From positions 1 through 64,000 of the forward strand of contig NZ_KB893761.1 of the NCBI RefSeq assembly GCF_000374165.1: a stretch of 64,000 nt of DNA. The letters run 5' to 3'. The position numbers and the translations under genes were made by a program. Numbering within the stretch: position 1 is the stretch's first letter; the number at the start of each line of letters is the position of its first letter. The notes under the pieces are model-generated. The model was not told the DNA's origin. It searched no databases and saw only the letters and a program-made list of their open reading frames with translations. Positions 1 to 64,000 of the stretch are shown here, piece after piece. Source of the DNA: Parafrankia elaeagni (GTDB lineage Bacteria > Actinomycetota > Actinomycetes > Frankiales > Frankiaceae).

Positions 1-196
1 GGCCGAATCGTTCTTCGCAACCCTGAAAAACGAACGTGTTCACCGCACCGTCTACCCCACCCGCGAACACGCCCGACGCGACATTGCCCGATACATCGAA
101 CTCCGTTACAATACGACACGCCGCCACTCGGCCCTCGACTACCGAACCCCACAGCAAGTCCACGATGAGTACTTGAAAAGACAGTCTGCTGCGTAG
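1..196 (+). pseudogene. IS3-family transposase OrfB, C-terminal end only (cut by window edge)
   Basis: The reading frame is open from base 2 to a TAG at 194-196 and gives 64 residues of the C-terminal catalytic part of an IS3-family (rve/DDE) transposase. The motif AESFFATLKNE holds the last catalytic glutamate, followed by the usual YIELRYNTTRRHSALDYRTP ending. The rest lies to the left of the window, so completeness cannot be judged. The element end follows about 35 bases downstream and interrupts the next gene. Confidence 0.85.
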
Positions 197-210
197 ATCA
201 GCTTAATAAC

Positions 211-235
211 GCCTGTCCGGAATTAACGGGGCACA
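211..235. repeat. Right end of the IS3-family element
   Basis: The short segment after the transposase stop ends in GGGGCACA, which fits the CA-terminated right end of IS3-family elements. The gene on the minus strand runs straight into it and takes its stop codon (223-225) from it. The left end is outside the window, so the inverted repeat cannot be compared; the exact last base is uncertain by 2-4 bases. Confidence 0.5.
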
Positions 236-639
236 CCAAAGTCCTCCAACAGGCCGAAATCGTAGGTCTGCTTCAGGTAAGGATCAGGCTCGCTGCGAGC
301 CAGCCATGCGGTGAGGTCGACCGCCTCCTGTTCGTAGCCAAGGGTGACCTCCAACGTCGATTCCTCGCCCGGAATCAACCAGTTCACGGCTTTCTGCTGC
401 TGCTGCTCGATGCGGCGGATCTCCGCAAGCGCGGACTTCACCTCCGGAACGTCGGTGTGTCGGGCGAACTGGTGACTGAACAGCACCGCCTCGACCTCGA
501 TGCCGTTCATCGCGATCACCCGGCACCGGGTGTACGGGTCGACCGCCGTCTTGTCATACGGCTCGACATTGAGCTCCGACCAGTTCCGTATCTGGTCGCA
601 GAGGGGCACACCCTTCTCTTCGAGCGGATTGAAACTCAC
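223..639 (-). pseudogene. 3'-truncated gene of unknown function, possibly ferritin-like
   Basis: The 138-residue frame starts with GTG at 639 behind a GGGAGG ribosome site. It reads as a well-formed soluble protein until about residue 134 (LLEDFG), where it enters the IS3 end and stops within four codons. The helix EVEAVLFSHQFARHTDVPEV, followed by IRRIEQQQQKAVNWL, has spaced E and H residues as in ferritin-like metal-binding bundles. I recall similar uncharacterised actinobacterial proteins that continue well past this point, so the C-terminal part is missing. The function is not known to me and the ferritin-like idea rests on the helix pattern alone. Confidence 0.5.
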
Positions 640-730
640 GTTGCCTCCCTGGCTGGCCGATCAGGCACCAGGAACCTCCCGGATTCGACCGGCTCTCCTC
701 CGGTCTGTTCGGAGACCGCGGAGGCAAACC

Positions 731-746
731 GGGTCTTCGAAGTTAA
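731..746. repeat. Left terminal inverted repeat of ISL3 element
   Basis: GGGTCTTCGAAGTTAA; exact inverted match of 2269-2284. Confidence 0.9.
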
Positions 747-2209
747 GCGGGGTTGAAACATCCGCGGGCTCGGCGGGTGGTTGCGCAGCGTGTCCGTAGC
801 CGCTGGTTGGTGGGGTTGCGGTATCCGAAGGCGTTGCGGGCGTCGAGCTTGACGACCCGGTTGTGGCCCTCGCTGCCGGCGTTGGTGAGCCCGGTGAGCA
901 GGAATGCCTCGATGCACGGCCACCAGGTGCTGACCGTGGAGGCGAGGCGTTCGAGTTCGGGGATGCCGGCGTCGGCGCACCAGAGGTAGAACCTCGTCAG
1001 CCGGTGGGCGATCATGGTGCGGTCGGGGTGGGTGCCGGCGAGGGCGAGCAGGGCGCGCAGTTCCTCCTTGCCGATCCAGGCAGCGAGGATGGTCTGTCCG
1101 GGTTCGTCGAGGTCGACCAGGGTGTTCCACAGCTTCGTGAGCTGGCGGTCGGTGAGGTTCTCCCGGTTGTGGCCCAGCAGGTTACGGATTTTCCACTCGG
1201 GGTCGCTGTCGCGTCCGCGCCGGCCGCGCAGCAGGGTCGTGACGCGGCGGCGGACCTCTGCGACGACGTTGTTCGCGAGCTGCACGATGTGGAAATGATC
1301 GACGATGAGGGTGGCGAGGGGCAGGTAGCGGCGGACGGCCGCGAGAAACACGGTGCACATGTCGATCACCACGTAGCGGATCCGGTCACGCCAGGTGGCG
1401 GGCTGGCTGGCCAGCCAGTACGCGACGTCGTCGGCGGTGCGGCCCTCGACCTGGCCGAGCACGCCCTGCCCGCCGCCGAGGTCGGCGAATCCGACGTGCC
1501 ACCGGTCGGCCAGCACCCGGGCTCTCGCCGGCTCCCCGCGCGCTGACGCATCCTCGCCGGCGGGGTCCGCGGGCCGCCAGCGCGGCCGGCCGCGGCGTGT
1601 CTCGTCGATCCCGAGCACGTCCACCGGCGGTGGGGCGGTGTCGGTCAACGGCGTGGCCACGTCGCGCACCGCGTCCATGACTGTCGGCCATGACAGCTCC
1701 AGCTGGCGCGCACTGGCCACGACCGTCGCGTAGATCCCATCGACCACCAGCCGCCCGGCCTGCTCGCGCAACCGGGTCGTCAGCCGCGCCCGCGTCGGCA
1801 CTGCAGGCAGTGACTCGGTGAACGACCGTCTGCCGCACCCAGGCTCCTGGCAGTACCACCGGCGCTTGACCCACACCAGTCGCACAGGGGTGGAGCCGCA
1901 GGGCAGGTCACGCGGCCGGGTGGTCACGACGCCCTTGACCCGATGCGCGAACACTCCGCAGTCCGGACATGCCCGCGCCGTCTCGTCCGCGGTCGCAAGC
2001 CATGCCAGCCGTGATCCGTCAGCCTGCCGCTCGACGCGCTGCACCACCAGTCCGTCCAGCTCCAACAGCAACGTCGCCGCACTACTATGATCGTCCAAGC
2101 CCGTAACCCCGTGGCGTCTGGATTGCGTGAGAACAATCAAGATCGCCCGGGTTGCGGGTCTTTTCGTGTCACGACATGCCAGCGTCCCACGCACGGCACA
2201 CAAAGCCAC
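743..2209 (-). CDS. ISL3-family transposase
   Basis: The 488-residue frame encodes a DDE transposase that moves the surrounding element. An N-terminal zinc ribbon (CPDCG at about 81-85, then CQEPGC) is followed by a helix-turn-helix region. The catalytic core follows, with GIDETRRGR, VIDMCTVF and a late NAGSEGHNRVVK that carries the glutamate. DHFHIVQLANNVV is typical of ISL3 proteins. The homologous part begins around residue 48 (LLLELDGLVVQRVE), so the ATG at 2209 may be too far upstream and a start near codon 38 (TTG) is possible. The stop codon lies within the terminal repeat. The gene looks intact and potentially active. Confidence 0.9.
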   Translation of the reverse strand: MALCAVRGTLACRDTKRPATRAILIVLTQSRRHGVTGLDDHSSAATLLLELDGLVVQRVERQADGSRLAWLATADETARACPDCGVFAHRVKGVVTTRPRDLPCGSTPVRLVWVKRRWYCQEPGCGRRSFTESLPAVPTRARLTTRLREQAGRLVVDGIYATVVASARQLELSWPTVMDAVRDVATPLTDTAPPPVDVLGIDETRRGRPRWRPADPAGEDASARGEPARARVLADRWHVGFADLGGGQGVLGQVEGRTADDVAYWLASQPATWRDRIRYVVIDMCTVFLAAVRRYLPLATLIVDHFHIVQLANNVVAEVRRRVTTLLRGRRGRDSDPEWKIRNLLGHNRENLTDRQLTKLWNTLVDLDEPGQTILAAWIGKEELRALLALAGTHPDRTMIAHRLTRFYLWCADAGIPELERLASTVSTWWPCIEAFLLTGLTNAGSEGHNRVVKLDARNAFGYRNPTNQRLRTRCATTRRARGCFNPA

Positions 2210-2268
2210 GACGAGCCAACATCACGCACGGTCACCAGCCCTGGTCGGGCCACCGTGCCCCACCCCGG

Positions 2269-2284
2269 TTAACTTCGAAGACCC
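2269..2284. repeat. Right terminal inverted repeat of ISL3 element
   Basis: TTAACTTCGAAGACCC; exact inverted match of 731-746. Confidence 0.9.
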
Positions 2285-2525
2285 CCATTTCAGCCAACAG
2301 CCGCGCGAAGATCCTCGCGACGGTCGTCTTGCCGGTGCCTGGCGGGCCGGCGAACACCAGATGCTGCGCCTCGAAGGAGACTTTCTGACCACGCTCGGCC
2401 ATCATTCGGTAATAGTTGATCATCGCCAGGATCGATCGAACCTCGAGTTTCACTCCGTCAAGGCCGATCAGTGCGTCCAACTCGTTGTAACTTTTCAGCT
2501 GGTTCAGACCCTGCGGCATGCCCAC
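2285..2525 (-). pseudogene. AAA+ ATPase (CbbX/EccA/SpoVK-like), truncated by the ISL3 element
   Basis: The frame opens with GTG at 2525 and reads about 80 residues of a CbbX/EccA-type AAA+ ATPase: ELDALIGLDGVKLEVRSI, then the Walker A motif AGPPGTGKTTVARIFARLL. After LAEMGVFE it runs into the IS end and stops. Walker B, sensor and arginine-finger regions are all missing, so no ATPase can be made. In intact relatives an N-terminal part precedes this segment, so the fragment may also be incomplete at its 5' side. Confidence 0.75.
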
Positions 2526-3093
2526 CTGCCCGCGGTCCGGGCATGCTGACGACTGTTACCCACCTGCGCCCCCGAGTTTCGTCTTCCGTTCCAGGTGTCC
2601 GCGTGACGGGCTCAGACTAGCCGCGGCCCACCCCGCAGACTCAGGTTTTCGACGACTTTGCGTCGCCCTCGCGCCTCGCCCGATCGACTCACCGTGGTGA
2701 TGGTGCCGCGTGTGGAGAGCCTGCCGACTGGGCAGCCTGTCGGCGACCGCGCAGATGCGGAGAATTGATTCCGGCCCTCAGGGGCGGACGCAAACAAGGT
2801 CGCAACCGGAGATCCTCCTGCCCGTCGTCCTCCCGGTCGGACGGCTACGAACGGGGAGCATACACAGCGATCCGTCGTCGATCGGGACACGGCGACGTGG
2901 ACAGGCCGCCGATCCGCCTCAATGCCGCCTTTTCGCGGGGTTGCTGGCTGGCGAGAAGCGTCTGGACCCTGTCTTGCCGAGTCGCGGGGAAAGGCGCTGG
3001 TGGATGCCCGGGAACAGGAACACAGCTTTTTGTGCCGGGCCTCCGAGCCGACTCAGCGGTTCTGCTATGTCCGATCCGGTCAGATGAGCTTAT
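2526..3093. other. Intergenic region without recognisable gene
   Basis: The 570 bases between the AAA+ fragment and the CHAT remnant contain only short frames without family resemblance or a convincing ribosome site. I see no hairpin terminator or repeat. It is probably decayed sequence upstream of the CATRA locus and should hold the present promoter of that locus. Confidence 0.4.
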
Positions 3094-3465
3094 GTGGATG
3101 ATGTGAGAGTGACCGAACCAATCGTGCTCGATCCGGCTGTGGCGCGTGAGGTGGTGGAGCTGGTCAGGGCGGCCGGTGGTCCGTTCGCCGACACCGGGAT
3201 GATGCACATGCGGTCGGGACCGGTGCTCCTGGACGAGGCCATCCACCTCGCCGCGGCGTTCCAGCCCGCCGGATACCGCCACGTTGTCGGCACGCTCTGG
3301 TCGGTGTCGGACGCCGTGTCAGTCTCGATCGCGGACGCTGTCTACACCGCGGTGGAATCCACCCGCGGCGACGTCGCCCTCGCCGTGCACACTGCTGTGC
3401 GTGCCGCCCGGTCGCGGGGTATCGAGTCGTCATGGTGGGCGGCCTACATCCACAATGGCGGCTGA
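3094..3465 (+). pseudogene. C-terminal remnant of a CHAT-domain protease
   Basis: Residues 45-123 match the last quarter of a CHAT (caspase-like) protease: LLDEAIHLAAAFQPAGYRHV, then VGTLWSVSDAVSVSIAD and a closing SWWAAYIHNG. The same block closes both full TPR-CHAT proteins in this window. The catalytic histidine (ACHG) and cysteine (SAC) blocks are absent, as are all TPR repeats, so it cannot be a protease. The first 44 residues have no CHAT similarity. Its stop lies 2 bases before the CATRA-like start, implying that a full TPR-CHAT gene once headed the same operon. A short retained regulatory piece cannot be excluded. Confidence 0.7.
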
Positions 3466-3467
3466 CG

Positions 3468-5090
3468 ATGGAGGAGTCGGTGCTCCGCGCGGATCTGACC
3501 GGCCGGGAGCTGGTGGTTCATCTGTTCGCCCCGCTGGACGGACCGGACGCGGCCGCCGCGGCCGACCACTTGGCGCAGGTGTGGCGCCGATGCCAGCGTG
3601 GCCTTGGAATAAGCCACGAGGTCATCGGCTTGGGCCTGCCTGCCGCCCTTCCCGATGGGTGGTTCGCGCCGGGGCCCGGGCACCCCGACCACGTGGCGCT
3701 CGCCGCCTGTGCCCGGCGCGGCACCGGGGTTTTTCAGGCAATCCTGCGCAGGCACCATGACGTGGCCAACCTGTCGGTCGTCCTGGCACCGGCTCCGGGC
3801 GCCTCGGACGAGGAGACGTCCTGGACCAGCCTGGACGAGTTGTGGGCCCAGGCAGCCGGCGAGGCAACGGCCGCACAGCCGCCAGCGGCCAGGCCGTCGA
3901 TGACCGAGCCAGCAGTGGCCGAGTCGGCCATGCCTGGGCCGATGGCGGCCGGGCTGCTCGGAGTTGTGCGGATCTATGTCGGTCGGCTGCGCGGCGGGAG
4001 TCCCGCCGCACTCGCGGCGCGATCGGGCACTGCGCAGCTACTCGCGGGCCTACTGCCCTGCGCTGTTGCGAGCAATGTCGATCGCAACCGGGCGTCCATC
4101 CCCTTGAACTCCCCGGCAACGATGTCCGGACCGGCAGTGATGTCTGGACTGGCCATGTGGGAGGCCGACCTCCTCCCGGACGGCCGGTCGCAGCGCCGGA
4201 TCGCGCTGCTGGGCGCTGAGGAGGACGACGCTCGTTTGAGCGCCTGGGCCTGGTCGAGAGGAACCCCGGAGATGCCGCCATTTGCCCGGTATCTCCTGCA
4301 CGCCGCCAAGGTGCGCTACCACCTAAGGGTGTGGGGGGACGGGCGGGCCGTCCGCGGGCTGCGGGACGACGTTGAGGCCCTGACGACCGCGCTGGCTCGA
4401 ACGCTCGACGCAGATCCCGTCGACGACCAGGCGGGAGGGATCCCGGGCCAGCTCGCGCGGCTGCGGGCCGGGCAGGCACATCTGATCAACACCTCGAGCG
4501 CGCTGGAACGGATGCGACGCGCCGTCGACGTCGCCAGATGGAACATGAGCGAAGCTCTAGGCGGTGCCCAGGGCGTCGGGGCCGTCGATGGGTTGTTCCG
4601 TGAAGACGCGCGGCTGGTCGAATGGTTCGTTCAGCAGCTTGTCGACGATCAGGCTCTGCTTGAGGCCTCCACACGGCGCGCCCGCGGCATCACCGATCTT
4701 GCTCGGGAACACGCCCAGGCGCTGACCGAACGGCTTCCCGGCATCGGCCATGACGCCCGGGCCGGCTGGGAGGACTCGACGCACCCGCACTGGGCAGCCG
4801 ATGTCCCCCTGACCTGGGAGGATCGCGAGCTTCTGCAGCGGGAGTTGGCGGCGGTCTTTCCCAGCGAGGCTGCCGCGGCTGCGATGCTTGACCGCGTCGG
4901 ACTCGCTCGCGACCTGCGTCCCACCTTCACGGGCAGCACACCGCGGGATGTCTGGCGCGCAATCGTGATCGACCTGGAGAACGGGCGCGTCGACGCCCCG
5001 CACCGTCGGCTCATCGCCGCCGCCCTCGTCGACTTCCCCTTCAACAGGGTGTTCCTGGATCTCGCCCTCCGAACCAATGCGTCGGCCTAA
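3468..5090 (+). CDS. CATRA-like conflict-system protein with effector-associated-like C-terminal domain
   Basis: A 540-residue soluble protein. An upstream in-frame start at 3432 is less likely because ATG 3468 lies 2 bases after the preceding stop. The N-terminus (ELVVHLFAPLDGPDAAAAAD, later LRRHHDVANLSVVLAPAPG) matches my memory of the family named CATRA, for caspase and TPR repeat associated, found beside TPR-CHAT proteases in multicellular bacteria. The middle (about 240-440) is helical. Residues about 445-535 (ELLQRELAAVFPSEAAAAAM, then PRDVWRAIVIDLENG) look like a small helical effector-associated adaptor domain. Such domains bring effectors to their regulators by homotypic contact. The biochemical role is unknown; a sensor or adaptor controlling the protease is my inference from the neighbourhood. 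Confidence 0.65.
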   Translation: MEESVLRADLTGRELVVHLFAPLDGPDAAAAADHLAQVWRRCQRGLGISHEVIGLGLPAALPDGWFAPGPGHPDHVALAACARRGTGVFQAILRRHHDVANLSVVLAPAPGASDEETSWTSLDELWAQAAGEATAAQPPAARPSMTEPAVAESAMPGPMAAGLLGVVRIYVGRLRGGSPAALAARSGTAQLLAGLLPCAVASNVDRNRASIPLNSPATMSGPAVMSGLAMWEADLLPDGRSQRRIALLGAEEDDARLSAWAWSRGTPEMPPFARYLLHAAKVRYHLRVWGDGRAVRGLRDDVEALTTALARTLDADPVDDQAGGIPGQLARLRAGQAHLINTSSALERMRRAVDVARWNMSEALGGAQGVGAVDGLFREDARLVEWFVQQLVDDQALLEASTRRARGITDLAREHAQALTERLPGIGHDARAGWEDSTHPHWAADVPLTWEDRELLQRELAAVFPSEAAAAAMLDRVGLARDLRPTFTGSTPRDVWRAIVIDLENGRVDAPHRRLIAAALVDFPFNRVFLDLALRTNASA

Positions 5091-5183
5091 ACGGTTTCCG
5101 GCGGGAGCGTGGCGGCCCGGGCATCCATCCCGGTTCGACGGCCTCGGTGGAGCGCGCGATCAGGCCCGGGTAGCCTCAGCACT

Positions 5184-5594
5184 GTGGGGAACGAGATTAC
5201 GCCGGAGAGTGCGTCCGGCAGGCCGGCCGGCGGCGCCGCCCTCGGCCCGCGGCAGCAGCAGTCGATGGTGATCTCGTTACGCTTGGCCGAGTCCTGGGCG
5301 CTGCCGACCCGGCGATGGCAGGAACTTGACAGGGCTCTTGACCGGCTTTCCATCGCGCTCGCGGACGGCGCCGCCGAGGCGATTGACCTTGTCTGGGCAG
5401 ACCTGATCGATCTCGCGCCGAAGCGGGCCACGCCGCTCGGCGACGAACCCGTCCTTCCCGCACCCGAGCCCGTGCGCGAACGGATCAACGAAATGATCCA
5501 CCGCCTTGTTGACGCGCCCGTGACCAGCCGACATCCCGCGGATTCCCCGGCCGGTTCTGTCGAGGATTCGTCATCAGGGATTCGCCGGCCCTGA
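5184..5594 (+). CDS. CATRA-associated small protein
   Basis: A 136-residue protein from a GTG at 5184; longer in-frame starts exist but would add residues without family character. The core SLRLAESWALPTRRWQELDR, LADGAAEAIDLVWADLI and PAPEPVRERINEMIHRL fits the small partner recurrent in CATRA loci. The first 25 and last 30 residues are low-complexity and probably disordered. It lies 93 bases after the CATRA-like gene and 203 bases before the TPR-CHAT gene, all on the same strand. Its role is unknown; a structural or regulatory subunit is inferred. Confidence 0.6.
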   Translation: MGNEITPESASGRPAGGAALGPRQQQSMVISLRLAESWALPTRRWQELDRALDRLSIALADGAAEAIDLVWADLIDLAPKRATPLGDEPVLPAPEPVRERINEMIHRLVDAPVTSRHPADSPAGSVEDSSSGIRRP

Positions 5595-5797
5595 CACGCG
5601 CTGCCGAGCGCGAGGAACGTCGTCCCGGCCCCAACCGTCGGGCTGGAGCACTGGGCTGCCAGCACGGGCGGGAGTGCGCGTCGGCGGCAGGGCTGCCGGG
5701 ACCACGGCGCGGTGGCGGACGAGCGCACGGGGCCCAAACCCCTTTGGCGTAGGCGGTTCGTAGTGGGCTTGCAGGATCGACTTGAGGCGGTGGCGGG

Positions 5798-8700
5798 TTG
5801 ACCCGAGGAGCACGGGAGCGGGGCATCCGGGAGCAGGCGTTGGCCCGACTTCGAGAGCGGCTGGCGCTCTTCTCGATGCACCAGGATCCCGAGGTGATCC
5901 TTGATCCGGCTGCGCTGGTCGACGTCGAGATGCTCACGGACGAGGTGCCAGACCTCGTTGGAGACCTTGAGGTCCTCAGCGCAATCGGCTTGTTGCATTG
6001 GTGCCGCTACCTGACACTCGACGCAGGGCAGGACCGAGCGGATCTCACCCGGGCGCTCGCCCTGCTCGCGCCGCTGTACTGGATCGATCGGGCCAGCCTT
6101 CCTGGCGTGGTACTCGCCTTCTTCGAGGAGCATCAACCCCCGCGTCCGGACAGTCCCGAGAGCATCGCGGATCGCGCGATCAAGCTGCTGGAGCATAGTC
6201 AGACCACAGGCGATTTGGCGTTACTTGATGACGCACTTCCATTGCTTCGGTCGGCTGTAGCGGCGCTGCCGCCAGACAGTCGCTTCCGTACCGCGCATCT
6301 GGCCAACCTGACGACGGCGCTGGCTAACCGGTTCGAGCGGACCGGGGATCTGGCCGATCTCGACGAGGCGACGGCAGTGGGACGCGAAGCTCTGGGGGTA
6401 CTGAACCGAGACGATCCCACCTCGTCAGTCGTGCTTACTAATCTTTGCGCTGTGCTGCTGCAGCGCTTCTCCCAGACTCAAGATCACACCGATCTCGACG
6501 CCTCGATCACCATGAGCCGTGACGCTGCCAGCTGTTCGTCGGACAGCGCGTCGCTCGCGTCGTCGTTGTCGACGCTCAGCGCCGGCCTCCTGCTGCGTTT
6601 CACGCTTCGTGGGGACCTCGCCGATCTGGAGGAGTCCATCGAGTCCGGTTGTGAGGGGACACGCCTCAGCTCGCCCGACGACGGGCACCACTCCGCCCGT
6701 TTGGCGACGCTCGGCAACGCATTCGCCGAGCGTTTCGAACGCCTGGGGGAGACTGGCGATCTCGATGCTGCTGTTGCCGTCTTTCGAGAGTCGGTTTCGG
6801 CAGCTCGGGCGGCCTATCCAGATAGCGTCGGCTTCCTGGCCGGACTCGCGCGAGTACTTACCCTCCGGTTCAGCCGCCTCGGGCGGATGGCCGACATCGA
6901 CCAGGCGGTCGCCCTAGGGCGCAAAGTCGTCGCGACGACTCCACTCGGCCATTCCAAGCGCGCCGTGCGGCTGGCGGCTCTGGGTAATGCTCTCCAAGCC
7001 CGCTTCGTACGGTCGGGAGATCTCGCCGATCTCGACGCCGCGATAGGCGTCGGCTGGGACGCGGCGAAGGACTTGGGGGCTGATCACCAGCACCGCGCCG
7101 CCACCGTGGCCAACCTCGGCATCGCACTGCAGAGCCGCTTCGAACAGACCGGGAGCGGTGCCGATCTCGACGCGGCCATCAGCAACTACGAGCAGGCGGT
7201 CGTGGTGACTCCGCCAGGTCATCCGGACCACGCGGGATACCTCATCGCTCTGGGCCAGAGCCTCCGCCTTCGATTCCAACGAACCGAGAACATCGCCGAC
7301 ATTGACGCCGCTGTCGCAGCCTGCCGGGAAGCTGTCGCTGTCACCCCGCATGACCACCCCGACCGTCTGGCGATGCTGTCGAATCTGAGCGTCGTGGCGC
7401 AGTTCCGCTTCGCCGAGACCGAGGACATGGGGGACATCGACGAAGTGATCGCCGTGGGCACGGAGGTCGTGAGGGCATGCCCTTCTGATCATCCGCTGAT
7501 GTCCCGGTACCAGGCCAATCTTTCAGGGGCCATCAGTGCGCGCGCTTTGCGAAGCGGCGACACTCAGGACTTCGACGCGGCCGTGAAGGCCGGCCGAGCC
7601 GCGATCGGCAGCAGCCCTGCCGACCATCCGGAGCGTGTAAGACACCTCATCAACCTTGGCGAGAGTCTACGTTCCCGAGCCGAGCCTCTTGGCGTCGGCG
7701 GCCGCACCGGGGACACCGACAGCTGGGAAGCGGACCTCCGAGAGGCAATCGAGTGCGGGCGACAGGCGGCTGCTATCGCGAACGCCCCGCCCCGGGAACG
7801 TGTCGTCGCTGCGCGGCTGTGGGCCCGGGCCGCGGCCCAGGCGGGCCGGTGGCGGGAAGCCGCCGAAGGCCTTGACGTGGCAGTGAGCCTCGCAGGTTTG
7901 GTGGCGCCGCGAAGTCTGGACCGCTCCGATCAGGAACATCAGATTGAGGAGCTCGGCCGACTAGGCTCGGACGCGGCCGCCTGCTGCGTGCGTGCGGGCC
8001 AGGTCGACCGGGCAGTCGAGCTTTTCGAGCAGGGAAGGGGAATCCTGCTCGGGCAGGCGCTGGAGAGCCGCACGGACCTGACCGTCCTCACTGAACGCCA
8101 TCCGAACCTCGCTCGGCGATTCATCGCGGCGCGCGACGCACTCGACCAACCGAGCGCCGGTGCTGCGACGCCCATCCTTTCTCCGGCCGACACAGCCTCG
8201 GACTCGATGCACGCCAGGCATCGACGTCCCGACGACAGCGCGCGCACGCAACGGCGACGGGACGCCGCGACCGCATTTACCGGCGTGCTGGCGGACATCC
8301 GAGCAATGCCTGGCTTCGAGAGATTCCTCAGCCCACCGCTGATCCGTGACCTTACCGCGGTGAGCGTCGACGGTCCCGTTGTAGTAGTGACCGTCTCGAC
8401 CTACGGCAGCTACGCGCTGATAGTGACCGGCGGTGGCGTCGACACGCCGATTCCTTTGACGACGCTCACACCCGAAATCGTCACCAGCCAGGTCACTGCC
8501 TTCATCACGGCTCTGGACGAGGGAACGAACTCGCCTGCGGCGGGCGCACCGGCCGAGCGAGTACTCGCCGAGATCCTGGGCTGGCTGTGGGACGAACTCG
8601 CCGGTCCCGTCTTTGCTCGACTCGGCATCACAGGTCCGCCGGCACCCGGCGAGCCATGGCCGCGAGTGTGGTGGTGCCTGTCCGGTCTGCTCTCGTTCCT

Positions 8701-9439
8701 GCCCGTCCACGCCGCCGGCCACCACACCGGTCGGGACGACCCAGAGCCGGCCACGGTGATGGACAGAGCCGTGTCTTCCTACACCCCGACGATCCGCGCT
8801 CTCGGTCACGCCCGTCGGCACGACACGGCCGCAGCCGGTGCGAGTATCCAGGACCGAGGCCTGATTGTGGCCATGCCGCGGACACCTGGCGCATCCGACC
8901 TGCCAGGCGCGACTGCGGAGGCTGCCGCCGTGAGCCGACATCACACGGGGCACCTCGAGGTGATAGTTGGCGCAGAGGCGACCCGCCGCTCAGTGCTGGC
9001 GGCGATGAAAAGGGCCCAGTGGGCACATTTCGCTTGTCACGGCGACGCGGACTTCACTCATCCGTCGGCGAGCCATCTACTCCTTAATGATCATCAAGAA
9101 TCACCCCTGACTGTCATCGACGTCTCCCGCCTGCGGTTGGATGCCCGGCTCGCTTTCCTGTCCGCCTGCTCCACCGCCCAGTCAAGTGGTCGCCTTCTCG
9201 ATGAGGCGATCCATCTCGCCTCCGCCTTCCATCTCGCCGGCTACCGCCATGTCGTCGGCACGCTCTGGCCTATCAACGACGCACTGGCGGTCTCGATCAC
9301 CGATGACATCTACGCCCGACTCGTAGGCTCGGCCCCGACCGATGTCGCGGGTGCCCTGCATGCCGTAGCTCGGCAGCAGCGCGCCCGACTGGTCAACCGT
9401 CCGTCGACCTGGGCCTCCCATGTTCACATCGGCGTCTAA
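5798..9439 (+). CDS. TPR-repeat CHAT (caspase-like) protease
   Basis: A 1213-residue protein. The start is TTG 5798, the only initiation codon after the in-frame TGA at 5783. After an N-terminal helical region (1-130), residues about 130-680 are roughly 46-residue TPR-like repeats with the recurring pattern NRFERTGDLADLDEATAVGR. A linker of 700-1000 leads to a C-terminal CHAT domain (about 1020-1213). This holds both catalytic blocks, HFACHG (His near 1079) and LSACST (Cys near 1125), followed by DEAIHLASAFHLAGYRHVVG. CHAT enzymes are cysteine proteases of the caspase/separase clan, and the TPRs usually hold them inactive until a partner senses a trigger. Here the likely partners are the two CATRA-type proteins upstream. 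Suicide-type cleavage on activation is an inference. Confidence 0.85.
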   Translation: MTRGARERGIREQALARLRERLALFSMHQDPEVILDPAALVDVEMLTDEVPDLVGDLEVLSAIGLLHWCRYLTLDAGQDRADLTRALALLAPLYWIDRASLPGVVLAFFEEHQPPRPDSPESIADRAIKLLEHSQTTGDLALLDDALPLLRSAVAALPPDSRFRTAHLANLTTALANRFERTGDLADLDEATAVGREALGVLNRDDPTSSVVLTNLCAVLLQRFSQTQDHTDLDASITMSRDAASCSSDSASLASSLSTLSAGLLLRFTLRGDLADLEESIESGCEGTRLSSPDDGHHSARLATLGNAFAERFERLGETGDLDAAVAVFRESVSAARAAYPDSVGFLAGLARVLTLRFSRLGRMADIDQAVALGRKVVATTPLGHSKRAVRLAALGNALQARFVRSGDLADLDAAIGVGWDAAKDLGADHQHRAATVANLGIALQSRFEQTGSGADLDAAISNYEQAVVVTPPGHPDHAGYLIALGQSLRLRFQRTENIADIDAAVAACREAVAVTPHDHPDRLAMLSNLSVVAQFRFAETEDMGDIDEVIAVGTEVVRACPSDHPLMSRYQANLSGAISARALRSGDTQDFDAAVKAGRAAIGSSPADHPERVRHLINLGESLRSRAEPLGVGGRTGDTDSWEADLREAIECGRQAAAIANAPPRERVVAARLWARAAAQAGRWREAAEGLDVAVSLAGLVAPRSLDRSDQEHQIEELGRLGSDAAACCVRAGQVDRAVELFEQGRGILLGQALESRTDLTVLTERHPNLARRFIAARDALDQPSAGAATPILSPADTASDSMHARHRRPDDSARTQRRRDAATAFTGVLADIRAMPGFERFLSPPLIRDLTAVSVDGPVVVVTVSTYGSYALIVTGGGVDTPIPLTTLTPEIVTSQVTAFITALDEGTNSPAAGAPAERVLAEILGWLWDELAGPVFARLGITGPPAPGEPWPRVWWCLSGLLSFLPVHAAGHHTGRDDPEPATVMDRAVSSYTPTIRALGHARRHDTAAAGASIQDRGLIVAMPRTPGASDLPGATAEAAAVSRHHTGHLEVIVGAEATRRSVLAAMKRAQWAHFACHGDADFTHPSASHLLLNDHQESPLTVIDVSRLRLDARLAFLSACSTAQSSGRLLDEAIHLASAFHLAGYRHVVGTLWPINDALAVSITDDIYARLVGSAPTDVAGALHAVARQQRARLVNRPSTWASHVHIGV

Positions 9440-9532
9440 CCTGACTTGGGCCACGATCTGATCGTCTCGCTGTTCTCAGACAGGTGACCTGCGGGTTTGG
9501 TCTGAGCGGCACGCACGGGCCTGTCTGGCGGA

Positions 9533-9593
9533 TCATGTCGTGAGCCAGATCATGACCGAGGCGATGACGACCTCGGACCGGTGGTACTGATGA
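9533..9593 (-). pseudogene. IS5-family transposase remnant, C-terminal end
   Basis: The complement encodes YHRSEVVIASVMIWLTT, the closing segment of IS5-family transposases. The rest of the gene continues at 10747-11009, on the far side of the inserted IS630 element. Confidence 0.6.
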
Positions 9594-9652
9594 TTAATGC
9601 GTGGTGTCAATATGCCTGGTGATGGCTGATGGTGTGTGGGTAAACCTTTTGC

Positions 9653-10192
9653 ATGAGGTATGCGACGGGTGGCGGGTTGACGCCCGTCGAGCAGGTGGAA
9701 CGGGAACGGATCCGGATGGCCGCGGCTGACCGGTTCGATCAGGGCGCGACCCGGGCGGAGGTGGCCCGGGAATTCAAAGTCACCCCGAAAACAGCGGGCC
9801 GCTGGTACCAGGCCTGGGAATCGGGGGGTGCGGCCGCGTTGCGGTCGACTGGCCCGTTGTCGACGTGCCGGTTGGATGATCGACAGCTGGCCCGGTTGGA
9901 GGCGATCCTGCGCCGGGGTCCGGGACCGTACGGCTGGGATGATCAGCGGTGGACGTTGGCCCGGGTCGCGGACGTGATCAGACGGGAGTTCGGACTCACG
10001 TACACGCTGCCCGGGGTGTGGATGCTGCTGGACCGCAACGGCTGGTCGTGTCAGCTCCCGGCGCGCCGGGCGATCGAACGTGACGACACCGCCGTCCGGG
10101 AGTGGCGCGATGAGCGGTGGCCGGCGGTAAAACCACCGCGGCGGCCCAGGCCGCCTGGGTCTGTTTCCTCGATGAGACAGGGCAGGGCCTGA
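9653..10192 (+). CDS. IS630-family transposase, upstream frame (DNA-binding part)
   Basis: 179 residues. Residues 20-75 form the helix-turn-helix region (RFDQGATRAEVAREFKVTPK, AGRWYQAWESGG), followed by a second winged-helix region with WTLARVADVIRREFGLTYT and VWMLLDRNGWSCQLPARRA. The catalytic part is in the overlapping downstream frame. At 10129-10132 the run AAAA in GTAAAAC lets a ribosome slip back one base, from GTA-AAA to the frame reading AAA-ACC, which joins both frames. Residues after about 165 in this frame are out-of-phase sequence. Confidence 0.8.
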   Translation: MRYATGGGLTPVEQVERERIRMAAADRFDQGATRAEVAREFKVTPKTAGRWYQAWESGGAAALRSTGPLSTCRLDDRQLARLEAILRRGPGPYGWDDQRWTLARVADVIRREFGLTYTLPGVWMLLDRNGWSCQLPARRAIERDDTAVREWRDERWPAVKPPRRPRPPGSVSSMRQGRA

Positions 10193-10734
10193 GGCCGCCA
10201 CGTGGTCGGACGTGGGCACGCCGTGGGGTGACGCCGATGGTGCGGGTGCCAGGACGGGGCGGGTCCGGGCGGGTCAGTGTGGTCGGGATGGTCTGCTACC
10301 GGGCGGGATGGCGGCCACGGCTGCTTTACCGGGCCCGGACCTGGCGCGGTGGTGACGGGCGCAAGGGCATCGGCTGGGAGGACTGTCGGGATCTGCTGGC
10401 CGCCGCGCACGCGCAGCTTCCCGGGGGCCGGCTGGTGCTGGTCTGGGACCGGGTGAACATCCACCGGCAGGGGGAGATGACCGGGTTCCTGCGAGAGCAC
10501 GCCGGCTGGGTGAGCGTGGTGTGGCTACCGGCCTACGCCCCGGAGGTGAACCCAGCCGAGGGGGTGTGGTCCCAGCTCAAACGCACCGCGCTGGTGAACC
10601 TGGCCGCCCGCAGCCTCGACGAGGTCTGCCAGGCGGCCAAGCACGGGCTGAAACGGATGCAGTACCGGCCCTCGCTGCTGTTGGGGTTCCTCGCCGAAAC
10701 CGGCCTGGCCTGGGAAGAGCTGTGGTCAACATGA
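10117..10734 (+). CDS. IS630-family transposase, downstream frame (DDE catalytic part)
   Basis: The reading frame carries the DDE catalytic core: FLDETGQGLRPPRG (first Asp), LVLVWDRVNIHRQG (second Asp) and YAPEVNPAEGVWSQLK (Glu). Translation most likely enters by -1 slippage at 10129-10132 instead of starting at ATG 10117, giving a fusion of about 360 residues, the normal size of the family. The frame is open to TGA at 10734 and looks intact. Confidence 0.82.
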   Translation: MAGGKTTAAAQAAWVCFLDETGQGLRPPRGRTWARRGVTPMVRVPGRGGSGRVSVVGMVCYRAGWRPRLLYRARTWRGGDGRKGIGWEDCRDLLAAAHAQLPGGRLVLVWDRVNIHRQGEMTGFLREHAGWVSVVWLPAYAPEVNPAEGVWSQLKRTALVNLAARSLDEVCQAAKHGLKRMQYRPSLLLGFLAETGLAWEELWST

Positions 10735-10746
10735 ATCTACGCATTA

Positions 10747-11009
10747 AAGCTTGGTAGTGCCCGCGTTTGCCGTAGCGGGTCGCCAGCTCGCGGTACTGCG
10801 AGTCGGTTGAAGCAGCGTTCCACCACGTTGCGCTGCTTATAGAGCTGCGCGTCGAACGCGGGCGGGCGTCCGCCCGCGGACCCGCGACGGCGCCGGTCCG
10901 CTTTCTGGTCCTTCTTTTCCGGGATCTTGTGGTATTTACCCTGCGTCCGCAGCGACTTTCGGATTTTCTTTGCTGGTGTAGGCCCTGTCGGCCAGGAGAT
11001 GGCCGGGGA
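10747..11009 (-). pseudogene. IS5-family transposase remnant, internal part
   Basis: The complement encodes ADRAYTSKKIRKSLRTQGKY, then GSAGGRPPAFDAQLYKQRNV and VERCFNRL, typical of the C-terminal half of IS5-family transposases. At about 10800-10830 the frame slips, because QYRELATRYGKRGHYQA continues in another phase. It ends at the IS630 insertion. Together with 9533-9593 it represents a dead copy; its upstream edge abuts the end of the candidate immunity gene. Confidence 0.75.
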
Positions 11010-11477
11010 TCAACGGAGCAGGAGGGACTCCCCGCACTCGCAGGCCAGCGTGGCCTCCACCGCCAGTGCGCTCTGGTGGCGCAGCATGTCGGTGAGTTCC
11101 GAGGCGCTCCCGGGTGACAGAGCCAGGTTTCCCTCACAAACCACGAGCGAGCGCCCGGCCTCCCCGGGCCAGAGTGAGAGTTTGTACCGGTTCTCGGCGT
11201 GCAGCGTCAGCAGTCGGGCTGCCACCAGCCGAACGATCTGGTCGTCGATCTCCCGCACGTGCCAGACCACGTCGAGGAGTACGGGACTCCACTGTGTGTC
11301 GGCATCAGTCTTCGTCTGGGGGCCCTGAACGACATCGACGGAGACATCGAACTGGAGCGGACAATCGAAAGGGTCCGGGACTGTCACCCAGGCCCCGTAT
11401 CCTTCGCTGTCCCGGATTGGTTTAAAGTCGAACTCGGTGTTCCTGAATCCTTCCTCAATGATGTCGAACACGTCCAC
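11010..11477 (-). CDS. Candidate immunity protein for the RHS toxin
   Basis: A 155-residue protein from GTG 11477 with AGGAGC six bases upstream. The start overlaps the last 23 bases of the RHS gene, the usual place for the immunity gene of a polymorphic toxin. Residues 1-60 (FDIIEEGFRNTEFDFKPIRD, AWVTVPDPFDCPLQFDVSVD) and the acidic helical second half look like a small soluble cytoplasmic protein with no signal peptide. I recognise no named immunity family. The last codons (ESLLLR, then TGA) lie exactly where the IS5 remnant begins, so the native C-terminus may have been replaced. Confidence 0.5.
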   Translation of the reverse strand: MDVFDIIEEGFRNTEFDFKPIRDSEGYGAWVTVPDPFDCPLQFDVSVDVVQGPQTKTDADTQWSPVLLDVVWHVREIDDQIVRLVAARLLTLHAENRYKLSLWPGEAGRSLVVCEGNLALSPGSASELTDMLRHQSALAVEATLACECGESLLLR

Positions 11478-14400
11478 GGGATCGCTCCTGGAAGTCGGCG
11501 AGATGCTGCCACGCGGGGAGTGCTGGTCGGATCTGCACGCGCGGCAGCGGCGGACGCGCCACAGCGGGTGATGCCGGCACGCTCGCGCTGGTTGGGACCG
11601 TGCCCACCGTGTCCGTTCTTCCAGTCGGGAGAACGCGGCAGGGCGCCAGCCCGAGGGGATCGACGAGCACGGTGGGGTTGTCGACGTACGTCCGTGGGTT
11701 CGGAGCGGGTGCCAGACCGAGGGGGTCGGCGCTGAGATAGCGGCCGCATTCCGGATCGTAGTAGCGGTGCCGGTTGTACGACAGACCGCTTTCACGATCA
11801 AAGTACTGACCAGCGAAGCGAAGCGGGTGATCGTCCCTGCAGCCGTCCGCGATGTCCGGCCCGTGCAGCGGGAGCCCCCACAGCGTGGAACGCGCCAGCC
11901 AGGCAGCCTCGCCGTCGCGCACGTCCACGAGCGCAGTGGGCGTACCAATCTGGTCGGTCACCATCCCGAAGACCTCGACGGTGGTCTCCGCCCCAGCGGA
12001 GTCTGCGATGGAGCGCGTGGAGGTCTGCATGACCGGGGTGACGGTGGAGGGCAGGTAGTCCCACGTGGTCGTTTCGCGTCGCGGGTTTACGGAGGACGAC
12101 CTGCACGTCTCCACCATCGTCTCGCCGTCCCATGCGAACAGCGTCCGTTCGACGGTGCCGTCGGCGAGCTCCACGGCTTTCTCGATCCGGCGCCCGAGTG
12201 GGTCGTACCAGTAGCGGCACCGGGTACCGTCCGAACTTTCGAAGCCGACGAGGCGGTCCTCGCCGTCCCACTCGTACCGCGCCAACAGCTCGTCGTCTTG
12301 GCCTGAGTGCTCCCGCCGGCCGACTCGCCGGCCGCGTTCGTCGTGCCAGTAAGCCACGAGGTCGTCGCCGTCTCCGGCGCTCACCAGGAGCGTGCCGGCG
12401 TAGGTCCGGCCACCTCCACCGCCGCGGCGGCCAGCCGCGGTGGCAGTGGGCCAGTGGGCGGCCGCGATGTTGCCGGCCGTGTCGTAGGCGTACCGCTCCA
12501 TCCCGCTGTCGCCCTGGACGAGGGTCACCCGTCCGGCGGCGTCCAGTTCGTAATGCCACCAGCCCGACACCGAGTCGTGGACGCCCACGAGCAGTCCGTC
12601 CTCACGGTATGTGTAGTCGCGTTCCCACGTGGTCGGCTGGCGCGTGCCGAGCGGGTCGGGGGACGGGCGAGTGACCAGTCGCTGGGACGCCAAACTCGTG
12701 CCGTTCGCCCAGCCCTGGTGCAGCGTGGCCACCTCACCGAAGTCGACCCGCGTCGGTGCGCCCGAGCCGTCGTGGCGCAGCGCCGTCACCTCTCCGTCCG
12801 AGGCGGTGAGCTCCGTCAGCCGGCGCCGCGCGTCGTAGGACCAGGTGCTGCGAACACCGGACGGCGTCCGTCGGTGGAGCCGGCGGCCCAGCGGATCCCA
12901 ACGGGAGACGACGGCACGCCCATCCTGGCTCTCCGACAGCACCCGGCCCAGCCGGTCGCGGGTGATGTCCAGCCGCGACGTGGGCGACACCGCGGCGATC
13001 AACCGACCCGCCGCGTCGTGGACGAACGTGACGCGCTCGCCGTTCGTGATCTTCGCGACCACGTTGCCGGCCAGGTCCCGGCGGTACTCGACGCGGACAG
13101 CGCCCTCACGCGCGACGACAGCACCGGCGGCGTCACGTTCGTAGCGGACGGTCCGACCGTCGAAGTCGGTTTCACGGATGAGATGGCCGGCCGCGTCGTA
13201 CTCGTAGGTCCAGACCTGACCTGCATAGTTGGTCACGCTGCGTAGCCGCAACTCGGTGTCGTACCCGTAGGTGACCCTGTTCCCGTCTGGGCCGACGCGT
13301 GCGGTCGTCATGTCGAAGTGCCCGATCTCGAAGCGGGTCAGACGCCCGGCCCGGTCCGTGTGGGAGACGAGATTGCCCTCACCATCGTAGGTCCAGCGGT
13401 CGCATACGCCGTCCGAGGTCGTCCGGCGGACCATGCGGCCCTCCAACGACCAGTGGAACCGGACCGTGTGGCCCGTGGGGTCAACGACGCGCACCACACG
13501 ACCGAGCTCGTCGTAGCTCAGGCGAGACTGGCCGCCGGCGGGGTCGATCAGGACCGTCGGAAGACCGGCCCGGTTGTTAACCATGCGGTGAACGTCTCCG
13601 ACGGCGTCCACGACACTCGTGACCGCGCCGGCGGGACCGCACATGTACGCGGTGGTCGCGCCCTCGGCGTCGACGACGGTCCTGAGGGCGCCCCGTTCGT
13701 CGTAGGAATAGGTCCAGTGGGCGCCATCCGGGGTGAGGACACCTGTGGGAAGTGGACTGTCGTCGTACTGGTACCGGGTCACGGCATTGTCCGGGCGTTC
13801 GACGGAGAGCAGGTTGCCGAGGGCGTCGTAGCGGTTTCGAATCACCCGGCCGATGGGGTCCGTCCGCGCCAGCAGCTGGTCATGGCGATTCCACTCGTAG
13901 GTGGTGCTATGGCCGTTCCCGTCAATCTCGCGCACAAGCTGGCCGAGCGCGTTGGCGACGTACGTCGTGACGTGCCCGAACGAGTCGGTGACCGAGGTGC
14001 GGTGCGCATCGGCGTCGTAGGCGAGCTCCGAATCGAGGAAACCCTCCGGTCCCCGCGTCCGCACACACCGACCGGCCTCGTCGTATTCGTAGGTGTACTG
14101 GTCGCCGTTGCGATCTGTCCAGCCGGAGATGCGTCCGTGCTCATCGTGTACGAATGTCGTGGGAACTCCGGACGAGTTGGTGACGGACCGCAGCCGGCCG
14201 AGGGAGTCGTAACCGTACCGGATCAGGACCTGCCGCCGACCGTCGACCTTCGCACACAGCGCGGTCACGCGGGTGCCCTCCGACACGACATCGACCCGGT
14301 AGCCGCCGCTGTGTCGGACCGCCCTGGCCAGGCCTGCCCCGTCACGGTCGATGCGAACCCAGTTCTCGTGCCGGTCGGTGATCTTGAATAGCGGCAGCTC

Positions 14401-16491
14401 GACCGACCCGTCCTCGCGGACGGGGTCGGCGTCGCCGCCGGGAGGCGCGCAGAAGGAGCGGAACCTACCGTCGTGCCGGTTCATGACCGTGTAACCGGCT
14501 CCGGCCTGGGTCAGCGCCAGCTGGCGATCCGCGCTCGCGACGACGACCTCGCCGGTGGCCGGGGCCGGGAACCACAGCAGCTCGCCGTCCTCGGCTACGT
14601 AACCGACGCGAGAGCCGGTGACGACGAGCCGTACGTCGAACAGCGAGCACCACCCCGGTCCGAAGTGCCAGCCCACCGGATTGGCCGACCCGTAGGAGCG
14701 GCCCAGCGTCAGGGCGAGCGTGCCCGGTAGGTCCACGTCGACGACCTGCATGAACATCTCGCCCGTGACCACGTCGATCGGGTCCCTGCACGGTTTCTGT
14801 CGGCTGCTGCCGGGTCGACCGGAAGCGAAGACCAGCCCTTCCCGTTTCATCTCCTTCGCGAGTCTGAGCGCCGAGCGGACGGGCTTGGGCTTCGACTGCG
14901 AACCCTTGCGCTGGGACGTACGCGGCCTCGGCGACGGCGCCGGCCGACTCGGCCGCTGGCCCCGGCGGCGCTCCTTCTGCAGCCGGGCCCGCGCGATGGC
15001 GCTGACCTCGTCCCGCTGCTTGGTGATGTGCTTGTCGATCATTCTGGCCAACCGCCGTTTCGGCGTGTGTCGCGGCTTCTTCGTCGAGTTCCGCGAACGC
15101 CCGCCCTTGAGCGGCTTCGTGCCGTGCCTCGGGTTGTCACGGCCGGGAAGCACGCCCGTCCGGCTCGTCAGGCGGCCTCCCTCCACCCGTTGCGACGACG
15201 GGCGCCGTACTGCGCTCACCGCGGCGTTCGGCTTTCTCTCCCGCGAGGTCGACGGCGTCCGCTGGCTGCCGGCCGGACTCCGCGCCGGAGATCTTCCTGC
15301 GGTCGTGGCGGTTGTGGAGCCGGGACGTCCGCTGTGCGCCCTGCCCGTGCGAGCACGCCGGAGCCGGCGCGGGACCTCGGCCGGGTTATGACGCGTCGCC
15401 CGCGTCAGCCCGCCGCGGGAACGGCGTGCCGCCGAGACGTCAGCGGTCGAGGCGCGGGACGTCGTGCCACGTCTACGATCGACGATCGCCTGCCTGGGGC
15501 GCGGCTGGCGGGCGAGGGACCCGCGCTTCGCGGCCTGCGGGCTGGGCCGGACCCGGGACGGCTGGGTGCCGCGTACGCGTCGGGGATGGACCGGCGCCGG
15601 GGTCGCGGCCGACCGCTGGCGCCGGGATGCGGGACCGCCGAATCCGGACCGAGCCGCCTGACTCCGTGGGACCCGAGTGGACGCGCCGCCACCGGTCAGC
15701 CCCGAGCGGCGCCGGCCCGACTGCTCGCCCCGGCGCGTGTTGGTGCGGACCCTGGCCGCGCGCAGTGGCTTGGCTCGGACCGGCGGCGGGTCCGGCAACG
15801 CGCGACGCCGGCGCGGGTTCGCCGGCGCGGACCTGCTGGCCCGGGTCTGCCTTCGCTGCTTCGCGCGTTCGTGCACCTGCCTGCCCGAGCGCCGCGGTGT
15901 GGACGCGCGCTCTCCGGCCGGCACGGCCTCACGACGTCGGCGAAGTGCGCCGGCCACCACGGCACGGGCTCGCTTTGACGTCGGCGCGGCGGTGCGTGGA
16001 GAACCACTTCGGAACAGACCGGTGCCAGCCTCGACCGAGGCCGTGGCGTCGACCGTGGCGGGCGGGCGTGTGGCGGCCGACCGGGGCGGGTGCGGTGCTT
16101 CGGTGGGTCGGGGTCGCGGGCGCCTCCTGACGCGCTCGCCAGGCGGGCCGGCCGCGGCGGGGACCGTGGCGGCGACCGGAGCAGGAGCCGGCCTGACGGT
16201 CCAGCTCGGACGGCGCGGGCGCGTCGAGTTCGGATCTGTCGGCCGGGCGGACTCGACGGTGGGCGGGTCCGGGGCCGGCCGACGTGGTCGACGCGCGTGC
16301 CGCCGCGGCACGTCCTGCTGCGCCGCGACCACCCGCGCGGCGCCCAGCGGCGGGATCACGCCGTCAGACGGCGGTTGAGCGAGCGGCCGCCGGCGGGCGC
16401 GAGACCTGGTCGGTGGGGAATCGTCGGTCGAGGCCGTGACGGTGGCGTCCGGCCCAAGAATGCCCGTATTGTGCCGATTGGCGCGGATCAT
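11455..16491 (-). CDS. Giant RHS/YD-repeat polymorphic toxin-like protein
   Basis: A 1678-residue protein from ATG 16491 (GGGGCGAGG upstream). Residues 1-560 are extremely rich in Arg, Pro and Ser, without a signal peptide; G/C-ending codons support real coding at least from about 480. At 565 (CRDPIDVVTGEMF) begins the N-terminal module of RHS proteins. About 20 YD-type repeats follow (for example YEYDEAGRCVRTRGPEGFLD) up to the RHS core end HRYYDPECGRYLSADPLGL, then YVDNPTVLVDPLGLAP near 1617. RHS repeats form a shell that encloses a C-terminal toxin released after DPxGL. Here only about 61 residues remain after it, short for an enzyme domain, and no nuclease or deaminase motif is visible. 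The toxin may be a small peptide or a truncated tip. Confidence 0.8.
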   Translation of the reverse strand: MIRANRHNTGILGPDATVTASTDDSPPTRSRARRRPLAQPPSDGVIPPLGAARVVAAQQDVPRRHARRPRRPAPDPPTVESARPTDPNSTRPRRPSWTVRPAPAPVAATVPAAAGPPGERVRRRPRPRPTEAPHPPRSAATRPPATVDATASVEAGTGLFRSGSPRTAAPTSKRARAVVAGALRRRREAVPAGERASTPRRSGRQVHERAKQRRQTRASRSAPANPRRRRALPDPPPVRAKPLRAARVRTNTRRGEQSGRRRSGLTGGGASTRVPRSQAARSGFGGPASRRQRSAATPAPVHPRRVRGTQPSRVRPSPQAAKRGSLARQPRPRQAIVDRRRGTTSRASTADVSAARRSRGGLTRATRHNPAEVPRRLRRARTGRAHSGRPGSTTATTAGRSPARSPAGSQRTPSTSRERKPNAAVSAVRRPSSQRVEGGRLTSRTGVLPGRDNPRHGTKPLKGGRSRNSTKKPRHTPKRRLARMIDKHITKQRDEVSAIARARLQKERRRGQRPSRPAPSPRPRTSQRKGSQSKPKPVRSALRLAKEMKREGLVFASGRPGSSRQKPCRDPIDVVTGEMFMQVVDVDLPGTLALTLGRSYGSANPVGWHFGPGWCSLFDVRLVVTGSRVGYVAEDGELLWFPAPATGEVVVASADRQLALTQAGAGYTVMNRHDGRFRSFCAPPGGDADPVREDGSVELPLFKITDRHENWVRIDRDGAGLARAVRHSGGYRVDVVSEGTRVTALCAKVDGRRQVLIRYGYDSLGRLRSVTNSSGVPTTFVHDEHGRISGWTDRNGDQYTYEYDEAGRCVRTRGPEGFLDSELAYDADAHRTSVTDSFGHVTTYVANALGQLVREIDGNGHSTTYEWNRHDQLLARTDPIGRVIRNRYDALGNLLSVERPDNAVTRYQYDDSPLPTGVLTPDGAHWTYSYDERGALRTVVDAEGATTAYMCGPAGAVTSVVDAVGDVHRMVNNRAGLPTVLIDPAGGQSRLSYDELGRVVRVVDPTGHTVRFHWSLEGRMVRRTTSDGVCDRWTYDGEGNLVSHTDRAGRLTRFEIGHFDMTTARVGPDGNRVTYGYDTELRLRSVTNYAGQVWTYEYDAAGHLIRETDFDGRTVRYERDAAGAVVAREGAVRVEYRRDLAGNVVAKITNGERVTFVHDAAGRLIAAVSPTSRLDITRDRLGRVLSESQDGRAVVSRWDPLGRRLHRRTPSGVRSTWSYDARRRLTELTASDGEVTALRHDGSGAPTRVDFGEVATLHQGWANGTSLASQRLVTRPSPDPLGTRQPTTWERDYTYREDGLLVGVHDSVSGWWHYELDAAGRVTLVQGDSGMERYAYDTAGNIAAAHWPTATAAGRRGGGGGRTYAGTLLVSAGDGDDLVAYWHDERGRRVGRREHSGQDDELLARYEWDGEDRLVGFESSDGTRCRYWYDPLGRRIEKAVELADGTVERTLFAWDGETMVETCRSSSVNPRRETTTWDYLPSTVTPVMQTSTRSIADSAGAETTVEVFGMVTDQIGTPTALVDVRDGEAAWLARSTLWGLPLHGPDIADGCRDDHPLRFAGQYFDRESGLSYNRHRYYDPECGRYLSADPLGLAPAPNPRTYVDNPTVLVDPLGLAPCRVLPTGRTDTVGTVPTSASVPASPAVARPPLPRVQIRPALPAWQHLADFQERSRGRVRHH

Positions 16492-16689
16492 GGCCTCGCC
16501 CCGTTCGAGTCAGTCTTCGCCTGGATTCTGTCATCCGCCGGGTACTCGCGGCGGCGAATACTCGTGGTTCCCGTCGTCGTGTGGTCGGGGCGCCGCATGG
16601 AACCGATAGATACCGCAAACTCCTCCGGCCGTGGCGTCCACGGCTTATAGTCACGTCATACGCTGGGCAGTCGTCCGCGGCGCCAGGAC
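16492..16689. promoter_or_regulatory. Divergent promoter region between RHS and SPFH-HerA-CHAT operon
   Basis: These 198 bases separate two genes read in opposite directions and must hold both promoters. The GC content drops locally around 16610-16670 (CTTATAGTCACGTCATACGC). I cannot point to a defined operator. Confidence 0.4.
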
Positions 16690-18408
16690 ATGGGAGCCTG
16701 GTCTGCTGGTGGCCAAGCAGGCGAAACGGGGGCGTGGCGCCGTGTGCTGAAGTTTTTTTTGCTTTCGGTCATACCGGCTGTCGTCATACCGGCGGCGATG
16801 ATCTTAATTTTTCGCGTTCTTCGGAACACGCCGTTGGTGATGGTCGGGCCCGATGAGGTGTCGCCGACACCGACGTCCAGCTCGGCTCTGGTCCCACGTG
16901 CCCGCGGGCACCTCGTACAGAGTCGCGACGCACCGAGGGAGAACGCGATGCCCATCGACGACATCATCGTGAGAAGGCCGTGGCAGGCACGATCACTGAC
17001 AGTCGAAGCCGAGCGCAAGGCGGTGCTGTTCCGCAACGAGATCCCGGTCAAGGTCCTGACCGCGGGCCGCCGTTACTCTCCCGCGCGGGGCCTCCCGTTC
17101 TCCGCCGACATGTACGTGATCGAGTTCGACATGCGCAAGACCTGGCACCAGGAGGTACTGCGCGGCCTGCGGCTCGAGGACGGTGACAGCGTCGACGTCG
17201 CGGTCGAGGCGTGGGTGGGCCTCCAGACGGCGAACGAGCAGCAGCTCAGCGAGTGGGTGACGAGCTACAACCTGCTCAGCATGCCGAAGGATACGTTGCT
17301 GCGGAGGGAGTTCCGCCGCCGTTTCCAGGAGGTGTTCGGGCGCCTCGACCGGAGCCAGGTCATGCGCCATGCCTACGATCGCGAGGACCTGTGGAGCAGC
17401 GTCCGCCCCGGCGGGTCGAGCTTCCTGTGTATCCACGAGATCGTCGACGTCACCGTCCTGGATGACGCCGTGGCACTGGCCGACCGGGAGGGCCAGGTGG
17501 AGCGGACCCGGCTGCGCCACGAGCTCGCCCGCAAGGCCGAGCGGCTGCGCGTCCTCATCGAGCTGGCACGGGAGCAGAACCTGCCGCTGCACATGGTGGA
17601 CGAGGAGCTCGCGAAGCGTTTCCGAGCGGCCGTCGAAACCCTCCGCGATCTCTACTCCGTAGGCTCCAACGCCTTTGTCGGAGCTTTCCGGGAGCTCGTC
17701 GCCCACTCCAGCGGTATCGGCGACCTCGCGACCGAGCACCGCCAGCTCGTCCCGTGGCTGATGAGCCGGGTCGAGGACCTGGTACCCAACAACATCCTTG
17801 CCTCCGTCGTAGGTTCGATGGCTTCGGGGGAGGACCGTGGGCACCCGCCGCCTCCGGCCGCCGCGGCCGCCGCGGGTGGCGCGGGTGGCGCGGGTGGGCG
17901 GCGGGAGGCCGAGCCCGCGATGCTCTCACCGCGCTCGACAGCCTGGCGCCCACCCAACGAACTTCGGATGACGCCGCCCGAGGCCCGCCTCATGGTGCGC
18001 GGCCTCGCGCTGCCCCACGTCGTCGGATGCTGCGTCGCGTCGCCTCCCACCGCTGAGGCGACGCTGTACCTCGTGAGCGACGATCCCGATTTCCTGGCGG
18101 AACGGATCCGCTCGGTCCGTGAGCACCTCCTCCGCGACCTCGCCGTCACCGACGTCGTCGTCCTCGCATGGTGCGCCGACCCCGACGAACGGCTGCCCGA
18201 GTGGTGCCGGGGGACGAGCCGCGTGGCGGCCCGGGCTGTGTCGGGCCGCCGGGACGCGGACGGCTCGGTCGTGCTGTCCGCCTACGACGGGAACGGCCGA
18301 TCGATCAGCGACGAGCTGAGTCTGCTCCGCCTACGGACGTTCACCGAGGTGGTGCGTCTGCTCTCCGGCGAGGACGTGGTTCGCATAGACACCGCGGCTG
18401 CGGCGTAA
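16690..18408 (+). CDS. Membrane-anchored SPFH/band-7-like protein
   Basis: A 572-residue protein with one strong N-terminal membrane helix (about 19-43, FFLLSVIPAVVIPAAMILIF). After a linker, residues about 100-340 have the outline of an SPFH/band-7 domain: a beta-rich part (ERKAVLFRNEIPVKVLTAGR, DSVDVAVEAWVGLQTAN) followed by a long charged helix (LADREGQVERTRLRHELARK). A Pro/Ala/Gly linker (395-420) leads to a C-terminal alpha/beta domain (about 435-570) that I do not recognise. SPFH proteins form membrane-associated rings. As first gene of the SPFH-HerA-CHAT operon it may tether the complex to the membrane. The SPFH call rests on pattern, not on a profile search. Confidence 0.55.
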   Translation: MGAWSAGGQAGETGAWRRVLKFFLLSVIPAVVIPAAMILIFRVLRNTPLVMVGPDEVSPTPTSSSALVPRARGHLVQSRDAPRENAMPIDDIIVRRPWQARSLTVEAERKAVLFRNEIPVKVLTAGRRYSPARGLPFSADMYVIEFDMRKTWHQEVLRGLRLEDGDSVDVAVEAWVGLQTANEQQLSEWVTSYNLLSMPKDTLLRREFRRRFQEVFGRLDRSQVMRHAYDREDLWSSVRPGGSSFLCIHEIVDVTVLDDAVALADREGQVERTRLRHELARKAERLRVLIELAREQNLPLHMVDEELAKRFRAAVETLRDLYSVGSNAFVGAFRELVAHSSGIGDLATEHRQLVPWLMSRVEDLVPNNILASVVGSMASGEDRGHPPPPAAAAAAGGAGGAGGRREAEPAMLSPRSTAWRPPNELRMTPPEARLMVRGLALPHVVGCCVASPPTAEATLYLVSDDPDFLAERIRSVREHLLRDLAVTDVVVLAWCADPDERLPEWCRGTSRVAARAVSGRRDADGSVVLSAYDGNGRSISDELSLLRLRTFTEVVRLLSGEDVVRIDTAAAA

Positions 18409-18425
18409 CCGGGCACCTGTCAGTT

Positions 18426-19595
18426 GTGACCGACGATCTGTGGCGGGAACCGGACGACTGGTGGATGTTCGGCTTGTCGGTGCCGTGGCTGTCGAACCAG
18501 GAGTCCGCTCGCCGTGGTGACGACCCGAGCCGCTCCTTCGCCGACCAGGTCCTGTTCCTGCGCACCATGGCCTCACGCGTCGACCAGGCCCCGCTGGACC
18601 CGTCGGACGGGGACGAGGACCGGAACTGGCGCGTCCAGCTCCGCTACTGGACGGAGGGCTGGGGTGGCAAGACGCTGCGCTGCGCGCTGTTCGGCGCAGC
18701 GCGAGGGAGATACGGAGCGGAGGACCTGCTCGCCCATCTGCTCGGGGCGTTGCCGCGCTCGCTCCCGCTCGAGCAGCTGGGCCAGGACGACGCCCGGTCG
18801 ATGCTGCGCATGGACACGCCGGACCTGCGGGCCGTGGAGATCCGCCGGGCGATCCGCCGAGGCGATCCGCGGGCGACGCGGTCGGAGGTTCAGGCCGACG
18901 GCGACCACCTGACGGTCCCGCAGCCGCCGGCTGGTGAGCTTCTGCGGCCGACGGGTCGTACGGTCGGCGGCGCCGACTCGGCCCGGGTGCCGCCCGAGCT
19001 CGATCCCCTCGGCGTGCCGGTCGAGGAGCGACGAGACCTGCGGGTGGTCCCCTGGATCTGGTCGGCCAACACCCTCGAGGCGACGCTGTACGCACTCGTG
19101 CAGAGACAGGTGCCGACCGCGCTGGCCGTCGTCCTGTCGCCCGCGCGCCTGACACAGCGGGAGCGGGATCATCTGTCGGTCGGCAGCACTCGCCAGGACC
19201 TGCACGCCAGCCGACGCGACGACCCGCTGGCGGAAACGCTCTACAAGGCGTACCGAGGTTACAGCCGTGAGATGCGCGAAAGCTGCGTCGAGATGCACGT
19301 CTTCCTCGCGTCCGCCGGTGAGCTGGGACTGTGGTTCCCGAAACTGGTCGGAAACGATCTAAGCGCCGGCGGCGGTGAAGTCTCGGGCCTGTGCGTCTTC
19401 GAGGCGGCACCCGTCCGGACGCGGCACGACCAGACGTTGGTCGCCGATGCGATCGCGCTGCGCCGCCACGGCGGTCTGCACCGGTCCGAGGCTGGCGCGG
19501 TCGCCGGGCTCGCCGACAAGTTCCCGGCCTGGGAGGCGAATGTCGCGTTCCGATTCCCGGTCCTGGCGAACGACCTGTTCATCGCGGACTGGTAG
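18426..19595 (+). CDS. Unknown protein resembling the N-terminal part of the adjacent HerA-like ATPase
   Basis: The GTG at 18426, 17 bases after the SPFH stop, gives 389 residues; a longer in-frame start would overlap the SPFH gene by 240 bases. No catalytic motif or membrane segment is visible. SPARLTQRERDHL near residue 238 parallels TPTKLAQNEYRAA at about the same position in the next protein. An early block (FLRTMASRVDQAP then NWRVQLRYW) parallels ESMGHMARALHVL then TFELRLV there. I infer a stand-alone copy of the ATPase N-terminal domain, perhaps a subunit of the same ring. No known family recognised. Confidence 0.6.
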   Translation: MTDDLWREPDDWWMFGLSVPWLSNQESARRGDDPSRSFADQVLFLRTMASRVDQAPLDPSDGDEDRNWRVQLRYWTEGWGGKTLRCALFGAARGRYGAEDLLAHLLGALPRSLPLEQLGQDDARSMLRMDTPDLRAVEIRRAIRRGDPRATRSEVQADGDHLTVPQPPAGELLRPTGRTVGGADSARVPPELDPLGVPVEERRDLRVVPWIWSANTLEATLYALVQRQVPTALAVVLSPARLTQRERDHLSVGSTRQDLHASRRDDPLAETLYKAYRGYSREMRESCVEMHVFLASAGELGLWFPKLVGNDLSAGGGEVSGLCVFEAAPVRTRHDQTLVADAIALRRHGGLHRSEAGAVAGLADKFPAWEANVAFRFPVLANDLFIADW

Positions 19596-19631
19596 CCGTG
19601 CGGGCCACGACGAGGGGGAGGGCACCTGCGC

Positions 19632-22475
19632 GTGACCGACATGCGTGAGCCGGACGGAGCCGACGAGGCGATCGACGAGTCGGCGACGATGGCGCGCGAG
19701 GACGGCGGCACGACTGTCGCCGTCGCCGTCGCGGAGATCCCGTTCCTGCCAGAACCCGCTGACACCCCTCGTGCGGACGCCGAGCGCCGCCAGTTCACCG
19801 AGTCGATGGGACACATGGCGCGTGCCCTGCACGTGCTCGGCGGTACGAGTCGAATACGCCGGACCTTCGAGCTGCGCTTGGTCGCCCCGCGCGAGAGCTC
19901 AGCGGAGATCGCGATGTTCTTCCTGGTCCACAGTTCGGTCCCGAACGACGGGCAGCTGTCGTCCAGCCGTGAGACGGACGCGCGTCGCGACGCCGCCCGG
20001 ACGCTGCGCCTCGTCCTGTCGCTGGCACCCACCCGGCTGACCTGCTCCAAGGTGAGCTGGGACGCCACCTCCGGTGCGGCCAAGGATATGATCCGTAAGC
20101 GCGCGGGCGTGGACACCCGGTTCGGCTGGCGAGCGGACCTGCGGAAGTTCGATCTGCTGACCTGGGCGACGGAACTCGACCCGCTGTCGCGTGGCGAACG
20201 ACTCGAGCGCAATCGTCGCAGTCCCCACAACCCCCGTCCTCGGCGGCGCCACGTCTTCCCGGCGTCCTTTCCCCGCGCGCGGGGCGACCTGCTGCCCGTC
20301 GTGTCGGCCATGACGGGCGCACCCGGCGAGTTGATGATCCGGATCCTGCTGACGCCTACGAAACTCGCTCAGAACGAGTATCGCGCCGCGGGCCTGATCC
20401 AGCGGGACCTCGCTGTTCGGCTGAAGGAGAACGCCCCGGACGCGGTGCTTGCGGTGCGGGCGAGTTCGGCGATTCAAGCGCTGCTGGACGCCCACGAGGT
20501 GTTCGCCTACCAGGCCGCTGTCTACGGCGAGGACGTGGAGTCGGTGCGGTCGGTGACGGCGGCGTGGCGCATGGAATTCGACGGGGCCCGCGGCAGGTCG
20601 GACGCGGATCTCCCCGTCGCCACCGAACCAGTCGCGCTGTCCGACACCACGCGCGGCCGGCTCGCGTTCGTCGACCAGCCGCAGCACCAGAGGCCTACCG
20701 GCCCCGAGGACGTGGCGGGGGTGTTCGACTGGCCATCGCCCCAGGCCGAGGAGCCTGGCCGGGAGCGGGAACACGATCAGCAGACAGACCCTGGGCTGCT
20801 GCGGGTGGGAAGCCTGATGTCCGCCGCCGAGGCGGCCGCCCTGTGGCGCCTTCCCGCAGTGCGGCCCGGCGGCCAGTCGGGGTTGCCGAGCCGGCCAATC
20901 AACCCGTTCGAGCAGTTGCCGCGAATGACCGACCACAACTTCCGCGAGCACGCGGGACAGTGCATCCCCATCGGGCGGGTTCGGCACCGGGGTTACAGCC
21001 TCGCCGCTGATTTCGTGCTGCCGGTGAGTGACGGCAATCCCGCTGGTGTCAACATCCTCGACCGCGTGATGCTCGTGGTAGGGGCCCCGGGTTCCGGAAA
21101 GACGAACTTCGCCTGCACGGTCCTCGACCAGATCGACGCTCGCGGCACGCCGTTCCTGGTGATCGACCCGACGCTGGGAGGCGAGTTTCGCGGACTGTCA
21201 CCTGGCAGGCTCGTCGTCTACACCGTGGGCGAGCGCCACAACCCGCTGAGGTTCAACCCGTTCGCCGTTCCATCGAACGTCAACCTCCAGACGCACATCA
21301 CCCGGCTCATGACGTGCTTTCGGTCCGCCTTCTGGATGTGGGACCCGCTGCCGGCGATTTTCGAGCAGGCGATCACCGAGGCATACTCGCGCAGGCTGTT
21401 TCCCGGCGGTCGACCGCCGGGGTGGCGCGCGGCCGACGTCAAGGGCGCGGACCTCGCCGGCCGCGCTCCGACGCTGCGAGATGTCGCGCGCGCGATGGGA
21501 ACCGGCGCGGCGGACGAAAAGGACACCGTGCTCGCGGGTATCGGCCGGATGTGGTCCGCAGGTGGAAACGCCACCGAGAACCAGTCCACAATCCTCGCGT
21601 CGACCTCGATGCGGCTAAGCAGCCTGGAACGCAACTACGGCCACATCATAGGTGACAGCGGCCCGTACACCGACGTCGCGAGGCTCCTCGACACCCCTAC
21701 GGTGCTCGAGTTCGGTGCGATCGGGGACGGCCAGGCGCTCGCCCTCATCGCCTCGTTCCTGCTGGTGAGCGTGGTCGGCGAGATCGAGACCGCCGACCGC
21801 CGCGGCTACCACGTGCTCGTGCTGGAGGAGGCGCACCGCCTGCTGGCCGGCACGGCATCCTCCACCGCCCGCGCCGAGTCCGCCGATTCCTCCGCCCAGG
21901 CCGCTGCGGACCTCAACAATCTGCTCGCCGAGGTGCGCAAGTACCACCAGGGAGTCATGATCCTTGACCAGCGGCCCGGCTCCCTGGTCGGCGGCGTCAT
22001 CGACAACGCCTACCTGGTGGCGATGCACCGGCTCGGCGAACGAACCGGGTTCGAACACCTGTCTGACATGCTCAACCTGAACGCCGAACAGCGCCGCTTC
22101 GCTCGGGTCGGGCTGGACGTCGGTGAAGCCGTCGTGCTGGACCGGCTGCTGGGGGCGCCGGTGCTGATTCGGCCGGAGGTGCGCGAGCCGCCGCCCGAGG
22201 CCGACTGGGAGGTATGGCGGGCACGTGCTCGGCGGTTGCTCAGCGACGGTGGTCGAGCTGCGGTCGACGGCGACCGGGCGCGCTCGGTGCTCGCGAAGCT
22301 GCGCGCCGATCCCGACGACACCCGCCGGCTGGCGGCGCTGGGCCGGCGGCTGCGCGCCGACGTCGTCGGCTCGGTGACGGTCGCGAGGGTGCTGTCCGCG
22401 CTCACCGGCCAGCCTGATCTGGACGAAGAGCTGCTCCAAGCGGTCATCGACATCCTGCGCGAGGAGGCGCATTGA
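19632..22475 (+). CDS. HerA/VirB4-like ring ATPase with unusual N-terminal domain
   Basis: A 947-residue protein from GTG 19632, behind a strong AGGGGGAGGG; an ATG at 19641 is an alternative. Residues 1-350 form an N-terminal domain shared in outline with the preceding gene. The RecA-fold ATPase (about 460-870) has Walker A GAPGSGKT near 485-492, a Walker B HVLVLEEAHRLL near 726-737, and a distal ILDQRPGSLVGGVIDNA as in HerA/FtsK/VirB4 motors. HerA-type hexamers translocate DNA or remodel protein and occur in defence systems with nuclease or NADase partners. Here the genetic partners are an SPFH-like membrane protein and a CHAT protease. Substrate and activity are not evident from sequence. 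Confidence 0.75.
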   Translation: MTDMREPDGADEAIDESATMAREDGGTTVAVAVAEIPFLPEPADTPRADAERRQFTESMGHMARALHVLGGTSRIRRTFELRLVAPRESSAEIAMFFLVHSSVPNDGQLSSSRETDARRDAARTLRLVLSLAPTRLTCSKVSWDATSGAAKDMIRKRAGVDTRFGWRADLRKFDLLTWATELDPLSRGERLERNRRSPHNPRPRRRHVFPASFPRARGDLLPVVSAMTGAPGELMIRILLTPTKLAQNEYRAAGLIQRDLAVRLKENAPDAVLAVRASSAIQALLDAHEVFAYQAAVYGEDVESVRSVTAAWRMEFDGARGRSDADLPVATEPVALSDTTRGRLAFVDQPQHQRPTGPEDVAGVFDWPSPQAEEPGREREHDQQTDPGLLRVGSLMSAAEAAALWRLPAVRPGGQSGLPSRPINPFEQLPRMTDHNFREHAGQCIPIGRVRHRGYSLAADFVLPVSDGNPAGVNILDRVMLVVGAPGSGKTNFACTVLDQIDARGTPFLVIDPTLGGEFRGLSPGRLVVYTVGERHNPLRFNPFAVPSNVNLQTHITRLMTCFRSAFWMWDPLPAIFEQAITEAYSRRLFPGGRPPGWRAADVKGADLAGRAPTLRDVARAMGTGAADEKDTVLAGIGRMWSAGGNATENQSTILASTSMRLSSLERNYGHIIGDSGPYTDVARLLDTPTVLEFGAIGDGQALALIASFLLVSVVGEIETADRRGYHVLVLEEAHRLLAGTASSTARAESADSSAQAAADLNNLLAEVRKYHQGVMILDQRPGSLVGGVIDNAYLVAMHRLGERTGFEHLSDMLNLNAEQRRFARVGLDVGEAVVLDRLLGAPVLIRPEVREPPPEADWEVWRARARRLLSDGGRAAVDGDRARSVLAKLRADPDDTRRLAALGRRLRADVVGSVTVARVLSALTGQPDLDEELLQAVIDILREEAH

Positions 22476-22521
22476 CCGGGCGGCTGCCCGCCGGGGTCGG
22501 ACCGACGCGTCGGGTGAGGCC

Positions 22522-25500
22522 GTGAGCAACGCGCTCGCACGACTGCGGGACAGGCTCGACCGGTTTCGCGCGAGCGGCGATCCTACGGTGGTGCTGGCTG
22601 CGGCGGCTCTGATCGACGCCGCCGCCGCGTGGTGGGAAAGAGGAGCGAAACCGGACGTCGCGATCTTGCGCGACGTCGGCTGGCTGCACTGGTACCGCTA
22701 CGTCTCGCTCGACCCCGAGGCGGACCTCCCCTCGGATCTCATGATCGCACATGGCCTCTTCGAGATCGTCTACCAGCACGACCCGCGTGCGGTGCCGACC
22801 GACCTTCGAGACCACTTCCGTGCCACTCCGTCCGTCCGCGACGACGGCTTCCTCGAGGCGTTGACGAGCAGTTACGGCGCACAACTGCTGGAGGAGGCGT
22901 TGCGCGACGACGATCCGGCCGGGCTGGACGCGGCAGTCGATCACCTGAAGCGCATCGTCGCCACGGCCCCGAGGGGCCAGCCCGACTGGGCCGGGGCACA
23001 GTCGAACCTCTGCTATGCCCTGCGGGTCCGCTTCGAACGCGCGGGCTCGCTGGTCGACCTCGACGCGGCTGTGGCCGCCGGCGAACAGGCTGCGGTGGCC
23101 TTCTCCGCTCACCATCCCGGACGGGCCGACGTGCTGTCCAACCTCGGGAACGCGCTGAGTACGCGATTCGAGCGATTCGGCGTACCGGCGGACATCGACG
23201 CCGCCGTCACTGCCGGACGGGCGGCGGTCGCGGCGGCCGCGGGTGTGAAATACCCGGACCCGGGTAGACACCTGTCCGGGCTCGGCTCCTCCCTCGCGAT
23301 CCGACACGCGCGCGCCGGGTCTTGGACGGATCTCGACGAGGCCGTCGCCACGACCCGGGCCGCTGTGGTGGCCACTCCCGTCGGTCGTCCCGAGCGTGCC
23401 GCGAGACTGTCCAATCTGGCCGTCGTCCTGCGAAGGCGCTTCCAGCGCAGCGGGCAGACGGACGACCTGGACGCCGCCGTGTCCGCTGGCCGGGAGGCGC
23501 TGGCAGGGCTCGCACCTCACCGGCCGGAGCGGGCCGGAGCCTTGGCGAACCTGGGCAACGCTCTGTTCGCCAGGTACGAGCGGTCCGGTGCCATGGGCGA
23601 CCTCGACGGGACCGTCGAGGTTGGTCGGGAGGCGCTGGCGACGATCCCGCCGGAACATCTTAGCTGGACCGCGATTTCGTCGAACCTCTCCCAGGCACTG
23701 CTCGCTCGTTCTCGTCGTCGCGACTCGTTGGCGGACTTGGACGCCGCCGTTTCGGTCGGTCGAGACGCACTGGCGAGAACCCCGCCCGACCATTCCGGCC
23801 GTGCTGCGCTCTTGACCGGCCTCGGGCTCGCGCTGCGCGCCCGCCACGACCGGACCGGCTCTCCGGCCGACCTCGACGCCGCCGTGGACGTCAGCCGCGA
23901 GGCCGCTGGCCGTCTTCCCGACGGGGACCCGACCCGCGTCCACGCCCTGTCGAGCCTGTCCAATGCCCTGCGGGCGCGGTTCGAACGCGGTGGCGCGATG
24001 ACCGATCTCGACGAGGCTGTCACTGTCGCGCGGGCGACGGTTGCCGCTGTGCCGGACGCTCACGTCGACCGCTGCGCACACCTTTTCAACCTGGGCGGCG
24101 CAGTTAGCCTCCGGTTCGAACGCACGGGCGCCTCGGGCGACCTCGACGAGGCACTGTCGGCCTTCCGCCGGGTCGTCGATCTCACACCGGGCGACCACCC
24201 GGCCCGCGCCGGTCGGCTGTCGAGCTTCGGTAATGCCTTGACGGCCCGCTTCGGTCGGCGCCACGAGCAGGCCGACATCGACGAGGCCGTGGTGGTCGGC
24301 CGCGAGGCGGTGGCGGCGACACCCACGGATCACCCCGATCTAGCGAGCCGATGGTCGAATCTGGCAGTCGCCCTCGCCTACCGGCATCAGTGCACCGGCG
24401 ATCTCGCCGACCTAGACGAGGCCGTCGACACGGAACGCGCCGCTCTCTCCGTCACCGGGCCGGACCATCCCGACAGGGCGGTCCGGCTGTCCAATCTCGC
24501 TCTCAGCCTGCACACGCGCTTCGAGCGCACCGGCGAGTCGTCTGACCTCAACGACGCGATCGCCGCCGGCCGCGAGGCGCTCGCGCTCGCCCACCTCGAC
24601 CATCCCCTCCGGGCCGTCATGCTGTCGGGTTTCGGCAATGCGCTCAGCGAGAGGTTCGCGCGGACCGGAGACTCCACCGACCTCGCAGAAGCCGTCGCGG
24701 CGGGCCGGATGGGGTACACCCTGACAATCGCCAGCCCGACCGACCGGCTGCGGGCGGCACGAGTGTGGGGCAAGGCATCCGCCGCCGGTCGCCTGTGGAG
24801 CCAGGCGGCCGCGGGATACGCTGCCGCGACAGACCTGATCGGCATGGTGGCACCCCGAAACCTGGCCCGGCCCGACCAGGAACACCGCATCGGTGAGCTC
24901 GACACCCTGGGCTCGGACGCGGCCGCGTGCCACATACGGGCGGGCATGCCAGAACGCGCCCTCGAGGTCCTCGAACAGGGACGGGGCGTGCTGCTGGGAC
25001 AGGCCCTGGATACCCGTACCGACCTGACAGCCCTCGCCGAGAGCCACCCCGACCTCGCTGCCCGATTCGTCGCTCTCCGCGAAGCGTCTGACCATGACGG
25101 CCGCGGCCAACCCGGGAGCACCGAGGCATTCGCCGAACTGACCGCGCGGATTCGCGGACTGCCAGGCTTCGAGGGCTTCCTTCGTCCACCACCCGCCCGT
25201 GAGCTGATCGAGGCCGCCGGCGAGGGCACCGTCGTCGTCGTCAACGTGTCTACCCACGGCTCGCACGCGCTGCTGCTCGCCCGATCGGGTATCGACGTCG
25301 TCGAACTCGACGGCCTGACACCGTCGAAGGTCCGTGAGCGGGTAGCGGCGTTCGTCCGGGCCGTTTCGCCCCTACCCGGGTCGCACGAGTTGGGGGGCGA
25401 GGCCCGACCACCCCATGATCCGGAAGTGACAGTGAACGAGACCCTGTCGTGGTTGTGGGACGTGGCTGCGGAACCCGTACTCGCCGCGATGGGTGCGACT

Positions 25501-26307
25501 GGCCGACCTGCCCCCGGCGCGCCGTGGCCGCGTATGTGGTGGTGCCTGTCGGGCCTGCTGTCGTTTCTCCCGATCCATACCGCTGGTCGCCACGAGACTC
25601 GCCGGACACCGAGCCCCGCTACGGTGATCGACCGAGTCACATCGTCCTACACGCCGACGGTGCGCTCGCTGGCCCGAGCCGCGCACGGGGCCGGGATGCT
25701 CGGTTCCGGCGTCGTCGACGGACCCGGTCTGGTCGTATCCATGCCCCGCACCCCCGGTCATCCCGACCTTCCGGGCGCCGAGGCGGAGGCCGAACTGCTG
25801 CGTCGCTGTCACGTCGGTGGTGCGCGCGTCCTCACGGGTCCCGACGCGACTCGGGAGCGAGTCCTCGACGCGATGCGTGCGGCCCGGTGGTCGCACTTCG
25901 CCTGTCACGGTCACAGCGACCCCACCGACCCGTCCAACGGCCGCCTTCTCCTGCACGATCACGACACCGCGCCGCTGACCGTCGTGGACGTCGCTCGCTT
26001 GCGACTCGGTGACGCCCGGCTCGCGGTGCTGTCCGCGTGCACTACCGCCCGGCCGGGCGACCGGCTGGCCGACGAAGCCATCCATCTGGCCTCGGCGTTC
26101 CAGCTTGCTGGCTACCGCCACGTCCTGGGCACGCTGTGGCCGATCAGCGACACGCTCGCGACGACCGTGAGCCATGACATCCACCAGCGGCTCAGCGGGT
26201 CGGAGCCCGACGTCGCCGGGGCCCTGCACGCCGTCGTCCGAGCTCTGCGTGACGCGCTGCCCGACCACCCGTCGCTGTGGGCGTCCCACGTGCACATCGG
26301 GCCGTGA
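22522..26307 (+). CDS. TPR-repeat CHAT protease of the SPFH-HerA operon
   Basis: A 1261-residue protein starting with GTG 22522 (GGTGAGG upstream), 46 bases after the ATPase. Its N-terminus (NALARLRDRLDRFRASGDPT) resembles that of the CATRA-locus protease. Residues about 130-750 are at least a dozen TPR-like repeats of about 46 residues, such as RFERTGASGDLDEALSAFRR. The CHAT domain (about 1070-1261) has intact catalytic blocks: HFACHGHSDPTDPS (His near 1128) and VLSACTTARPGD (Cys near 1174). The overall layout matches the protein at 5798-9439, so the two are paralogues. This copy has a HerA-like ATPase and SPFH protein as partners instead of CATRA proteins. The target protein is unknown. Confidence 0.85.
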   Translation: MSNALARLRDRLDRFRASGDPTVVLAAAALIDAAAAWWERGAKPDVAILRDVGWLHWYRYVSLDPEADLPSDLMIAHGLFEIVYQHDPRAVPTDLRDHFRATPSVRDDGFLEALTSSYGAQLLEEALRDDDPAGLDAAVDHLKRIVATAPRGQPDWAGAQSNLCYALRVRFERAGSLVDLDAAVAAGEQAAVAFSAHHPGRADVLSNLGNALSTRFERFGVPADIDAAVTAGRAAVAAAAGVKYPDPGRHLSGLGSSLAIRHARAGSWTDLDEAVATTRAAVVATPVGRPERAARLSNLAVVLRRRFQRSGQTDDLDAAVSAGREALAGLAPHRPERAGALANLGNALFARYERSGAMGDLDGTVEVGREALATIPPEHLSWTAISSNLSQALLARSRRRDSLADLDAAVSVGRDALARTPPDHSGRAALLTGLGLALRARHDRTGSPADLDAAVDVSREAAGRLPDGDPTRVHALSSLSNALRARFERGGAMTDLDEAVTVARATVAAVPDAHVDRCAHLFNLGGAVSLRFERTGASGDLDEALSAFRRVVDLTPGDHPARAGRLSSFGNALTARFGRRHEQADIDEAVVVGREAVAATPTDHPDLASRWSNLAVALAYRHQCTGDLADLDEAVDTERAALSVTGPDHPDRAVRLSNLALSLHTRFERTGESSDLNDAIAAGREALALAHLDHPLRAVMLSGFGNALSERFARTGDSTDLAEAVAAGRMGYTLTIASPTDRLRAARVWGKASAAGRLWSQAAAGYAAATDLIGMVAPRNLARPDQEHRIGELDTLGSDAAACHIRAGMPERALEVLEQGRGVLLGQALDTRTDLTALAESHPDLAARFVALREASDHDGRGQPGSTEAFAELTARIRGLPGFEGFLRPPPARELIEAAGEGTVVVVNVSTHGSHALLLARSGIDVVELDGLTPSKVRERVAAFVRAVSPLPGSHELGGEARPPHDPEVTVNETLSWLWDVAAEPVLAAMGATGRPAPGAPWPRMWWCLSGLLSFLPIHTAGRHETRRTPSPATVIDRVTSSYTPTVRSLARAAHGAGMLGSGVVDGPGLVVSMPRTPGHPDLPGAEAEAELLRRCHVGGARVLTGPDATRERVLDAMRAARWSHFACHGHSDPTDPSNGRLLLHDHDTAPLTVVDVARLRLGDARLAVLSACTTARPGDRLADEAIHLASAFQLAGYRHVLGTLWPISDTLATTVSHDIHQRLSGSEPDVAGALHAVVRALRDALPDHPSLWASHVHIGP

Positions 26308-26319
26308 CGCGAGCTAGCA

Positions 26320-26565
26320 GAGCACCGGAACGCCACCGTGGGGATCTCGACCAGCCAGCCGGGAGCGCCCGGGGCGGCGACCGCCCGGCCCACCGCGAGC
26401 GCGTCCTGCCCGAACACCACCGCGAGACGGTCCTGGGTCGTCGCTGATGACGGCATCGTCCATCCGTCGACCCGCTCGCCGTAGCGGTGCGCCAACTCAT
26501 CGATGTTCAGGGCGTCGGCCAGCCAGTCCGGAGCCGCGACCACGAGGGCCTCCAATGCCGGGGCT
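26320..26565 (-). pseudogene. Transposase remnant (N-terminal part, possibly IS1182-like)
   Basis: The minus-strand frame reads APDWLADALNIDELAHRYGE, then VDGWTMPSSATTQDRLAVVF and LVEIPTVAF, a pattern I recall from the N-terminus of actinobacterial DDE transposases. No catalytic part is present. It abuts the interrupted DUF2637-like gene on one side and the CHAT protease end on the other. The family assignment is tentative. Confidence 0.5.
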
Positions 26566-26908
26566 CGGTGATGTTCAGGGCGAACGTGACCGTGCTGGCG
26601 AAGATCAGTAGACGTCGTGCAGCGTGGATGACTTCCGCGGGGCCGCCGTGCAGGTTGAGGTGGCGGGCGCCGAGGAGGAGGTGTCCGATGACGGAGAGAT
26701 CGACTGCGGGTGCCACGAGGATCGCGACGTAGGTCGGGACTCCCAGGCGGATGCCGAGGGTGGCGACGTTGCCCAGTCCGAAGAGGAAGGTGAGCCCGAC
26801 GACGGTTCCCGCGATCACTGTCACCATGCGGGCGGTGCCGTTCGGACCCACCAGGTCTGTGGAACGTGTGTTCGACTCGATGGGTGAGGTTGCCGGCTGG
26901 GTGCTCAC
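26507..26908 (-). pseudogene. DUF2637-like membrane protein, truncated by a transposon remnant
   Basis: From ATG 26908 the frame encodes about 115 native residues with three hydrophobic segments (about 29-49, 55-75 and 98-113), for example VTVIAGTVVGLTFLFGLGNV and VPTYVAILVAPAVDLSVIGH. This matches the DUF2637 membrane proteins common in streptomycetes and Frankia, often next to plasmid or integrative-element genes. After FALNITEP (near 26566) the similarity ends and the frame runs into the transposase remnant, stopping at 26507. The C-terminal part with the last membrane helix and tail is missing. Confidence 0.6.
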
Positions 26909-27176
26909 TGGGCATCGCCCCTGGCCAGGAGCCTTGTGGTGACTGGCCGGACGGTGATTTCGGGGCCCTGAACCATGATCGAACGGTTCTTATTGTGTTG
27001 CGTTAGGTCCACTCGACTTGGACGCCCCTTGCCTTGGTAGAAGGCAAGGGGCGTCTTCGTTATGTCTGCCCGGGGGCCGAGCCCCCGGACCCCCACGGGC
27101 GCGATGTCTGGCGGGGTCGGTGGGATCATGGCGTCATCTGGTTCATGACAGGATGCCGTGAGGAGATCTCGGAGCC
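26909..27176. other. Intergenic region with two hairpins
   Basis: It lies between the divergent truncated DUF2637-like and DUF4037-like genes. It holds the 15-bp stem at 27021-27055 and an 8-bp stem CCGGGGGC-CGA-GCCCCCGG at 27070-27088; no further gene is visible. Confidence 0.5.
27021..27055. terminator. Strong hairpin, terminator-like
   Basis: A perfect 15-bp stem (GACGCCCCTTGCCTT) with a 5-base loop GGTAG. No clear T-run follows on either strand (TTCGTT on the plus strand), as is common for actinobacterial terminators. Its place between divergent genes is odd for a terminator; it may be left over from a deleted gene or belong to a mobile-element end. Confidence 0.5.
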
Positions 27177-28246
27177 GTGTTCGGTCTCGATCTTTCTCGG
27201 CGGTTCTACGAGCAGGCGGTCCGGCCGCTGGTCCCAGGTGTGCCTCATGCTGCGGCGTTGCTTGGTGAGGGGTCCGAGGTACTCGGCTTCGACGACGAGG
27301 TCTCCACGGACCACGATTTCGGCCCCCGCGTGCAGCTGCTCGTCCCACCCGACTTTGACACCACGCCGGTCGACCTTGCCATGGAGAGGTTGCCTGTTCG
27401 GTTCGACGGTCTCCCGGTCGCCTATCCGGACAGTGATCGACACGGCGGGTGGTCACACCATCAGGTGGAGGTGACGACCGCGCGGGCGTTCTTCGTCGAT
27501 CGGCTCGGCGTCGACCCCGCCGACGGGATGGATCTGGCGGGCTGGCTGCTGGCCCCGACCCAGATCCTGGCGGGCCTCACGGGTGGCGTGATCCTGCATG
27601 ACCCGCTCGATCTGCTCACCGTGCGGCGTCGGGCGCTGGCCTGGTACCCGGACGATGTCTGGCGCTATGTCCTGGCGGCCGGCTGGCTGCGGGTCAGCCA
27701 GGAGGAACCGTTCGTAGGCCGCACCGGTGGCCGCGGCGACGACATCGGCTCACGCATGGTCGCTGCCCGGGTGGCCCGTGACCTTGCCCGGATCGGCTTT
27801 CTCCTCGAACGCCGGTGGGCCCCGTACAGCAAATGGCTGATGACCGCGTTCACGCGGTTGACCCTCGCGGACCAGGTCGGTCGGCACCTGCGCCACGCGA
27901 TCAGCGCGACGCAGTGGCGGGCGCGCGAAGCGGCGTTGTGCGCCGCGGCCAGTCACCTCGCCGACGCCACGAACCGGCTTGGTCTGGCTGAACCGGTCGA
28001 CCCCGCGCCGCGCCGCTTTCACACCCGGGACATCCAGGTACTCGGCGCCGAACGCCTCACCCGTGCGTTGACCGATGCGATCAACGATCCCAGTTGCGAG
28101 CCCTCCTCGCCCGGCTCGGCCACCGACCCGACGGCCCGCTCGGCCATCTCCCCGGCGCGATCGACCAGGCCGTCGACAGCGTAGAAGTCCTCACCCAACC
28201 GAACCGCCGCCGGGACTACGCACCCCTCCTCGGTCTCCGGGCCTGA
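27177..28246 (+). pseudogene. DUF4037 nucleotidyltransferase-like protein, frameshifted near its 3' end
   Basis: From GTG 27177 the frame encodes a DUF4037-type protein with the nucleotidyltransferase-like signature GSEVLGFDDEVSTDHDFG at residues 32-49, followed by the helical C-terminal region (WRYVLAAGWLRVSQEEPFVG). Near 28095, after ALTDAINDP, one base appears to be missing. The expected continuation LRALLARLGHRPDGPLGHLP and the ending RRDYAPLLGLRA are in the next frame and end at TGA 28246, while the original frame runs to 28184 with a low-complexity tail. The signature is intact, so a partly active protein is possible. A sequencing error could also explain it. Confidence 0.65.
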
Positions 28247-28427
28247 GCGTTGCGGCTACGCGCGAACGCGCCCTCTGCCTCGCCTGTCGAGAACCTGGCA
28301 GTCCGGTGGGGCTGCGAGGTTCACCGCGCCGCTGGACAGAGATCTTTCGACTGCTCGGGCCGCCTGGCGGCAGGGCTCATGTCGAGGTCACGGCGTATGG
28401 GCCGGCGAACAGATCAAAAGACGAGTA

Positions 28428-28447
28428 GCGTATCTCATCGGATACGC
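28428..28447. promoter_or_regulatory. Palindromic operator upstream of the XRE regulator
   Basis: Perfect 7-bp inverted repeat GCGTATC-N6-GATACGC, 36 bases before the start of the helix-turn-helix gene. Position and symmetry fit an autoregulatory operator of an antitoxin-type repressor. Confidence 0.55.
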
Positions 28448-28483
28448 TTAACGTCGTGATGGAGGGGGCCCGACGGAGGAGGA

Positions 28484-28993
28484 ATGGCGGATTCGCTGGC
28501 AGGCCGGCTGATCGAATCGGCGCGAGTGGAGGCGGGCCTGTCCGGGGCCGAGCTCGCGCGGCGGGCGCGCACGTCGCGGCCGACGTTGGCTGCCTATGAG
28601 CACGGGGTGAAGTCACCGACGTTGGAGACCGCGACGCGCCTGCTGGCAGCGGCGGGCTTCCGGCTCGACGCCGTGCCGGTGCCCTCGTTCGAGGTCGTGG
28701 TGGACAGGCGGGGACGACCGTTCACCGTGCCGGATCGGCTGCCCCGGCTCCCGCTCCGGCAGGCGTTGGCACGGGTGCGCCTGCCGGTTCATCTGAACTG
28801 GTCCGACCCCGATCGGACCTACGACCTTACGGATCGCCGACAGCGCCACCGCCTGTACGAGATCGTCTTGCGCGAAGGGACGGCGGAGGACATCCTCGCC
28901 TACGTCGATGGGGCACTGCTCGTCGATGCCTGGCCGGAGCTTGTCCTTCCCGCCCAGATTCGGCGCGCCTGGGAACGGACCGCCTTGAGGTGA
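28484..28993 (+). CDS. XRE-type helix-turn-helix regulator, antitoxin-like
   Basis: A 169-residue protein with a near-ideal ribosome site (GGAGGAGGA) before ATG 28484. Residues 8-60 are an XRE helix-turn-helix: LIESARVEAGLSGAELARRA then TSRPTLAAYEHGVKSPTLET. The C-terminal part (90-169) is a helical domain ending VLPAQIRRAWERTALR. The TGA overlaps the GTG of the next gene (GTGA at 28990-28993), so the two are translationally coupled, as in AbiEi/AbiEii-like antitoxin-toxin pairs. Because the partner gene is broken, this may now be an orphan antitoxin. A palindrome at 28428-28447 is its likely binding site. Confidence 0.75.
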   Translation: MADSLAGRLIESARVEAGLSGAELARRARTSRPTLAAYEHGVKSPTLETATRLLAAAGFRLDAVPVPSFEVVVDRRGRPFTVPDRLPRLPLRQALARVRLPVHLNWSDPDRTYDLTDRRQRHRLYEIVLREGTAEDILAYVDGALLVDAWPELVLPAQIRRAWERTALR

Positions 28994-29307
28994 TCACATC
29001 GTTGCAGCGGGCGGTTGCGCGGATCTTCTTCGGGCTGCCCGAAAGCGTGGGCTTCGCGGTCGCGGGCGGCGCCGCGCTCATCGCGCATGATCTCGTCGAC
29101 CGCGAGACCCGCGACGTCGACCTGTTCACCGCCCTCCCGCCCACCGCATCGATCCCCGACACGGCAGCGGCGTTCGAACGCGCGGCTGCTTCGCAGGGCT
29201 GGGCCACCCGGCGGGTCCAGCTCACGGACAGCTTCGCCAGACTTGTCGTCGAGGCAGGCAGCGAGGCGTTGATCGTAGATCGCGTCGCCGACAGCGCCGC
29301 GTGGTGA
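28990..29307 (+). pseudogene. AbiEii-like nucleotidyltransferase toxin, 3'-truncated by an ISAzo13 element
   Basis: From GTG 28990 about 95 native residues carry the nucleotidyltransferase signature FAVAGGAALIAHDLVDRETR followed by DVDLF, then SFARLVVEAGSEALIVD. AbiEii-type proteins transfer nucleotides and act as toxins held in check by the upstream antitoxin; family members are usually above 200 residues. After LIVD (about 29275) the frame enters the transposase gene of the opposite strand and stops at 29307. The C-terminal half is missing, so toxicity is unlikely. Confidence 0.7.
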
Positions 29308-30843
29308 ATCCAGCAGGCGGGTGAGGGCCTGCTGCTGGGTCTTCCAACGATGGTGGATCAGGGTAACGAGCAGCCGGTCGGACAGCGACAGGGGCCCGCG
29401 CCGCAGGACGCGGTGACGTGCGCGTTTGTGGTGCAGGCTGATCGGCGGGTGGTCGAGGATGTACTGCTCGGCGGCGGCGAGCAGGGCGGTGAACTCGCCC
29501 GGGTCCATACCGGTGATGGTCGGATGGTGCAGCCAGTCCGGGGCCCGGTCGTCGGGCTGGCCGGTCTCGACGTACCGGGACGCCGGCGTCGAGACGGTGC
29601 GGGGTGGCGCCGGGACGAGGGTGTAGTTCCACTGGCCGTGCCAGTCATGGGCGGTCAGCGCCAAGGCGTCCATGACCTCGTCGGGCACGGTCAGCCCGGT
29701 CGGGTAGACGCCGGGGTCGAGCTCGGCGTGGACGCTCAGCCCGGTGCGCGTCGTCGTCGCGCCGATCGTGTTGACCACGACCTCGTGGCTGGTCAGCGGC
29801 CGGCCGCGCCAGTTCGTGCTGATCCGCGAGAACAGCCGGTGCTCGATCTTGTTCCATTTCGAGGTGCCCGGTGGGTAGTGGCAGACGGTGATCTGTAGGC
29901 CGGTGTCGGCGGCGAGTTTCGCGAGTTCGTGTTTCCAGAGCCAGGGGCGGTTCCCGTTGGAACCCCCGCAGTCCGCGGTGATGAGCAGCCGGCGCGCGTT
30001 CGGGTACTTGTCCCGGCCCATCTCCTGCCACCATTTCCTGATGGTGGCGACCGCGAACGCGGAGGTGTCGTGGTCGATACCGACAGAGACCCAGGCGGAG
30101 TTGTCCGCGAGGTCGTAGACGCCGTAGGGCACCGCCTTCTGGGCGTTCTTCTCGGGGAAGTCATGGGCGCGGACCCGCACCGGCTGCCCGGCGCGGTGCC
30201 ATTCTCGGCCGGCGACGGCGTAGTCGCCGAGGACTTCCTTCTTCTTCGTGTCGACGCTGACGACCGGCTGCCCGGCCGCGGTGAACTCCTTGACTCGCTC
30301 GTTGATGTAGCGGAACTGGCCGTCGCGGTCAGGGTGCCGGGCGCCCTCGGTCGTGCGTGAAGTGCCCTGCAGGCTGAACCCCTCCGCGCGCAGCAACGCG
30401 CCGACCGTGTCCGCGCCGACCGGATGCCCGCCGGCGGTCAGCTGTCCGGCGAGCCGGCGGGTGGACTTCACCGTCCACCGCAACGGTGACTCCGGATCCC
30501 CCCGCTGGTCGGGCTCGACCAGCGCCAGCAGCGCCGCCACCAGCTCCGGATCCTTCTCCCGCAGCGCTTTGCGGCCCGCGCCCGGCGCGCGTACCCGACC
30601 CGCCGGGACGGCGCCGGACTCCAGCTCGGCCACGCCACGCGAGACCGTGTCCTGCGACACCCCGGCCGCCCGGGCCACCAGACGGATCCCGCCATGCCCG
30701 AACACCCGTGCGTCCGCTCCCAGCACCAGCCGGCGTTGCCGCTCGTCCAGATGCGGCAACAGCACCGCGAACTTCTCCGCGAGCACCACCTCGTCAACCT
30801 GCTCCACGCGCCGGACCATCCCACGATCAACCATGTAGATCAA
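29276..30843 (-). pseudogene. ISAzo13-family transposase, 3' end lost
   Basis: The frame from about 30843 (ATG at 30819 is a better family start: MVRRVEQVDEVVLAEKFAVL) has an N-terminal helix-turn-helix (HGGIRLVARAAGVSQDTVSR), the core VVSVDTKKKEVLGDYAVAGR and LLITADCGGSNGNRPWLWKH, and the late block YPPGTSKWNKIEHRLFSRIS with the catalytic glutamate. It continues through the second helical part (HRWKTQQQALTRLLD) but then reads into antisense of the nucleotidyltransferase gene with no stop until 28900. The element's own 3' end and terminal repeat are missing. A weak repeat resemblance (TTGATCGTAG at 29269 and TTGATCTACA at the other side) may mark the ends. Confidence 0.75.
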
Positions 30844-30950
30844 AGACCGGAGTTATTTTCCGGCAGCTCCCTGCGTCCTCCGCCAGTGGCCGCGACCTCC
30901 TGAAGCGTCGGCGGGTCATCCGATGACCGCCAACGACTCCTGCCCTGCAT

Positions 30951-31387
30951 GGTGTTATCGGAAAAAGACTCGTCAAGGGCACCTCGCCGACGTCCTACCT
31001 CGCGGTCGCGGTCTACCTGACCTACGCCGCTCCGACCGGGCGCGCGTTCCTCGACAATGCCCTGTACCCGTCGAAGTCGTGGATGGCGGACCCGGACCGA
31101 CGCCGGGCCGCGGGCATTCCCGACGACCTGGAGTTCGCGACCAAACCCGCCCTCGCCAGCCGCCTGGTCGCCACCGCAACGACCCCGCGCTGCGCACCGC
31201 GCTGGCGCAGCGTGGCCTAGACTACGTCCTCGCGGTCGCGAAGACCCACCAGATCGACACGAAAGCCGGCAGGAAGAAAGCGATCGACCTCGTCGTCACC
31301 CCGCCCGCCACCGCCTGGAACCGGCTCTCCGCAGGTCACGGAGCCAGCCACTACCGCTGCCAGGCCGCAGCACTCCAACTCAACTGA
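30951..31387 (+). pseudogene. IS701-family transposase remnant
   Basis: One frame reads TSYLAVAVYLTYAAPTGRAF, then YPSKSWMADPDRRRAAGIPD and FATKPALASRLV, characteristic of IS701-family transposases. After a frameshift near 31170 the next frame continues LRTALAQRGLDYVLAVAKTH and WNRLSAGHGASHY to a TGA at 31385-31387. Both ends are missing. The right end of this fragment cuts into the phosphopantetheinyl transferase pseudogene. Confidence 0.65.
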
Positions 31388-31399
31388 TCACAGAAGTCG

Positions 31400-31851
31400 G
31401 GCTGGACTATACATGGCCGCGAGCCGGGTCAACATCTGCACCTCGCCGGCAACGGTGACGGTCTCGTCGACTCCATCAGGAAACGACTGGTGGACTTCGG
31501 CGTCGATGCCGACCGAGGCGATGCCCAGTGAGCTCGTGACCACCGCGGCGCGATACCCGTTGCAATGCATGAGGCTTGCCCACCACTCCGTCGGGCCAGA
31601 TGGGTTCGCGATTCTTCCCCGCCAGGACCGGCACGGCCGGATGTTCGAGCCGGGACAACGCCTGCCTTCCGCAACAGCGAACCGTCGCGAATTCCGCGCG
31701 TCGCGTCGGTACGGCGCGCGCGATCGCCGCGTATTACTGCGGCATCAGCGCATCGAGGGGTATGCCGCTGGTCCGTTCGTCGACCTCGACGTCTTCGGGT
31801 AGCAGCGCCGCGATCACGGTTCGGCCGGTCACGTGATTGATCGACACTGTG
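31400..31851 (-). pseudogene. EntD/Sfp-type 4'-phosphopantetheinyl transferase, dead
   Basis: The minus strand encodes a recognisable siderophore-type phosphopantetheinyl transferase in three pieces. VIAALLPEDVEVDERTSGIP runs to an in-frame TAA near 31735. The same phase continues YAAIARAVPTRRAEFATVR and GKNREPIWPDGVVG. After a frameshift near 31583 the next phase gives MHCNGYRAAVVTSSLGIASV with GIDAE, the magnesium-binding motif. After about residue 145 the gene ends at the IS701 junction, losing the conserved KESVYKAW-type region. It would have activated the NRPS carrier domains. It lies just upstream of, and divergent from, the aryl ligase and its iron box, so it was an original member of the cluster. 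Confidence 0.75.
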
Positions 31852-31897
31852 CGCGTCTCCTGGCGGACCGGATCCAGCACCGCTAATCGTGGAGATG

Positions 31898-31916
31898 TTA
31901 GGGTAGGCTAACCTCT
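31898..31916. promoter_or_regulatory. IdeR/DmdR1-like iron box before the aryl-AMP ligase
   Basis: TTAGGGTAGGCTAACCTCT matches the actinobacterial consensus TTAGGTTAGSCTAACCTAA at 16 of 19 bases. It lies 36 bases before the ligase start and could also have governed the divergent phosphopantetheinyl transferase. Repression by an iron-loaded DtxR/IdeR family protein is the expected mode. Confidence 0.8.
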
Positions 31917-31951
31917 CCGGGCTGGGAGGCGGCTCCTCGAAGGGAAACCAA

Positions 31952-33577
31952 TTGATCATCGAACCGCTGACCCTTGACGGGGTCGTTCCGTTTCCGTCCG
32001 AGACGGCAGCCAGGTACGTCGCCGAGGGATACTGGCGCGATCAGACACTGCCGGAGCTGCTGTTCGCCACCGCGGAGCGCTGTCCCGACAAACTCGCTGT
32101 CATCGACCGCAAAGCCGAGTTGAGCTATGCACAGCTCACGGACGAGGTTCTGCGCCTCGCTGCCGGCCTGCAGGATCTGGGGCTGAGCCGTGGCGACCGG
32201 GTGGTGGTACACCTGCCCAACATCTATGAGTACATTGCCCTCGTCTTCGCCTTGTGGGAGCTCGGGGCGGTTCCCGTCGTCGCTCCCATCGCGCACCGTC
32301 GTGCCGAGATCGAGCACTTCATCGAGATCACCGAGGCGCGTGCCTACATCACAGTCGCCTCGGACAGCGGCACCGATCTCGCTGCGATGGCTGCCGACCT
32401 GAAGCAGCGATGGCTTCATCTGGAGCACACCGTAGTACTCGAACGTGATGGCGGCGGGGCTGAGTACAAGGCGTTGCAGTCGAAAGGATCGCTCGAGCAC
32501 GCGCGACGGTGCAGCCCGCAGGACGTCGCTCTGTTGCAGATGTCAGGCGGCACGACGGGCGTTCCGAAGCTGATGCCGCATACTCATCAGACGTACGGCT
32601 ACGCACTGCGGCGAAGCGTTGGGGAACGAGGCATCACCGAGCGCACCGTGCATCTGCTGGTCATACCGATCTGCCACAGTATGTCGACGCGTTCGCCCGG
32701 ATTTCTCGGTGCGTTCAGCGTGGGAGCCACCATTGTGATCGCACCGAACGGCAGCCCCGATGCGGCGTTCCCGCTGATCGAGAAGCACGGGGTGACCCGC
32801 GTTTCGCTGGTACCTCCGATCCTGCTGGCCTGGCTGAACTCCTCGCTCCGCAAGTCCTATGACATCTCCAGCTTGAAGGTGCTCATGTGCGGCGGCGCGA
32901 AGCTGAGCGAATCAGTGGCGGATCGGGTCGAGCCGGAGTTCGGCGTGCAACTGTCGCAGAGCTTCGGGATGGGAGAGGGCCTCGTCGTCAGCAATCCTGC
33001 CGACGTCGATCGGGCCACCAGCGTGCGATACCAGGGTCGGCCGGCCTCAGCGGCCGACGAGATCCTGGTCATCGATGACGAGGGCGACGAAGTGCCACCC
33101 GGCGCACCCGGTCACTTGCTGACCCGAGGACCGTCGGTGATTCGCGGATACTACCGCAACCCCGAGCAGAACGCGCTGGCGTTCACCAGCGATGGTTTCT
33201 ACCGCACCGGTGACATCGTCGAGCGGGACGAGCGCGGGTTCATCAGAGTCGTGGGACGGTCGAAGGACCAGATCAACCGGGGCGGCGAGAAGATCGCGCC
33301 CGAGGAGCTGGAGAACGCGCTGCTCACTCATGCCGGCGTCCACAATGTCTCCGTCGTCGGCGTCGATGACGAGGTCCTCGGCGAACGTATCAAGGTGTAC
33401 CTGATTCCCCGGATGCCGGAGAGCGCGACCGAGCTCACTCTGGGCAAGCTGCGCCAGTTCCTGCGCGACAAGGGTCTCGCCACGTTCAAGCTCCCCGATG
33501 TCGTGGAGGTCGTCGACGAGTTCCCGTACACAGCGGTCGGCAAGGTCAGCAAGCGTCTGCAGCGCGAGCAGAACTAG
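31952..33577 (+). CDS. Aryl-acid AMP ligase (EntE/DhbE/MbtA-like) of a siderophore pathway
   Basis: A 541-residue stand-alone adenylation enzyme with a TTG start (AAGGGA upstream). It should activate an aromatic acid with ATP and transfer it to an aryl carrier protein. Motifs are intact: LLQMSGGTTGVPKLMPHTHQ (P-loop, near 195-214), QSFGMGEGL, YRTGDIVERDERGFIRVVGR, and a C-terminal lysine in YTAVGKVSKRLQ. In DhbE/EntE the acid-binding loop reads AHNYPLSSPG; here it is CHSMSTRSPG near 241-250. The Ser typical of dihydroxybenzoate enzymes (not the Cys of salicylate enzymes) is kept, but the Asn that contacts the 2-hydroxyl is Ser. The aryl substrate may thus differ. No genes for dihydroxybenzoate or salicylate synthesis are in the window. 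The likely acceptor is the free carrier at 49131-49382. Confidence 0.85.
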   Translation: MIIEPLTLDGVVPFPSETAARYVAEGYWRDQTLPELLFATAERCPDKLAVIDRKAELSYAQLTDEVLRLAAGLQDLGLSRGDRVVVHLPNIYEYIALVFALWELGAVPVVAPIAHRRAEIEHFIEITEARAYITVASDSGTDLAAMAADLKQRWLHLEHTVVLERDGGGAEYKALQSKGSLEHARRCSPQDVALLQMSGGTTGVPKLMPHTHQTYGYALRRSVGERGITERTVHLLVIPICHSMSTRSPGFLGAFSVGATIVIAPNGSPDAAFPLIEKHGVTRVSLVPPILLAWLNSSLRKSYDISSLKVLMCGGAKLSESVADRVEPEFGVQLSQSFGMGEGLVVSNPADVDRATSVRYQGRPASAADEILVIDDEGDEVPPGAPGHLLTRGPSVIRGYYRNPEQNALAFTSDGFYRTGDIVERDERGFIRVVGRSKDQINRGGEKIAPEELENALLTHAGVHNVSVVGVDDEVLGERIKVYLIPRMPESATELTLGKLRQFLRDKGLATFKLPDVVEVVDEFPYTAVGKVSKRLQREQN

Positions 33578-33581
33578 ACGC

Positions 33582-34802
33582 ATGTCGAACAAGACCACAC
33601 GTGTCCTCGTCGTGGGTGCGGGCCCTGTCGGAATGGTCTGCGCGCTGGCGCTGAATCGGCGCGGTATCCCGGTGACCGTTCTCGAGTCCGAGCCGGCACC
33701 GGTGCAGGACCAGCGCGCGGCGACCATCCACCCGAGCACACTGGAGATGCTCGACGAGCTGGGCATAACCGAGAAGGTCCGGGCGCACAGTCTGCTCTCG
33801 AGCACCTATCGCTTCCACGACCGGCCGACCGGAGACGTCGTGGCGGAGTTCGATCTCGGCCGGCTGAAGGACGAGCTCCGGTTCCCGTACGTAATGCAGT
33901 ACGAGCAGTACAAGCTGACCGCTTCGATCGCCGAGGAATACGCCAACGAATCCGACTTTGACGTACGGTTCTCCCACACGCTGACCGGTCTGACCGAAAC
34001 CGCAGACGGCATCGAGGCGGAGTACACCTCACCTGCCGGCACAGAACGTATGCCGGTGGCCTATGTCGTCGGCTGCGACGGTGGCCGATCGACGGTTCGC
34101 AAGCTCGCCGGCATCGAATTCGAAGGATTCACCTATCCGGAGCGGTTCATCAAGATCGCGACCAGCTTCGACCTGAGGACCGTCAAGCCGGATCTGGCGC
34201 TGCGCAACTACTTCTCCGACCCCAATGAGTGGGCCAACGTGTTCAAGGTGCGCGGAGAAACGCCCGAGGGGCTCTGGCGAGTGATTCTGCCGATCGGTCA
34301 CGACGAGGACGATGACACCGCGTTGTCGCCGGCGCGCGTCGAGGAGCGGCTGCAGAAGTTTCTCCCGAAGGCCGGCCGATACCACGTCGAGTACCGCAAC
34401 GTCTACGGAGTCAATCAGCGCGTGGCCGCGACCTTCCGTAAGGGGCGCATCCTGCTCGCCGGCGACAGCGCGCACGTCAACAACCCGATCGGCGGCATGG
34501 GCATGAACGGCGGCATCCATGACGCCGTCAACCTGACGGAGAAGCTTGCGAAGGTGATCGCCGGTGAGGCCGGCGACGACCTGCTCGACCTTTACAGCCG
34601 CCAGCGTCGCCATGCGGCGGTGAACTATGTGCAGGCCCAAACGATCGCCAACAAACGGCTGTTGGAAGAACGCGACCCCGAGGTGCGTCGGCACAACCTC
34701 GACGAACTGCGCCGCACCGCCGAGAAGTTCGACACCGCGCGGGCCTACATGCGCCGCGCGGCCCTGTTCGACAGCCTGCAAGACGCCGCAGCCATCGCCT
34801 GA
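33582..34802 (+). CDS. FAD-dependent aromatic hydroxylase (PHBH/MhpA-like)
   Basis: A 406-residue class A flavoprotein monooxygenase from ATG 33582, 4 bases after the ligase stop, so clearly co-transcribed. The three family motifs are present: VLVVGAGPVGMVCALAL (dinucleotide binding, near 8-24), VVGCDGGRSTVR (DG motif, near 158-169) and ILLAGDSAHVNNPIGGMGMN (GD motif, near 288-307). Such enzymes use NAD(P)H and O2 to hydroxylate phenolic acids. In this setting it could add a hydroxyl to the aryl starter or to the finished siderophore. This inference fits the altered acid-binding loop of the ligase. An unrelated catabolic role is less likely given the tight spacing. Confidence 0.8.
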   Translation: MSNKTTRVLVVGAGPVGMVCALALNRRGIPVTVLESEPAPVQDQRAATIHPSTLEMLDELGITEKVRAHSLLSSTYRFHDRPTGDVVAEFDLGRLKDELRFPYVMQYEQYKLTASIAEEYANESDFDVRFSHTLTGLTETADGIEAEYTSPAGTERMPVAYVVGCDGGRSTVRKLAGIEFEGFTYPERFIKIATSFDLRTVKPDLALRNYFSDPNEWANVFKVRGETPEGLWRVILPIGHDEDDDTALSPARVEERLQKFLPKAGRYHVEYRNVYGVNQRVAATFRKGRILLAGDSAHVNNPIGGMGMNGGIHDAVNLTEKLAKVIAGEAGDDLLDLYSRQRRHAAVNYVQAQTIANKRLLEERDPEVRRHNLDELRRTAEKFDTARAYMRRAALFDSLQDAAAIA

Positions 34803-34826
34803 GGAACTCGATCTCGGGTTCGCCGA

Positions 34827-34862
34827 GTCTGGTGCAGCACGACGCTCCGTGCTGCACCAGAC
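34827..34862. terminator. Bidirectional hairpin terminator
   Basis: A perfect 15-bp stem (GTCTGGTGCAGCACG) with loop ACGCTC, exactly between the convergent hydroxylase (stop at 34802) and NRPS1 (stop at 34875). Confidence 0.8.
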
Positions 34863-34874
34863 AACGAAATTCGA

Positions 34875-37800
34875 TCAGATGGTCAACAAGTTCGTCAGCA
34901 GCGGACCCCATTTCAGCAGACCGGAGTCGGGCTCGATGATGGACTGGTGGTCTTCGTCTTCAGCGACGAAGAACGAAAAGTTGGTCAGGTGATTTTCCCA
35001 TCCCAGCGCATCCTCGCGGCCCAGCTCCGCCACTCGGGGCACGTGAGTCGCGGATGACGCGATCACGAGCGTCTCGATGTCGAGAATGCCCTGTGCCGGC
35101 ACGGACGTCAGGACATCACAACGACGGCCGGCCGTCTCGACAGCCTTGAGTTGCTTTGCGTCGGCGAGCAACTCGTTGAACGCCTCCTCGCCGAAGGCTT
35201 TCAGCATCTCGTCACGCATCGACTCGGCAGATCCCGGTCGTACGACGAGCTCCGTCGAGTTTTCCGAACCGGCCGGCATGGCATCCACGATCACCAGGGG
35301 GCCGACGCGTTCCCCTCGGGAGAGAAGCTGGCGCGCCACGGCAAACATGATGTGTGCGCCGTATGACCAGCCCAGCAGTTCGTACGGTCCGGCTGGCTGC
35401 AGCCCCTGGATGACGTCGGCATAGGTCGAGGCAAGGTCGTCGATATCATCGAACTCGATCTCCAGGCCGATCATCGCCGGATCATCGATCCCGACCAGCC
35501 CGACCCCGTCCGGGAGGTATCTCGACAGTTCCGCGTACATGAACGAGGCGCCGAACTTCGGGTGCGCGCAGAACAGCGTGCGGCTGTTCAGGGACTGAGT
35601 CAATCGGGTCGCAATCGCGGTGATATCGACCTCGGGATCGGCGCCCGGCTGCATCTTCAGGTCGACCACCGCACTCAGCTCGCCGATCGTCGAAGCGGTG
35701 ATGACGTCTCGCATCGCTATGGTCACGGAGAACGCGCGATTCATCTGTGACGCAAGCCGCATGGCCGCAAGCGAATGCCCGCCCAGTCGGAAGAAGTCGT
35801 TTGCGGCGCCCAGGACCAGTTCCTCGTCGAGGTCGAGCACAGTACGGAAGATCGCGGCCACCGCCAGCTCCGTCTCCGACTCGAGTGCCCGACCCGAGCT
35901 GACTCCGGACGCGGCCACGTCAGCCGCGGGCAACGCCCGGCGATCCAGCTTCCCGGTCGGAGTGAGGGGGAAGGACTCCACCGGGACAAGGGCTGCCGGG
36001 ACCATGTAGTCGGGCAGGTGCCTGGCCAGATGGTCACGCAGCGACTCACTGATGTCGAGGTCCGCGGTCGTGCTGTAGTAGGCAGCCAGTTGTAGCCCCG
36101 TGGCATGCTCGAAGGCGACCACTTCGGCGCGTGTTACCTCGGGGAACTTCTGCGCCACGTCCCGGATCTCGTCCGGTTCGATGCGATAACCGCGAATCTT
36201 GATCTGCTCGTCGGCGCGGCCGAGGTAGTCAATCATGCCGGCTTCGTTCCACCGGGCGAGATCTCCGGTGCGGTACATGCGTTCTGCGGGTTCCCACGGG
36301 CAGGCGACAAAACGTTCGGCGGTCAGCGCGGACTGGCCCCAGTATCCGCGTGCGGTTCCTTCGCCGGCCAGGTAGAGCTCGCCGGCGACACCGGGAAGGG
36401 TAGGTTGCAGGTTCTCGTCGAGGATGTAGGCCCGGGTGTTGAAGATCGGCGTCCCGACGCTCGAGTTGGTGCTGTCGGCCAGGTCGGCGCCGAGGGCGTT
36501 GATGGTGTACTCGGTAGGTCCGTACAGGTTGTACGACTCGACTCCGGGGGCGCCGCGCAGCTGTTGCCAGAGCCGGTCGGGGACAGCCTCGCCACCGAGG
36601 GAGACGAAGACGACACCGGGCGCATCGGAAGACACGGATTGGCCGGCCGGCCGGTCTCGCTCGAGCAGCCCTTCTTCGACCAGCAGTTGCCCGTAGGACG
36701 GGGTCACATCGAACCCGTCCATACGCACCTCGTCGTAGTGGGCCAGCAGCCGCTGATGGTCGCGTCGCATCTCCTCGTCAATGACGTGAACCTCATGCCC
36801 GTTCAGGAGCCAGAACAGTTGCTCCCACGAGGCATCAAAGGAGAAGGACGTCGTGTGCGCGATCTTCAACCGGCGCCCGCGCTGGTGGTCCACCACCCGA
36901 TCGAAGATCTTCTCGACGTGATTGAAGTACATATTTGTCAGTCCGCGGTAGCCGACGGCAACTCCCTTGGGCCGTCCGGTGGTCCCCGAGGTGAAGATGA
37001 TGTACGCGAGGTTGTCGAGCGAGATCTGCCCACCTCGTTCCGCTGCCGTGACCGGAGCTACGGCAAGCTGTGCGAGGCGGTCCACCGTCGTTGCGGAATC
37101 CAGGTTGATCACCTTGCCGACGGTGCCGGCGAGCCGATCCACGTCACGGCCGGTCACCAGAGTGACGGTCGGTTCAGCGACCTCGAGCATGTAGCCGATC
37201 CGTTGGTCCGGCAGTTCAGTGTCCACCGGGACGTAGGCAGCTCCGATGACGAACACCGCGAACATCGCGATGACCGTGCGCTCGTCGCGCGGCAGCAGCA
37301 GTGCGACCCGATGTTCTGGGCACACTCCCTCTGCAAGGAGCAGGCGGGCGTAGCTGTTCACCTCGGCGAAGAACTCCGCAAAGGTGAACTGGCGATCGCC
37401 GGCGACAAGCGCCGTCTCCGACCCGGACAGCAGCACCTGCCGGTGCAGCAGCTCGGCGACCGTGACCGGTTCGATGTCGCGGATGAGATCAGCGGCGATA
37501 CCCGTGTGCGGGGCAGTCTCGTCCGGCAACAGGGCGGACAACATACCAACGGGCTCGTCGAGCCGGCGAACAAGAGAAGCGAGTATCTGGACGTAGCGCT
37601 TGAGCAACAGCTCCGCGGCCGGGGCATCGAACATGTCCCGGCGGTAGGACAGGCGCACATGCACGGTCGCCGCGCCGTCGCGTTCTTCTGGGTCGACCGC
37701 GAACGTCACTGGGTAGTGCGTCGCGTCATCGACCTTTGCGTCGACGACCTGCAACCCGGTTGTGTCCTGCCCCGCGGCCTCGCCGAGCGGCATGTTCTGC

Positions 37801-40800
37801 ACCACGAACAGCGTGTCGAACAGAACAGGAACGCCTGCATTGATCTGGATCTGTGTCAGAGCGGCCTGCGGATGGTCGATGACGAGCAGCTGCTCGGACT
37901 GGACCTGGGCGAGCACCTGCCGAGTCGTTTCGAACGGGGGCAGAACCACCCGCATCGGGACCGTGTTGAACAGCAGCCCGATGATTCGGTCAGCGTCGGG
38001 CAACGACGGCGGCCGACCGGAAACCGTGTTACCGAACACAACGTCGTTGCTGCCGATGAGCCGGCTGAGCACGATCCCCCAGGCAGTCTGCAGCAGGGTA
38101 CCCACCGTGACCTTGGCGTCCCGTGCGGCACCGAACACCATCGCGGCCTCTGCCGGGCTGAGGTCGAGGTGAAGTTCACCGGTCTCGCTCTGCGCATCAC
38201 CGAGGTCGACGAAGCCAGGGCACAGCAACGTCGGACCAGTCAGTTCCGCAAGGTAGCCGTCCCAGGCACGATAGGCGGCAGCGGGATCCTGGTCGTCGAC
38301 CCAGTCCAGGTAGGAGCGGAAAGACGCCGGTCGCACGCGATCGACGTATCCGTCATCGGCGTAGATGCTGAGGATTTCGGCGAGCAACGCGTTGATGGAC
38401 CAGCCATCCAGCAGGATGTGCTCAAAACTCATGACCAGTGTCCACGCCCGGTGGCCGTGTTCGAGCAGTGTGAACCGGATCAGCGGCGGGACCTCGAAGT
38501 CGAACGGCTCACCTCGCTCGGCCGCCAGGAACTGCTCCACATCGACCCCGAGGCCACCCCACTCGTCCAGTCGGATGACCCGCACCGGGACTTCGACACC
38601 GGCCGGGATCACCTGTACGTCCCCGGGAGGGACGAACGCTGCCTGGAGGTTGGGGTACCTCTCCATGGCACTGGCGATGGCGGTCGTCATCCGCTCGGGG
38701 TCGAGATCTCCCGCAATCTGTCGGGTGATCTGCGCGACGTAGGTGTTGTGGTCGTCGGATTCCTGGGACCGCAGTAGATGGTAGAACAACCCGCGCTGCA
38801 GGGGGGAAAGCGGAAGGATCTGGGCGTCGTGCCCGTAGCGAGCTCGGATGGATTCCTCTTCGCCGGGCGTCAACGTGACCCGGTCGGCGCGACGCAGCGT
38901 GAATGGCTCTCGACGCTCGCGGCCGGCGGCAGGAACTCCAGCTCCGGCAATCTCTTCGGAGATGACGGCGGCCAGTGCCTCGGCGTTGACATCAACGGTG
39001 TCCGCCGACTCCACCCAGACGCGGACGACGCAGTCATCGGGCCCACGACCCGCGATGAGGACATGGATGTCGAGTCCATCCCCCGGTACGCCGACACCCG
39101 CAGCAGGCTCGGTGATCAGCTCCGCGTTGCTGCGGAACACACCTACACGGATCCGTGGGATCGGAAGATCATCGAAGAAGCGGCTGAACCGGGGGTGCCC
39201 GGCCAGCGCGGCATATTCGGCCGCTCGCTCCGGGCTCAGTCCGATGACATCACCATCATCAAGCAGCACGGGGAATCTACGCGCCATCAGGGGACCGTCG
39301 GACTCGTGGAGCTCCACGAGCAGATCACCTTCAGCGATCTCGGTCAGGGCCTTGGCCACGGCCGCCAGGACAACGGACCGCAGCGAGGTCTGGTCTGCGG
39401 CGGGAGCCGCTCGTCCAGCTGTGGTGCCTGATGCTCCTGAAGCTACCGAGTCACCTCGCTGCCGCAGCACAGTGGCGGTCGCATCAGCGAGCTGATCTAC
39501 CCAGTCCTCCCAGAACGGATCGTCAAGGACAGCCGCCAGTTCGTCGTCCTTGTATCCAGACGCGGCCCGAGTGGACGTGACGACGACCATCGGAATTTTT
39601 GCCTGATATGCGGCGACCAGCTCGGTGAGCTTCTCCCTGACCGCATCCAGCATCGCAGGATTGCCGGTCTCGGCGACCAGTTCACCGGCGCCGCTGTCGC
39701 GGATCGCCAACCGCAAGGCGAGGCTTGATCCCGACAGGGCGTGACTGACGTGGTCGATCGCCGCCCGCCAGAGCGGAGCCACGCTGATGTCGAAATCTTC
39801 AAGCGGCAGCTGGAAGCGGCGAATGTCACCGACGTTGTTGTCGGCTTTGATCCGGCCCTCGTCACCGGCACGAACGATCTGGGCAAGTTGCCTGACCGTC
39901 AGATCCGGATACTTGGATCCAAGTACGAGGAAGCGTGCCGTGCTCCGCAACAGTCGTGATGTGGTTTCCGCCGAGAACAACTCACGGGCCGCGTTCAGAT
40001 TCATTCCGAACGCGCCGCTGTCAAGTCTTTCGATACTCGACACGAGATCGAACAGCGCAGGTTGGGATGCCAGCGGGCCATCCGCAGTGGTCGAGGCGTA
40101 GTTGGTGAGCGGTGACTCCGCGCCCGAATCTCCACCGCGATCCACGTAGGCGGCCATCACCTGGAAAAGCGGACTGATCCCAACCCGCCGCAGCGGGTTC
40201 ACCGCCTCGACGACGTGCTCGAACGGAACGAGCTTGTGGTCAGCAGCTTCGAGCATGCGATCGCGGCAACGGAGCAGCGTCTGCGCGAACCCGGTTGCGG
40301 CATCGATGTCGACGCGCACCACGACGGTGTTCACGAAATACCCGATGAGGTCCTGCAACTCGGGCTGGTCGCGCAGACTGGCCGGGGTGCCGACAGGTAC
40401 CGTGTCGTCGGCACCTTCATTCCAGAGCGCCAGGGAAAATGCCGCGATCAACGCCTGCAGTGGTGTTGCCCTGTGCTCGACCATGAATTCGTCGACCGTG
40501 GCTGTCTCATGGCTGGTGAGGGACGTGGTGGCAGGTCGTATGGTTCGTTTTTCGGATTTTTCGCGTGGCTGGTCGAGGGGTAGGACGGTTTCCGTCGGGA
40601 GATCTGACAGTGTGTCCTGCCAGTACCGCAGGTCCGCCTGATAGCGAGACTCCGGATCTTTACGGCTGCCCAGCACATGTCGCTGCCAGACCGCGAAGTC
40701 GGCATACTGAATCGACAATGGTGCGACTTCTGTGGAATTGCCGGAAGCCGATTCGAGATAGAACTTGTTCAGCTCGTCAACGAGAATCACAAAGGAATCT

Positions 40801-43800
40801 GCATCGATAACCATGTGATGCCCGTAGGCTACCAGCACATCGCCATCGGAATGACGCAACAAATGAAACTTCAGTCCGAACTCGGAGGTGAAGTCAAGCG
40901 GCAGTGCGGCAACCCGAGCGATCTCGTCGCCGAGCGGCTCGGGGCCGACGTGTTCGACCTCCAGGACCTTGGTGTCGTCGTCGGGTTTCGCGCAGATGAC
41001 CTGGCGGAGCGATGAGGTCTCCTCGTCCGGCACGAGGATCGTATGCAAGATCTCGTGACGAGCGACTACCCGGCGTACCGCCGTTGCCAATGCATCCAGA
41101 TCGAGCCGCACGCCTGCTTGCAGCACGATTTCAGTGCGATAGATCGAACGCCCTGCGATCTGCTCTGTGAACCAGAGTGCTTGTTGTCCGTATGAGACTG
41201 GTAGGGCGGTGGGGCGTGGTAGGTCGCCGATGCGTGTGCTGGATGTCTTGGTGGTGGTGGTGGTGGCGGTGGTGGTGTCGGCGATGTGGGCGAGGTCGCT
41301 GATGCGGGGGTGGTCGAAGACGTCGCGGAGTGTGAGTGCGGTGCCGAGTTGTGCGTTGGCGCGTGCGACGACGCGTGTGGCGAGTAGTGAGTGTCCGCCG
41401 AGGCGGAGGAAGTTGCTGTCTACGCCGAGATCGGTGTCGTCGGTGAGGTGTAGTACGTCGCGGAAGATGGCGGCGAGGGTGATCTCGGTGTTGGTTTCTG
41501 GTGGCCGGCCGTGGGCTGTTTCCGTGCCGAGGTCTGGTTGTGGGAGGGCGTGGCGGTCTAGTTTCCCGTTGGCGGTGACGGGGAGTCGGTCCAGGTGTGT
41601 GAACGTTGCGGGGATCATGTAGTCCGGCAGTGATTGTGTCAGGTGTTCGCGGAGTGCGTCGATCGGTATTGTGTCGGTGGTGCTGGTGGTGGTGATGTAT
41701 GCGGCGAGGTATTTTCCGCCGGCGGGGTGGTCCAGGGCGGTGATGACGGCGCCTGATACTGCTGGGTGTTGTTCGAGGACGGCGCGGATTGCGCCGGGTT
41801 CGATCCGGTATCCGCGTATTTTCACCTGGTCGTCGTTGCGGCCGAGGTATTCCAGCTGTCCTTGGGAGTTCCATCGCACGACATCGCCGGTGCGATACAG
41901 CCGTGTGCCGTTGTTACTGAACGGATCAGCCACGAACCGGTCGGCGGTCAGGCCCGCGCGTGCGACGTATCCGTGGGCGAGTTGCACTCCGCCCAGGTAG
42001 AGCTCACCTGCGACACCGGCCGGTACTGGGCGCAGCCACGCGTCGAGGACGTGCGCTGTGGTGTTCGTGACCGGTGTGCCGATGGGGGTGTTGTCGGTGA
42101 TGATGGCTGCCGTGCCATCGCCGGTGACTTCGGTTGAGCCGTAGAAGTTGTGGAGTGCTGCCTGTGGCGTGGTGGTCCGCAGGGTGGTTGCGGTGCCGGG
42201 GGTGAGTGCTTCGCCGGAGGAGACCCAGGACCGGATCGTGGTGAGCGATGTGGGTGCGTCGTCGTGGCGGACGAGGACGTCGGCCAGGCTGGGCACGGTC
42301 AGGAGATGGGTGACGTGGTGTCGGGCGATGGTGTCGAGCAGGCCGGCTGGGTCCTGCGCGGTTTCTGGGGGCACGACCACGGTTCGGGCACCGGCGATCA
42401 TCGGCCCGAACAGCTCGGTCACGGCGTCGACGAAACCGACACCACTTTTCGAGAGCGCCACACTGTCCGGTGTGTAGTCCAGTACCTGTTGACCCCAGGT
42501 GAGGCGGTTCACCAGGCCGCGGTGCGAAACGGTGACGCCTTTCGGGTTGCCTGTCGTTCCTGAGGTGAAGATCACGACGGCTGCGTCAAGGTCGTTCAAT
42601 GGCCGTGTCAGAGCAGGGGCGGCTTCCTGGCCGGTGGCCAGCCGTCGCTGTACTTCGTGGTCGTGGATCCGCAGTGCTGGTGTGCGGTGTTCACCCAGTA
42701 CGTGTCGATGCGTTTCTGCGGTGTGCTGGTCGATGATGACCAGCGCGGGTGTGGCGTTGTCGATGATGTGTTTGACGTGTTCTGTGGGGTATCCCGGATC
42801 GATCGGTACGTAGGCCGCTCCCACGCGGATCACTCCGGTGAGTGCCACGACCAGGTCGACCGAGCGCTTCATCGCGATCGCGACGCGGTCCCCGACCCGC
42901 ACGCCCTCATCGATCAGGAGGTGAGCGACAGCGTTGACCTGTGCATCGAACTGGCTGTAGGTGAGTTCGGTGCCGTCGTCGGCGACGACCGCGACCGCGT
43001 CCGGATCGGCCGCGACCCGGCGGCGCACCAGCGCGTCCACCGTTACCGACGCGCCTACCGTCGCCGGCGCGATATCAAATGTCTCGCCTTGCGCCCACGA
43101 CGGATCCGGGCCGTCGGTATCGGGTGTGAATCCGGCGCTCAGGTCGTGCAGGGTTCGGGCCGGGGACCCGTCGAGGACGGCGTTGAGGAAACGGCTGAAG
43201 TGTTCGGCGTGCAGGAACGGATCGCTCGTGGCGGATCCTGTGGATAGCTCTAGCCGGATTCCGGTGTCGGGGTGGCGGTAGATCGCGAGGTCGAGTGATC
43301 CGACCGGGCCGGTGCTGATCGTTTCGGAGACCGCGGCGGTGTCGCCGAGGTGCGGTGTTGAGTCGAAGAGCCTGATGTTGATTGTTGGGAGTGTGAGGTA
43401 GGAGGCTTGGCCATCTGGCCAGAGGCGGGCGATCTGGTGGTCTTCGACGGTCGTGTGGCGCCGGGACGTCTTCAGCTGGTTCGCGACGGTCTCGAGGATG
43501 TGTTCGAAGGTGTGGTACGGGCGGATCTCGGTGACGACCGGGATCGCCCGTGAGATCGCGCTTGGTGTTTTCAGTGATTCGCGGTCGTCGCGCATCATCA
43601 GAGGAACCCGGACCGCTACACAGTCACGACCGTCGACCAGAGCGGTGTAGACGCCCCACAGCGCGATCAGGGAATCGGTCCAGGAGACCCGTGCGGTGCG
43701 GGCGACCTGCTGAACCTTCGAGTAGGTGTCGTCGGGTATCGGGACGACCACGGGCCGACTGGAGGACACGAAGACCTCGGACAGGTCTTCCGCGTTCCCG

Positions 43801-44423
43801 TGGCCGGTCTGCTCGATGCCGAGGATGCCACTCCAGTAGGCGACACCTTCTTCGGTCCTGGAACCGCTGGAGTTCCTGGCGTCTGTGACGGTCTTCAGGC
43901 TGCCGAACCAGCGGTCCGGGACCGCGTCGCCGGCGTGCGTCGCGGAGTAGACCTCGGCGACGCGGCGGATGAACAGAGAAATGCTGTAGCCGTCAACGAG
44001 CAGGATGTTGGTGATCAGGATCCATGCCCAGGTGCCGCTCTCGCGGCGTATCAGGGTCGAGCAGGTCGTCGGTTCTCCGGTGGTGGCCGGTGGTCCGGTG
44101 AGTTGTTCGCGGGCCAGGACTCGGATCTGGTCGTCGCCGTGCCCGGCGTCGATGATCTCTGTGGTGATTGTCGTGGTGGTGTCGACGTACTGGAAAGGGA
44201 CACCGTCGTCGTCACTGAAACGTACCCGCAGCGCGTCGGTCTCGGTAAATACAGCACTGACCGAGGACGCGAACAGCGTCGGATCGACCGGGCCGTCCAG
44301 CCACATCAACTGGCCCGCGCAGAACACCGATGAGTCGGGGGCGAGCCTCCGAGCCACCCAGTTGCCTCGCTGGCTCGCAGTCAACTCCACACGATCGGAA
44401 GCTGTCAACGGAAGCACACCCAC
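34875..44423 (-). CDS. Siderophore NRPS 1: C-A-T-C-(unusual region)-C-A-T-TE
   Basis: 3182 residues. C1 (1-440) has NILLVDG instead of HHxxxDG. A1 (about 460-960; TSGTTGNPKG near 618) has GFVDAVTEL and [10 protein letters not shown], giving the code V-D-T-L-V-S-F-G-D-(K), closest in my memory to the beta-alanine code VDWVISLADK. T1 has GGHS near 1013. C2 (1085-1510) has intact HHMVIDA near 1203. About 350 residues (1520-1870) follow without A or T, with only a trace of an epimerase motif (LLVELHESDGP). C3 (1875-2330) has EHILLDGWS. A2 (about 2350-2830) has FDASWEQLF, DVTPS and LYGPTEYTIN, code D-A-E-D-V-L-L-I-N-(K), suggesting a basic residue such as ornithine or lysine. T2 has GGHS near 2881, and the TE has GWSYG near 3018. 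The TE makes this the terminal synthetase. The iron box at 44478-44496 precedes it. Confidence 0.88.
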   Translation of the reverse strand: MGVLPLTASDRVELTASQRGNWVARRLAPDSSVFCAGQLMWLDGPVDPTLFASSVSAVFTETDALRVRFSDDDGVPFQYVDTTTTITTEIIDAGHGDDQIRVLAREQLTGPPATTGEPTTCSTLIRRESGTWAWILITNILLVDGYSISLFIRRVAEVYSATHAGDAVPDRWFGSLKTVTDARNSSGSRTEEGVAYWSGILGIEQTGHGNAEDLSEVFVSSSRPVVVPIPDDTYSKVQQVARTARVSWTDSLIALWGVYTALVDGRDCVAVRVPLMMRDDRESLKTPSAISRAIPVVTEIRPYHTFEHILETVANQLKTSRRHTTVEDHQIARLWPDGQASYLTLPTINIRLFDSTPHLGDTAAVSETISTGPVGSLDLAIYRHPDTGIRLELSTGSATSDPFLHAEHFSRFLNAVLDGSPARTLHDLSAGFTPDTDGPDPSWAQGETFDIAPATVGASVTVDALVRRRVAADPDAVAVVADDGTELTYSQFDAQVNAVAHLLIDEGVRVGDRVAIAMKRSVDLVVALTGVIRVGAAYVPIDPGYPTEHVKHIIDNATPALVIIDQHTAETHRHVLGEHRTPALRIHDHEVQRRLATGQEAAPALTRPLNDLDAAVVIFTSGTTGNPKGVTVSHRGLVNRLTWGQQVLDYTPDSVALSKSGVGFVDAVTELFGPMIAGARTVVVPPETAQDPAGLLDTIARHHVTHLLTVPSLADVLVRHDDAPTSLTTIRSWVSSGEALTPGTATTLRTTTPQAALHNFYGSTEVTGDGTAAIITDNTPIGTPVTNTTAHVLDAWLRPVPAGVAGELYLGGVQLAHGYVARAGLTADRFVADPFSNNGTRLYRTGDVVRWNSQGQLEYLGRNDDQVKIRGYRIEPGAIRAVLEQHPAVSGAVITALDHPAGGKYLAAYITTTSTTDTIPIDALREHLTQSLPDYMIPATFTHLDRLPVTANGKLDRHALPQPDLGTETAHGRPPETNTEITLAAIFRDVLHLTDDTDLGVDSNFLRLGGHSLLATRVVARANAQLGTALTLRDVFDHPRISDLAHIADTTTATTTTTKTSSTRIGDLPRPTALPVSYGQQALWFTEQIAGRSIYRTEIVLQAGVRLDLDALATAVRRVVARHEILHTILVPDEETSSLRQVICAKPDDDTKVLEVEHVGPEPLGDEIARVAALPLDFTSEFGLKFHLLRHSDGDVLVAYGHHMVIDADSFVILVDELNKFYLESASGNSTEVAPLSIQYADFAVWQRHVLGSRKDPESRYQADLRYWQDTLSDLPTETVLPLDQPREKSEKRTIRPATTSLTSHETATVDEFMVEHRATPLQALIAAFSLALWNEGADDTVPVGTPASLRDQPELQDLIGYFVNTVVVRVDIDAATGFAQTLLRCRDRMLEAADHKLVPFEHVVEAVNPLRRVGISPLFQVMAAYVDRGGDSGAESPLTNYASTTADGPLASQPALFDLVSSIERLDSGAFGMNLNAARELFSAETTSRLLRSTARFLVLGSKYPDLTVRQLAQIVRAGDEGRIKADNNVGDIRRFQLPLEDFDISVAPLWRAAIDHVSHALSGSSLALRLAIRDSGAGELVAETGNPAMLDAVREKLTELVAAYQAKIPMVVVTSTRAASGYKDDELAAVLDDPFWEDWVDQLADATATVLRQRGDSVASGASGTTAGRAAPAADQTSLRSVVLAAVAKALTEIAEGDLLVELHESDGPLMARRFPVLLDDGDVIGLSPERAAEYAALAGHPRFSRFFDDLPIPRIRVGVFRSNAELITEPAAGVGVPGDGLDIHVLIAGRGPDDCVVRVWVESADTVDVNAEALAAVISEEIAGAGVPAAGRERREPFTLRRADRVTLTPGEEESIRARYGHDAQILPLSPLQRGLFYHLLRSQESDDHNTYVAQITRQIAGDLDPERMTTAIASAMERYPNLQAAFVPPGDVQVIPAGVEVPVRVIRLDEWGGLGVDVEQFLAAERGEPFDFEVPPLIRFTLLEHGHRAWTLVMSFEHILLDGWSINALLAEILSIYADDGYVDRVRPASFRSYLDWVDDQDPAAAYRAWDGYLAELTGPTLLCPGFVDLGDAQSETGELHLDLSPAEAAMVFGAARDAKVTVGTLLQTAWGIVLSRLIGSNDVVFGNTVSGRPPSLPDADRIIGLLFNTVPMRVVLPPFETTRQVLAQVQSEQLLVIDHPQAALTQIQINAGVPVLFDTLFVVQNMPLGEAAGQDTTGLQVVDAKVDDATHYPVTFAVDPEERDGAATVHVRLSYRRDMFDAPAAELLLKRYVQILASLVRRLDEPVGMLSALLPDETAPHTGIAADLIRDIEPVTVAELLHRQVLLSGSETALVAGDRQFTFAEFFAEVNSYARLLLAEGVCPEHRVALLLPRDERTVIAMFAVFVIGAAYVPVDTELPDQRIGYMLEVAEPTVTLVTGRDVDRLAGTVGKVINLDSATTVDRLAQLAVAPVTAAERGGQISLDNLAYIIFTSGTTGRPKGVAVGYRGLTNMYFNHVEKIFDRVVDHQRGRRLKIAHTTSFSFDASWEQLFWLLNGHEVHVIDEEMRRDHQRLLAHYDEVRMDGFDVTPSYGQLLVEEGLLERDRPAGQSVSSDAPGVVFVSLGGEAVPDRLWQQLRGAPGVESYNLYGPTEYTINALGADLADSTNSSVGTPIFNTRAYILDENLQPTLPGVAGELYLAGEGTARGYWGQSALTAERFVACPWEPAERMYRTGDLARWNEAGMIDYLGRADEQIKIRGYRIEPDEIRDVAQKFPEVTRAEVVAFEHATGLQLAAYYSTTADLDISESLRDHLARHLPDYMVPAALVPVESFPLTPTGKLDRRALPAADVAASGVSSGRALESETELAVAAIFRTVLDLDEELVLGAANDFFRLGGHSLAAMRLASQMNRAFSVTIAMRDVITASTIGELSAVVDLKMQPGADPEVDITAIATRLTQSLNSRTLFCAHPKFGASFMYAELSRYLPDGVGLVGIDDPAMIGLEIEFDDIDDLASTYADVIQGLQPAGPYELLGWSYGAHIMFAVARQLLSRGERVGPLVIVDAMPAGSENSTELVVRPGSAESMRDEMLKAFGEEAFNELLADAKQLKAVETAGRRCDVLTSVPAQGILDIETLVIASSATHVPRVAELGREDALGWENHLTNFSFFVAEDEDHQSIIEPDSGLLKWGPLLTNLLTI

Positions 44424-44500
44424 CCCTCTTGAGACCAGATCGAGCCGACCGAGGCAACGATCACTACACCCTCAACGAAGGGTAGGTTAACCTTGCCTCA
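41172..44500 (-). repeat. 3.3-kb direct repeat, copy 1 (NRPS1 C-A-T and upstream region)
   Basis: Nearly the same DNA occurs at about 55970-59304: it includes the upstream region with the iron box, the whole C1-A1-T1 block and the start of the second C domain (both copies end around CAGAGTGCTTGTTGTCCGTA). Aligned stretches differ by scattered, often silent, substitutions. Both copies have the same orientation. Confidence 0.85.
44478..44496. promoter_or_regulatory. IdeR/DmdR1-like iron box between NRPS1 and the ABC exporter
   Basis: GAAGGGTAGGTTAACCTTG matches the consensus in its central 15 positions with two differences. It lies 55 bases upstream of NRPS1 and on the upstream side of the divergent exporter operon, so it can serve both. 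Confidence 0.75.
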
Positions 44501-44599
44501 TGCCACCACCCATACCGCCGCCCGACCGAGGAGAGGTCTTCATCAGGTACGACAAGCGTCTCGCGACGACGGCCTGTCGGTGTTCGATCCCGGGCAGGT

Positions 44600-44700
44600 C
44601 GTTCCAGGATGAGGAACTCTCCGGAGCCCGGCAGCGGCGAGCGTGGGTGGCTGCGGCGCTCACGCAGCGCACTGACATCCTGCTGCTGGGCACGGACCGG
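44600..44700 (+). pseudogene. Fragment of a siderophore-import ABC ATPase (FecE/FepC-like)
   Basis: One frame reads ELSGARQRRAWVAAALTQRT followed by DILLLGTDRG. This mirrors the signature and Walker B stretch of FepC/FecE ATPases (LSGGQRQRAW...LAQDTDILLLDEPT), with the signature damaged (LSGA instead of LSGG) and the Walker B glutamate lost. Nothing else of the gene remains. It sits directly before the exporter start, so an import operon may once have occupied this place. Confidence 0.5.
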
Positions 44701-44708
44701 GGGCGGCC

Positions 44709-46460
44709 ATGAGGAACGCCTCACACTCCGACCCGTCGGGGCTGGGGCGGGCACCTCTGGCCCGTCGGTTGCCTGTGCTCTGGCAGGCACCCACCGATCC
44801 GCCCGAGGTCCAGCCGTTCGAGGTCGGCCCGGGGACCACGGCCGGTCGATTCCTGTTGCACGCGATCCTCTCGGTGCCGCGGGTCTCCGTTCCCGCGGCG
44901 CTGACCTCGGCCCTGTGGCAGGTGGGCGAAGCCGCGGTCCCAGTGGTGATGGGCCTTGCGATCGACCGGGCGTTGGCAACCGGGAACGCGGGGCAGTTGG
45001 CGCTGTGGCTTGGCGTACTGGTGGCCTTGTACATCGTGTTGACGGTGGCGGCGAAGTTCGCCGTCCAGCTGACCGCGTATGCGATACAGCTGCTGCAGCA
45101 CCGACTCCGGAGCACCCTCTCGACCGGCGTACTGCATCCGGTCGGCGGCAGCGTCCACGCGCCGGGCGGCGGCGTCGTCTCGGTGATGACCAACGACGTC
45201 GCCCGCATGGGGAACGGGGTCCAGCTCGTGATCATGCCGATCGCGAGGATCACGACCATCGGATTCATCGCTGTGTCGCTGTTGACGACGCACTGGCTAC
45301 TCGGGCTTGCGGTGCTGGTGGGGGCGCCGGCGGCGGTGTGGTTGATGGGCATCCTCAGCGAGCGGCTGTCCCGGGACACCCGCGAGTACCAGGGACTGCT
45401 GGCCACCACAGTCGGACTGGCCACGGATGTCGTGGCCGGCTACCGGGTGGTCAAGGGGATACGCGCCGAGGACGAGGCGACCAGAAGGTACCGGCAGGCA
45501 AGCCAGGAGACGCTGGTCGGCGCCAAGCGCAATGCCGGACTGCTGGGGGGCTTCCTGATGGGCTCCGGTGTGGTCACCGGCACATTCGTCGCAGGGGTGA
45601 TGGGGCTGGCGGGCTGGTTCGCCGTGGACGGGCGGCTGAGCATCGGCGAGCTGATCGCCACCGTCGGCCTTGCTCAGGCGCTGCTGCCGCAGATCCAGTC
45701 GATCGCATACGACTCCATCCCCAACCTCGCCGGATCCCGCGCCGCGTCCGCGCACATTCTCGACGTGCTCAGAACCGACGTCGCCGTGACGCCCGAGCCT
45801 GACGAGGTGGCGCGGCCGGTGGTTCTTCAGCAGCTGCCGGTGCTGGAGGTGTCGACGCCCAGCGCGACGATCCGGGTAAAGCCCGGCGAACTCGTGGGAG
45901 TGCGCACCGACGACCTGACTGCTGCCCGCGTCGCCGAGGCGCTGCTGGATCCGCGTGGGTCTGGCAGCGAGGTGGAGGTGCGGCTGGACGGGATCGCCGC
46001 GCGGGAGTTGACCGCGCAGGAGTACCGTTCCTGGGTCACGCTCACGCCACACCGAGTCATGCTGTTCAGCGGAACGATCCGCGACAATCTCACCACCACT
46101 GCGGCCGCCCCCGAGCTGGTGGCAGCTGCGGTGCGGGCTGCGGCATGCGGTGATTTCGCCACCGATCTCGACCTCCCGGTCGGCGAGGACGGCAATCGCT
46201 TCTCCGGCGGCCAGCTCCAGCGACTCGCGCTTGCCCGCGCCCTGGCCAGCGACGCGCCGGTGCTCGTGCTGCATGACCCGACCACGGCGGTCGACTCGGT
46301 CACCGAACACACGATCGCGAAGCGGCTGCGCGACGTCCGCGCGGGCCGCTCGACCCTGCTGATCACCTCGTCACCCGCGTTGCTGGGCAGCTGCGACCGC
46401 GTCGTCGACCTGCTCGCGGAGGCAGCGGAGGCACCAGTGCACGCAAGGACAACATCATGA
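44709..46460 (+). CDS. ABC exporter half-transporter, subunit with degenerate Walker A
   Basis: 583 residues from ATG 44709: a six-helix exporter membrane domain (about 60-330) and a nucleotide-binding domain (about 370-575). The place of the Walker A loop reads PGELVGVRTDDLTAARVAEA, with no GxxGxGK(S/T). The signature FSGGQLQRLALARAL near 498 is intact, and the Walker B VLVLHDPTTAVD has Pro where the catalytic Glu should be. This subunit cannot bind ATP normally but can supply the signature to its partner. It overlaps the next gene by ATGA. Siderophore export is inferred from the NRPS context and the divergent iron box; mycobacterial IrtAB-like import is a weaker alternative, as no siderophore-reducing domain is fused. 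Confidence 0.85.
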   Translation: MRNASHSDPSGLGRAPLARRLPVLWQAPTDPPEVQPFEVGPGTTAGRFLLHAILSVPRVSVPAALTSALWQVGEAAVPVVMGLAIDRALATGNAGQLALWLGVLVALYIVLTVAAKFAVQLTAYAIQLLQHRLRSTLSTGVLHPVGGSVHAPGGGVVSVMTNDVARMGNGVQLVIMPIARITTIGFIAVSLLTTHWLLGLAVLVGAPAAVWLMGILSERLSRDTREYQGLLATTVGLATDVVAGYRVVKGIRAEDEATRRYRQASQETLVGAKRNAGLLGGFLMGSGVVTGTFVAGVMGLAGWFAVDGRLSIGELIATVGLAQALLPQIQSIAYDSIPNLAGSRAASAHILDVLRTDVAVTPEPDEVARPVVLQQLPVLEVSTPSATIRVKPGELVGVRTDDLTAARVAEALLDPRGSGSEVEVRLDGIAARELTAQEYRSWVTLTPHRVMLFSGTIRDNLTTTAAAPELVAAAVRAAACGDFATDLDLPVGEDGNRFSGGQLQRLALARALASDAPVLVLHDPTTAVDSVTEHTIAKRLRDVRAGRSTLLITSSPALLGSCDRVVDLLAEAAEAPVHARTTS

Positions 46461-48220
46461 GCGGGGCATCTGCGGCAACCGGGCACGCGCTGCCGGTCGC
46501 GGGCGGCGGGGAGACAGCCAGAGAGGTGTGGCGGCTCAGCCGCGGGCACCGGCTCCGGCTCGTCGCTGTCGGAGTGCTGGGGATAGTCAGCACCGGCATC
46601 AACGTGATCCCGGCCTTGATCGTCGGTTACCTCGTCGACCGAGTGCAGGACGGTACCGCTGACTCCGGCACCGTGCTGACGGTCACGGCCGTCATGGTGC
46701 TCTCGGCAGTTCTCGGCGCGGTCGGCACCGCGGTGACGATCGTCATGGCCACCCGCGTCTACCACACCATCCTCGCCGCGCTGCGTGAACAGCTCGTGGG
46801 CCGCGCCATGACGCTCCCGCAGCACATCGTCGAACGCGCCGGGACCGGGGACCTGATCTCCCGGACCAGCGACGACGTCACCGCCGTAGCCGATGCCGCA
46901 CCCGCCGTGATCCCCGCGCTCACTGTCAGCGGGTTCTCCATCGTCGCGTCGCTGGGCGGGCTTGCGGCACTGGAATGGCCGTACGCCGTCGCGTTCGCCG
47001 TCGTACTGCCCGTCTACCTACTCGTCATGCGCTGGTATCTCCGCGTCGCTCCGCAGGTATATGGCGCCGAACGTGCGGCGATGAGCGCGCGGGCACAGCA
47101 GATCCTCGAGTCCCAGCGGGGCTACGCGACCGTACTCGGGCTCGGGCTCACCGAGCAGCGGCACCACACGGTGATGGCCACGTCCTGGGTTGTCGCGGTG
47201 CGCACACTCCGCGCGCGCACCGTGATGGCCATGCTCAGCCTCCGCCTGAACCTCGGGGAATGTCTGAGTCTGGCCACCGTCCTCATCGTCGGCTTCGTCC
47301 TGATCGATGCGGACGCATCCACCGTCGGCGGCGCCACCGCCGCGACGTTGATCGTCCTGCGTCTGCTCGGACCGCTCAACGAGCTGCTGTACGTCGTTGA
47401 CGACCTCCAGTCGGCCCTCGCATCGCTCAGCCGCATTATCGGGGTCGCCACCATCCCGGAGGAAGCGGGCGAGCTGACAGCGACAGCGGGCACGGGCATC
47501 GCCGTGCGGCTTCACGAGGTCGCATTCAGCTATGACGGCGGCCCCCGTGTGCTTGACAACCTCACCTTTGACGTCCCCGCCGGTCAGCGCGTCGCTGTGG
47601 TCGGCGCCTCCGGGGCCGGCAAGACGACGCTCGCCGGCGTCATCGCCGGCATCCACCTACCCGACACCGGGGCGGTGGCCCAGCCCGTCCGAACTACGTT
47701 GATCACCCAAGAGACGTACGTGTTCGCCGGCACCCTGCGGGACAATCTGACGCTCGGCGCCCCCAGCGCCACCGACCACGACATCCGTGCAGCGCTGGAC
47801 GCCACCGGGGCGGCCGGTCTGCTCGACCTGCTGCCGGACGATCTCAACACGATCATCGGGACCGGCGGGCATCCGCTCACCGATGCACAGGCTCAACAGC
47901 TCGCCCTCGCCCGACTACTGCTCGCCGACCCGGAACTGGCGATCCTCGACGAGGCGACCGCCGAGGCCGGCTCCACCCATGCGGGGTTGTTGGACCGTGC
48001 CGCCGAGGCGGTTCTGCGTGGTCGCACCGGGTTGGTGATCGCGCATCGCCTCTCCCAGGCCGCCACCTGTGACCGGATCATCGTCATGGAGCACGGCCGG
48101 ATCATCGAGACCGGAACACATGACGAGCTGGTCGCCGCTGGTGGCGTGTACGGCGGGCTGTGGAGCGCGTGGGAGGCCGGGCGGAGTATGAACAACAAGT
48201 CCGGGAAGGACTACTCATGA
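46457..48220 (+). CDS. ABC exporter half-transporter, catalytic partner subunit
   Basis: 587 residues starting inside the stop of the previous gene (ATGA). A six-helix membrane domain (about 30-310) is followed by a nucleotide-binding domain with intact Walker A VVGASGAGKTTLAG (near 380) and Walker B LAILDEATAEAG with the catalytic Glu (near 494). The signature is changed to LTDAQAQQLALARLL. It therefore complements the first subunit: its Walker A and B pair with the partner's intact FSGGQ to form one working ATP site, while the opposite site is dead. Such asymmetric heterodimers are typical of many exporters. The TGA overlaps the methyltransferase ATG (48217-48220). Confidence 0.87.
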   Translation: MSGASAATGHALPVAGGGETAREVWRLSRGHRLRLVAVGVLGIVSTGINVIPALIVGYLVDRVQDGTADSGTVLTVTAVMVLSAVLGAVGTAVTIVMATRVYHTILAALREQLVGRAMTLPQHIVERAGTGDLISRTSDDVTAVADAAPAVIPALTVSGFSIVASLGGLAALEWPYAVAFAVVLPVYLLVMRWYLRVAPQVYGAERAAMSARAQQILESQRGYATVLGLGLTEQRHHTVMATSWVVAVRTLRARTVMAMLSLRLNLGECLSLATVLIVGFVLIDADASTVGGATAATLIVLRLLGPLNELLYVVDDLQSALASLSRIIGVATIPEEAGELTATAGTGIAVRLHEVAFSYDGGPRVLDNLTFDVPAGQRVAVVGASGAGKTTLAGVIAGIHLPDTGAVAQPVRTTLITQETYVFAGTLRDNLTLGAPSATDHDIRAALDATGAAGLLDLLPDDLNTIIGTGGHPLTDAQAQQLALARLLLADPELAILDEATAEAGSTHAGLLDRAAEAVLRGRTGLVIAHRLSQAATCDRIIVMEHGRIIETGTHDELVAAGGVYGGLWSAWEAGRSMNNKSGKDYS

Positions 48221-49074
48221 CGGGAAATATTGTCGGCACGCCGGACAACACAGCGGTACGGACCGCATTGTGGCGCGCCCTGCACACACAGGTGGACGAG
48301 CCGCCGCACGTCCTTGAGGACGTGCTGGGTGCCCGGCTGGCGCAGGACGACGACGGATGGCGCGAGCGCAAGGACATGGTCCCCGGCGACTCGCGAGGAA
48401 AGCGCGCCACGGTCGTCGGGCGGGCGCGGTTGACCGAGGAGCTGGTGGCGCAGGCCGCGAGCCGCGGCGTGGGTCAGTACGTGATTCTCGGCGCAGGCCT
48501 GGACACCTACGCCCAGCGTCATCCCGATGCGGGGTCGACCATGACCGTCTTCGAGATCGACCAGCCGGAGACGCAGGGATGGAAGCGGAGCCGGCTGATC
48601 GAACTCGGATATGACATCCCTGACTGGTTGCGCCTGGTCCCGGTCGATTTCGAAGCGAATGACGACTGGTGGGATCGGCTGCAGGCGGCGGGATTCGATA
48701 CCTCACGTCCCGCGGTGGTGTCCTGGCTGGGGGTCACCATGTATCTGACCGAACAGGCCACGATGGCGACCCTCAAGCGGGTGGCGAGTCTGCCATCCGG
48801 CTCCTCGCTGATCCTCACGTTCTTCCGTCATATCGAAGATCTCGCACCCGAGGACGTACAGATTCGGCGAGCCTCCAGGGAGGGTGCTCGGCGGGCCGGT
48901 ACGCCGTTCATCAGCTTTTACACTCCCGACCAGATCATCGAACTGGCACGACAGGCAGGTTTCGCCGATGCCGAACACGTCTCGGCGGCCGACCTGGCCG
49001 ATCGCTACTTCGCGGGCCGGGCCGACGGCCTGCGGCCGTACAGCGGCGAGGAAGCGCTGATCGCCACCGTGTGA
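48217..49074 (+). CDS. Class I SAM-dependent methyltransferase (LCMT/TIGR00027-like)
   Basis: 285 residues from ATG 48217, which overlaps the exporter stop; a longer in-frame start at 48160 would lie inside the exporter gene. The SAM-binding region reads GVGQYVILGAGLDTYAQRHP, followed by VFEIDQPETQGWKRSRL and WLGVTMYLTEQATMATLKRV, typical of the leucine carboxyl methyltransferase-like family that O-methylates natural products. It is in the middle of the exporter-carrier operon, so methylation of a carboxyl or hydroxyl group of the siderophore or an intermediate is likely. The exact acceptor cannot be read from sequence. Confidence 0.8.
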   Translation: MTGNIVGTPDNTAVRTALWRALHTQVDEPPHVLEDVLGARLAQDDDGWRERKDMVPGDSRGKRATVVGRARLTEELVAQAASRGVGQYVILGAGLDTYAQRHPDAGSTMTVFEIDQPETQGWKRSRLIELGYDIPDWLRLVPVDFEANDDWWDRLQAAGFDTSRPAVVSWLGVTMYLTEQATMATLKRVASLPSGSSLILTFFRHIEDLAPEDVQIRRASREGARRAGTPFISFYTPDQIIELARQAGFADAEHVSAADLADRYFAGRADGLRPYSGEEALIATV

Positions 49075-49130
49075 CACAGCCGGCTGGAACTGTCAGAAGA
49101 GGTTGGGCAAGCAATGAACGAGGAGTCCCG

Positions 49131-49382
49131 ATGAGCCTGAACACCGAGCAGTTGATCGCCGATGTCGCCGACGTGTTGTACCTCGAACCCGCGGAGATCG
49201 ACTACGAGTTGAGCCTCCGCGACCAGGGGATGGACTCGGTGCGCCTCATGGATCTGGTGGAGCGGTGGCGCACCGCGGGGGTGGACCGGATCGACTTCAT
49301 CACCCTGGCCGAGGACTCGCGACTGGGTCACTGGATCGAGGTCATGGAGAAACTCCAAGCTGGTGACGAAGTGGCTTCATGA
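49131..49382 (+). CDS. Free-standing aryl/acyl carrier protein
   Basis: 83 residues from ATG 49131 with GAGGAG upstream. It resembles the C-terminal carrier domain of isochorismatase-type proteins (EntB/DhbB): YELSLRDQGMDSVRLMDLVE, then RIDFITLAEDSRLGHWI. The phosphopantetheine attachment site is Ser36 in GMDSVR. The isochorismatase half is absent. It is the natural acceptor for the acid activated by the aryl-AMP ligase and would deliver it to the first condensation domain. It is the last gene of the exporter operon and convergent with the siderophore-interacting protein. Confidence 0.85.
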   Translation: MSLNTEQLIADVADVLYLEPAEIDYELSLRDQGMDSVRLMDLVERWRTAGVDRIDFITLAEDSRLGHWIEVMEKLQAGDEVAS

Positions 49383-49458
49383 CCCTGCGGTAGGGGCGGT
49401 CGCCGGGCTCGTCGTGGACGACCCGGCCGGACCGCTCGGTGGGCCCATCATCCTCAGG

Positions 49459-51309
49459 TCACGGCGCCAGCACTCGCAACGTGTTACCCCACCCCACGAG
49501 CGACGTCGCGATCACTTTCAATCCGGCGTCGGCGATGACCGCCTCCAGTTCGTCCTCGGTGCGGTATCCAGACCCGTGGAGCGTCAGGCGCAGAATATCG
49601 AGTTCTGCGTCATGTTCATCCAACTCGTCGAGATCGAAGGTGTCCTCCACCAGTAGCACCCGACCACCGGGGCCCAGGCTCGCGGCGGCCCGCTGAAGAA
49701 TGAGCTTCGCCTCCGCGTCACGATGTTGTCCGAGCGTGTCGATGATCAGCACGGCGTCCGCGGATTCGGTCTTTTCGAACACCGACTGCTCGACAATCCG
49801 TATACGGTCGCGTCGCGTCGCATCTGCAATGCTCATCGGAATGTCCCTGCGGAACCAGTCCGCCGCGGTGGGGAGCGCCACGATGGTCACCGTCGCCTCC
49901 AGATGCCCCGCGGTGAGGTAGTCGGCGTGGACCACTGCGCTATCTGCGTGGACAACCATCTTGCCGACGCCCTCGAGCACGGGTGACTTCGCGAGCGGCT
50001 CGGCGAGTACCTGCGCGAACCGGGACCTGTTCTCCAGATGCTTGTTCTCAAAGGTCGCATCGCTGCGGAGGGCGTCCCAGTCCTTGCCGGTCACCGACTC
50101 CAACACCGGATGATCGTGGCGGACCGCCGCTTCAAGACCGTAGAACGCCTGCGACATGCGGAATTCGACCCCGCCGGAAACCAGGTGATCGAGCGCGGAC
50201 TCGTCGGTCAGAAACTCGCCGGTCTCACTGAGCCTGTATTCATCGCCTTCTTGTTCCAGGAGTCCGATCGCCTGCAGGTACCGCAGGAACTTCGCCAGGG
50301 AGCGTTCGTTCGCGCCGGTGTGCAGTGCGAGCGCCGGTATGGTGCGCACCCCGCGGCTGATGCAGTCGGCGATGCCGAGATTCGCGGCCGCCCGAATCGC
50401 CAACGGCGGAAGCAACTCGGACATCTCGTGGAACTTCCCGAAGGCCTCGTCGTTGCGCTCGGGGTCCGGCATGGCGGGGTCGTCGTCCAACGCCACAACC
50501 TCTGCGCGCCGCCAGTAGCCGGTGAAGTCGATGTCGGACCTGTCGACACCGCGTTCCTCGATGAGATGCCGCCGCAGATCGCGTACGACGGACTGTTCCC
50601 CGGCGAGCCAGGCGAACATCGAGCCCTCTCGCCAGCGGGCCTCGCGTACCGCCTGTAGCAGCAATGGCCTGGATCCCGCTGCCAGGCCGTCCCGCACGAC
50701 CCAGGTCACCTCGACACCGGGACGTGCCGGGAAGTCGATCCGGTGCGACTCCTCGGCCACCTCGATGTAGACGTCGGCCTGTGCTTCGTCGGGCAGTTCC
50801 CCGAGCAACCGGCCGATCGCCGGGATGGCCGTGTCGTCGCCGACAACGAGGTACCAGTCGTAACCTTCGGGCCACCTGGTGGAGGTCGAAGGCCCCCCGA
50901 CGTGGAGGCGATCACCGGGGTTCGCCCGGTACGCCCACGTCGTCGCGACGCCCACACCGTGTTTCACGAAGTCGATGTCGAGTTCGCGAGCCTGCGCGTC
51001 GTGACGTCGTACCGTGTAGACCCGCCACAGCGCCGGAGGGGCGGCCGGCCACCTGTACTTGCCGTCCTTGTGGACCGGGAGCACCGGCTCGCTTTCGCCA
51101 GGGTACGGAAAGATCAACCGAACATTGTCGTCGAAACCCTCGCTGGCAAACTCGGGGAAGATCGTGTCGTCGCTTCCGGTAAACGATCCCAGCTGATCAC
51201 CGGTCAGGGTCACACGGCGCAGCCCGGGAGTGATATCGACAACCCGCGCCACCTCCAACTCCCGCAGGACAATGGTGTGTACGACGGTCGGGCGGGCGTG
51301 ACGCGGCAC
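49459..51309 (-). CDS. Siderophore-interacting flavoprotein fused to a methyltransferase-like domain
   Basis: 616 residues. Residues 1-275 are a SIP-type ferric-siderophore reductase: FAD-binding RVYTVRRHDAQARELDIDFV, GPSTSTRWPEGYDWYLVVGD, and a C-terminal WLAGEQSVVRDLRRHLIEER. Such enzymes reduce Fe(III)-siderophore in the cytoplasm to release iron. Residues about 290-616 have the architecture of natural-product O-methyltransferases: a dimerisation/winged-helix part (LPPLAIRAAANLGIADCISR) and a C-terminal fold ending LRLTLHGSGYRTEDELEAVI. The SAM loop, normally DxGGGxG, reads VVHADSAVVHADYLTAGHLE and has lost its glycines. The second half may therefore be a structural or siderophore-binding module. 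The iron box 51374-51392 lies 65 bases upstream. Confidence 0.85.
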   Translation of the reverse strand: MPRHARPTVVHTIVLRELEVARVVDITPGLRRVTLTGDQLGSFTGSDDTIFPEFASEGFDDNVRLIFPYPGESEPVLPVHKDGKYRWPAAPPALWRVYTVRRHDAQARELDIDFVKHGVGVATTWAYRANPGDRLHVGGPSTSTRWPEGYDWYLVVGDDTAIPAIGRLLGELPDEAQADVYIEVAEESHRIDFPARPGVEVTWVVRDGLAAGSRPLLLQAVREARWREGSMFAWLAGEQSVVRDLRRHLIEERGVDRSDIDFTGYWRRAEVVALDDDPAMPDPERNDEAFGKFHEMSELLPPLAIRAAANLGIADCISRGVRTIPALALHTGANERSLAKFLRYLQAIGLLEQEGDEYRLSETGEFLTDESALDHLVSGGVEFRMSQAFYGLEAAVRHDHPVLESVTGKDWDALRSDATFENKHLENRSRFAQVLAEPLAKSPVLEGVGKMVVHADSAVVHADYLTAGHLEATVTIVALPTAADWFRRDIPMSIADATRRDRIRIVEQSVFEKTESADAVLIIDTLGQHRDAEAKLILQRAAASLGPGGRVLLVEDTFDLDELDEHDAELDILRLTLHGSGYRTEDELEAVIADAGLKVIATSLVGWGNTLRVLAP

Positions 51310-51373
51310 GGCGACTCCTCTTCGAGCAGGTGGCGTACCGAAACTCGGTGTGCCAGTAGTCAGATGTCAAAGC

Positions 51374-51392
51374 TTAGCATTGCCTAACATAA
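51374..51392. promoter_or_regulatory. IdeR/DmdR1-like iron box before the siderophore-interacting protein
   Basis: TTAGCATTGCCTAACATAA keeps both outer half-sites (TTAG and CTAAC..TAA), about 14 of 19 consensus positions, and lies 65 bases upstream of the gene start on the minus strand. Confidence 0.65.
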
Positions 51393-51651
51393 GAGCGTGT
51401 CTTGTGCGGCTGCTCTGGGTGCATATTGATCGAGAATATGATGGAGAGCAGCCCTGCCGGGCGGCTGGTCCCGGGCGAGTTCGGGGTGCCGATGCCGACG
51501 GCGACGGCGACGGCATACCGCCCGGTTCCAGGAGTGGACCCGGGCAGGTGCCCGGCCCCGGCTCGGCTCCACCGCAGGATCCTGGACATGCATGGTGCGG
51601 CCGGGAAAGAAACTTCCGCACCTGATACGAGAGACGCTCCAACGACATTCC
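51393..51651. other. Intergenic region, no gene seen
   Basis: This stretch lies between the iron box of the siderophore-interacting gene and the NRPS2 stop. Frames are open on several phases only because of high GC; none has family resemblance or a good ribosome site. No clear terminator hairpin was found. Confidence 0.4.
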
Positions 51652-54600
51652 TCACCTCGACCCGAGGGGTTGAGGGGAGAGCTGACGTTCGACGGCGGCC
51701 CGACGGAGTTGGTCTGTCAGAGTTGCTCGAAGATCGGCGGCCACTTTTTCCGCGAAGCCCAGGAAAGTGATCGTTGTCGTGTCCGGGTCGATGTGATAAC
51801 GGACAGTCGCGCGATACAACTGCTCGGTGCCCTCTGGGGTTGGTGACCCGCGGTCCGGCCCATAGACCCGCGTGAGGAGCACCGCGGGAGAGGGGGCACG
51901 CCGCAGTGCTCGGCGTCCGGCCTTGTTGTGGTAGCGCAGCAGTGCCAGCTCGGCGGTACCGGTCGACTCGGTCTCGTCGAGAGCGATGGTGGCGGCCGCG
52001 GTGAACGGACCGACTGACATCGTGTTGTCATCGGGAGTCAGTGGGACGTCTTCGTCGACCACGCCGCCGATCAGCGATGCGATTCCTGTTGAGTGGAAGG
52101 CGTTGCGGATGGCTTTGCTGACGACTCCTTCGGTGAGGGAGCTGTCCCAGCGGAAGGTGGCGACGGTGGCAGGGGCAAAGGTGGGTATGTCGATCGTCCG
52201 GGCTCGGGCGAGAAGGCCCTTCCAGCGATCGAGGCTGTCCGTGGCGACCGCGTCGCCGGCTGCTTCGATGGCTTCGAGGGCAGGGGCGAGCGATGGTGGG
52301 CGGAACACTTCCACTACGCCGGACACTGCCTGCTGAAGTGCCTCCGCAAGACGGTGCAGCGAGGCTCGGTCGACGGTTGCCGCGTGGACGGCGAGCACGG
52401 CAACCGTCTGTTCGGGGTTGTGTGTGAACACGAGGGCAGCCGGGCGGCCGGTCGAGATGTCAACGAGATCAACGGCGGCCGCCCTGATCGCGTCCACGTC
52501 CACGTCCACGTCGACGTTCGTGTCGGCGGTCAACTCCACGGTCTGGGGCTGGACTGTTTCCGGAGGTAGGAGGTAGGTGAACCAGAGCCGCCGGCCGGTA
52601 GCGTCAACTGACAGGCGAAGCGCGTCCGTGTTGGCGACGAGTGAGCGGAAAGACGAGGTGACCGATTCGCTCGTCGACCGCGCGGGCAAGTTGACGATCT
52701 CGGTGAAGACGTACTCATCGGGCGCGGGGTCCGCCTCGCGCAGCCGCTCGAGGGCAGCAGAAGTCGGTACAAGAACCGGCTCGGCCACAGTGGTGCCGTG
52801 TGTCGACGGTGCAAGCAGCGCGGCGAGGGCGCCAATAGTCCGTCGGACGAACACCTCAGACAGTTTGAACGTCAGATCGTGCTCACGAGCGCAGGCAACG
52901 AGTCGTGCCGCGGAAATACTGTCGCCGCCCAGGCGGAAGAAGTCGTTGTCCACACCGAGGTCGACGTCGTCGCTGAGGTGCAGTACGTCGCGGAAGATGC
53001 CGGCGAGGGCGATCTCGACGTCGGTTTCCGGTGGCCGGCCGTCGGCTGTGCCGGCAGCCAGGGTCGGTTGCGGCAACGCGCGGCGATCCAGTTTCCCGTT
53101 CGCCGTGACCGGGAATCGGTCCAGGCGCAGGAACGCCGTGGGCACCATGTAGTCCGGCAGCGACTGTGCGAGATGCTCGCGTAGCGCGTCGAACAGCACC
53201 GCGTCCTCGGCTGTCGTGGCACTGGCCGTGGTCACGTATGCCGCGAGGTACTTTCCACCGGCCGGGTGATCCAAGGTGGCGATCGCCGCACCCGACACTT
53301 CTGGATGCTGTTCGAGGACGGCGCTGATTTCGCCGGGTTCGATCCGGTATCCGCGTATTTTCACCTGATCATCGCTGCGGCCAAGGTATTCCAGCTGCCC
53401 TTGGGAGGTCCACCGCACCACATCACCCGTGCGATACAACCGTGCGCCCTTGTCGCTGAACGGATCGGCCACGAAGCGGCCAGCGGTCAGGCCCGTGCGA
53501 GCCACATATCCATCCGCGAGTTGTACCCCGCCCAGGTAGAGCTCACCTGCCACACCGATCGGCACCGGACGCAACCAGGTGTCAAGAACACGCGCTGTTG
53601 TGTTCGCCACCGGAACACCGATCGGTACCCCTACCGCATCGACGAGATCGGCCTGAACCACCGGGTGAGCGGTCACATCCACGGCCGCCTCCGTCGGCCC
53701 GTAGAGATTGTGCAGGTGCGCGTTCTCGAACAGCGCAACGGCACCGGTGGCAGAAGACACGGGCAATGCCTCGCCGGAGCAGAAAATTCGTCGTACCGAA
53801 CGCACCGACGCCCGGTTCGGATCCGAGGTGAGGAAGGCCTGCAGCATCGACGGAACAAAATGAGTGACCGTCACCGCGTGGCGGTCAATCACTTCCAGCA
53901 GATATTGTGGATCCTTGTGTCCGCCCTCCTGTGCCACGATTACCGCTGCACCGGTGACCAGCGGCAGGAAGAACTCCCACACCGACACGTCAAACGTGAA
54001 CGGGGTCTTCAGAAGCACCCGATCCGGCGCATCGATCTGGTAGAGATCGCGCATCCACCACAGTCGGTTGACTATTGCTCGGTGGGTGATCTGAACGCCT
54101 TTGGGGCGTCCGGAGGTGCCGGAAGTGAAGATCACGTACGCGGGATCCGCCGGGAGCAGTGGACGCGAGACCTGCGGTGGGTCGATCATGCTGGTACTGA
54201 GGTGTTGCCGCACCAGTTCGTCGTCGATGAACAGGAGGCGCACAGGGTGCTCGGTGAACACGTGATGATGAGCAGCGGCGGTGTGCCGGTCTGTGATCAC
54301 CGTTCCTGGTTCGGCGTCCGCAAGAATGTGCCTGACGCGTTCGGCAGGGTAGTCGGGGTCGATCGGCACATACGCCGCCCCGGCACGGATCACCCCGGCC
54401 AAAGCGACCACCAGATCGGCCGAGCGCGGCAGTGCGACCGCGACCCGATCCCCGACCCGCACGCCCTCCTCAACGAGAAGGTGGGCGAGAACGTTGACCC
54501 GCCTATCAAGGTCGCCATAGGTAAGTTCAGTGCTGTCATCGGCGATGACCGCGGCCGCGGCCGGGCTCGCCGCGACCTGCCGGCGCATCAACTCGTCAAG

Positions 54601-57600
54601 AGTCGTCCCGGGAACCTCGGGCGTCTCACCACACGACCACGCATCGATTTGTCGCGACTCCGGTGCGGGCAACAGGTCCATGCCACCGACCCGCGCCTCT
54701 GGACCGGCAGCGATCGTCTCCAACACCGACTTGAAGACGGCGACAAACCGCTCGGCAGTATCACCATCGAACAGATCGGTCGCGTAGGCGAGTTTCCCCT
54801 TCAGCTTGTTGAGTGAATCCAAGATGTCAAGGTCGAGATCGGTCTTGACCGCGCCCACCGCCGCGGGACTCGGTGTTGTCGTGACATTCCCGATGCGCAG
54901 GCCGTTCGCACGGCGGCGGTCAGCGACGCGGTGGGTGAGCATGATCTGGAAGAGCGGGTTACGACCAGCGGATCGCTCGGTGCCTAGCGCACGGGTGATT
55001 TCCTCGAAGGGTGCAGCCTGGTGCTCGAACCCGCCGAGTACCGTTCGTCTGGTGTTCTGCAGAACATCGGTGATCGAGTCACCGGCGTGGAGCCGATGGC
55101 GGATCGGCAGTGTGTTCACGAAGTATCCGACCAGATCTTCCAGGCCGTCCTCGGTGCGTCCACCGACCGGTGAACCGATCACCACATCCGTACCGGCGCC
55201 CAGCGCCGAAACGGTCAACGCGGTCGCGGACTGGAGCATCATGAACATGCTCACGCCCTGCTCATCCGCGACCCGACGCAGGCCGGTCACGACCTGTGGA
55301 TCAATGGTGAACCACAGATCCGCGCCGAGATGGGTCGGTGTCACCGGTCGGGCCCGGTCCAGCGTGATCGTGGACTCCTCGGGCGCATCCGCGAGGACGT
55401 CACGCCAATAAGCAAGATGCCTGGAAAGCAGTGAACGCGAATCCGACGCCTCACCCAGGACGTTGCGTTGCCAGATCGCGTAGTCCGCGTACTGGGCCCG
55501 CAACGGGGCCCATCCGGGCTCCTGCCCTGCGGCCCGCGCCTGATAAGCGGTCGACAGGTCGCTCAGCAGCGACGGGAACGACCATTCATCCACTGCGTGG
55601 TGGTGTACCGCGACAACGAACACCCAGTCGTCGGCGCCGGCGCGTAGCAGCGCGACACGGATCGGGATGTCGACCGCGAGATCAAACCTGGCCTGCACCA
55701 CCGCGCCCACCCGCGCATCCACGCCGGCAGCATCCGCACCCGTGGCATCCTCAACGAGCAGAGTGAGCCTGTCGGCCGTTTCGCTCGCTGGAACGATGAC
55801 CTGACGTAGCGTGCCGTCTTTCTCCGCCAGGAGCGTGCGCAGTGCCTCGTGACGAGACACCACATCCCGTATCGCCATGATCAGAACATCAGGATCAAGA
55901 TCGCTGCCCAGACGCAGCACCACCGGAACCACATACCGCCCACCCGGCCCACCCAGCTGATCAATCAGCCAGAGTGCTTGTTGTCCGTATGAGACTGGTA
56001 GGACGGTGGGGTGTGGCAGGTCGCCGATGCGTGTGCTGGGGGTCTTGGTGATGGCGGTTGTGGTGGTGGTGTCGGCGATGCGGGCGAGTTCGCTGATGCG
56101 GGGGTGGTCGAAGACGTCGCGGAGTGTGAGTGCGGTGCCGAGTTGTGCGTTGGCGCGTGCGACGACGCGTGTGGCGAGTAGTGAGTGTCCGCCGAGGCGG
56201 AGGAAGTTGCTGTCCACGCCGAGGTTGGTGTCGTCGGTGAGGTGTAGTACGTCGCGGAAGATGGCGGCGAGGGTGATTTCGGTGTTGGTTTCTGGTGGCC
56301 GGCCGTCGGCTGTTTCCGTGCCGAGGTCTGGTTGTGGCAGGGCGTGGCGGTCCAGTTTCCCGTTGGCGGTGAGGGGGAATCGTTCCAGGTGTGTGAAGGT
56401 GGTGGGGACCATGTAGTCCGGCAGTGCTTGTGTCAGGTGTTCGCGGAGTGCTTCGATCGGCATGGCACCGCTGCCGTTGGTGGTGATGTATGCGGCGAGG
56501 TATTTTCCGCCGGCGGGGTGGTCCAGGGTGGTGATGGCGGCGCCTGATACTGCTGGGTGTTGTTCGAGGGTGGCGCGGATTTCGCCGGGTTCGATGCGGT
56601 AGCCGCGTATTTTCACCTGGTCGTCGTTGCGGCCGAGGTATTCCAGTTGTCCTTGGGGGTTCCAGCGGGCGACGTCGCCGGTGCGGTACAGCCGTGTGCC
56701 GTTGTCGCTGAAGGGGTTGGCGACGAATCGGTCGGCGGTCAGGCCTGCGCGTGCGACGTAGCCGTGGGCGAGTTGTGCTCCGCCGAGGTAGAGCTCGCCT
56801 GCGACGCCGGCGGGTACTGGGCGCAGCCATGTGTCGAGGACGTGCGCTGTGGTGTTCGGGACCGGTGTGCCGATGGGGGTGCTGGTCGGGGTGCCGGTCG
56901 TGGTGATGGTGGCTGCTGTGCCGTCGCCGGTGACTTCGGTGGAGCCGTAGAAGTTGTGGAGTGTTGCCTGGGGTGTGGTCGTTCGCAGGGTGGTCGCGGT
57001 GCTGGGGGTGAGTGCTTCTCCGGAGGAGATCCAGGACCGGATCGTGGTGAGTGAGGTGGGTGCGTTGTCGTGGCGGACGAGGGCGTCGGCCAGGCTGGGC
57101 ACGGTGAGGAGGTGGGTGACGTGGTGTCGGGTGATGGTGTCGAGTAGGCGGGCTGGGTCCTGCGCGGTTTCTGGGGGCACGACCACGATGCGGGTGCCGG
57201 CGATCATTGGTCCGAGCAGTTCGGTGACGGCGTCGACGAAACCGACGCCGCTTTTCGAGAGCGCCACGCTGTCTGGTGTGTAGTTCAGTACCTGTTGGCC
57301 CCAGGTGAGGCGGTTCACCAGGCTGCGGTGTGAAACGGTGACGCCTTTCGGGGTGCCTGTCGTTCCCGAGGTGAAGATGACGACGGCTGTGTCGAGGTCG
57401 TTCAGTGGCCGTGTCAGGGTGGGGGCGGTTTCCTGGCTGGTGGCCAGTCGTCGCTGTACTTCGTGGTCGTTGATCTGCAGTGCTGGTGTGCGGTGTTCAC
57501 CCAGGGCGTGGTGATGTGTTTCTGCGGTGTGCTGGTCGATGATGACCAGTGCGGGTGCGGCGTTGTCGATGATGTGTGTGACGCGTTCTGTGGGGTGTTC

Positions 57601-59232
57601 CGGGTCGATCGGTACGTAGGCTGCTCCGGCGCGGATCACTCCGGTGAGTGTCACGACCAGGTCGACTGAGCGTTTCATGGCGATCGCGACGCGGTCCCCG
57701 ACGTGGATGCCTTTGTCGATCAGGAGGTGAGCGATGGCGTTGACCTGTGCGTCGAACTGGCTGTAGGTGAGTTCGACGCCGTCGTTGTCGGCGACGACCG
57801 CGACCGCGTCCGGATCGGCCGCGACCCGGCGGCGCACCAGTGTGTCCACCGTTACCGACGTGTCTGCTGTCGCCGGTGCGATGTCGGGTGTGTCGCTGTG
57901 CGCCGATGACGGATCCGGGTTGTCGGTATCGGGTGTGAGTCCGGTGCTCAGGTCGTGCAGGGTTCGGGTGGGGGGCCCGTTGAGGGCGGTGTTGAGGAAA
58001 CGGCTGAAGTGTTCGGCGTGCTGGAGCGGATCGTTGGTGGTGGATCCTGTGGAGAGTTCCAGTCGGATTCCGGTGGCGGGGTGGCGGTAGATCGCGAGGT
58101 CGAGTGATCCGACCGGGCCGGTGCTGATTGTTTCGGAGACCGTGGGGGTGTCGCCCAGGTGTGGTGTTGAGTCGAAGAGTCTGATGTTGATGGTCGGGAG
58201 CGTGAGGTACGAGGCCTGGCCGTCTGGCCAGAGGCGGGCGATCTGGTGGTCTTCGGCGGTGGTGTGGCGCCGGGACGTCCTGAGTTGGTGTGCGACGGTC
58301 TCGAGGATGTGTTCGAAGGTGTGGTAGGGGCGGATCTCGGTGACGACCGGGATCGCCCGTGAGATCGCGCTGGGTGTTTTCAGTGATGCGGGGTCGTCGC
58401 GCAGCATCAGGGGAACCCGGACCGCTACACAGTCACGGCCGTCGGCCAGGGCGGTGTAGACGCCCCACAGTGCGATCAGGGAGTCGGTCCAGGAGACCCG
58501 TGTCGTGCGGGCGAGCTGCTGGACCTTCGAGTAGGTGTCGTCGGGTGTCGGGACGACCACTGGCCGGCTGGAGGACACGAAGACCTCGGACAGGTCTCCC
58601 GTGTTCCCGTGGCCGGTCTGTTCGATGCCGAGGATGCCACTCCAGTAGGCGGTACTTTCCTCGGTGCTGGAACCGTTGGGGTTCCTGGTGTCCGTGACGG
58701 TTTTCAGGTTGCCGAACCAGGGGTCCGGGACCGTGTCGCCGGCGTGTGTCGCGGAGTAGACCTCGGTGACGCGGCGGATGAACAGGGAAATGCTGTAGCC
58801 GTCGACGAGCAGGATGTTGGTGATCAGGATCCAGGCCCAGGTGCCGCTCTCACGACGGATCAGGGTCGAGCAGGTCGTCGGTTCTCCGGTGGTGGCTGTC
58901 GGTCCGGTGAGTTGTTCGCGGGCCAGTACCCGGATCTGATCATCGTCGTGGCCCGTGTCGACGATCTCTGTGGTGATCGTCGTGGTGGTGTCGACGTACT
59001 GAAAGGGAACACCGTCGTCGTCGCCGAAACGTACTCGCAGTGCGTCGGTCTCCGCGGCAACGGTACTGACCGAGGACGCGAACAGGGCCGGGTCGACCGG
59101 GCCGTTCAGCCACATCAACTGGCCCGCGCAGAACACCGAGGACTCAGGGGCAAGCCTCCGCGCCACCCAGTTGCCTCGCTGGCTCGCACTCAACTCCACG
59201 CGCTCGGAAGCCGTCAACGGAAGCACACCCAC
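51652..59232 (-). CDS. Siderophore NRPS 2: C-A-T-C-A-T-(degenerate E), no thioesterase
   Basis: 2526 residues. C1-A1-T1 (1-1085) is nearly identical to NRPS1: HHxxxDG is NILLVDG, and the A1 code V-D-T-L-I-S-F-G-D resembles the beta-alanine code. C2 (1090-1530) has HHHAVDEWS near 1211. A2 (about 1560-2060) has [28 protein letters not shown] and [11 protein letters not shown], giving D-V-W-H-F-S-L-V-D-(K), the same as the EntF serine code. T2 has GGDS near 2103, the variant usually found before epimerisation domains. Residues 2150-2526 look like such a domain, but the active-site motif is [10 protein letters not shown], with the second His replaced by Ala. There is no thioesterase, so the chain should pass to NRPS1. 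The iron box 59286-59304 lies 53 bases upstream. Confidence 0.88.
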
Positions 59233-59304
59233 TTCTCTTGAGACCAGATCGAGCCGGCCGAGGCAACGATCACTGCAACCCTAATGAAGGTTAGGCTAAC
59301 CTCG
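55970..59304 (-). repeat. 3.3-kb direct repeat, copy 2 (NRPS2 C-A-T and upstream region)
   Basis: Counterpart of 41172-44500, including the region upstream of the start with the shared TCTTGAGACCAGATCGAGCC stretch and the iron box. Confidence 0.85.
59286..59304. promoter_or_regulatory. IdeR/DmdR1-like iron box before NRPS2
   Basis: GAAGGTTAGGCTAACCTCG matches the consensus exactly at positions 3-17; best box in the window. It lies 53 bases before the NRPS2 start. Confidence 0.85.
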
Positions 59305-59509
59305 CAAGGAGGTGTCGCCCCTAGGTACTGTCGAAGCCCTGTCCAGGAAACGCGAGGCACGGTGGGTCGGGGGTTTGCGTTGGGGGACACGTGGTGGCCG
59401 TTTCTTGATCGTGACTGTGGGGTGTGGATGATCTGGTGGTGGGACTCCGACGCCAGGGCTGGTCTGGTAAGCGTCGATCAGCTCACGGTCGTCGGAGGCG
59501 ATCGACGCC
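59305..59509. other. Intergenic stretch without gene
   Basis: No frame with family resemblance and no clear hairpin. Confidence 0.35.
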
Positions 59510-59752
59510 ACCGGCGTCCTCGACGGGTTCACCGGCTACCTGACCCGCGACGACTACGCCGGCTGGCACCAGGACGACCGACCCTCGCCGGGGTGCAGCT
59601 GTGCTGCGCGGCTGCGCGCACCTCGTCTCCGCCCGCGACCCCGGCCTGGCCGCCGCCTGACCGCGATCGACGCGATCCGCCGTGCTCTCGCGGGCGACCC
59701 CTGGATGCCGGCCCGCCAGGCGACCCGTCCCGCGCCTGCCCTCACCGCCTAA
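59510..59752 (+). pseudogene. IS66-like transposase remnant
   Basis: Fragments in shifting frames read ATGVLDGFTGYLTRDDYAGW, then AGVQLCCAA, and close with LTAIDAIRRALAGDPWMPAR, like the core and the C-terminal end of IS66-type transposases (compare LRRLAEGRPWMPATT at 63860-63918). At least two frameshifts and large deletions; dead. Confidence 0.5.
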
Positions 59753-59784
59753 GCCAACATCAAACAGGTTTGTCCAAGCCGCCA

Positions 59785-59930
59785 CCCGTGAATGGATGGA
59801 CACACCCGAACCCTACGGTCCAATCAATCGCTTTACACCAACACCCCGGGACCGTCAAGCTATCAAAGAGTCCCAGTCGGCCGGGGAACCAACCGTGGGA
59901 GATCTACGAGATCTGACCAGTTACCATTGC
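59785..59930 (+). repeat. Remnant of a transposable-element end, inverted copy 1
   Basis: This stretch, for example ACACCCGAACCCTACGGTCC and ACACCCCGGGACCGTC, matches the complement of about 62560-62695 with many substitutions. It is the leader region of the transposase remnant at 61692-62567, in opposite orientation. Confidence 0.6.
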
Positions 59931-60098
59931 TGCAGGCTGAGCTGCGGATCAAGGACCGGCTGCGGCTCGCACGGATAGTGCCGCCGCTCGGCCTGGCCAC
60001 GGTCGATGCCGGCTGGTCGGGTTATCGGTGGCAATTCATCTGGGTTGACGAGGCAGCTTGACTGCCGAAGAAATGTGGCTGTCGCTGGGGAGGCGGAC

Positions 60099-61547
60099 AT
60101 GCGCGATCCGGAGATTGTTGTGGTGGGCGGAGGAAACGCCGGTTACTGCGCGGCTCACGCGGCGGCCGAGCGTGGGCGACGCGTAGTGCTGCTGGAGAAG
60201 GCGCCGCGGGCGCATGCCGGTGGGAACAGCTACTACACCCTGGGTTCGACCCGGATGGTGCACGACGGGCTCGGCGATCTGCTCGAGGTCCTGGCGCCTG
60301 ATGAGCGTCACGCGCGTACTGAGGTCCCGCCGTATCCGGCGGCGGAGTTCCTGGCCGATCTGGAGCGGGTCACCGAAGGGCGGGGCGACAAGGAACTCGC
60401 CGAGGCAGTCGTCGAAGGCTCGCGTGACGCTGTCCGCTGGCTGCATACATTGGGGCTGCGATTCCAGCTGATGTACGAGCGGCAGGCTCACGAGCATCCC
60501 GACGGGACCTTCGTGTTCTGGGGTGGATCGCACGTGTGTAACGTCGACGGCGGACCTGGGCTGATGTCGTTCCATGAGCGCGCCGCATCACGACTCGGAG
60601 TCGAGGTGCACTACAACTGCTCGGTCACGGGGCTGATGACTGATGGTGGTTCGGTCGTTGGCGTTCGGATAGGCGATCAGGAGCTTCCAGCGGAGTCGGT
60701 GGTGATCGCCAGCGGCGGTTTCGAGGCGAATGCGCAATGGCGTCAGCGATATCTGGGAGACGGCTGGCAGCACGCGAAGGTGCGTGGCACGCCGTACAAC
60801 ACCGGGGACCTGATCGGCGCGGCGCTGGAGATAGGTGCAGACCGTGGAGGCGACTGGTCGACCTGCCATAGTGTTCCGTGGGACGCGTCATTTCCCGGGA
60901 ACGAGAGCAATCGTGCCCTGACGAACCGGCTCAGCCGGTACGGCTATCCGCTCGGCATCGTTGTCAACCGCCGGGGTCGACGGTTCTTCGATGAAGGCGC
61001 GGACTTTCGCAACTATACGTACGCGAAGTACGGCAAGGTGATCCTCGAACAGCCGGGTTCGGTGGCGTTTCAGATATTCGATGCGAAGTCGCGCCCGATG
61101 CTGGCGGGGTACGAGTACGAGATGCCCGGGATCGTCCCGTTTGTCGCCGACAGTCTCGAAGAGCTCGCCGCGGCCATGGATGTCGACGTCGACGGATTCG
61201 TTCAGACGGTTCGGGAGTTCAATTCATCGATCGACACCACCCATCCGTTCGATCCGACGATCAAGGATGGCCGCAGCGCAGCGGTGGAGCCCGTCAAGAG
61301 CAATTGGGCATCGGCGATCGAGGCCCCGCCGTACTACGCGTATCCGGTGACTTGTGGAATCAGTTTCACCTTCGGTGGCCTTCGCGGTGACGTTGATGGC
61401 CGGGTGCTTGATCGGTCGGGTAAGCCCATCCCCGGACTCTTCGTGTGCGGTGAATCGCTCGGCGGGCTCTTCAGCGCGAACTACCCGACAGGTGCTGGCC
61501 TGATCGCGGGAATGGTGATCGGGCGACGTGCCGGCTCGCTCGCCTGA
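60099..61547 (+). CDS. FAD-dependent dehydrogenase/reductase (TcuA / fumarate-reductase flavoprotein-like)
   Basis: 482 residues from ATG 60099, preceded by GGGGAGG; an upstream in-frame ATG at 60006 lacks such a site. The N-terminus has the FAD motif IVVVGGGNAGYCAAHAAAER, then EKAPRAHAGGNSYYTLGSTR. The central region has SVVIASGGFEANAQWRQRYL and NTGDLIGAALEIGA, and the closing FAD loop is FVCGESLGGLFSANYPTGAG. This is the fumarate reductase/tricarballylate dehydrogenase/ketosteroid dehydrogenase superfamily; the closest feel is TcuA. No TcuB-like partner is present. It is flanked by transposon remnants and preceded by no iron box, so a part in the siderophore pathway is possible but unproven. 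Confidence 0.8.
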   Translation: MRDPEIVVVGGGNAGYCAAHAAAERGRRVVLLEKAPRAHAGGNSYYTLGSTRMVHDGLGDLLEVLAPDERHARTEVPPYPAAEFLADLERVTEGRGDKELAEAVVEGSRDAVRWLHTLGLRFQLMYERQAHEHPDGTFVFWGGSHVCNVDGGPGLMSFHERAASRLGVEVHYNCSVTGLMTDGGSVVGVRIGDQELPAESVVIASGGFEANAQWRQRYLGDGWQHAKVRGTPYNTGDLIGAALEIGADRGGDWSTCHSVPWDASFPGNESNRALTNRLSRYGYPLGIVVNRRGRRFFDEGADFRNYTYAKYGKVILEQPGSVAFQIFDAKSRPMLAGYEYEMPGIVPFVADSLEELAAAMDVDVDGFVQTVREFNSSIDTTHPFDPTIKDGRSAAVEPVKSNWASAIEAPPYYAYPVTCGISFTFGGLRGDVDGRVLDRSGKPIPGLFVCGESLGGLFSANYPTGAGLIAGMVIGRRAGSLA

Positions 61548-61691
61548 GCCGCTGCCCAGGACGCGTGCGCACGTGCCGTCGGAAGCCGCCGTGCGGCCCG
61601 CATGCCTCGGGGTGAGCGGTCGGCCGCCGAGCGGACTGGCGATCTCCTCAGTTTGATTTTTAACCCTTTCCTTGCTGGTGGGTGGTCACGG

Positions 61692-62567
61692 TCAGGTCCC
61701 GTCGGGTGATTTTTCCGACGTCGCGGTGGGGCGCGGGTCTGCAGTTGTGGGAGCCGGGAGGGCGTCCGGGGCCGGGTCTGGTGGGTTTCGATGCGCTGGC
61801 GGGCAGGAGATGATCGCGCGGAGGTTTCGGAATCCTCGTCGGATGCGGGCGGGGGTGAGTCGTCCTGATGGGGCTGGTTGCTCCCAGGGCTGCGTAGGTC
61901 GTGGGCGAGTGGTCGGGCGAGGCGGAGCTGGGTGCGGACGGTGATGATCAGCCAGGTCCAGCGGTCGGTGGCCTGCGGGGTGCGGATCTTCGGGCGGGTC
62001 CAGCCGAGGGTCTGTTTGAACAGTCGGCAGGCGTGCGCCAGGTCGAAGCGGCGCAGGAACGCCTGCCAGGCGCGGTCGATGTTGGTGGCGGTGGCGCCGG
62101 TGGCCGACGACCACAGCCAGACGGGCTTGGGATCGCGGTCGCCGGGCAGGTGGTCGATCTGTAGGCGGATGAGGGTCCCTTCGATGGTCGGGAGGTCGCC
62201 GGGGTGGTCGAGCCAGCAGGTGCGGTGGGTCAGCCGGGGATGGAGCCGGTCCCAGTGGGCGGCGGTGGCCTGCCGGTAGCGGGTTGGTGTTGGTGGTCGT
62301 GGTGTGCCCCGGTTCGGGTGTCAACGGCCAGGTCGTGGGCCTGTCGAGGGCGAACTCGGGGCCGTGCTGGGTGGACGGTCGTGGACATGGCAGAACAGCC
62401 GCTGCGCGCTGGTCGGCGCGTCCGAGCGCAGCCATTCCGCTGACATCGACGGCCAGCACGAGCCGTCCATCGGCCGCTGTGGGCGGCGGAAGATCCGTGA
62501 GGGCACGCCGCGGCCGGGTGATCTCTATCTGGCTGCTGTTCAGCCCGTCGTGCGTAACTGGTCCCAT
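61692..62567 (-). pseudogene. Transposase of the NF041680-like family, frameshifted
   Basis: The minus strand starts GPVTHDGLNSSQIEITRPRR and GRLVLAVDVS, then switches frames several times: AWLRSDAPTSAQRLFCH in a second phase, and LAHACRLFKQTLGWTRPKI plus WTWLIITVRTQLRLARPL in another. The first phase returns for the end RRGFRNLRAIISCPPAHRNP. I recall this layout from a putative transposase family abundant in Frankia. At least three frameshifts make it non-functional. Confidence 0.65.
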
Positions 62568-62695
62568 TAGGCCTCGTAGATTGTTTGTTTTCGTTTCCTG
62601 GCCGGCTGGGACGCTGTGGTGGCCATGCGGTCCCGGAGTGTTGGCATAGTGTGGTTCATCGGCCCGTAGGGTCCGGGTGTGTCCGATGACCCGCC
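62560..62695 (-). repeat. Transposable-element leader, inverted copy 2
   Basis: The complement corresponds to 59785-59930 (shared CCCTACGG and ACACTCCGGGACCGC blocks); it lies directly upstream of the transposase remnant. Confidence 0.6.
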
Positions 62696-62764
62696 CGCGC
62701 CGCCCGTGGCGTCGTATGACGAGCTCACGGCGCTGGTGGTGGAGCAGGCGGCCTGATCACACAG

Positions 62765-63918
62765 TTGCGGGCCGAGCCGGAACAGGCCCGGGCGCGGATC
62801 GCCGAGCTGGAAGCCCAGGTCGCGAAGACGCCACGGAACTCCTCGAAGCCCCAGAGTTCGGACGGGCTGGCGAAGCCGGCCCCGAAGTCGTTGCGGACGA
62901 AGACCGGTCGGCGGCCTGGCGGGCAGGCCGGCCATCCCGGGGCGACGCTGCGGATGGTCGACGATCCTGATGTGCGTGTCACACACGAGCCCGGGCCGTG
63001 TGGCGGGCGCGGGACGTCGCTTGCGGGCCGGCCGGTGACCCGCCTCGAACGCCGGCAGGTGTTCGACCTGCCCGAACTACGCCCCCACGTCACCGAACAT
63101 CAGCTCGTCGAGCGGGAATGCGGCTGCAGGACACGCACAAAGGCGACCGTACCGGCGATCTACCTGTACTCCGGGCAGTTCCTGTCGACCGAGCGGACCG
63201 CGATCGCGCTCGCGCTCGCGCTCGCCGAGCTGGTTGGGATACCGCTGTCCGCGGGCACGGTCGCGGCGATGACCGCCCGGACAGCCGCCGGGATCGACGC
63301 GTTGGGGGTGCTGACCGGCTTCACCGGGGTCGTGGTCCACGACGCCTGGGCGCCGTACGACACCTACACCTACACCTGCGCCACCCACCAACTGTGCGTC
63401 GCCCACCTGCTCCGCGAGCTGCAGGCCGTGAGTGACACCGCCCCGGCCGGCACCTGGTGCTGGGCGGCCCAGGCCGCCGACGCCCTCGTCGCTCTGCACC
63501 GCCTCACCGTCGACGCCACCACCACCGGCAATCCCGGCCGACCCGAAGACGCTGGCAGCCCACACCCAGGCGCTGCGTCACGCCGCCCACATCGGGATCA
63601 GCCAGACCTCACCGCGGGGCACGAAACTCATGGCCGCCCGCCACGCCCTGGCCTGCCGGCTCGTCGACCGCGAAGCCGACTACCTGCGGGTTCACCCACG
63701 ACCTGCGGGTCCCCGCGGACAACAACGGCTGTGACCGCGACATCCGCATGATCAAACTACGGCAGAAAGTCTCCGGGTGCCTCCGCACCCTCACCGGCGC
63801 CCGCCAGTTCTGCGCGATCCGAAGCTACCTGTCCACCGCCACCAAACACGGCATCAGCCAGTTCGACGCCCTCCGCCGCCTGGCCGAGGGCCGCCCCTGG
63901 ATGCCCGCAACCACCTGA
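62765..63918 (+). pseudogene. IS66-family transposase, frameshifted
   Basis: The first frame carries the IS66 N-terminus (LEAQVAKTPRNSSKPQSSDG, GRRPGGQAGHPGATLRMVDD), the zinc-binding part (CGCRTRTKATVPAIYLYSGQ) and the catalytic start VVVHDAWAPYDTYTYTCATH. Near 63520 the sense shifts (ADPKTLAAHTQALRHAAHIG, MAARHALACRLVDREADYLR) and near 63690 it returns (THDLRVPADNNGCDRDIRMI, then FCAIRSYLSTATKHGISQFD) to the TGA at 63918. Two frameshifts, and a middle shorter than in full-length IS66 proteins, indicate a dead copy. Confidence 0.8.
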
Positions 63919-63948
63919 CCCAAGATCAAAAAAGTACTTGACTGGTTA

Positions 63949-63967
63949 CGTTAGGTTTACCTAAGTT
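63949..63967. promoter_or_regulatory. Possible iron box at the right edge
   Basis: CGTTAGGTTTACCTAAGTT contains inverted half-sites TTAGGT and ACCTAA with a 2-base centre, a shorter spacing than the 19-bp consensus. It lies before the window end, right after the broken IS66 transposase, and may control a further iron-regulated gene to the right. Confidence 0.5.
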
Positions 63968-64000
63968 CTTGGTGCTATGGTTGGCCTTCGATGGGGGATG

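Follow-up and report, generated by a model that had tools for sequence, protein, structure and literature searches.

The locus lies at the start of a Parafrankia elaeagni contig (NZ_KB893761.1), in a stretch of 64,000 nucleotides referred to here as the window, and consists of four genes, g1 to g4 (Table 1). All four are on the forward strand with intergenic gaps of 17, 36 and 46 bases, which bears out the co-directional arrangement described in the first-pass annotation, a model's reading of the DNA alone. That annotation was also right about the single membrane helix of g1, an N-terminal hydrophobic helix read from the sequence, about the intact Walker motifs of g3, and about the intact His and Cys blocks of g4 (HFACHGH at residue 1125 and SACT at residue 1171). 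Upstream in the window are one CATRA-EAD1 gene and a second TPR-CHAT gene, and transposase and RHS genes lie near the four genes.

Table 1. Features of the four-gene locus, with positions counted from the first base of the window
Feature	Position	Strand	Description
g1	16690-18408	+	572 aa; one N-terminal membrane helix, central region, Ala/Pro/Gly-rich linker, C-terminal region
g2	18426-19595	+	389 aa; GTG start; free-standing N-domain of g3 ATPase family, no P-loop
FRFP hinge of g2	19548	+	g2 stops just after the hinge
g3	19632-22475	+	947 aa; FtsK-HerA superfamily ATPase, HerA/VirB4-like
g3 N-terminal region with N-domain	19632-20951	+	residues 1-440; alignment and profile match
g3 Walker A	21081	+	GAPGSGKT, residue 484
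g3 Walker B	21813	+	VLVLEEAH, residue 728
g4	22522-26307	+	1261 aa; TPR array and CHAT protease domain
g4 CHAT domain, including the His and Cys blocks	25438-26301	+	Pfam and motif positions

The product of g4 matches CHAT (PF12770, E = 9.1e-47) and TPR_10 (E = 3.4e-20) in Pfam and, with its His and Cys blocks, is clearly a predicted TPR-CHAT protease. Genes of this type were present at E<=1e-80 in 6/148 genomes of the class, the genome under study included, and the neighbourhoods of these relatives were examined at 11 loci from five other genomes, where the g4-type genes were also matched by g4 itself. At seven of the 11 the sole partner is an uncharacterised membrane gene, whose product is related to a 311-aa membrane protein (five strong matches with a 140-aa gene, two weak). 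CATRA occurs at two (L161 and L162), and EAD1 fusions at two more, with TIR in L163 and with NB-ARC-TPR in L166. Among the g4-type loci, L167 carries a TraG-like gene together with a replication-relaxation gene.

The g3 ATPase passed the Pfam cut-offs narrowly for both P-loop_TraG (26.7 bits against 25.8) and DUF87 (23.7 bits against 23.2). When the four proteins were scanned with PADLOC, the HerA and mad8 models matched g3, BovA weakly matched g4, and g1 and g2 matched nothing. Searched against PDB sequences, the ATPase profile A2 matched HerA structures and not VirB4; among these sequences no VirB4 profile match was obtained for g2 or g3, so that the marginal P-loop_TraG match is the only pointer of that kind. 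With Walker A and B motifs and a superfamily profile above cut-off, g3 is a HerA/FtsK ATPase; it is better called HerA/VirB4-like, with an ATPase core nearest HerA. A search of genome contigs with g3 alone found no relative, and a search with alignment A2, which may miss orthologues, found at least 47 ATPase loci. The plasmid collection held 40 records matching g3, none covering over 80% of the query.

A membrane gene recurs in front of these ATPases. In five actinobacterial loci (L053, L054, L055, L151 and L153) a mutually alignable gene with two transmembrane helices (2-TM) lies directly upstream of the ATPase, and this family is also matched, at E = 3.9e-102, by the ORF that precedes the ATPase in L041. 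Among the matches listed, a transmembrane gene occupies the position immediately upstream in 17/35 loci and lies within two genes in 21/35, these 35 being what is left of the at least 47 after six without a called upstream gene and six without a close same-strand upstream gene were set aside. Among more distant neighbouring genes 47/196 are transmembrane genes (Fisher p = 0.004 for the comparison with 17/35, with the kinship of the loci uncorrected). A form of the ATPase in genome G171 (L184) belongs to an overlapping four-gene set with Asp-rich, 443-aa and multi-TM proteins.

The g2 product has no family match in Pfam, PADLOC or NCBIfam, and the first-pass annotation described it as a protein without known motif while calling it a HerA paralogue in its title. 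The description needs correction and the title was right in substance, as alignments and profile matches make g2 homologous to the domain at the N-terminus of g3-family ATPases. When a profile built from 11 such N-termini was run against 508 proteins and 1000 shuffles, g2 came out on top after g3, weakly, with 8.7 bits and E = 0.069 (next other protein, 0.92). With a profile of six actinobacterial N-termini, run against 1221 ORFs (longer forms of g2 included) and 2000 shuffles, g2 ranked first at E = 0.0046. Behind it came a fragment of the L097 ATPase (0.019) and the ORF that precedes the ATPase in L041 (0.02), and the remaining matches began at 0.27. Addition of the four N-domains of the TIR fusions described below brought g2 to E = 3.4e-5; the other sequence ranked next had 0.33. 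The single g2 sequence matched the N-terminus of the L184 ATPase at E = 3.9e-16 when four proteins were searched and at 7.1e-15 when the set was enlarged. The match covers residues 66-149 and 207-380, two stretches in co-linear order, and the N-terminal region of g3 itself matched the profile of ATPase N-termini at E = 4.5e-14. All N-domain alignments stop at a hinge, EA..FR(L/F)P, at which the ATPase begins in full-length relatives. Given this homology and the shared end at the hinge, g2 is, by sequence comparison, the N-domain of g3-type ATPases as a protein of its own, with no P-loop. Among 36 genomes of the family two matched g2, one of them (G029) at E = 0.009 with an internal stop, which we treat as chance; the plasmid collection gave no match.

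For the predicted fold, g2 was modelled with 11 relatives, among them the N-terminal region of g3, from an alignment that leaves out L037, L040 and L091 and that found no match among PDB sequences. Confidence in the model is low (pLDDT 59.9, pTM 0.67), and the sequences of the relatives drive it. In a Foldseek search of the PDB, in which the region of the target aligned is not reported, its ranks 1-13 were all R388 type IV secretion chains (E = 1.7e-5 to 2.6e-3), with low TM-scores of 0.31-0.36 for the predicted model, and the next match was unrelated (E = 0.056). Four of the 13 chains come from entries titled TrwK/VirB4 and nine from inner-membrane-complex entries; the latter would also be VirB4, judging by chain lengths of 457-808. 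HerA is defined by an N-terminal HAS-barrel, and no HerA-titled entry was among the best 50 matches of this low-confidence model, which was made for g2 and not for g3. In the R388 structure (PMC9259494), the interface of the dimer of a central and an outside VirB4 subunit is made wholly by N-domains. By analogy, an N-domain such as g2, lacking the ATPase, could fill an 'outside' VirB4-like position.

No family match was found for g1 in Pfam, PADLOC or NCBIfam. The SPFH-like outline attributed to it was not borne out: no Band_7 or SPFH profile matched, three SPFH profiles compared with hhalign ranked g1 27th, 30th and 279th of 331 sequences, mostly controls, and PDB sequences gave no support for an SPFH identity. 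A single-sequence model, with a helix at 12-46, was too poor for use (pLDDT 40.8). There was no significant match of g1 to the Hymenobacter membrane protein P0005, to the membrane gene in L091 or to the 443-aa gene in L184, and neither g1 nor any other window gene matched the 2-TM family. Among 36 family genomes g1 was found in its own genome only, and among 246 genomes of the phylum in its own and, as weak matches of short length (E = 3.3e-4 to 0.0098), in six others; these seven matches, most with internal stops, we read as chance. The plasmid collection held no match. A true Band_7_1 gene does lie two genes past the ATPase in four of the at least 47 ATPase loci (L056, L061, L064 and L078), so that SPFH proteins and g3-type ATPases do meet in nature; an SPFH profile built from the four proteins it found would detect close relatives only. 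The titles of these four records name Lachnospiraceae, Planctomycetaceae, Bacteroidales and Alistipes.

The N-domain also occurs in front of another effector. An N-domain profile, A5, built with g2, g3 and a protein of G168 among its members, matched 6/197 class genomes. Four of the matches are new short proteins, on contig C44 of the same genome (L180) and in G026 (L181), G007 (L182) and G019 (L183); the sixth genome is G171, with the ATPase form of L184. In all four proteins, which are without a motor ATPase, a TIR_2 domain follows shortly past the hinge (E = 2e-14 to 3.3e-24), and in all four loci a 2-TM gene lies upstream (E = 4.9e-53 to 6.9e-68, with a profile built without those genes). 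An EAD1-TIR gene adjoins the fusion on the opposite strand in L180, L181 and L183 and is absent at L182; in the text of PMC7159879 available to us, EAD1 is described as a coupling domain of conflict systems. The strongest evidence for a role of the N-domain module in conflict is that TIR here takes the place of the ATPase, and the tie rests on these fusions. Since the same front domain carries TIR elsewhere, the g1-g4 set is probably part of bacterial immunity.

The full set of four genes was found only in the genome under study. The proposal of a membrane-tethered ATPase tied to effectors held in part: 2-TM genes accompany both the ATPase and the N-domain-TIR proteins, and the membrane and HerA/VirB4-like part belongs to a wider module, but the tie to CHAT is suggested by gene order in one genome. 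In the literature searched on SPFH, HerA and CHAT systems, which included excerpts of PMC7159879, PMC8195603, PMC3482391, PMC12839542, PMC10853773, PMC10952713, PMC10907252 and PMC9259494 and had most subscription journals and all preprints outside its scope, no account of this module was found.

Given these results, the reading we favor, at a probability of roughly 0.4, is that g1-g3 form a membrane-tethered HerA/VirB4-like scaffold that controls the g4 protease. In this complex g3 would be the HerA/VirB4-like ATPase, g2 would pair with it in the manner of VirB4, whose 'outside' and 'central' subunits contact each other solely by their N-domains, and g1 would serve as the membrane anchor in the slot of the relatives' 2-TM partner. 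By way of the TPR array of g4, the putative executioner, the complex would keep the protease inactive until an invader event at the membrane, such as incoming conjugation or phage machinery, disturbed the complex and freed the protease, which would then cleave target proteins so that the cell stops or dies.

The main rival, which we hold possible if somewhat doubtful, is that g1-g3 are one system and that g4 is an independent TPR-CHAT gene of a family multiplied within this island, placed downstream by recombination. This would agree with the finding that 5/5 CHAT matches of the genome are on this contig, with the transposase and RHS genes close by, and with the absence of a g3-type ATPase from the 11 loci of g4 relatives. 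It would also agree with the reciprocal scan, in which a g4-family CHAT profile (13 seeds; distant CHATs could be missed) found no CHAT, among the matches listed, in 68 ATPase neighbourhoods. These comprised 4 plasmid neighbourhoods and sets of 12, 47 and 5, scanned as complete ORFs of L037-L099 and L142-L155, several of them cut by contig ends. Chance adjacency fits less well with the gap of 46 bases between g3 and g4 on one strand and without a terminator-like site, in a weak scan that placed none between any of the four genes and three overall against a shuffle mean of 3.2. It also fits less well with the partners seen beside relatives of g4, CATRA and the pair of 140-aa and 311-aa proteins, which are not adjacent to g4, as if replaced; the pair has no match in the window.

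An improbable alternative is a stripped-down type IV secretion-like exporter, in which the membrane gene and VirB4-like motor export the product of the next gene and g4 is cargo or a processing protease. The R388 fold matches of the low-confidence g2 model are in keeping with this, as is the strongly polar, low-complexity protein encoded right after the ATPase in 8/45 loci among the matches listed (L053, L054, L055, L056, L064, L071, L078 and L091, at a polar/small fraction >=0.77), and in L049, from another locus set, the gene after the ATPase has an ADP-ribosyltransferase toxin domain. However, g4 has no leader of that polar kind, the other 37/45 downstream genes among the matches listed are less extreme, and ten downstream proteins compared with NCBIfam gave only low-complexity or weak matches and no credible toxin family. 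The N-domain-TIR proteins, moreover, have no motor, and no secretion gene was found among 18 other window genes scanned. The full version first proposed, a membrane SPFH scaffold with a HerA ring and a CHAT protease, is very improbable.

If the favored reading of a scaffold controlling g4 is right, a domain of secretion motors would have been turned into an exchangeable membrane receptor that serves different immune effectors (ATPase, TIR and perhaps CHAT), a link from conjugation machinery to bacterial cell suicide that is testable with few genes. A broader idea, which we consider rather unlikely, is that a VirB4-type N-domain with its membrane partner is a general immunity sensor module derived from secretion motors, joined in some cases to an ATPase and in others to TIR, present here in two copies, with and without the ATPase, so as to control CHAT, and acting as a conjugation decoy or guard that triggers cell death. 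The loci with a 2-TM gene and an N-domain-TIR gene are concrete, recurring candidates for study regardless of g4.

Several known systems resemble parts of this locus. The TPR and CHAT layout of g4 is common to Csx29 of Craspase, as far as the sources at hand describe it; g4 matches the Csx29 model of NCBIfam at E = 1.9e-9 but with 37 bits, far under the family cut-off of 300, and no Cas7-11 gene was found among the window genes scanned. In the excerpts of PMC10853773 and PMC12839542, HerA defence (Sir2-HerA) and 'HerA/FtsK capture' likewise place an FtsK-HerA ATPase in a conflict setting; the present locus differs in its N-domain, its membrane gene and its protease or TIR effector, and the PADLOC scan of g1-g4 returned no Sir2, NAD-consuming or nuclease partner. 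The conflict systems of PMC7159879 and PMC8195603 likewise join a membrane gene to effectors of the caspase superfamily or with TIR and have EAD1 genes near; in the text available, both have FtsK ATPases as effector domains and no HerA/VirB4-like module in their described sets, and PMC7159879 mentions 'HerA' a single time there, in the title of a reference, and 'CHAT' nowhere. VirB4/TrwK of R388 may resemble g2 in its N-domain, going by the best fold matches of the low-confidence model, and is like g3 in motor superfamily, and the 2-TM gene of the g3 relatives would, by analogy only, take a VirB3-like slot. Unlike that system, the locus described here shows no further secretion genes in the neighbours that were scanned, has in g3 an ATPase core that is nearer HerA by sequence, and has a separate gene, g2, for an N-domain without the ATPase.

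In L056, L061, L064 and L078, whose record titles name Lachnospiraceae, Planctomycetaceae, Bacteroidales and Alistipes, relatives of the HerA/VirB4-like ATPase (g3) share an operon with an SPFH (Band_7_1) protein and with a protein that is variable or of low complexity; some of these operons also include SHOCT. When g2, the ATPase-less copy of the N-terminal domain, was used alone as the query, the best-scoring match was the N-terminus of the ATPase at L184, where the 443-aa protein has a g1-like outline. The same N-domain, fused to TIR, forms a two-gene unit with a two-helix (2-TM) membrane protein at four loci, one of them in the genome holding the window, and an EAD1-TIR gene adjoins this unit in three.

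A cassette of TPR-CHAT, a ~140-aa protein and a ~311-aa membrane protein recurs in L164, L165, L167, L168 and L171. The ~140-aa protein of L164 has a C-terminus judged by eye to be Cys/His-rich, and a Pfam search with the two small cassette genes of L164 and L165 returned no family, nor has the 968-aa gene at L103 a Pfam family. TraG-like, replication-relaxation and NlpC/P60 genes lie upstream of the L167 gene, a TPR-CHAT of the g4 type, and this stretch apparently belongs to a conjugative element. In the Parafrankia genome itself, CATRA-EAD1 adjoins one of two further CHAT genes, which lie at about 78000-92000 on contig C92.

The RHS-repeat gene immediately precedes the operon g1-g4 in divergent orientation, and the downstream genes at 31952-51309, with two ABC transporter genes, are likely a peptide metabolite cluster.

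Features of the window and of related loci
Location	Feature	Strand or source
Window 3094-9439	CHAT fragment, CATRA-EAD1 gene, second TPR-CHAT; close to g4	
Window 11455-16491	RHS-repeat protein, 1678 aa	minus
Window 31952-51309	AMP-binding enzyme, NRPS-like gene, ABC transporters, siderophore-interacting domain protein	
Window 34875-44423	NRPS-like gene, two modules	minus
Window 51652-59232	ORF, 2526 aa	
C92, about 78000-92000	Two further CHAT genes	own genome
L103:14145-19968	CHAT gene, adjoining 968-aa gene	same strand
L164:7689-12806	TPR-CHAT, ~140-aa protein, ~311-aa membrane protein	
L167:8665-15102	g4-type TPR-CHAT, upstream genes	all same strand
L180:8681-11414	2-TM, N-domain-TIR	own genome, contig C44
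L181:4692-7294	2-TM, N-domain-TIR	
L182:7725-10898	2-TM, N-domain-TIR	
L183:9218-11924	2-TM, N-domain-TIR	
L184:6721-13304	Asp-rich acidic protein, 443-aa protein, ATPase and multi-TM protein, encoded by four genes that nearly overlap
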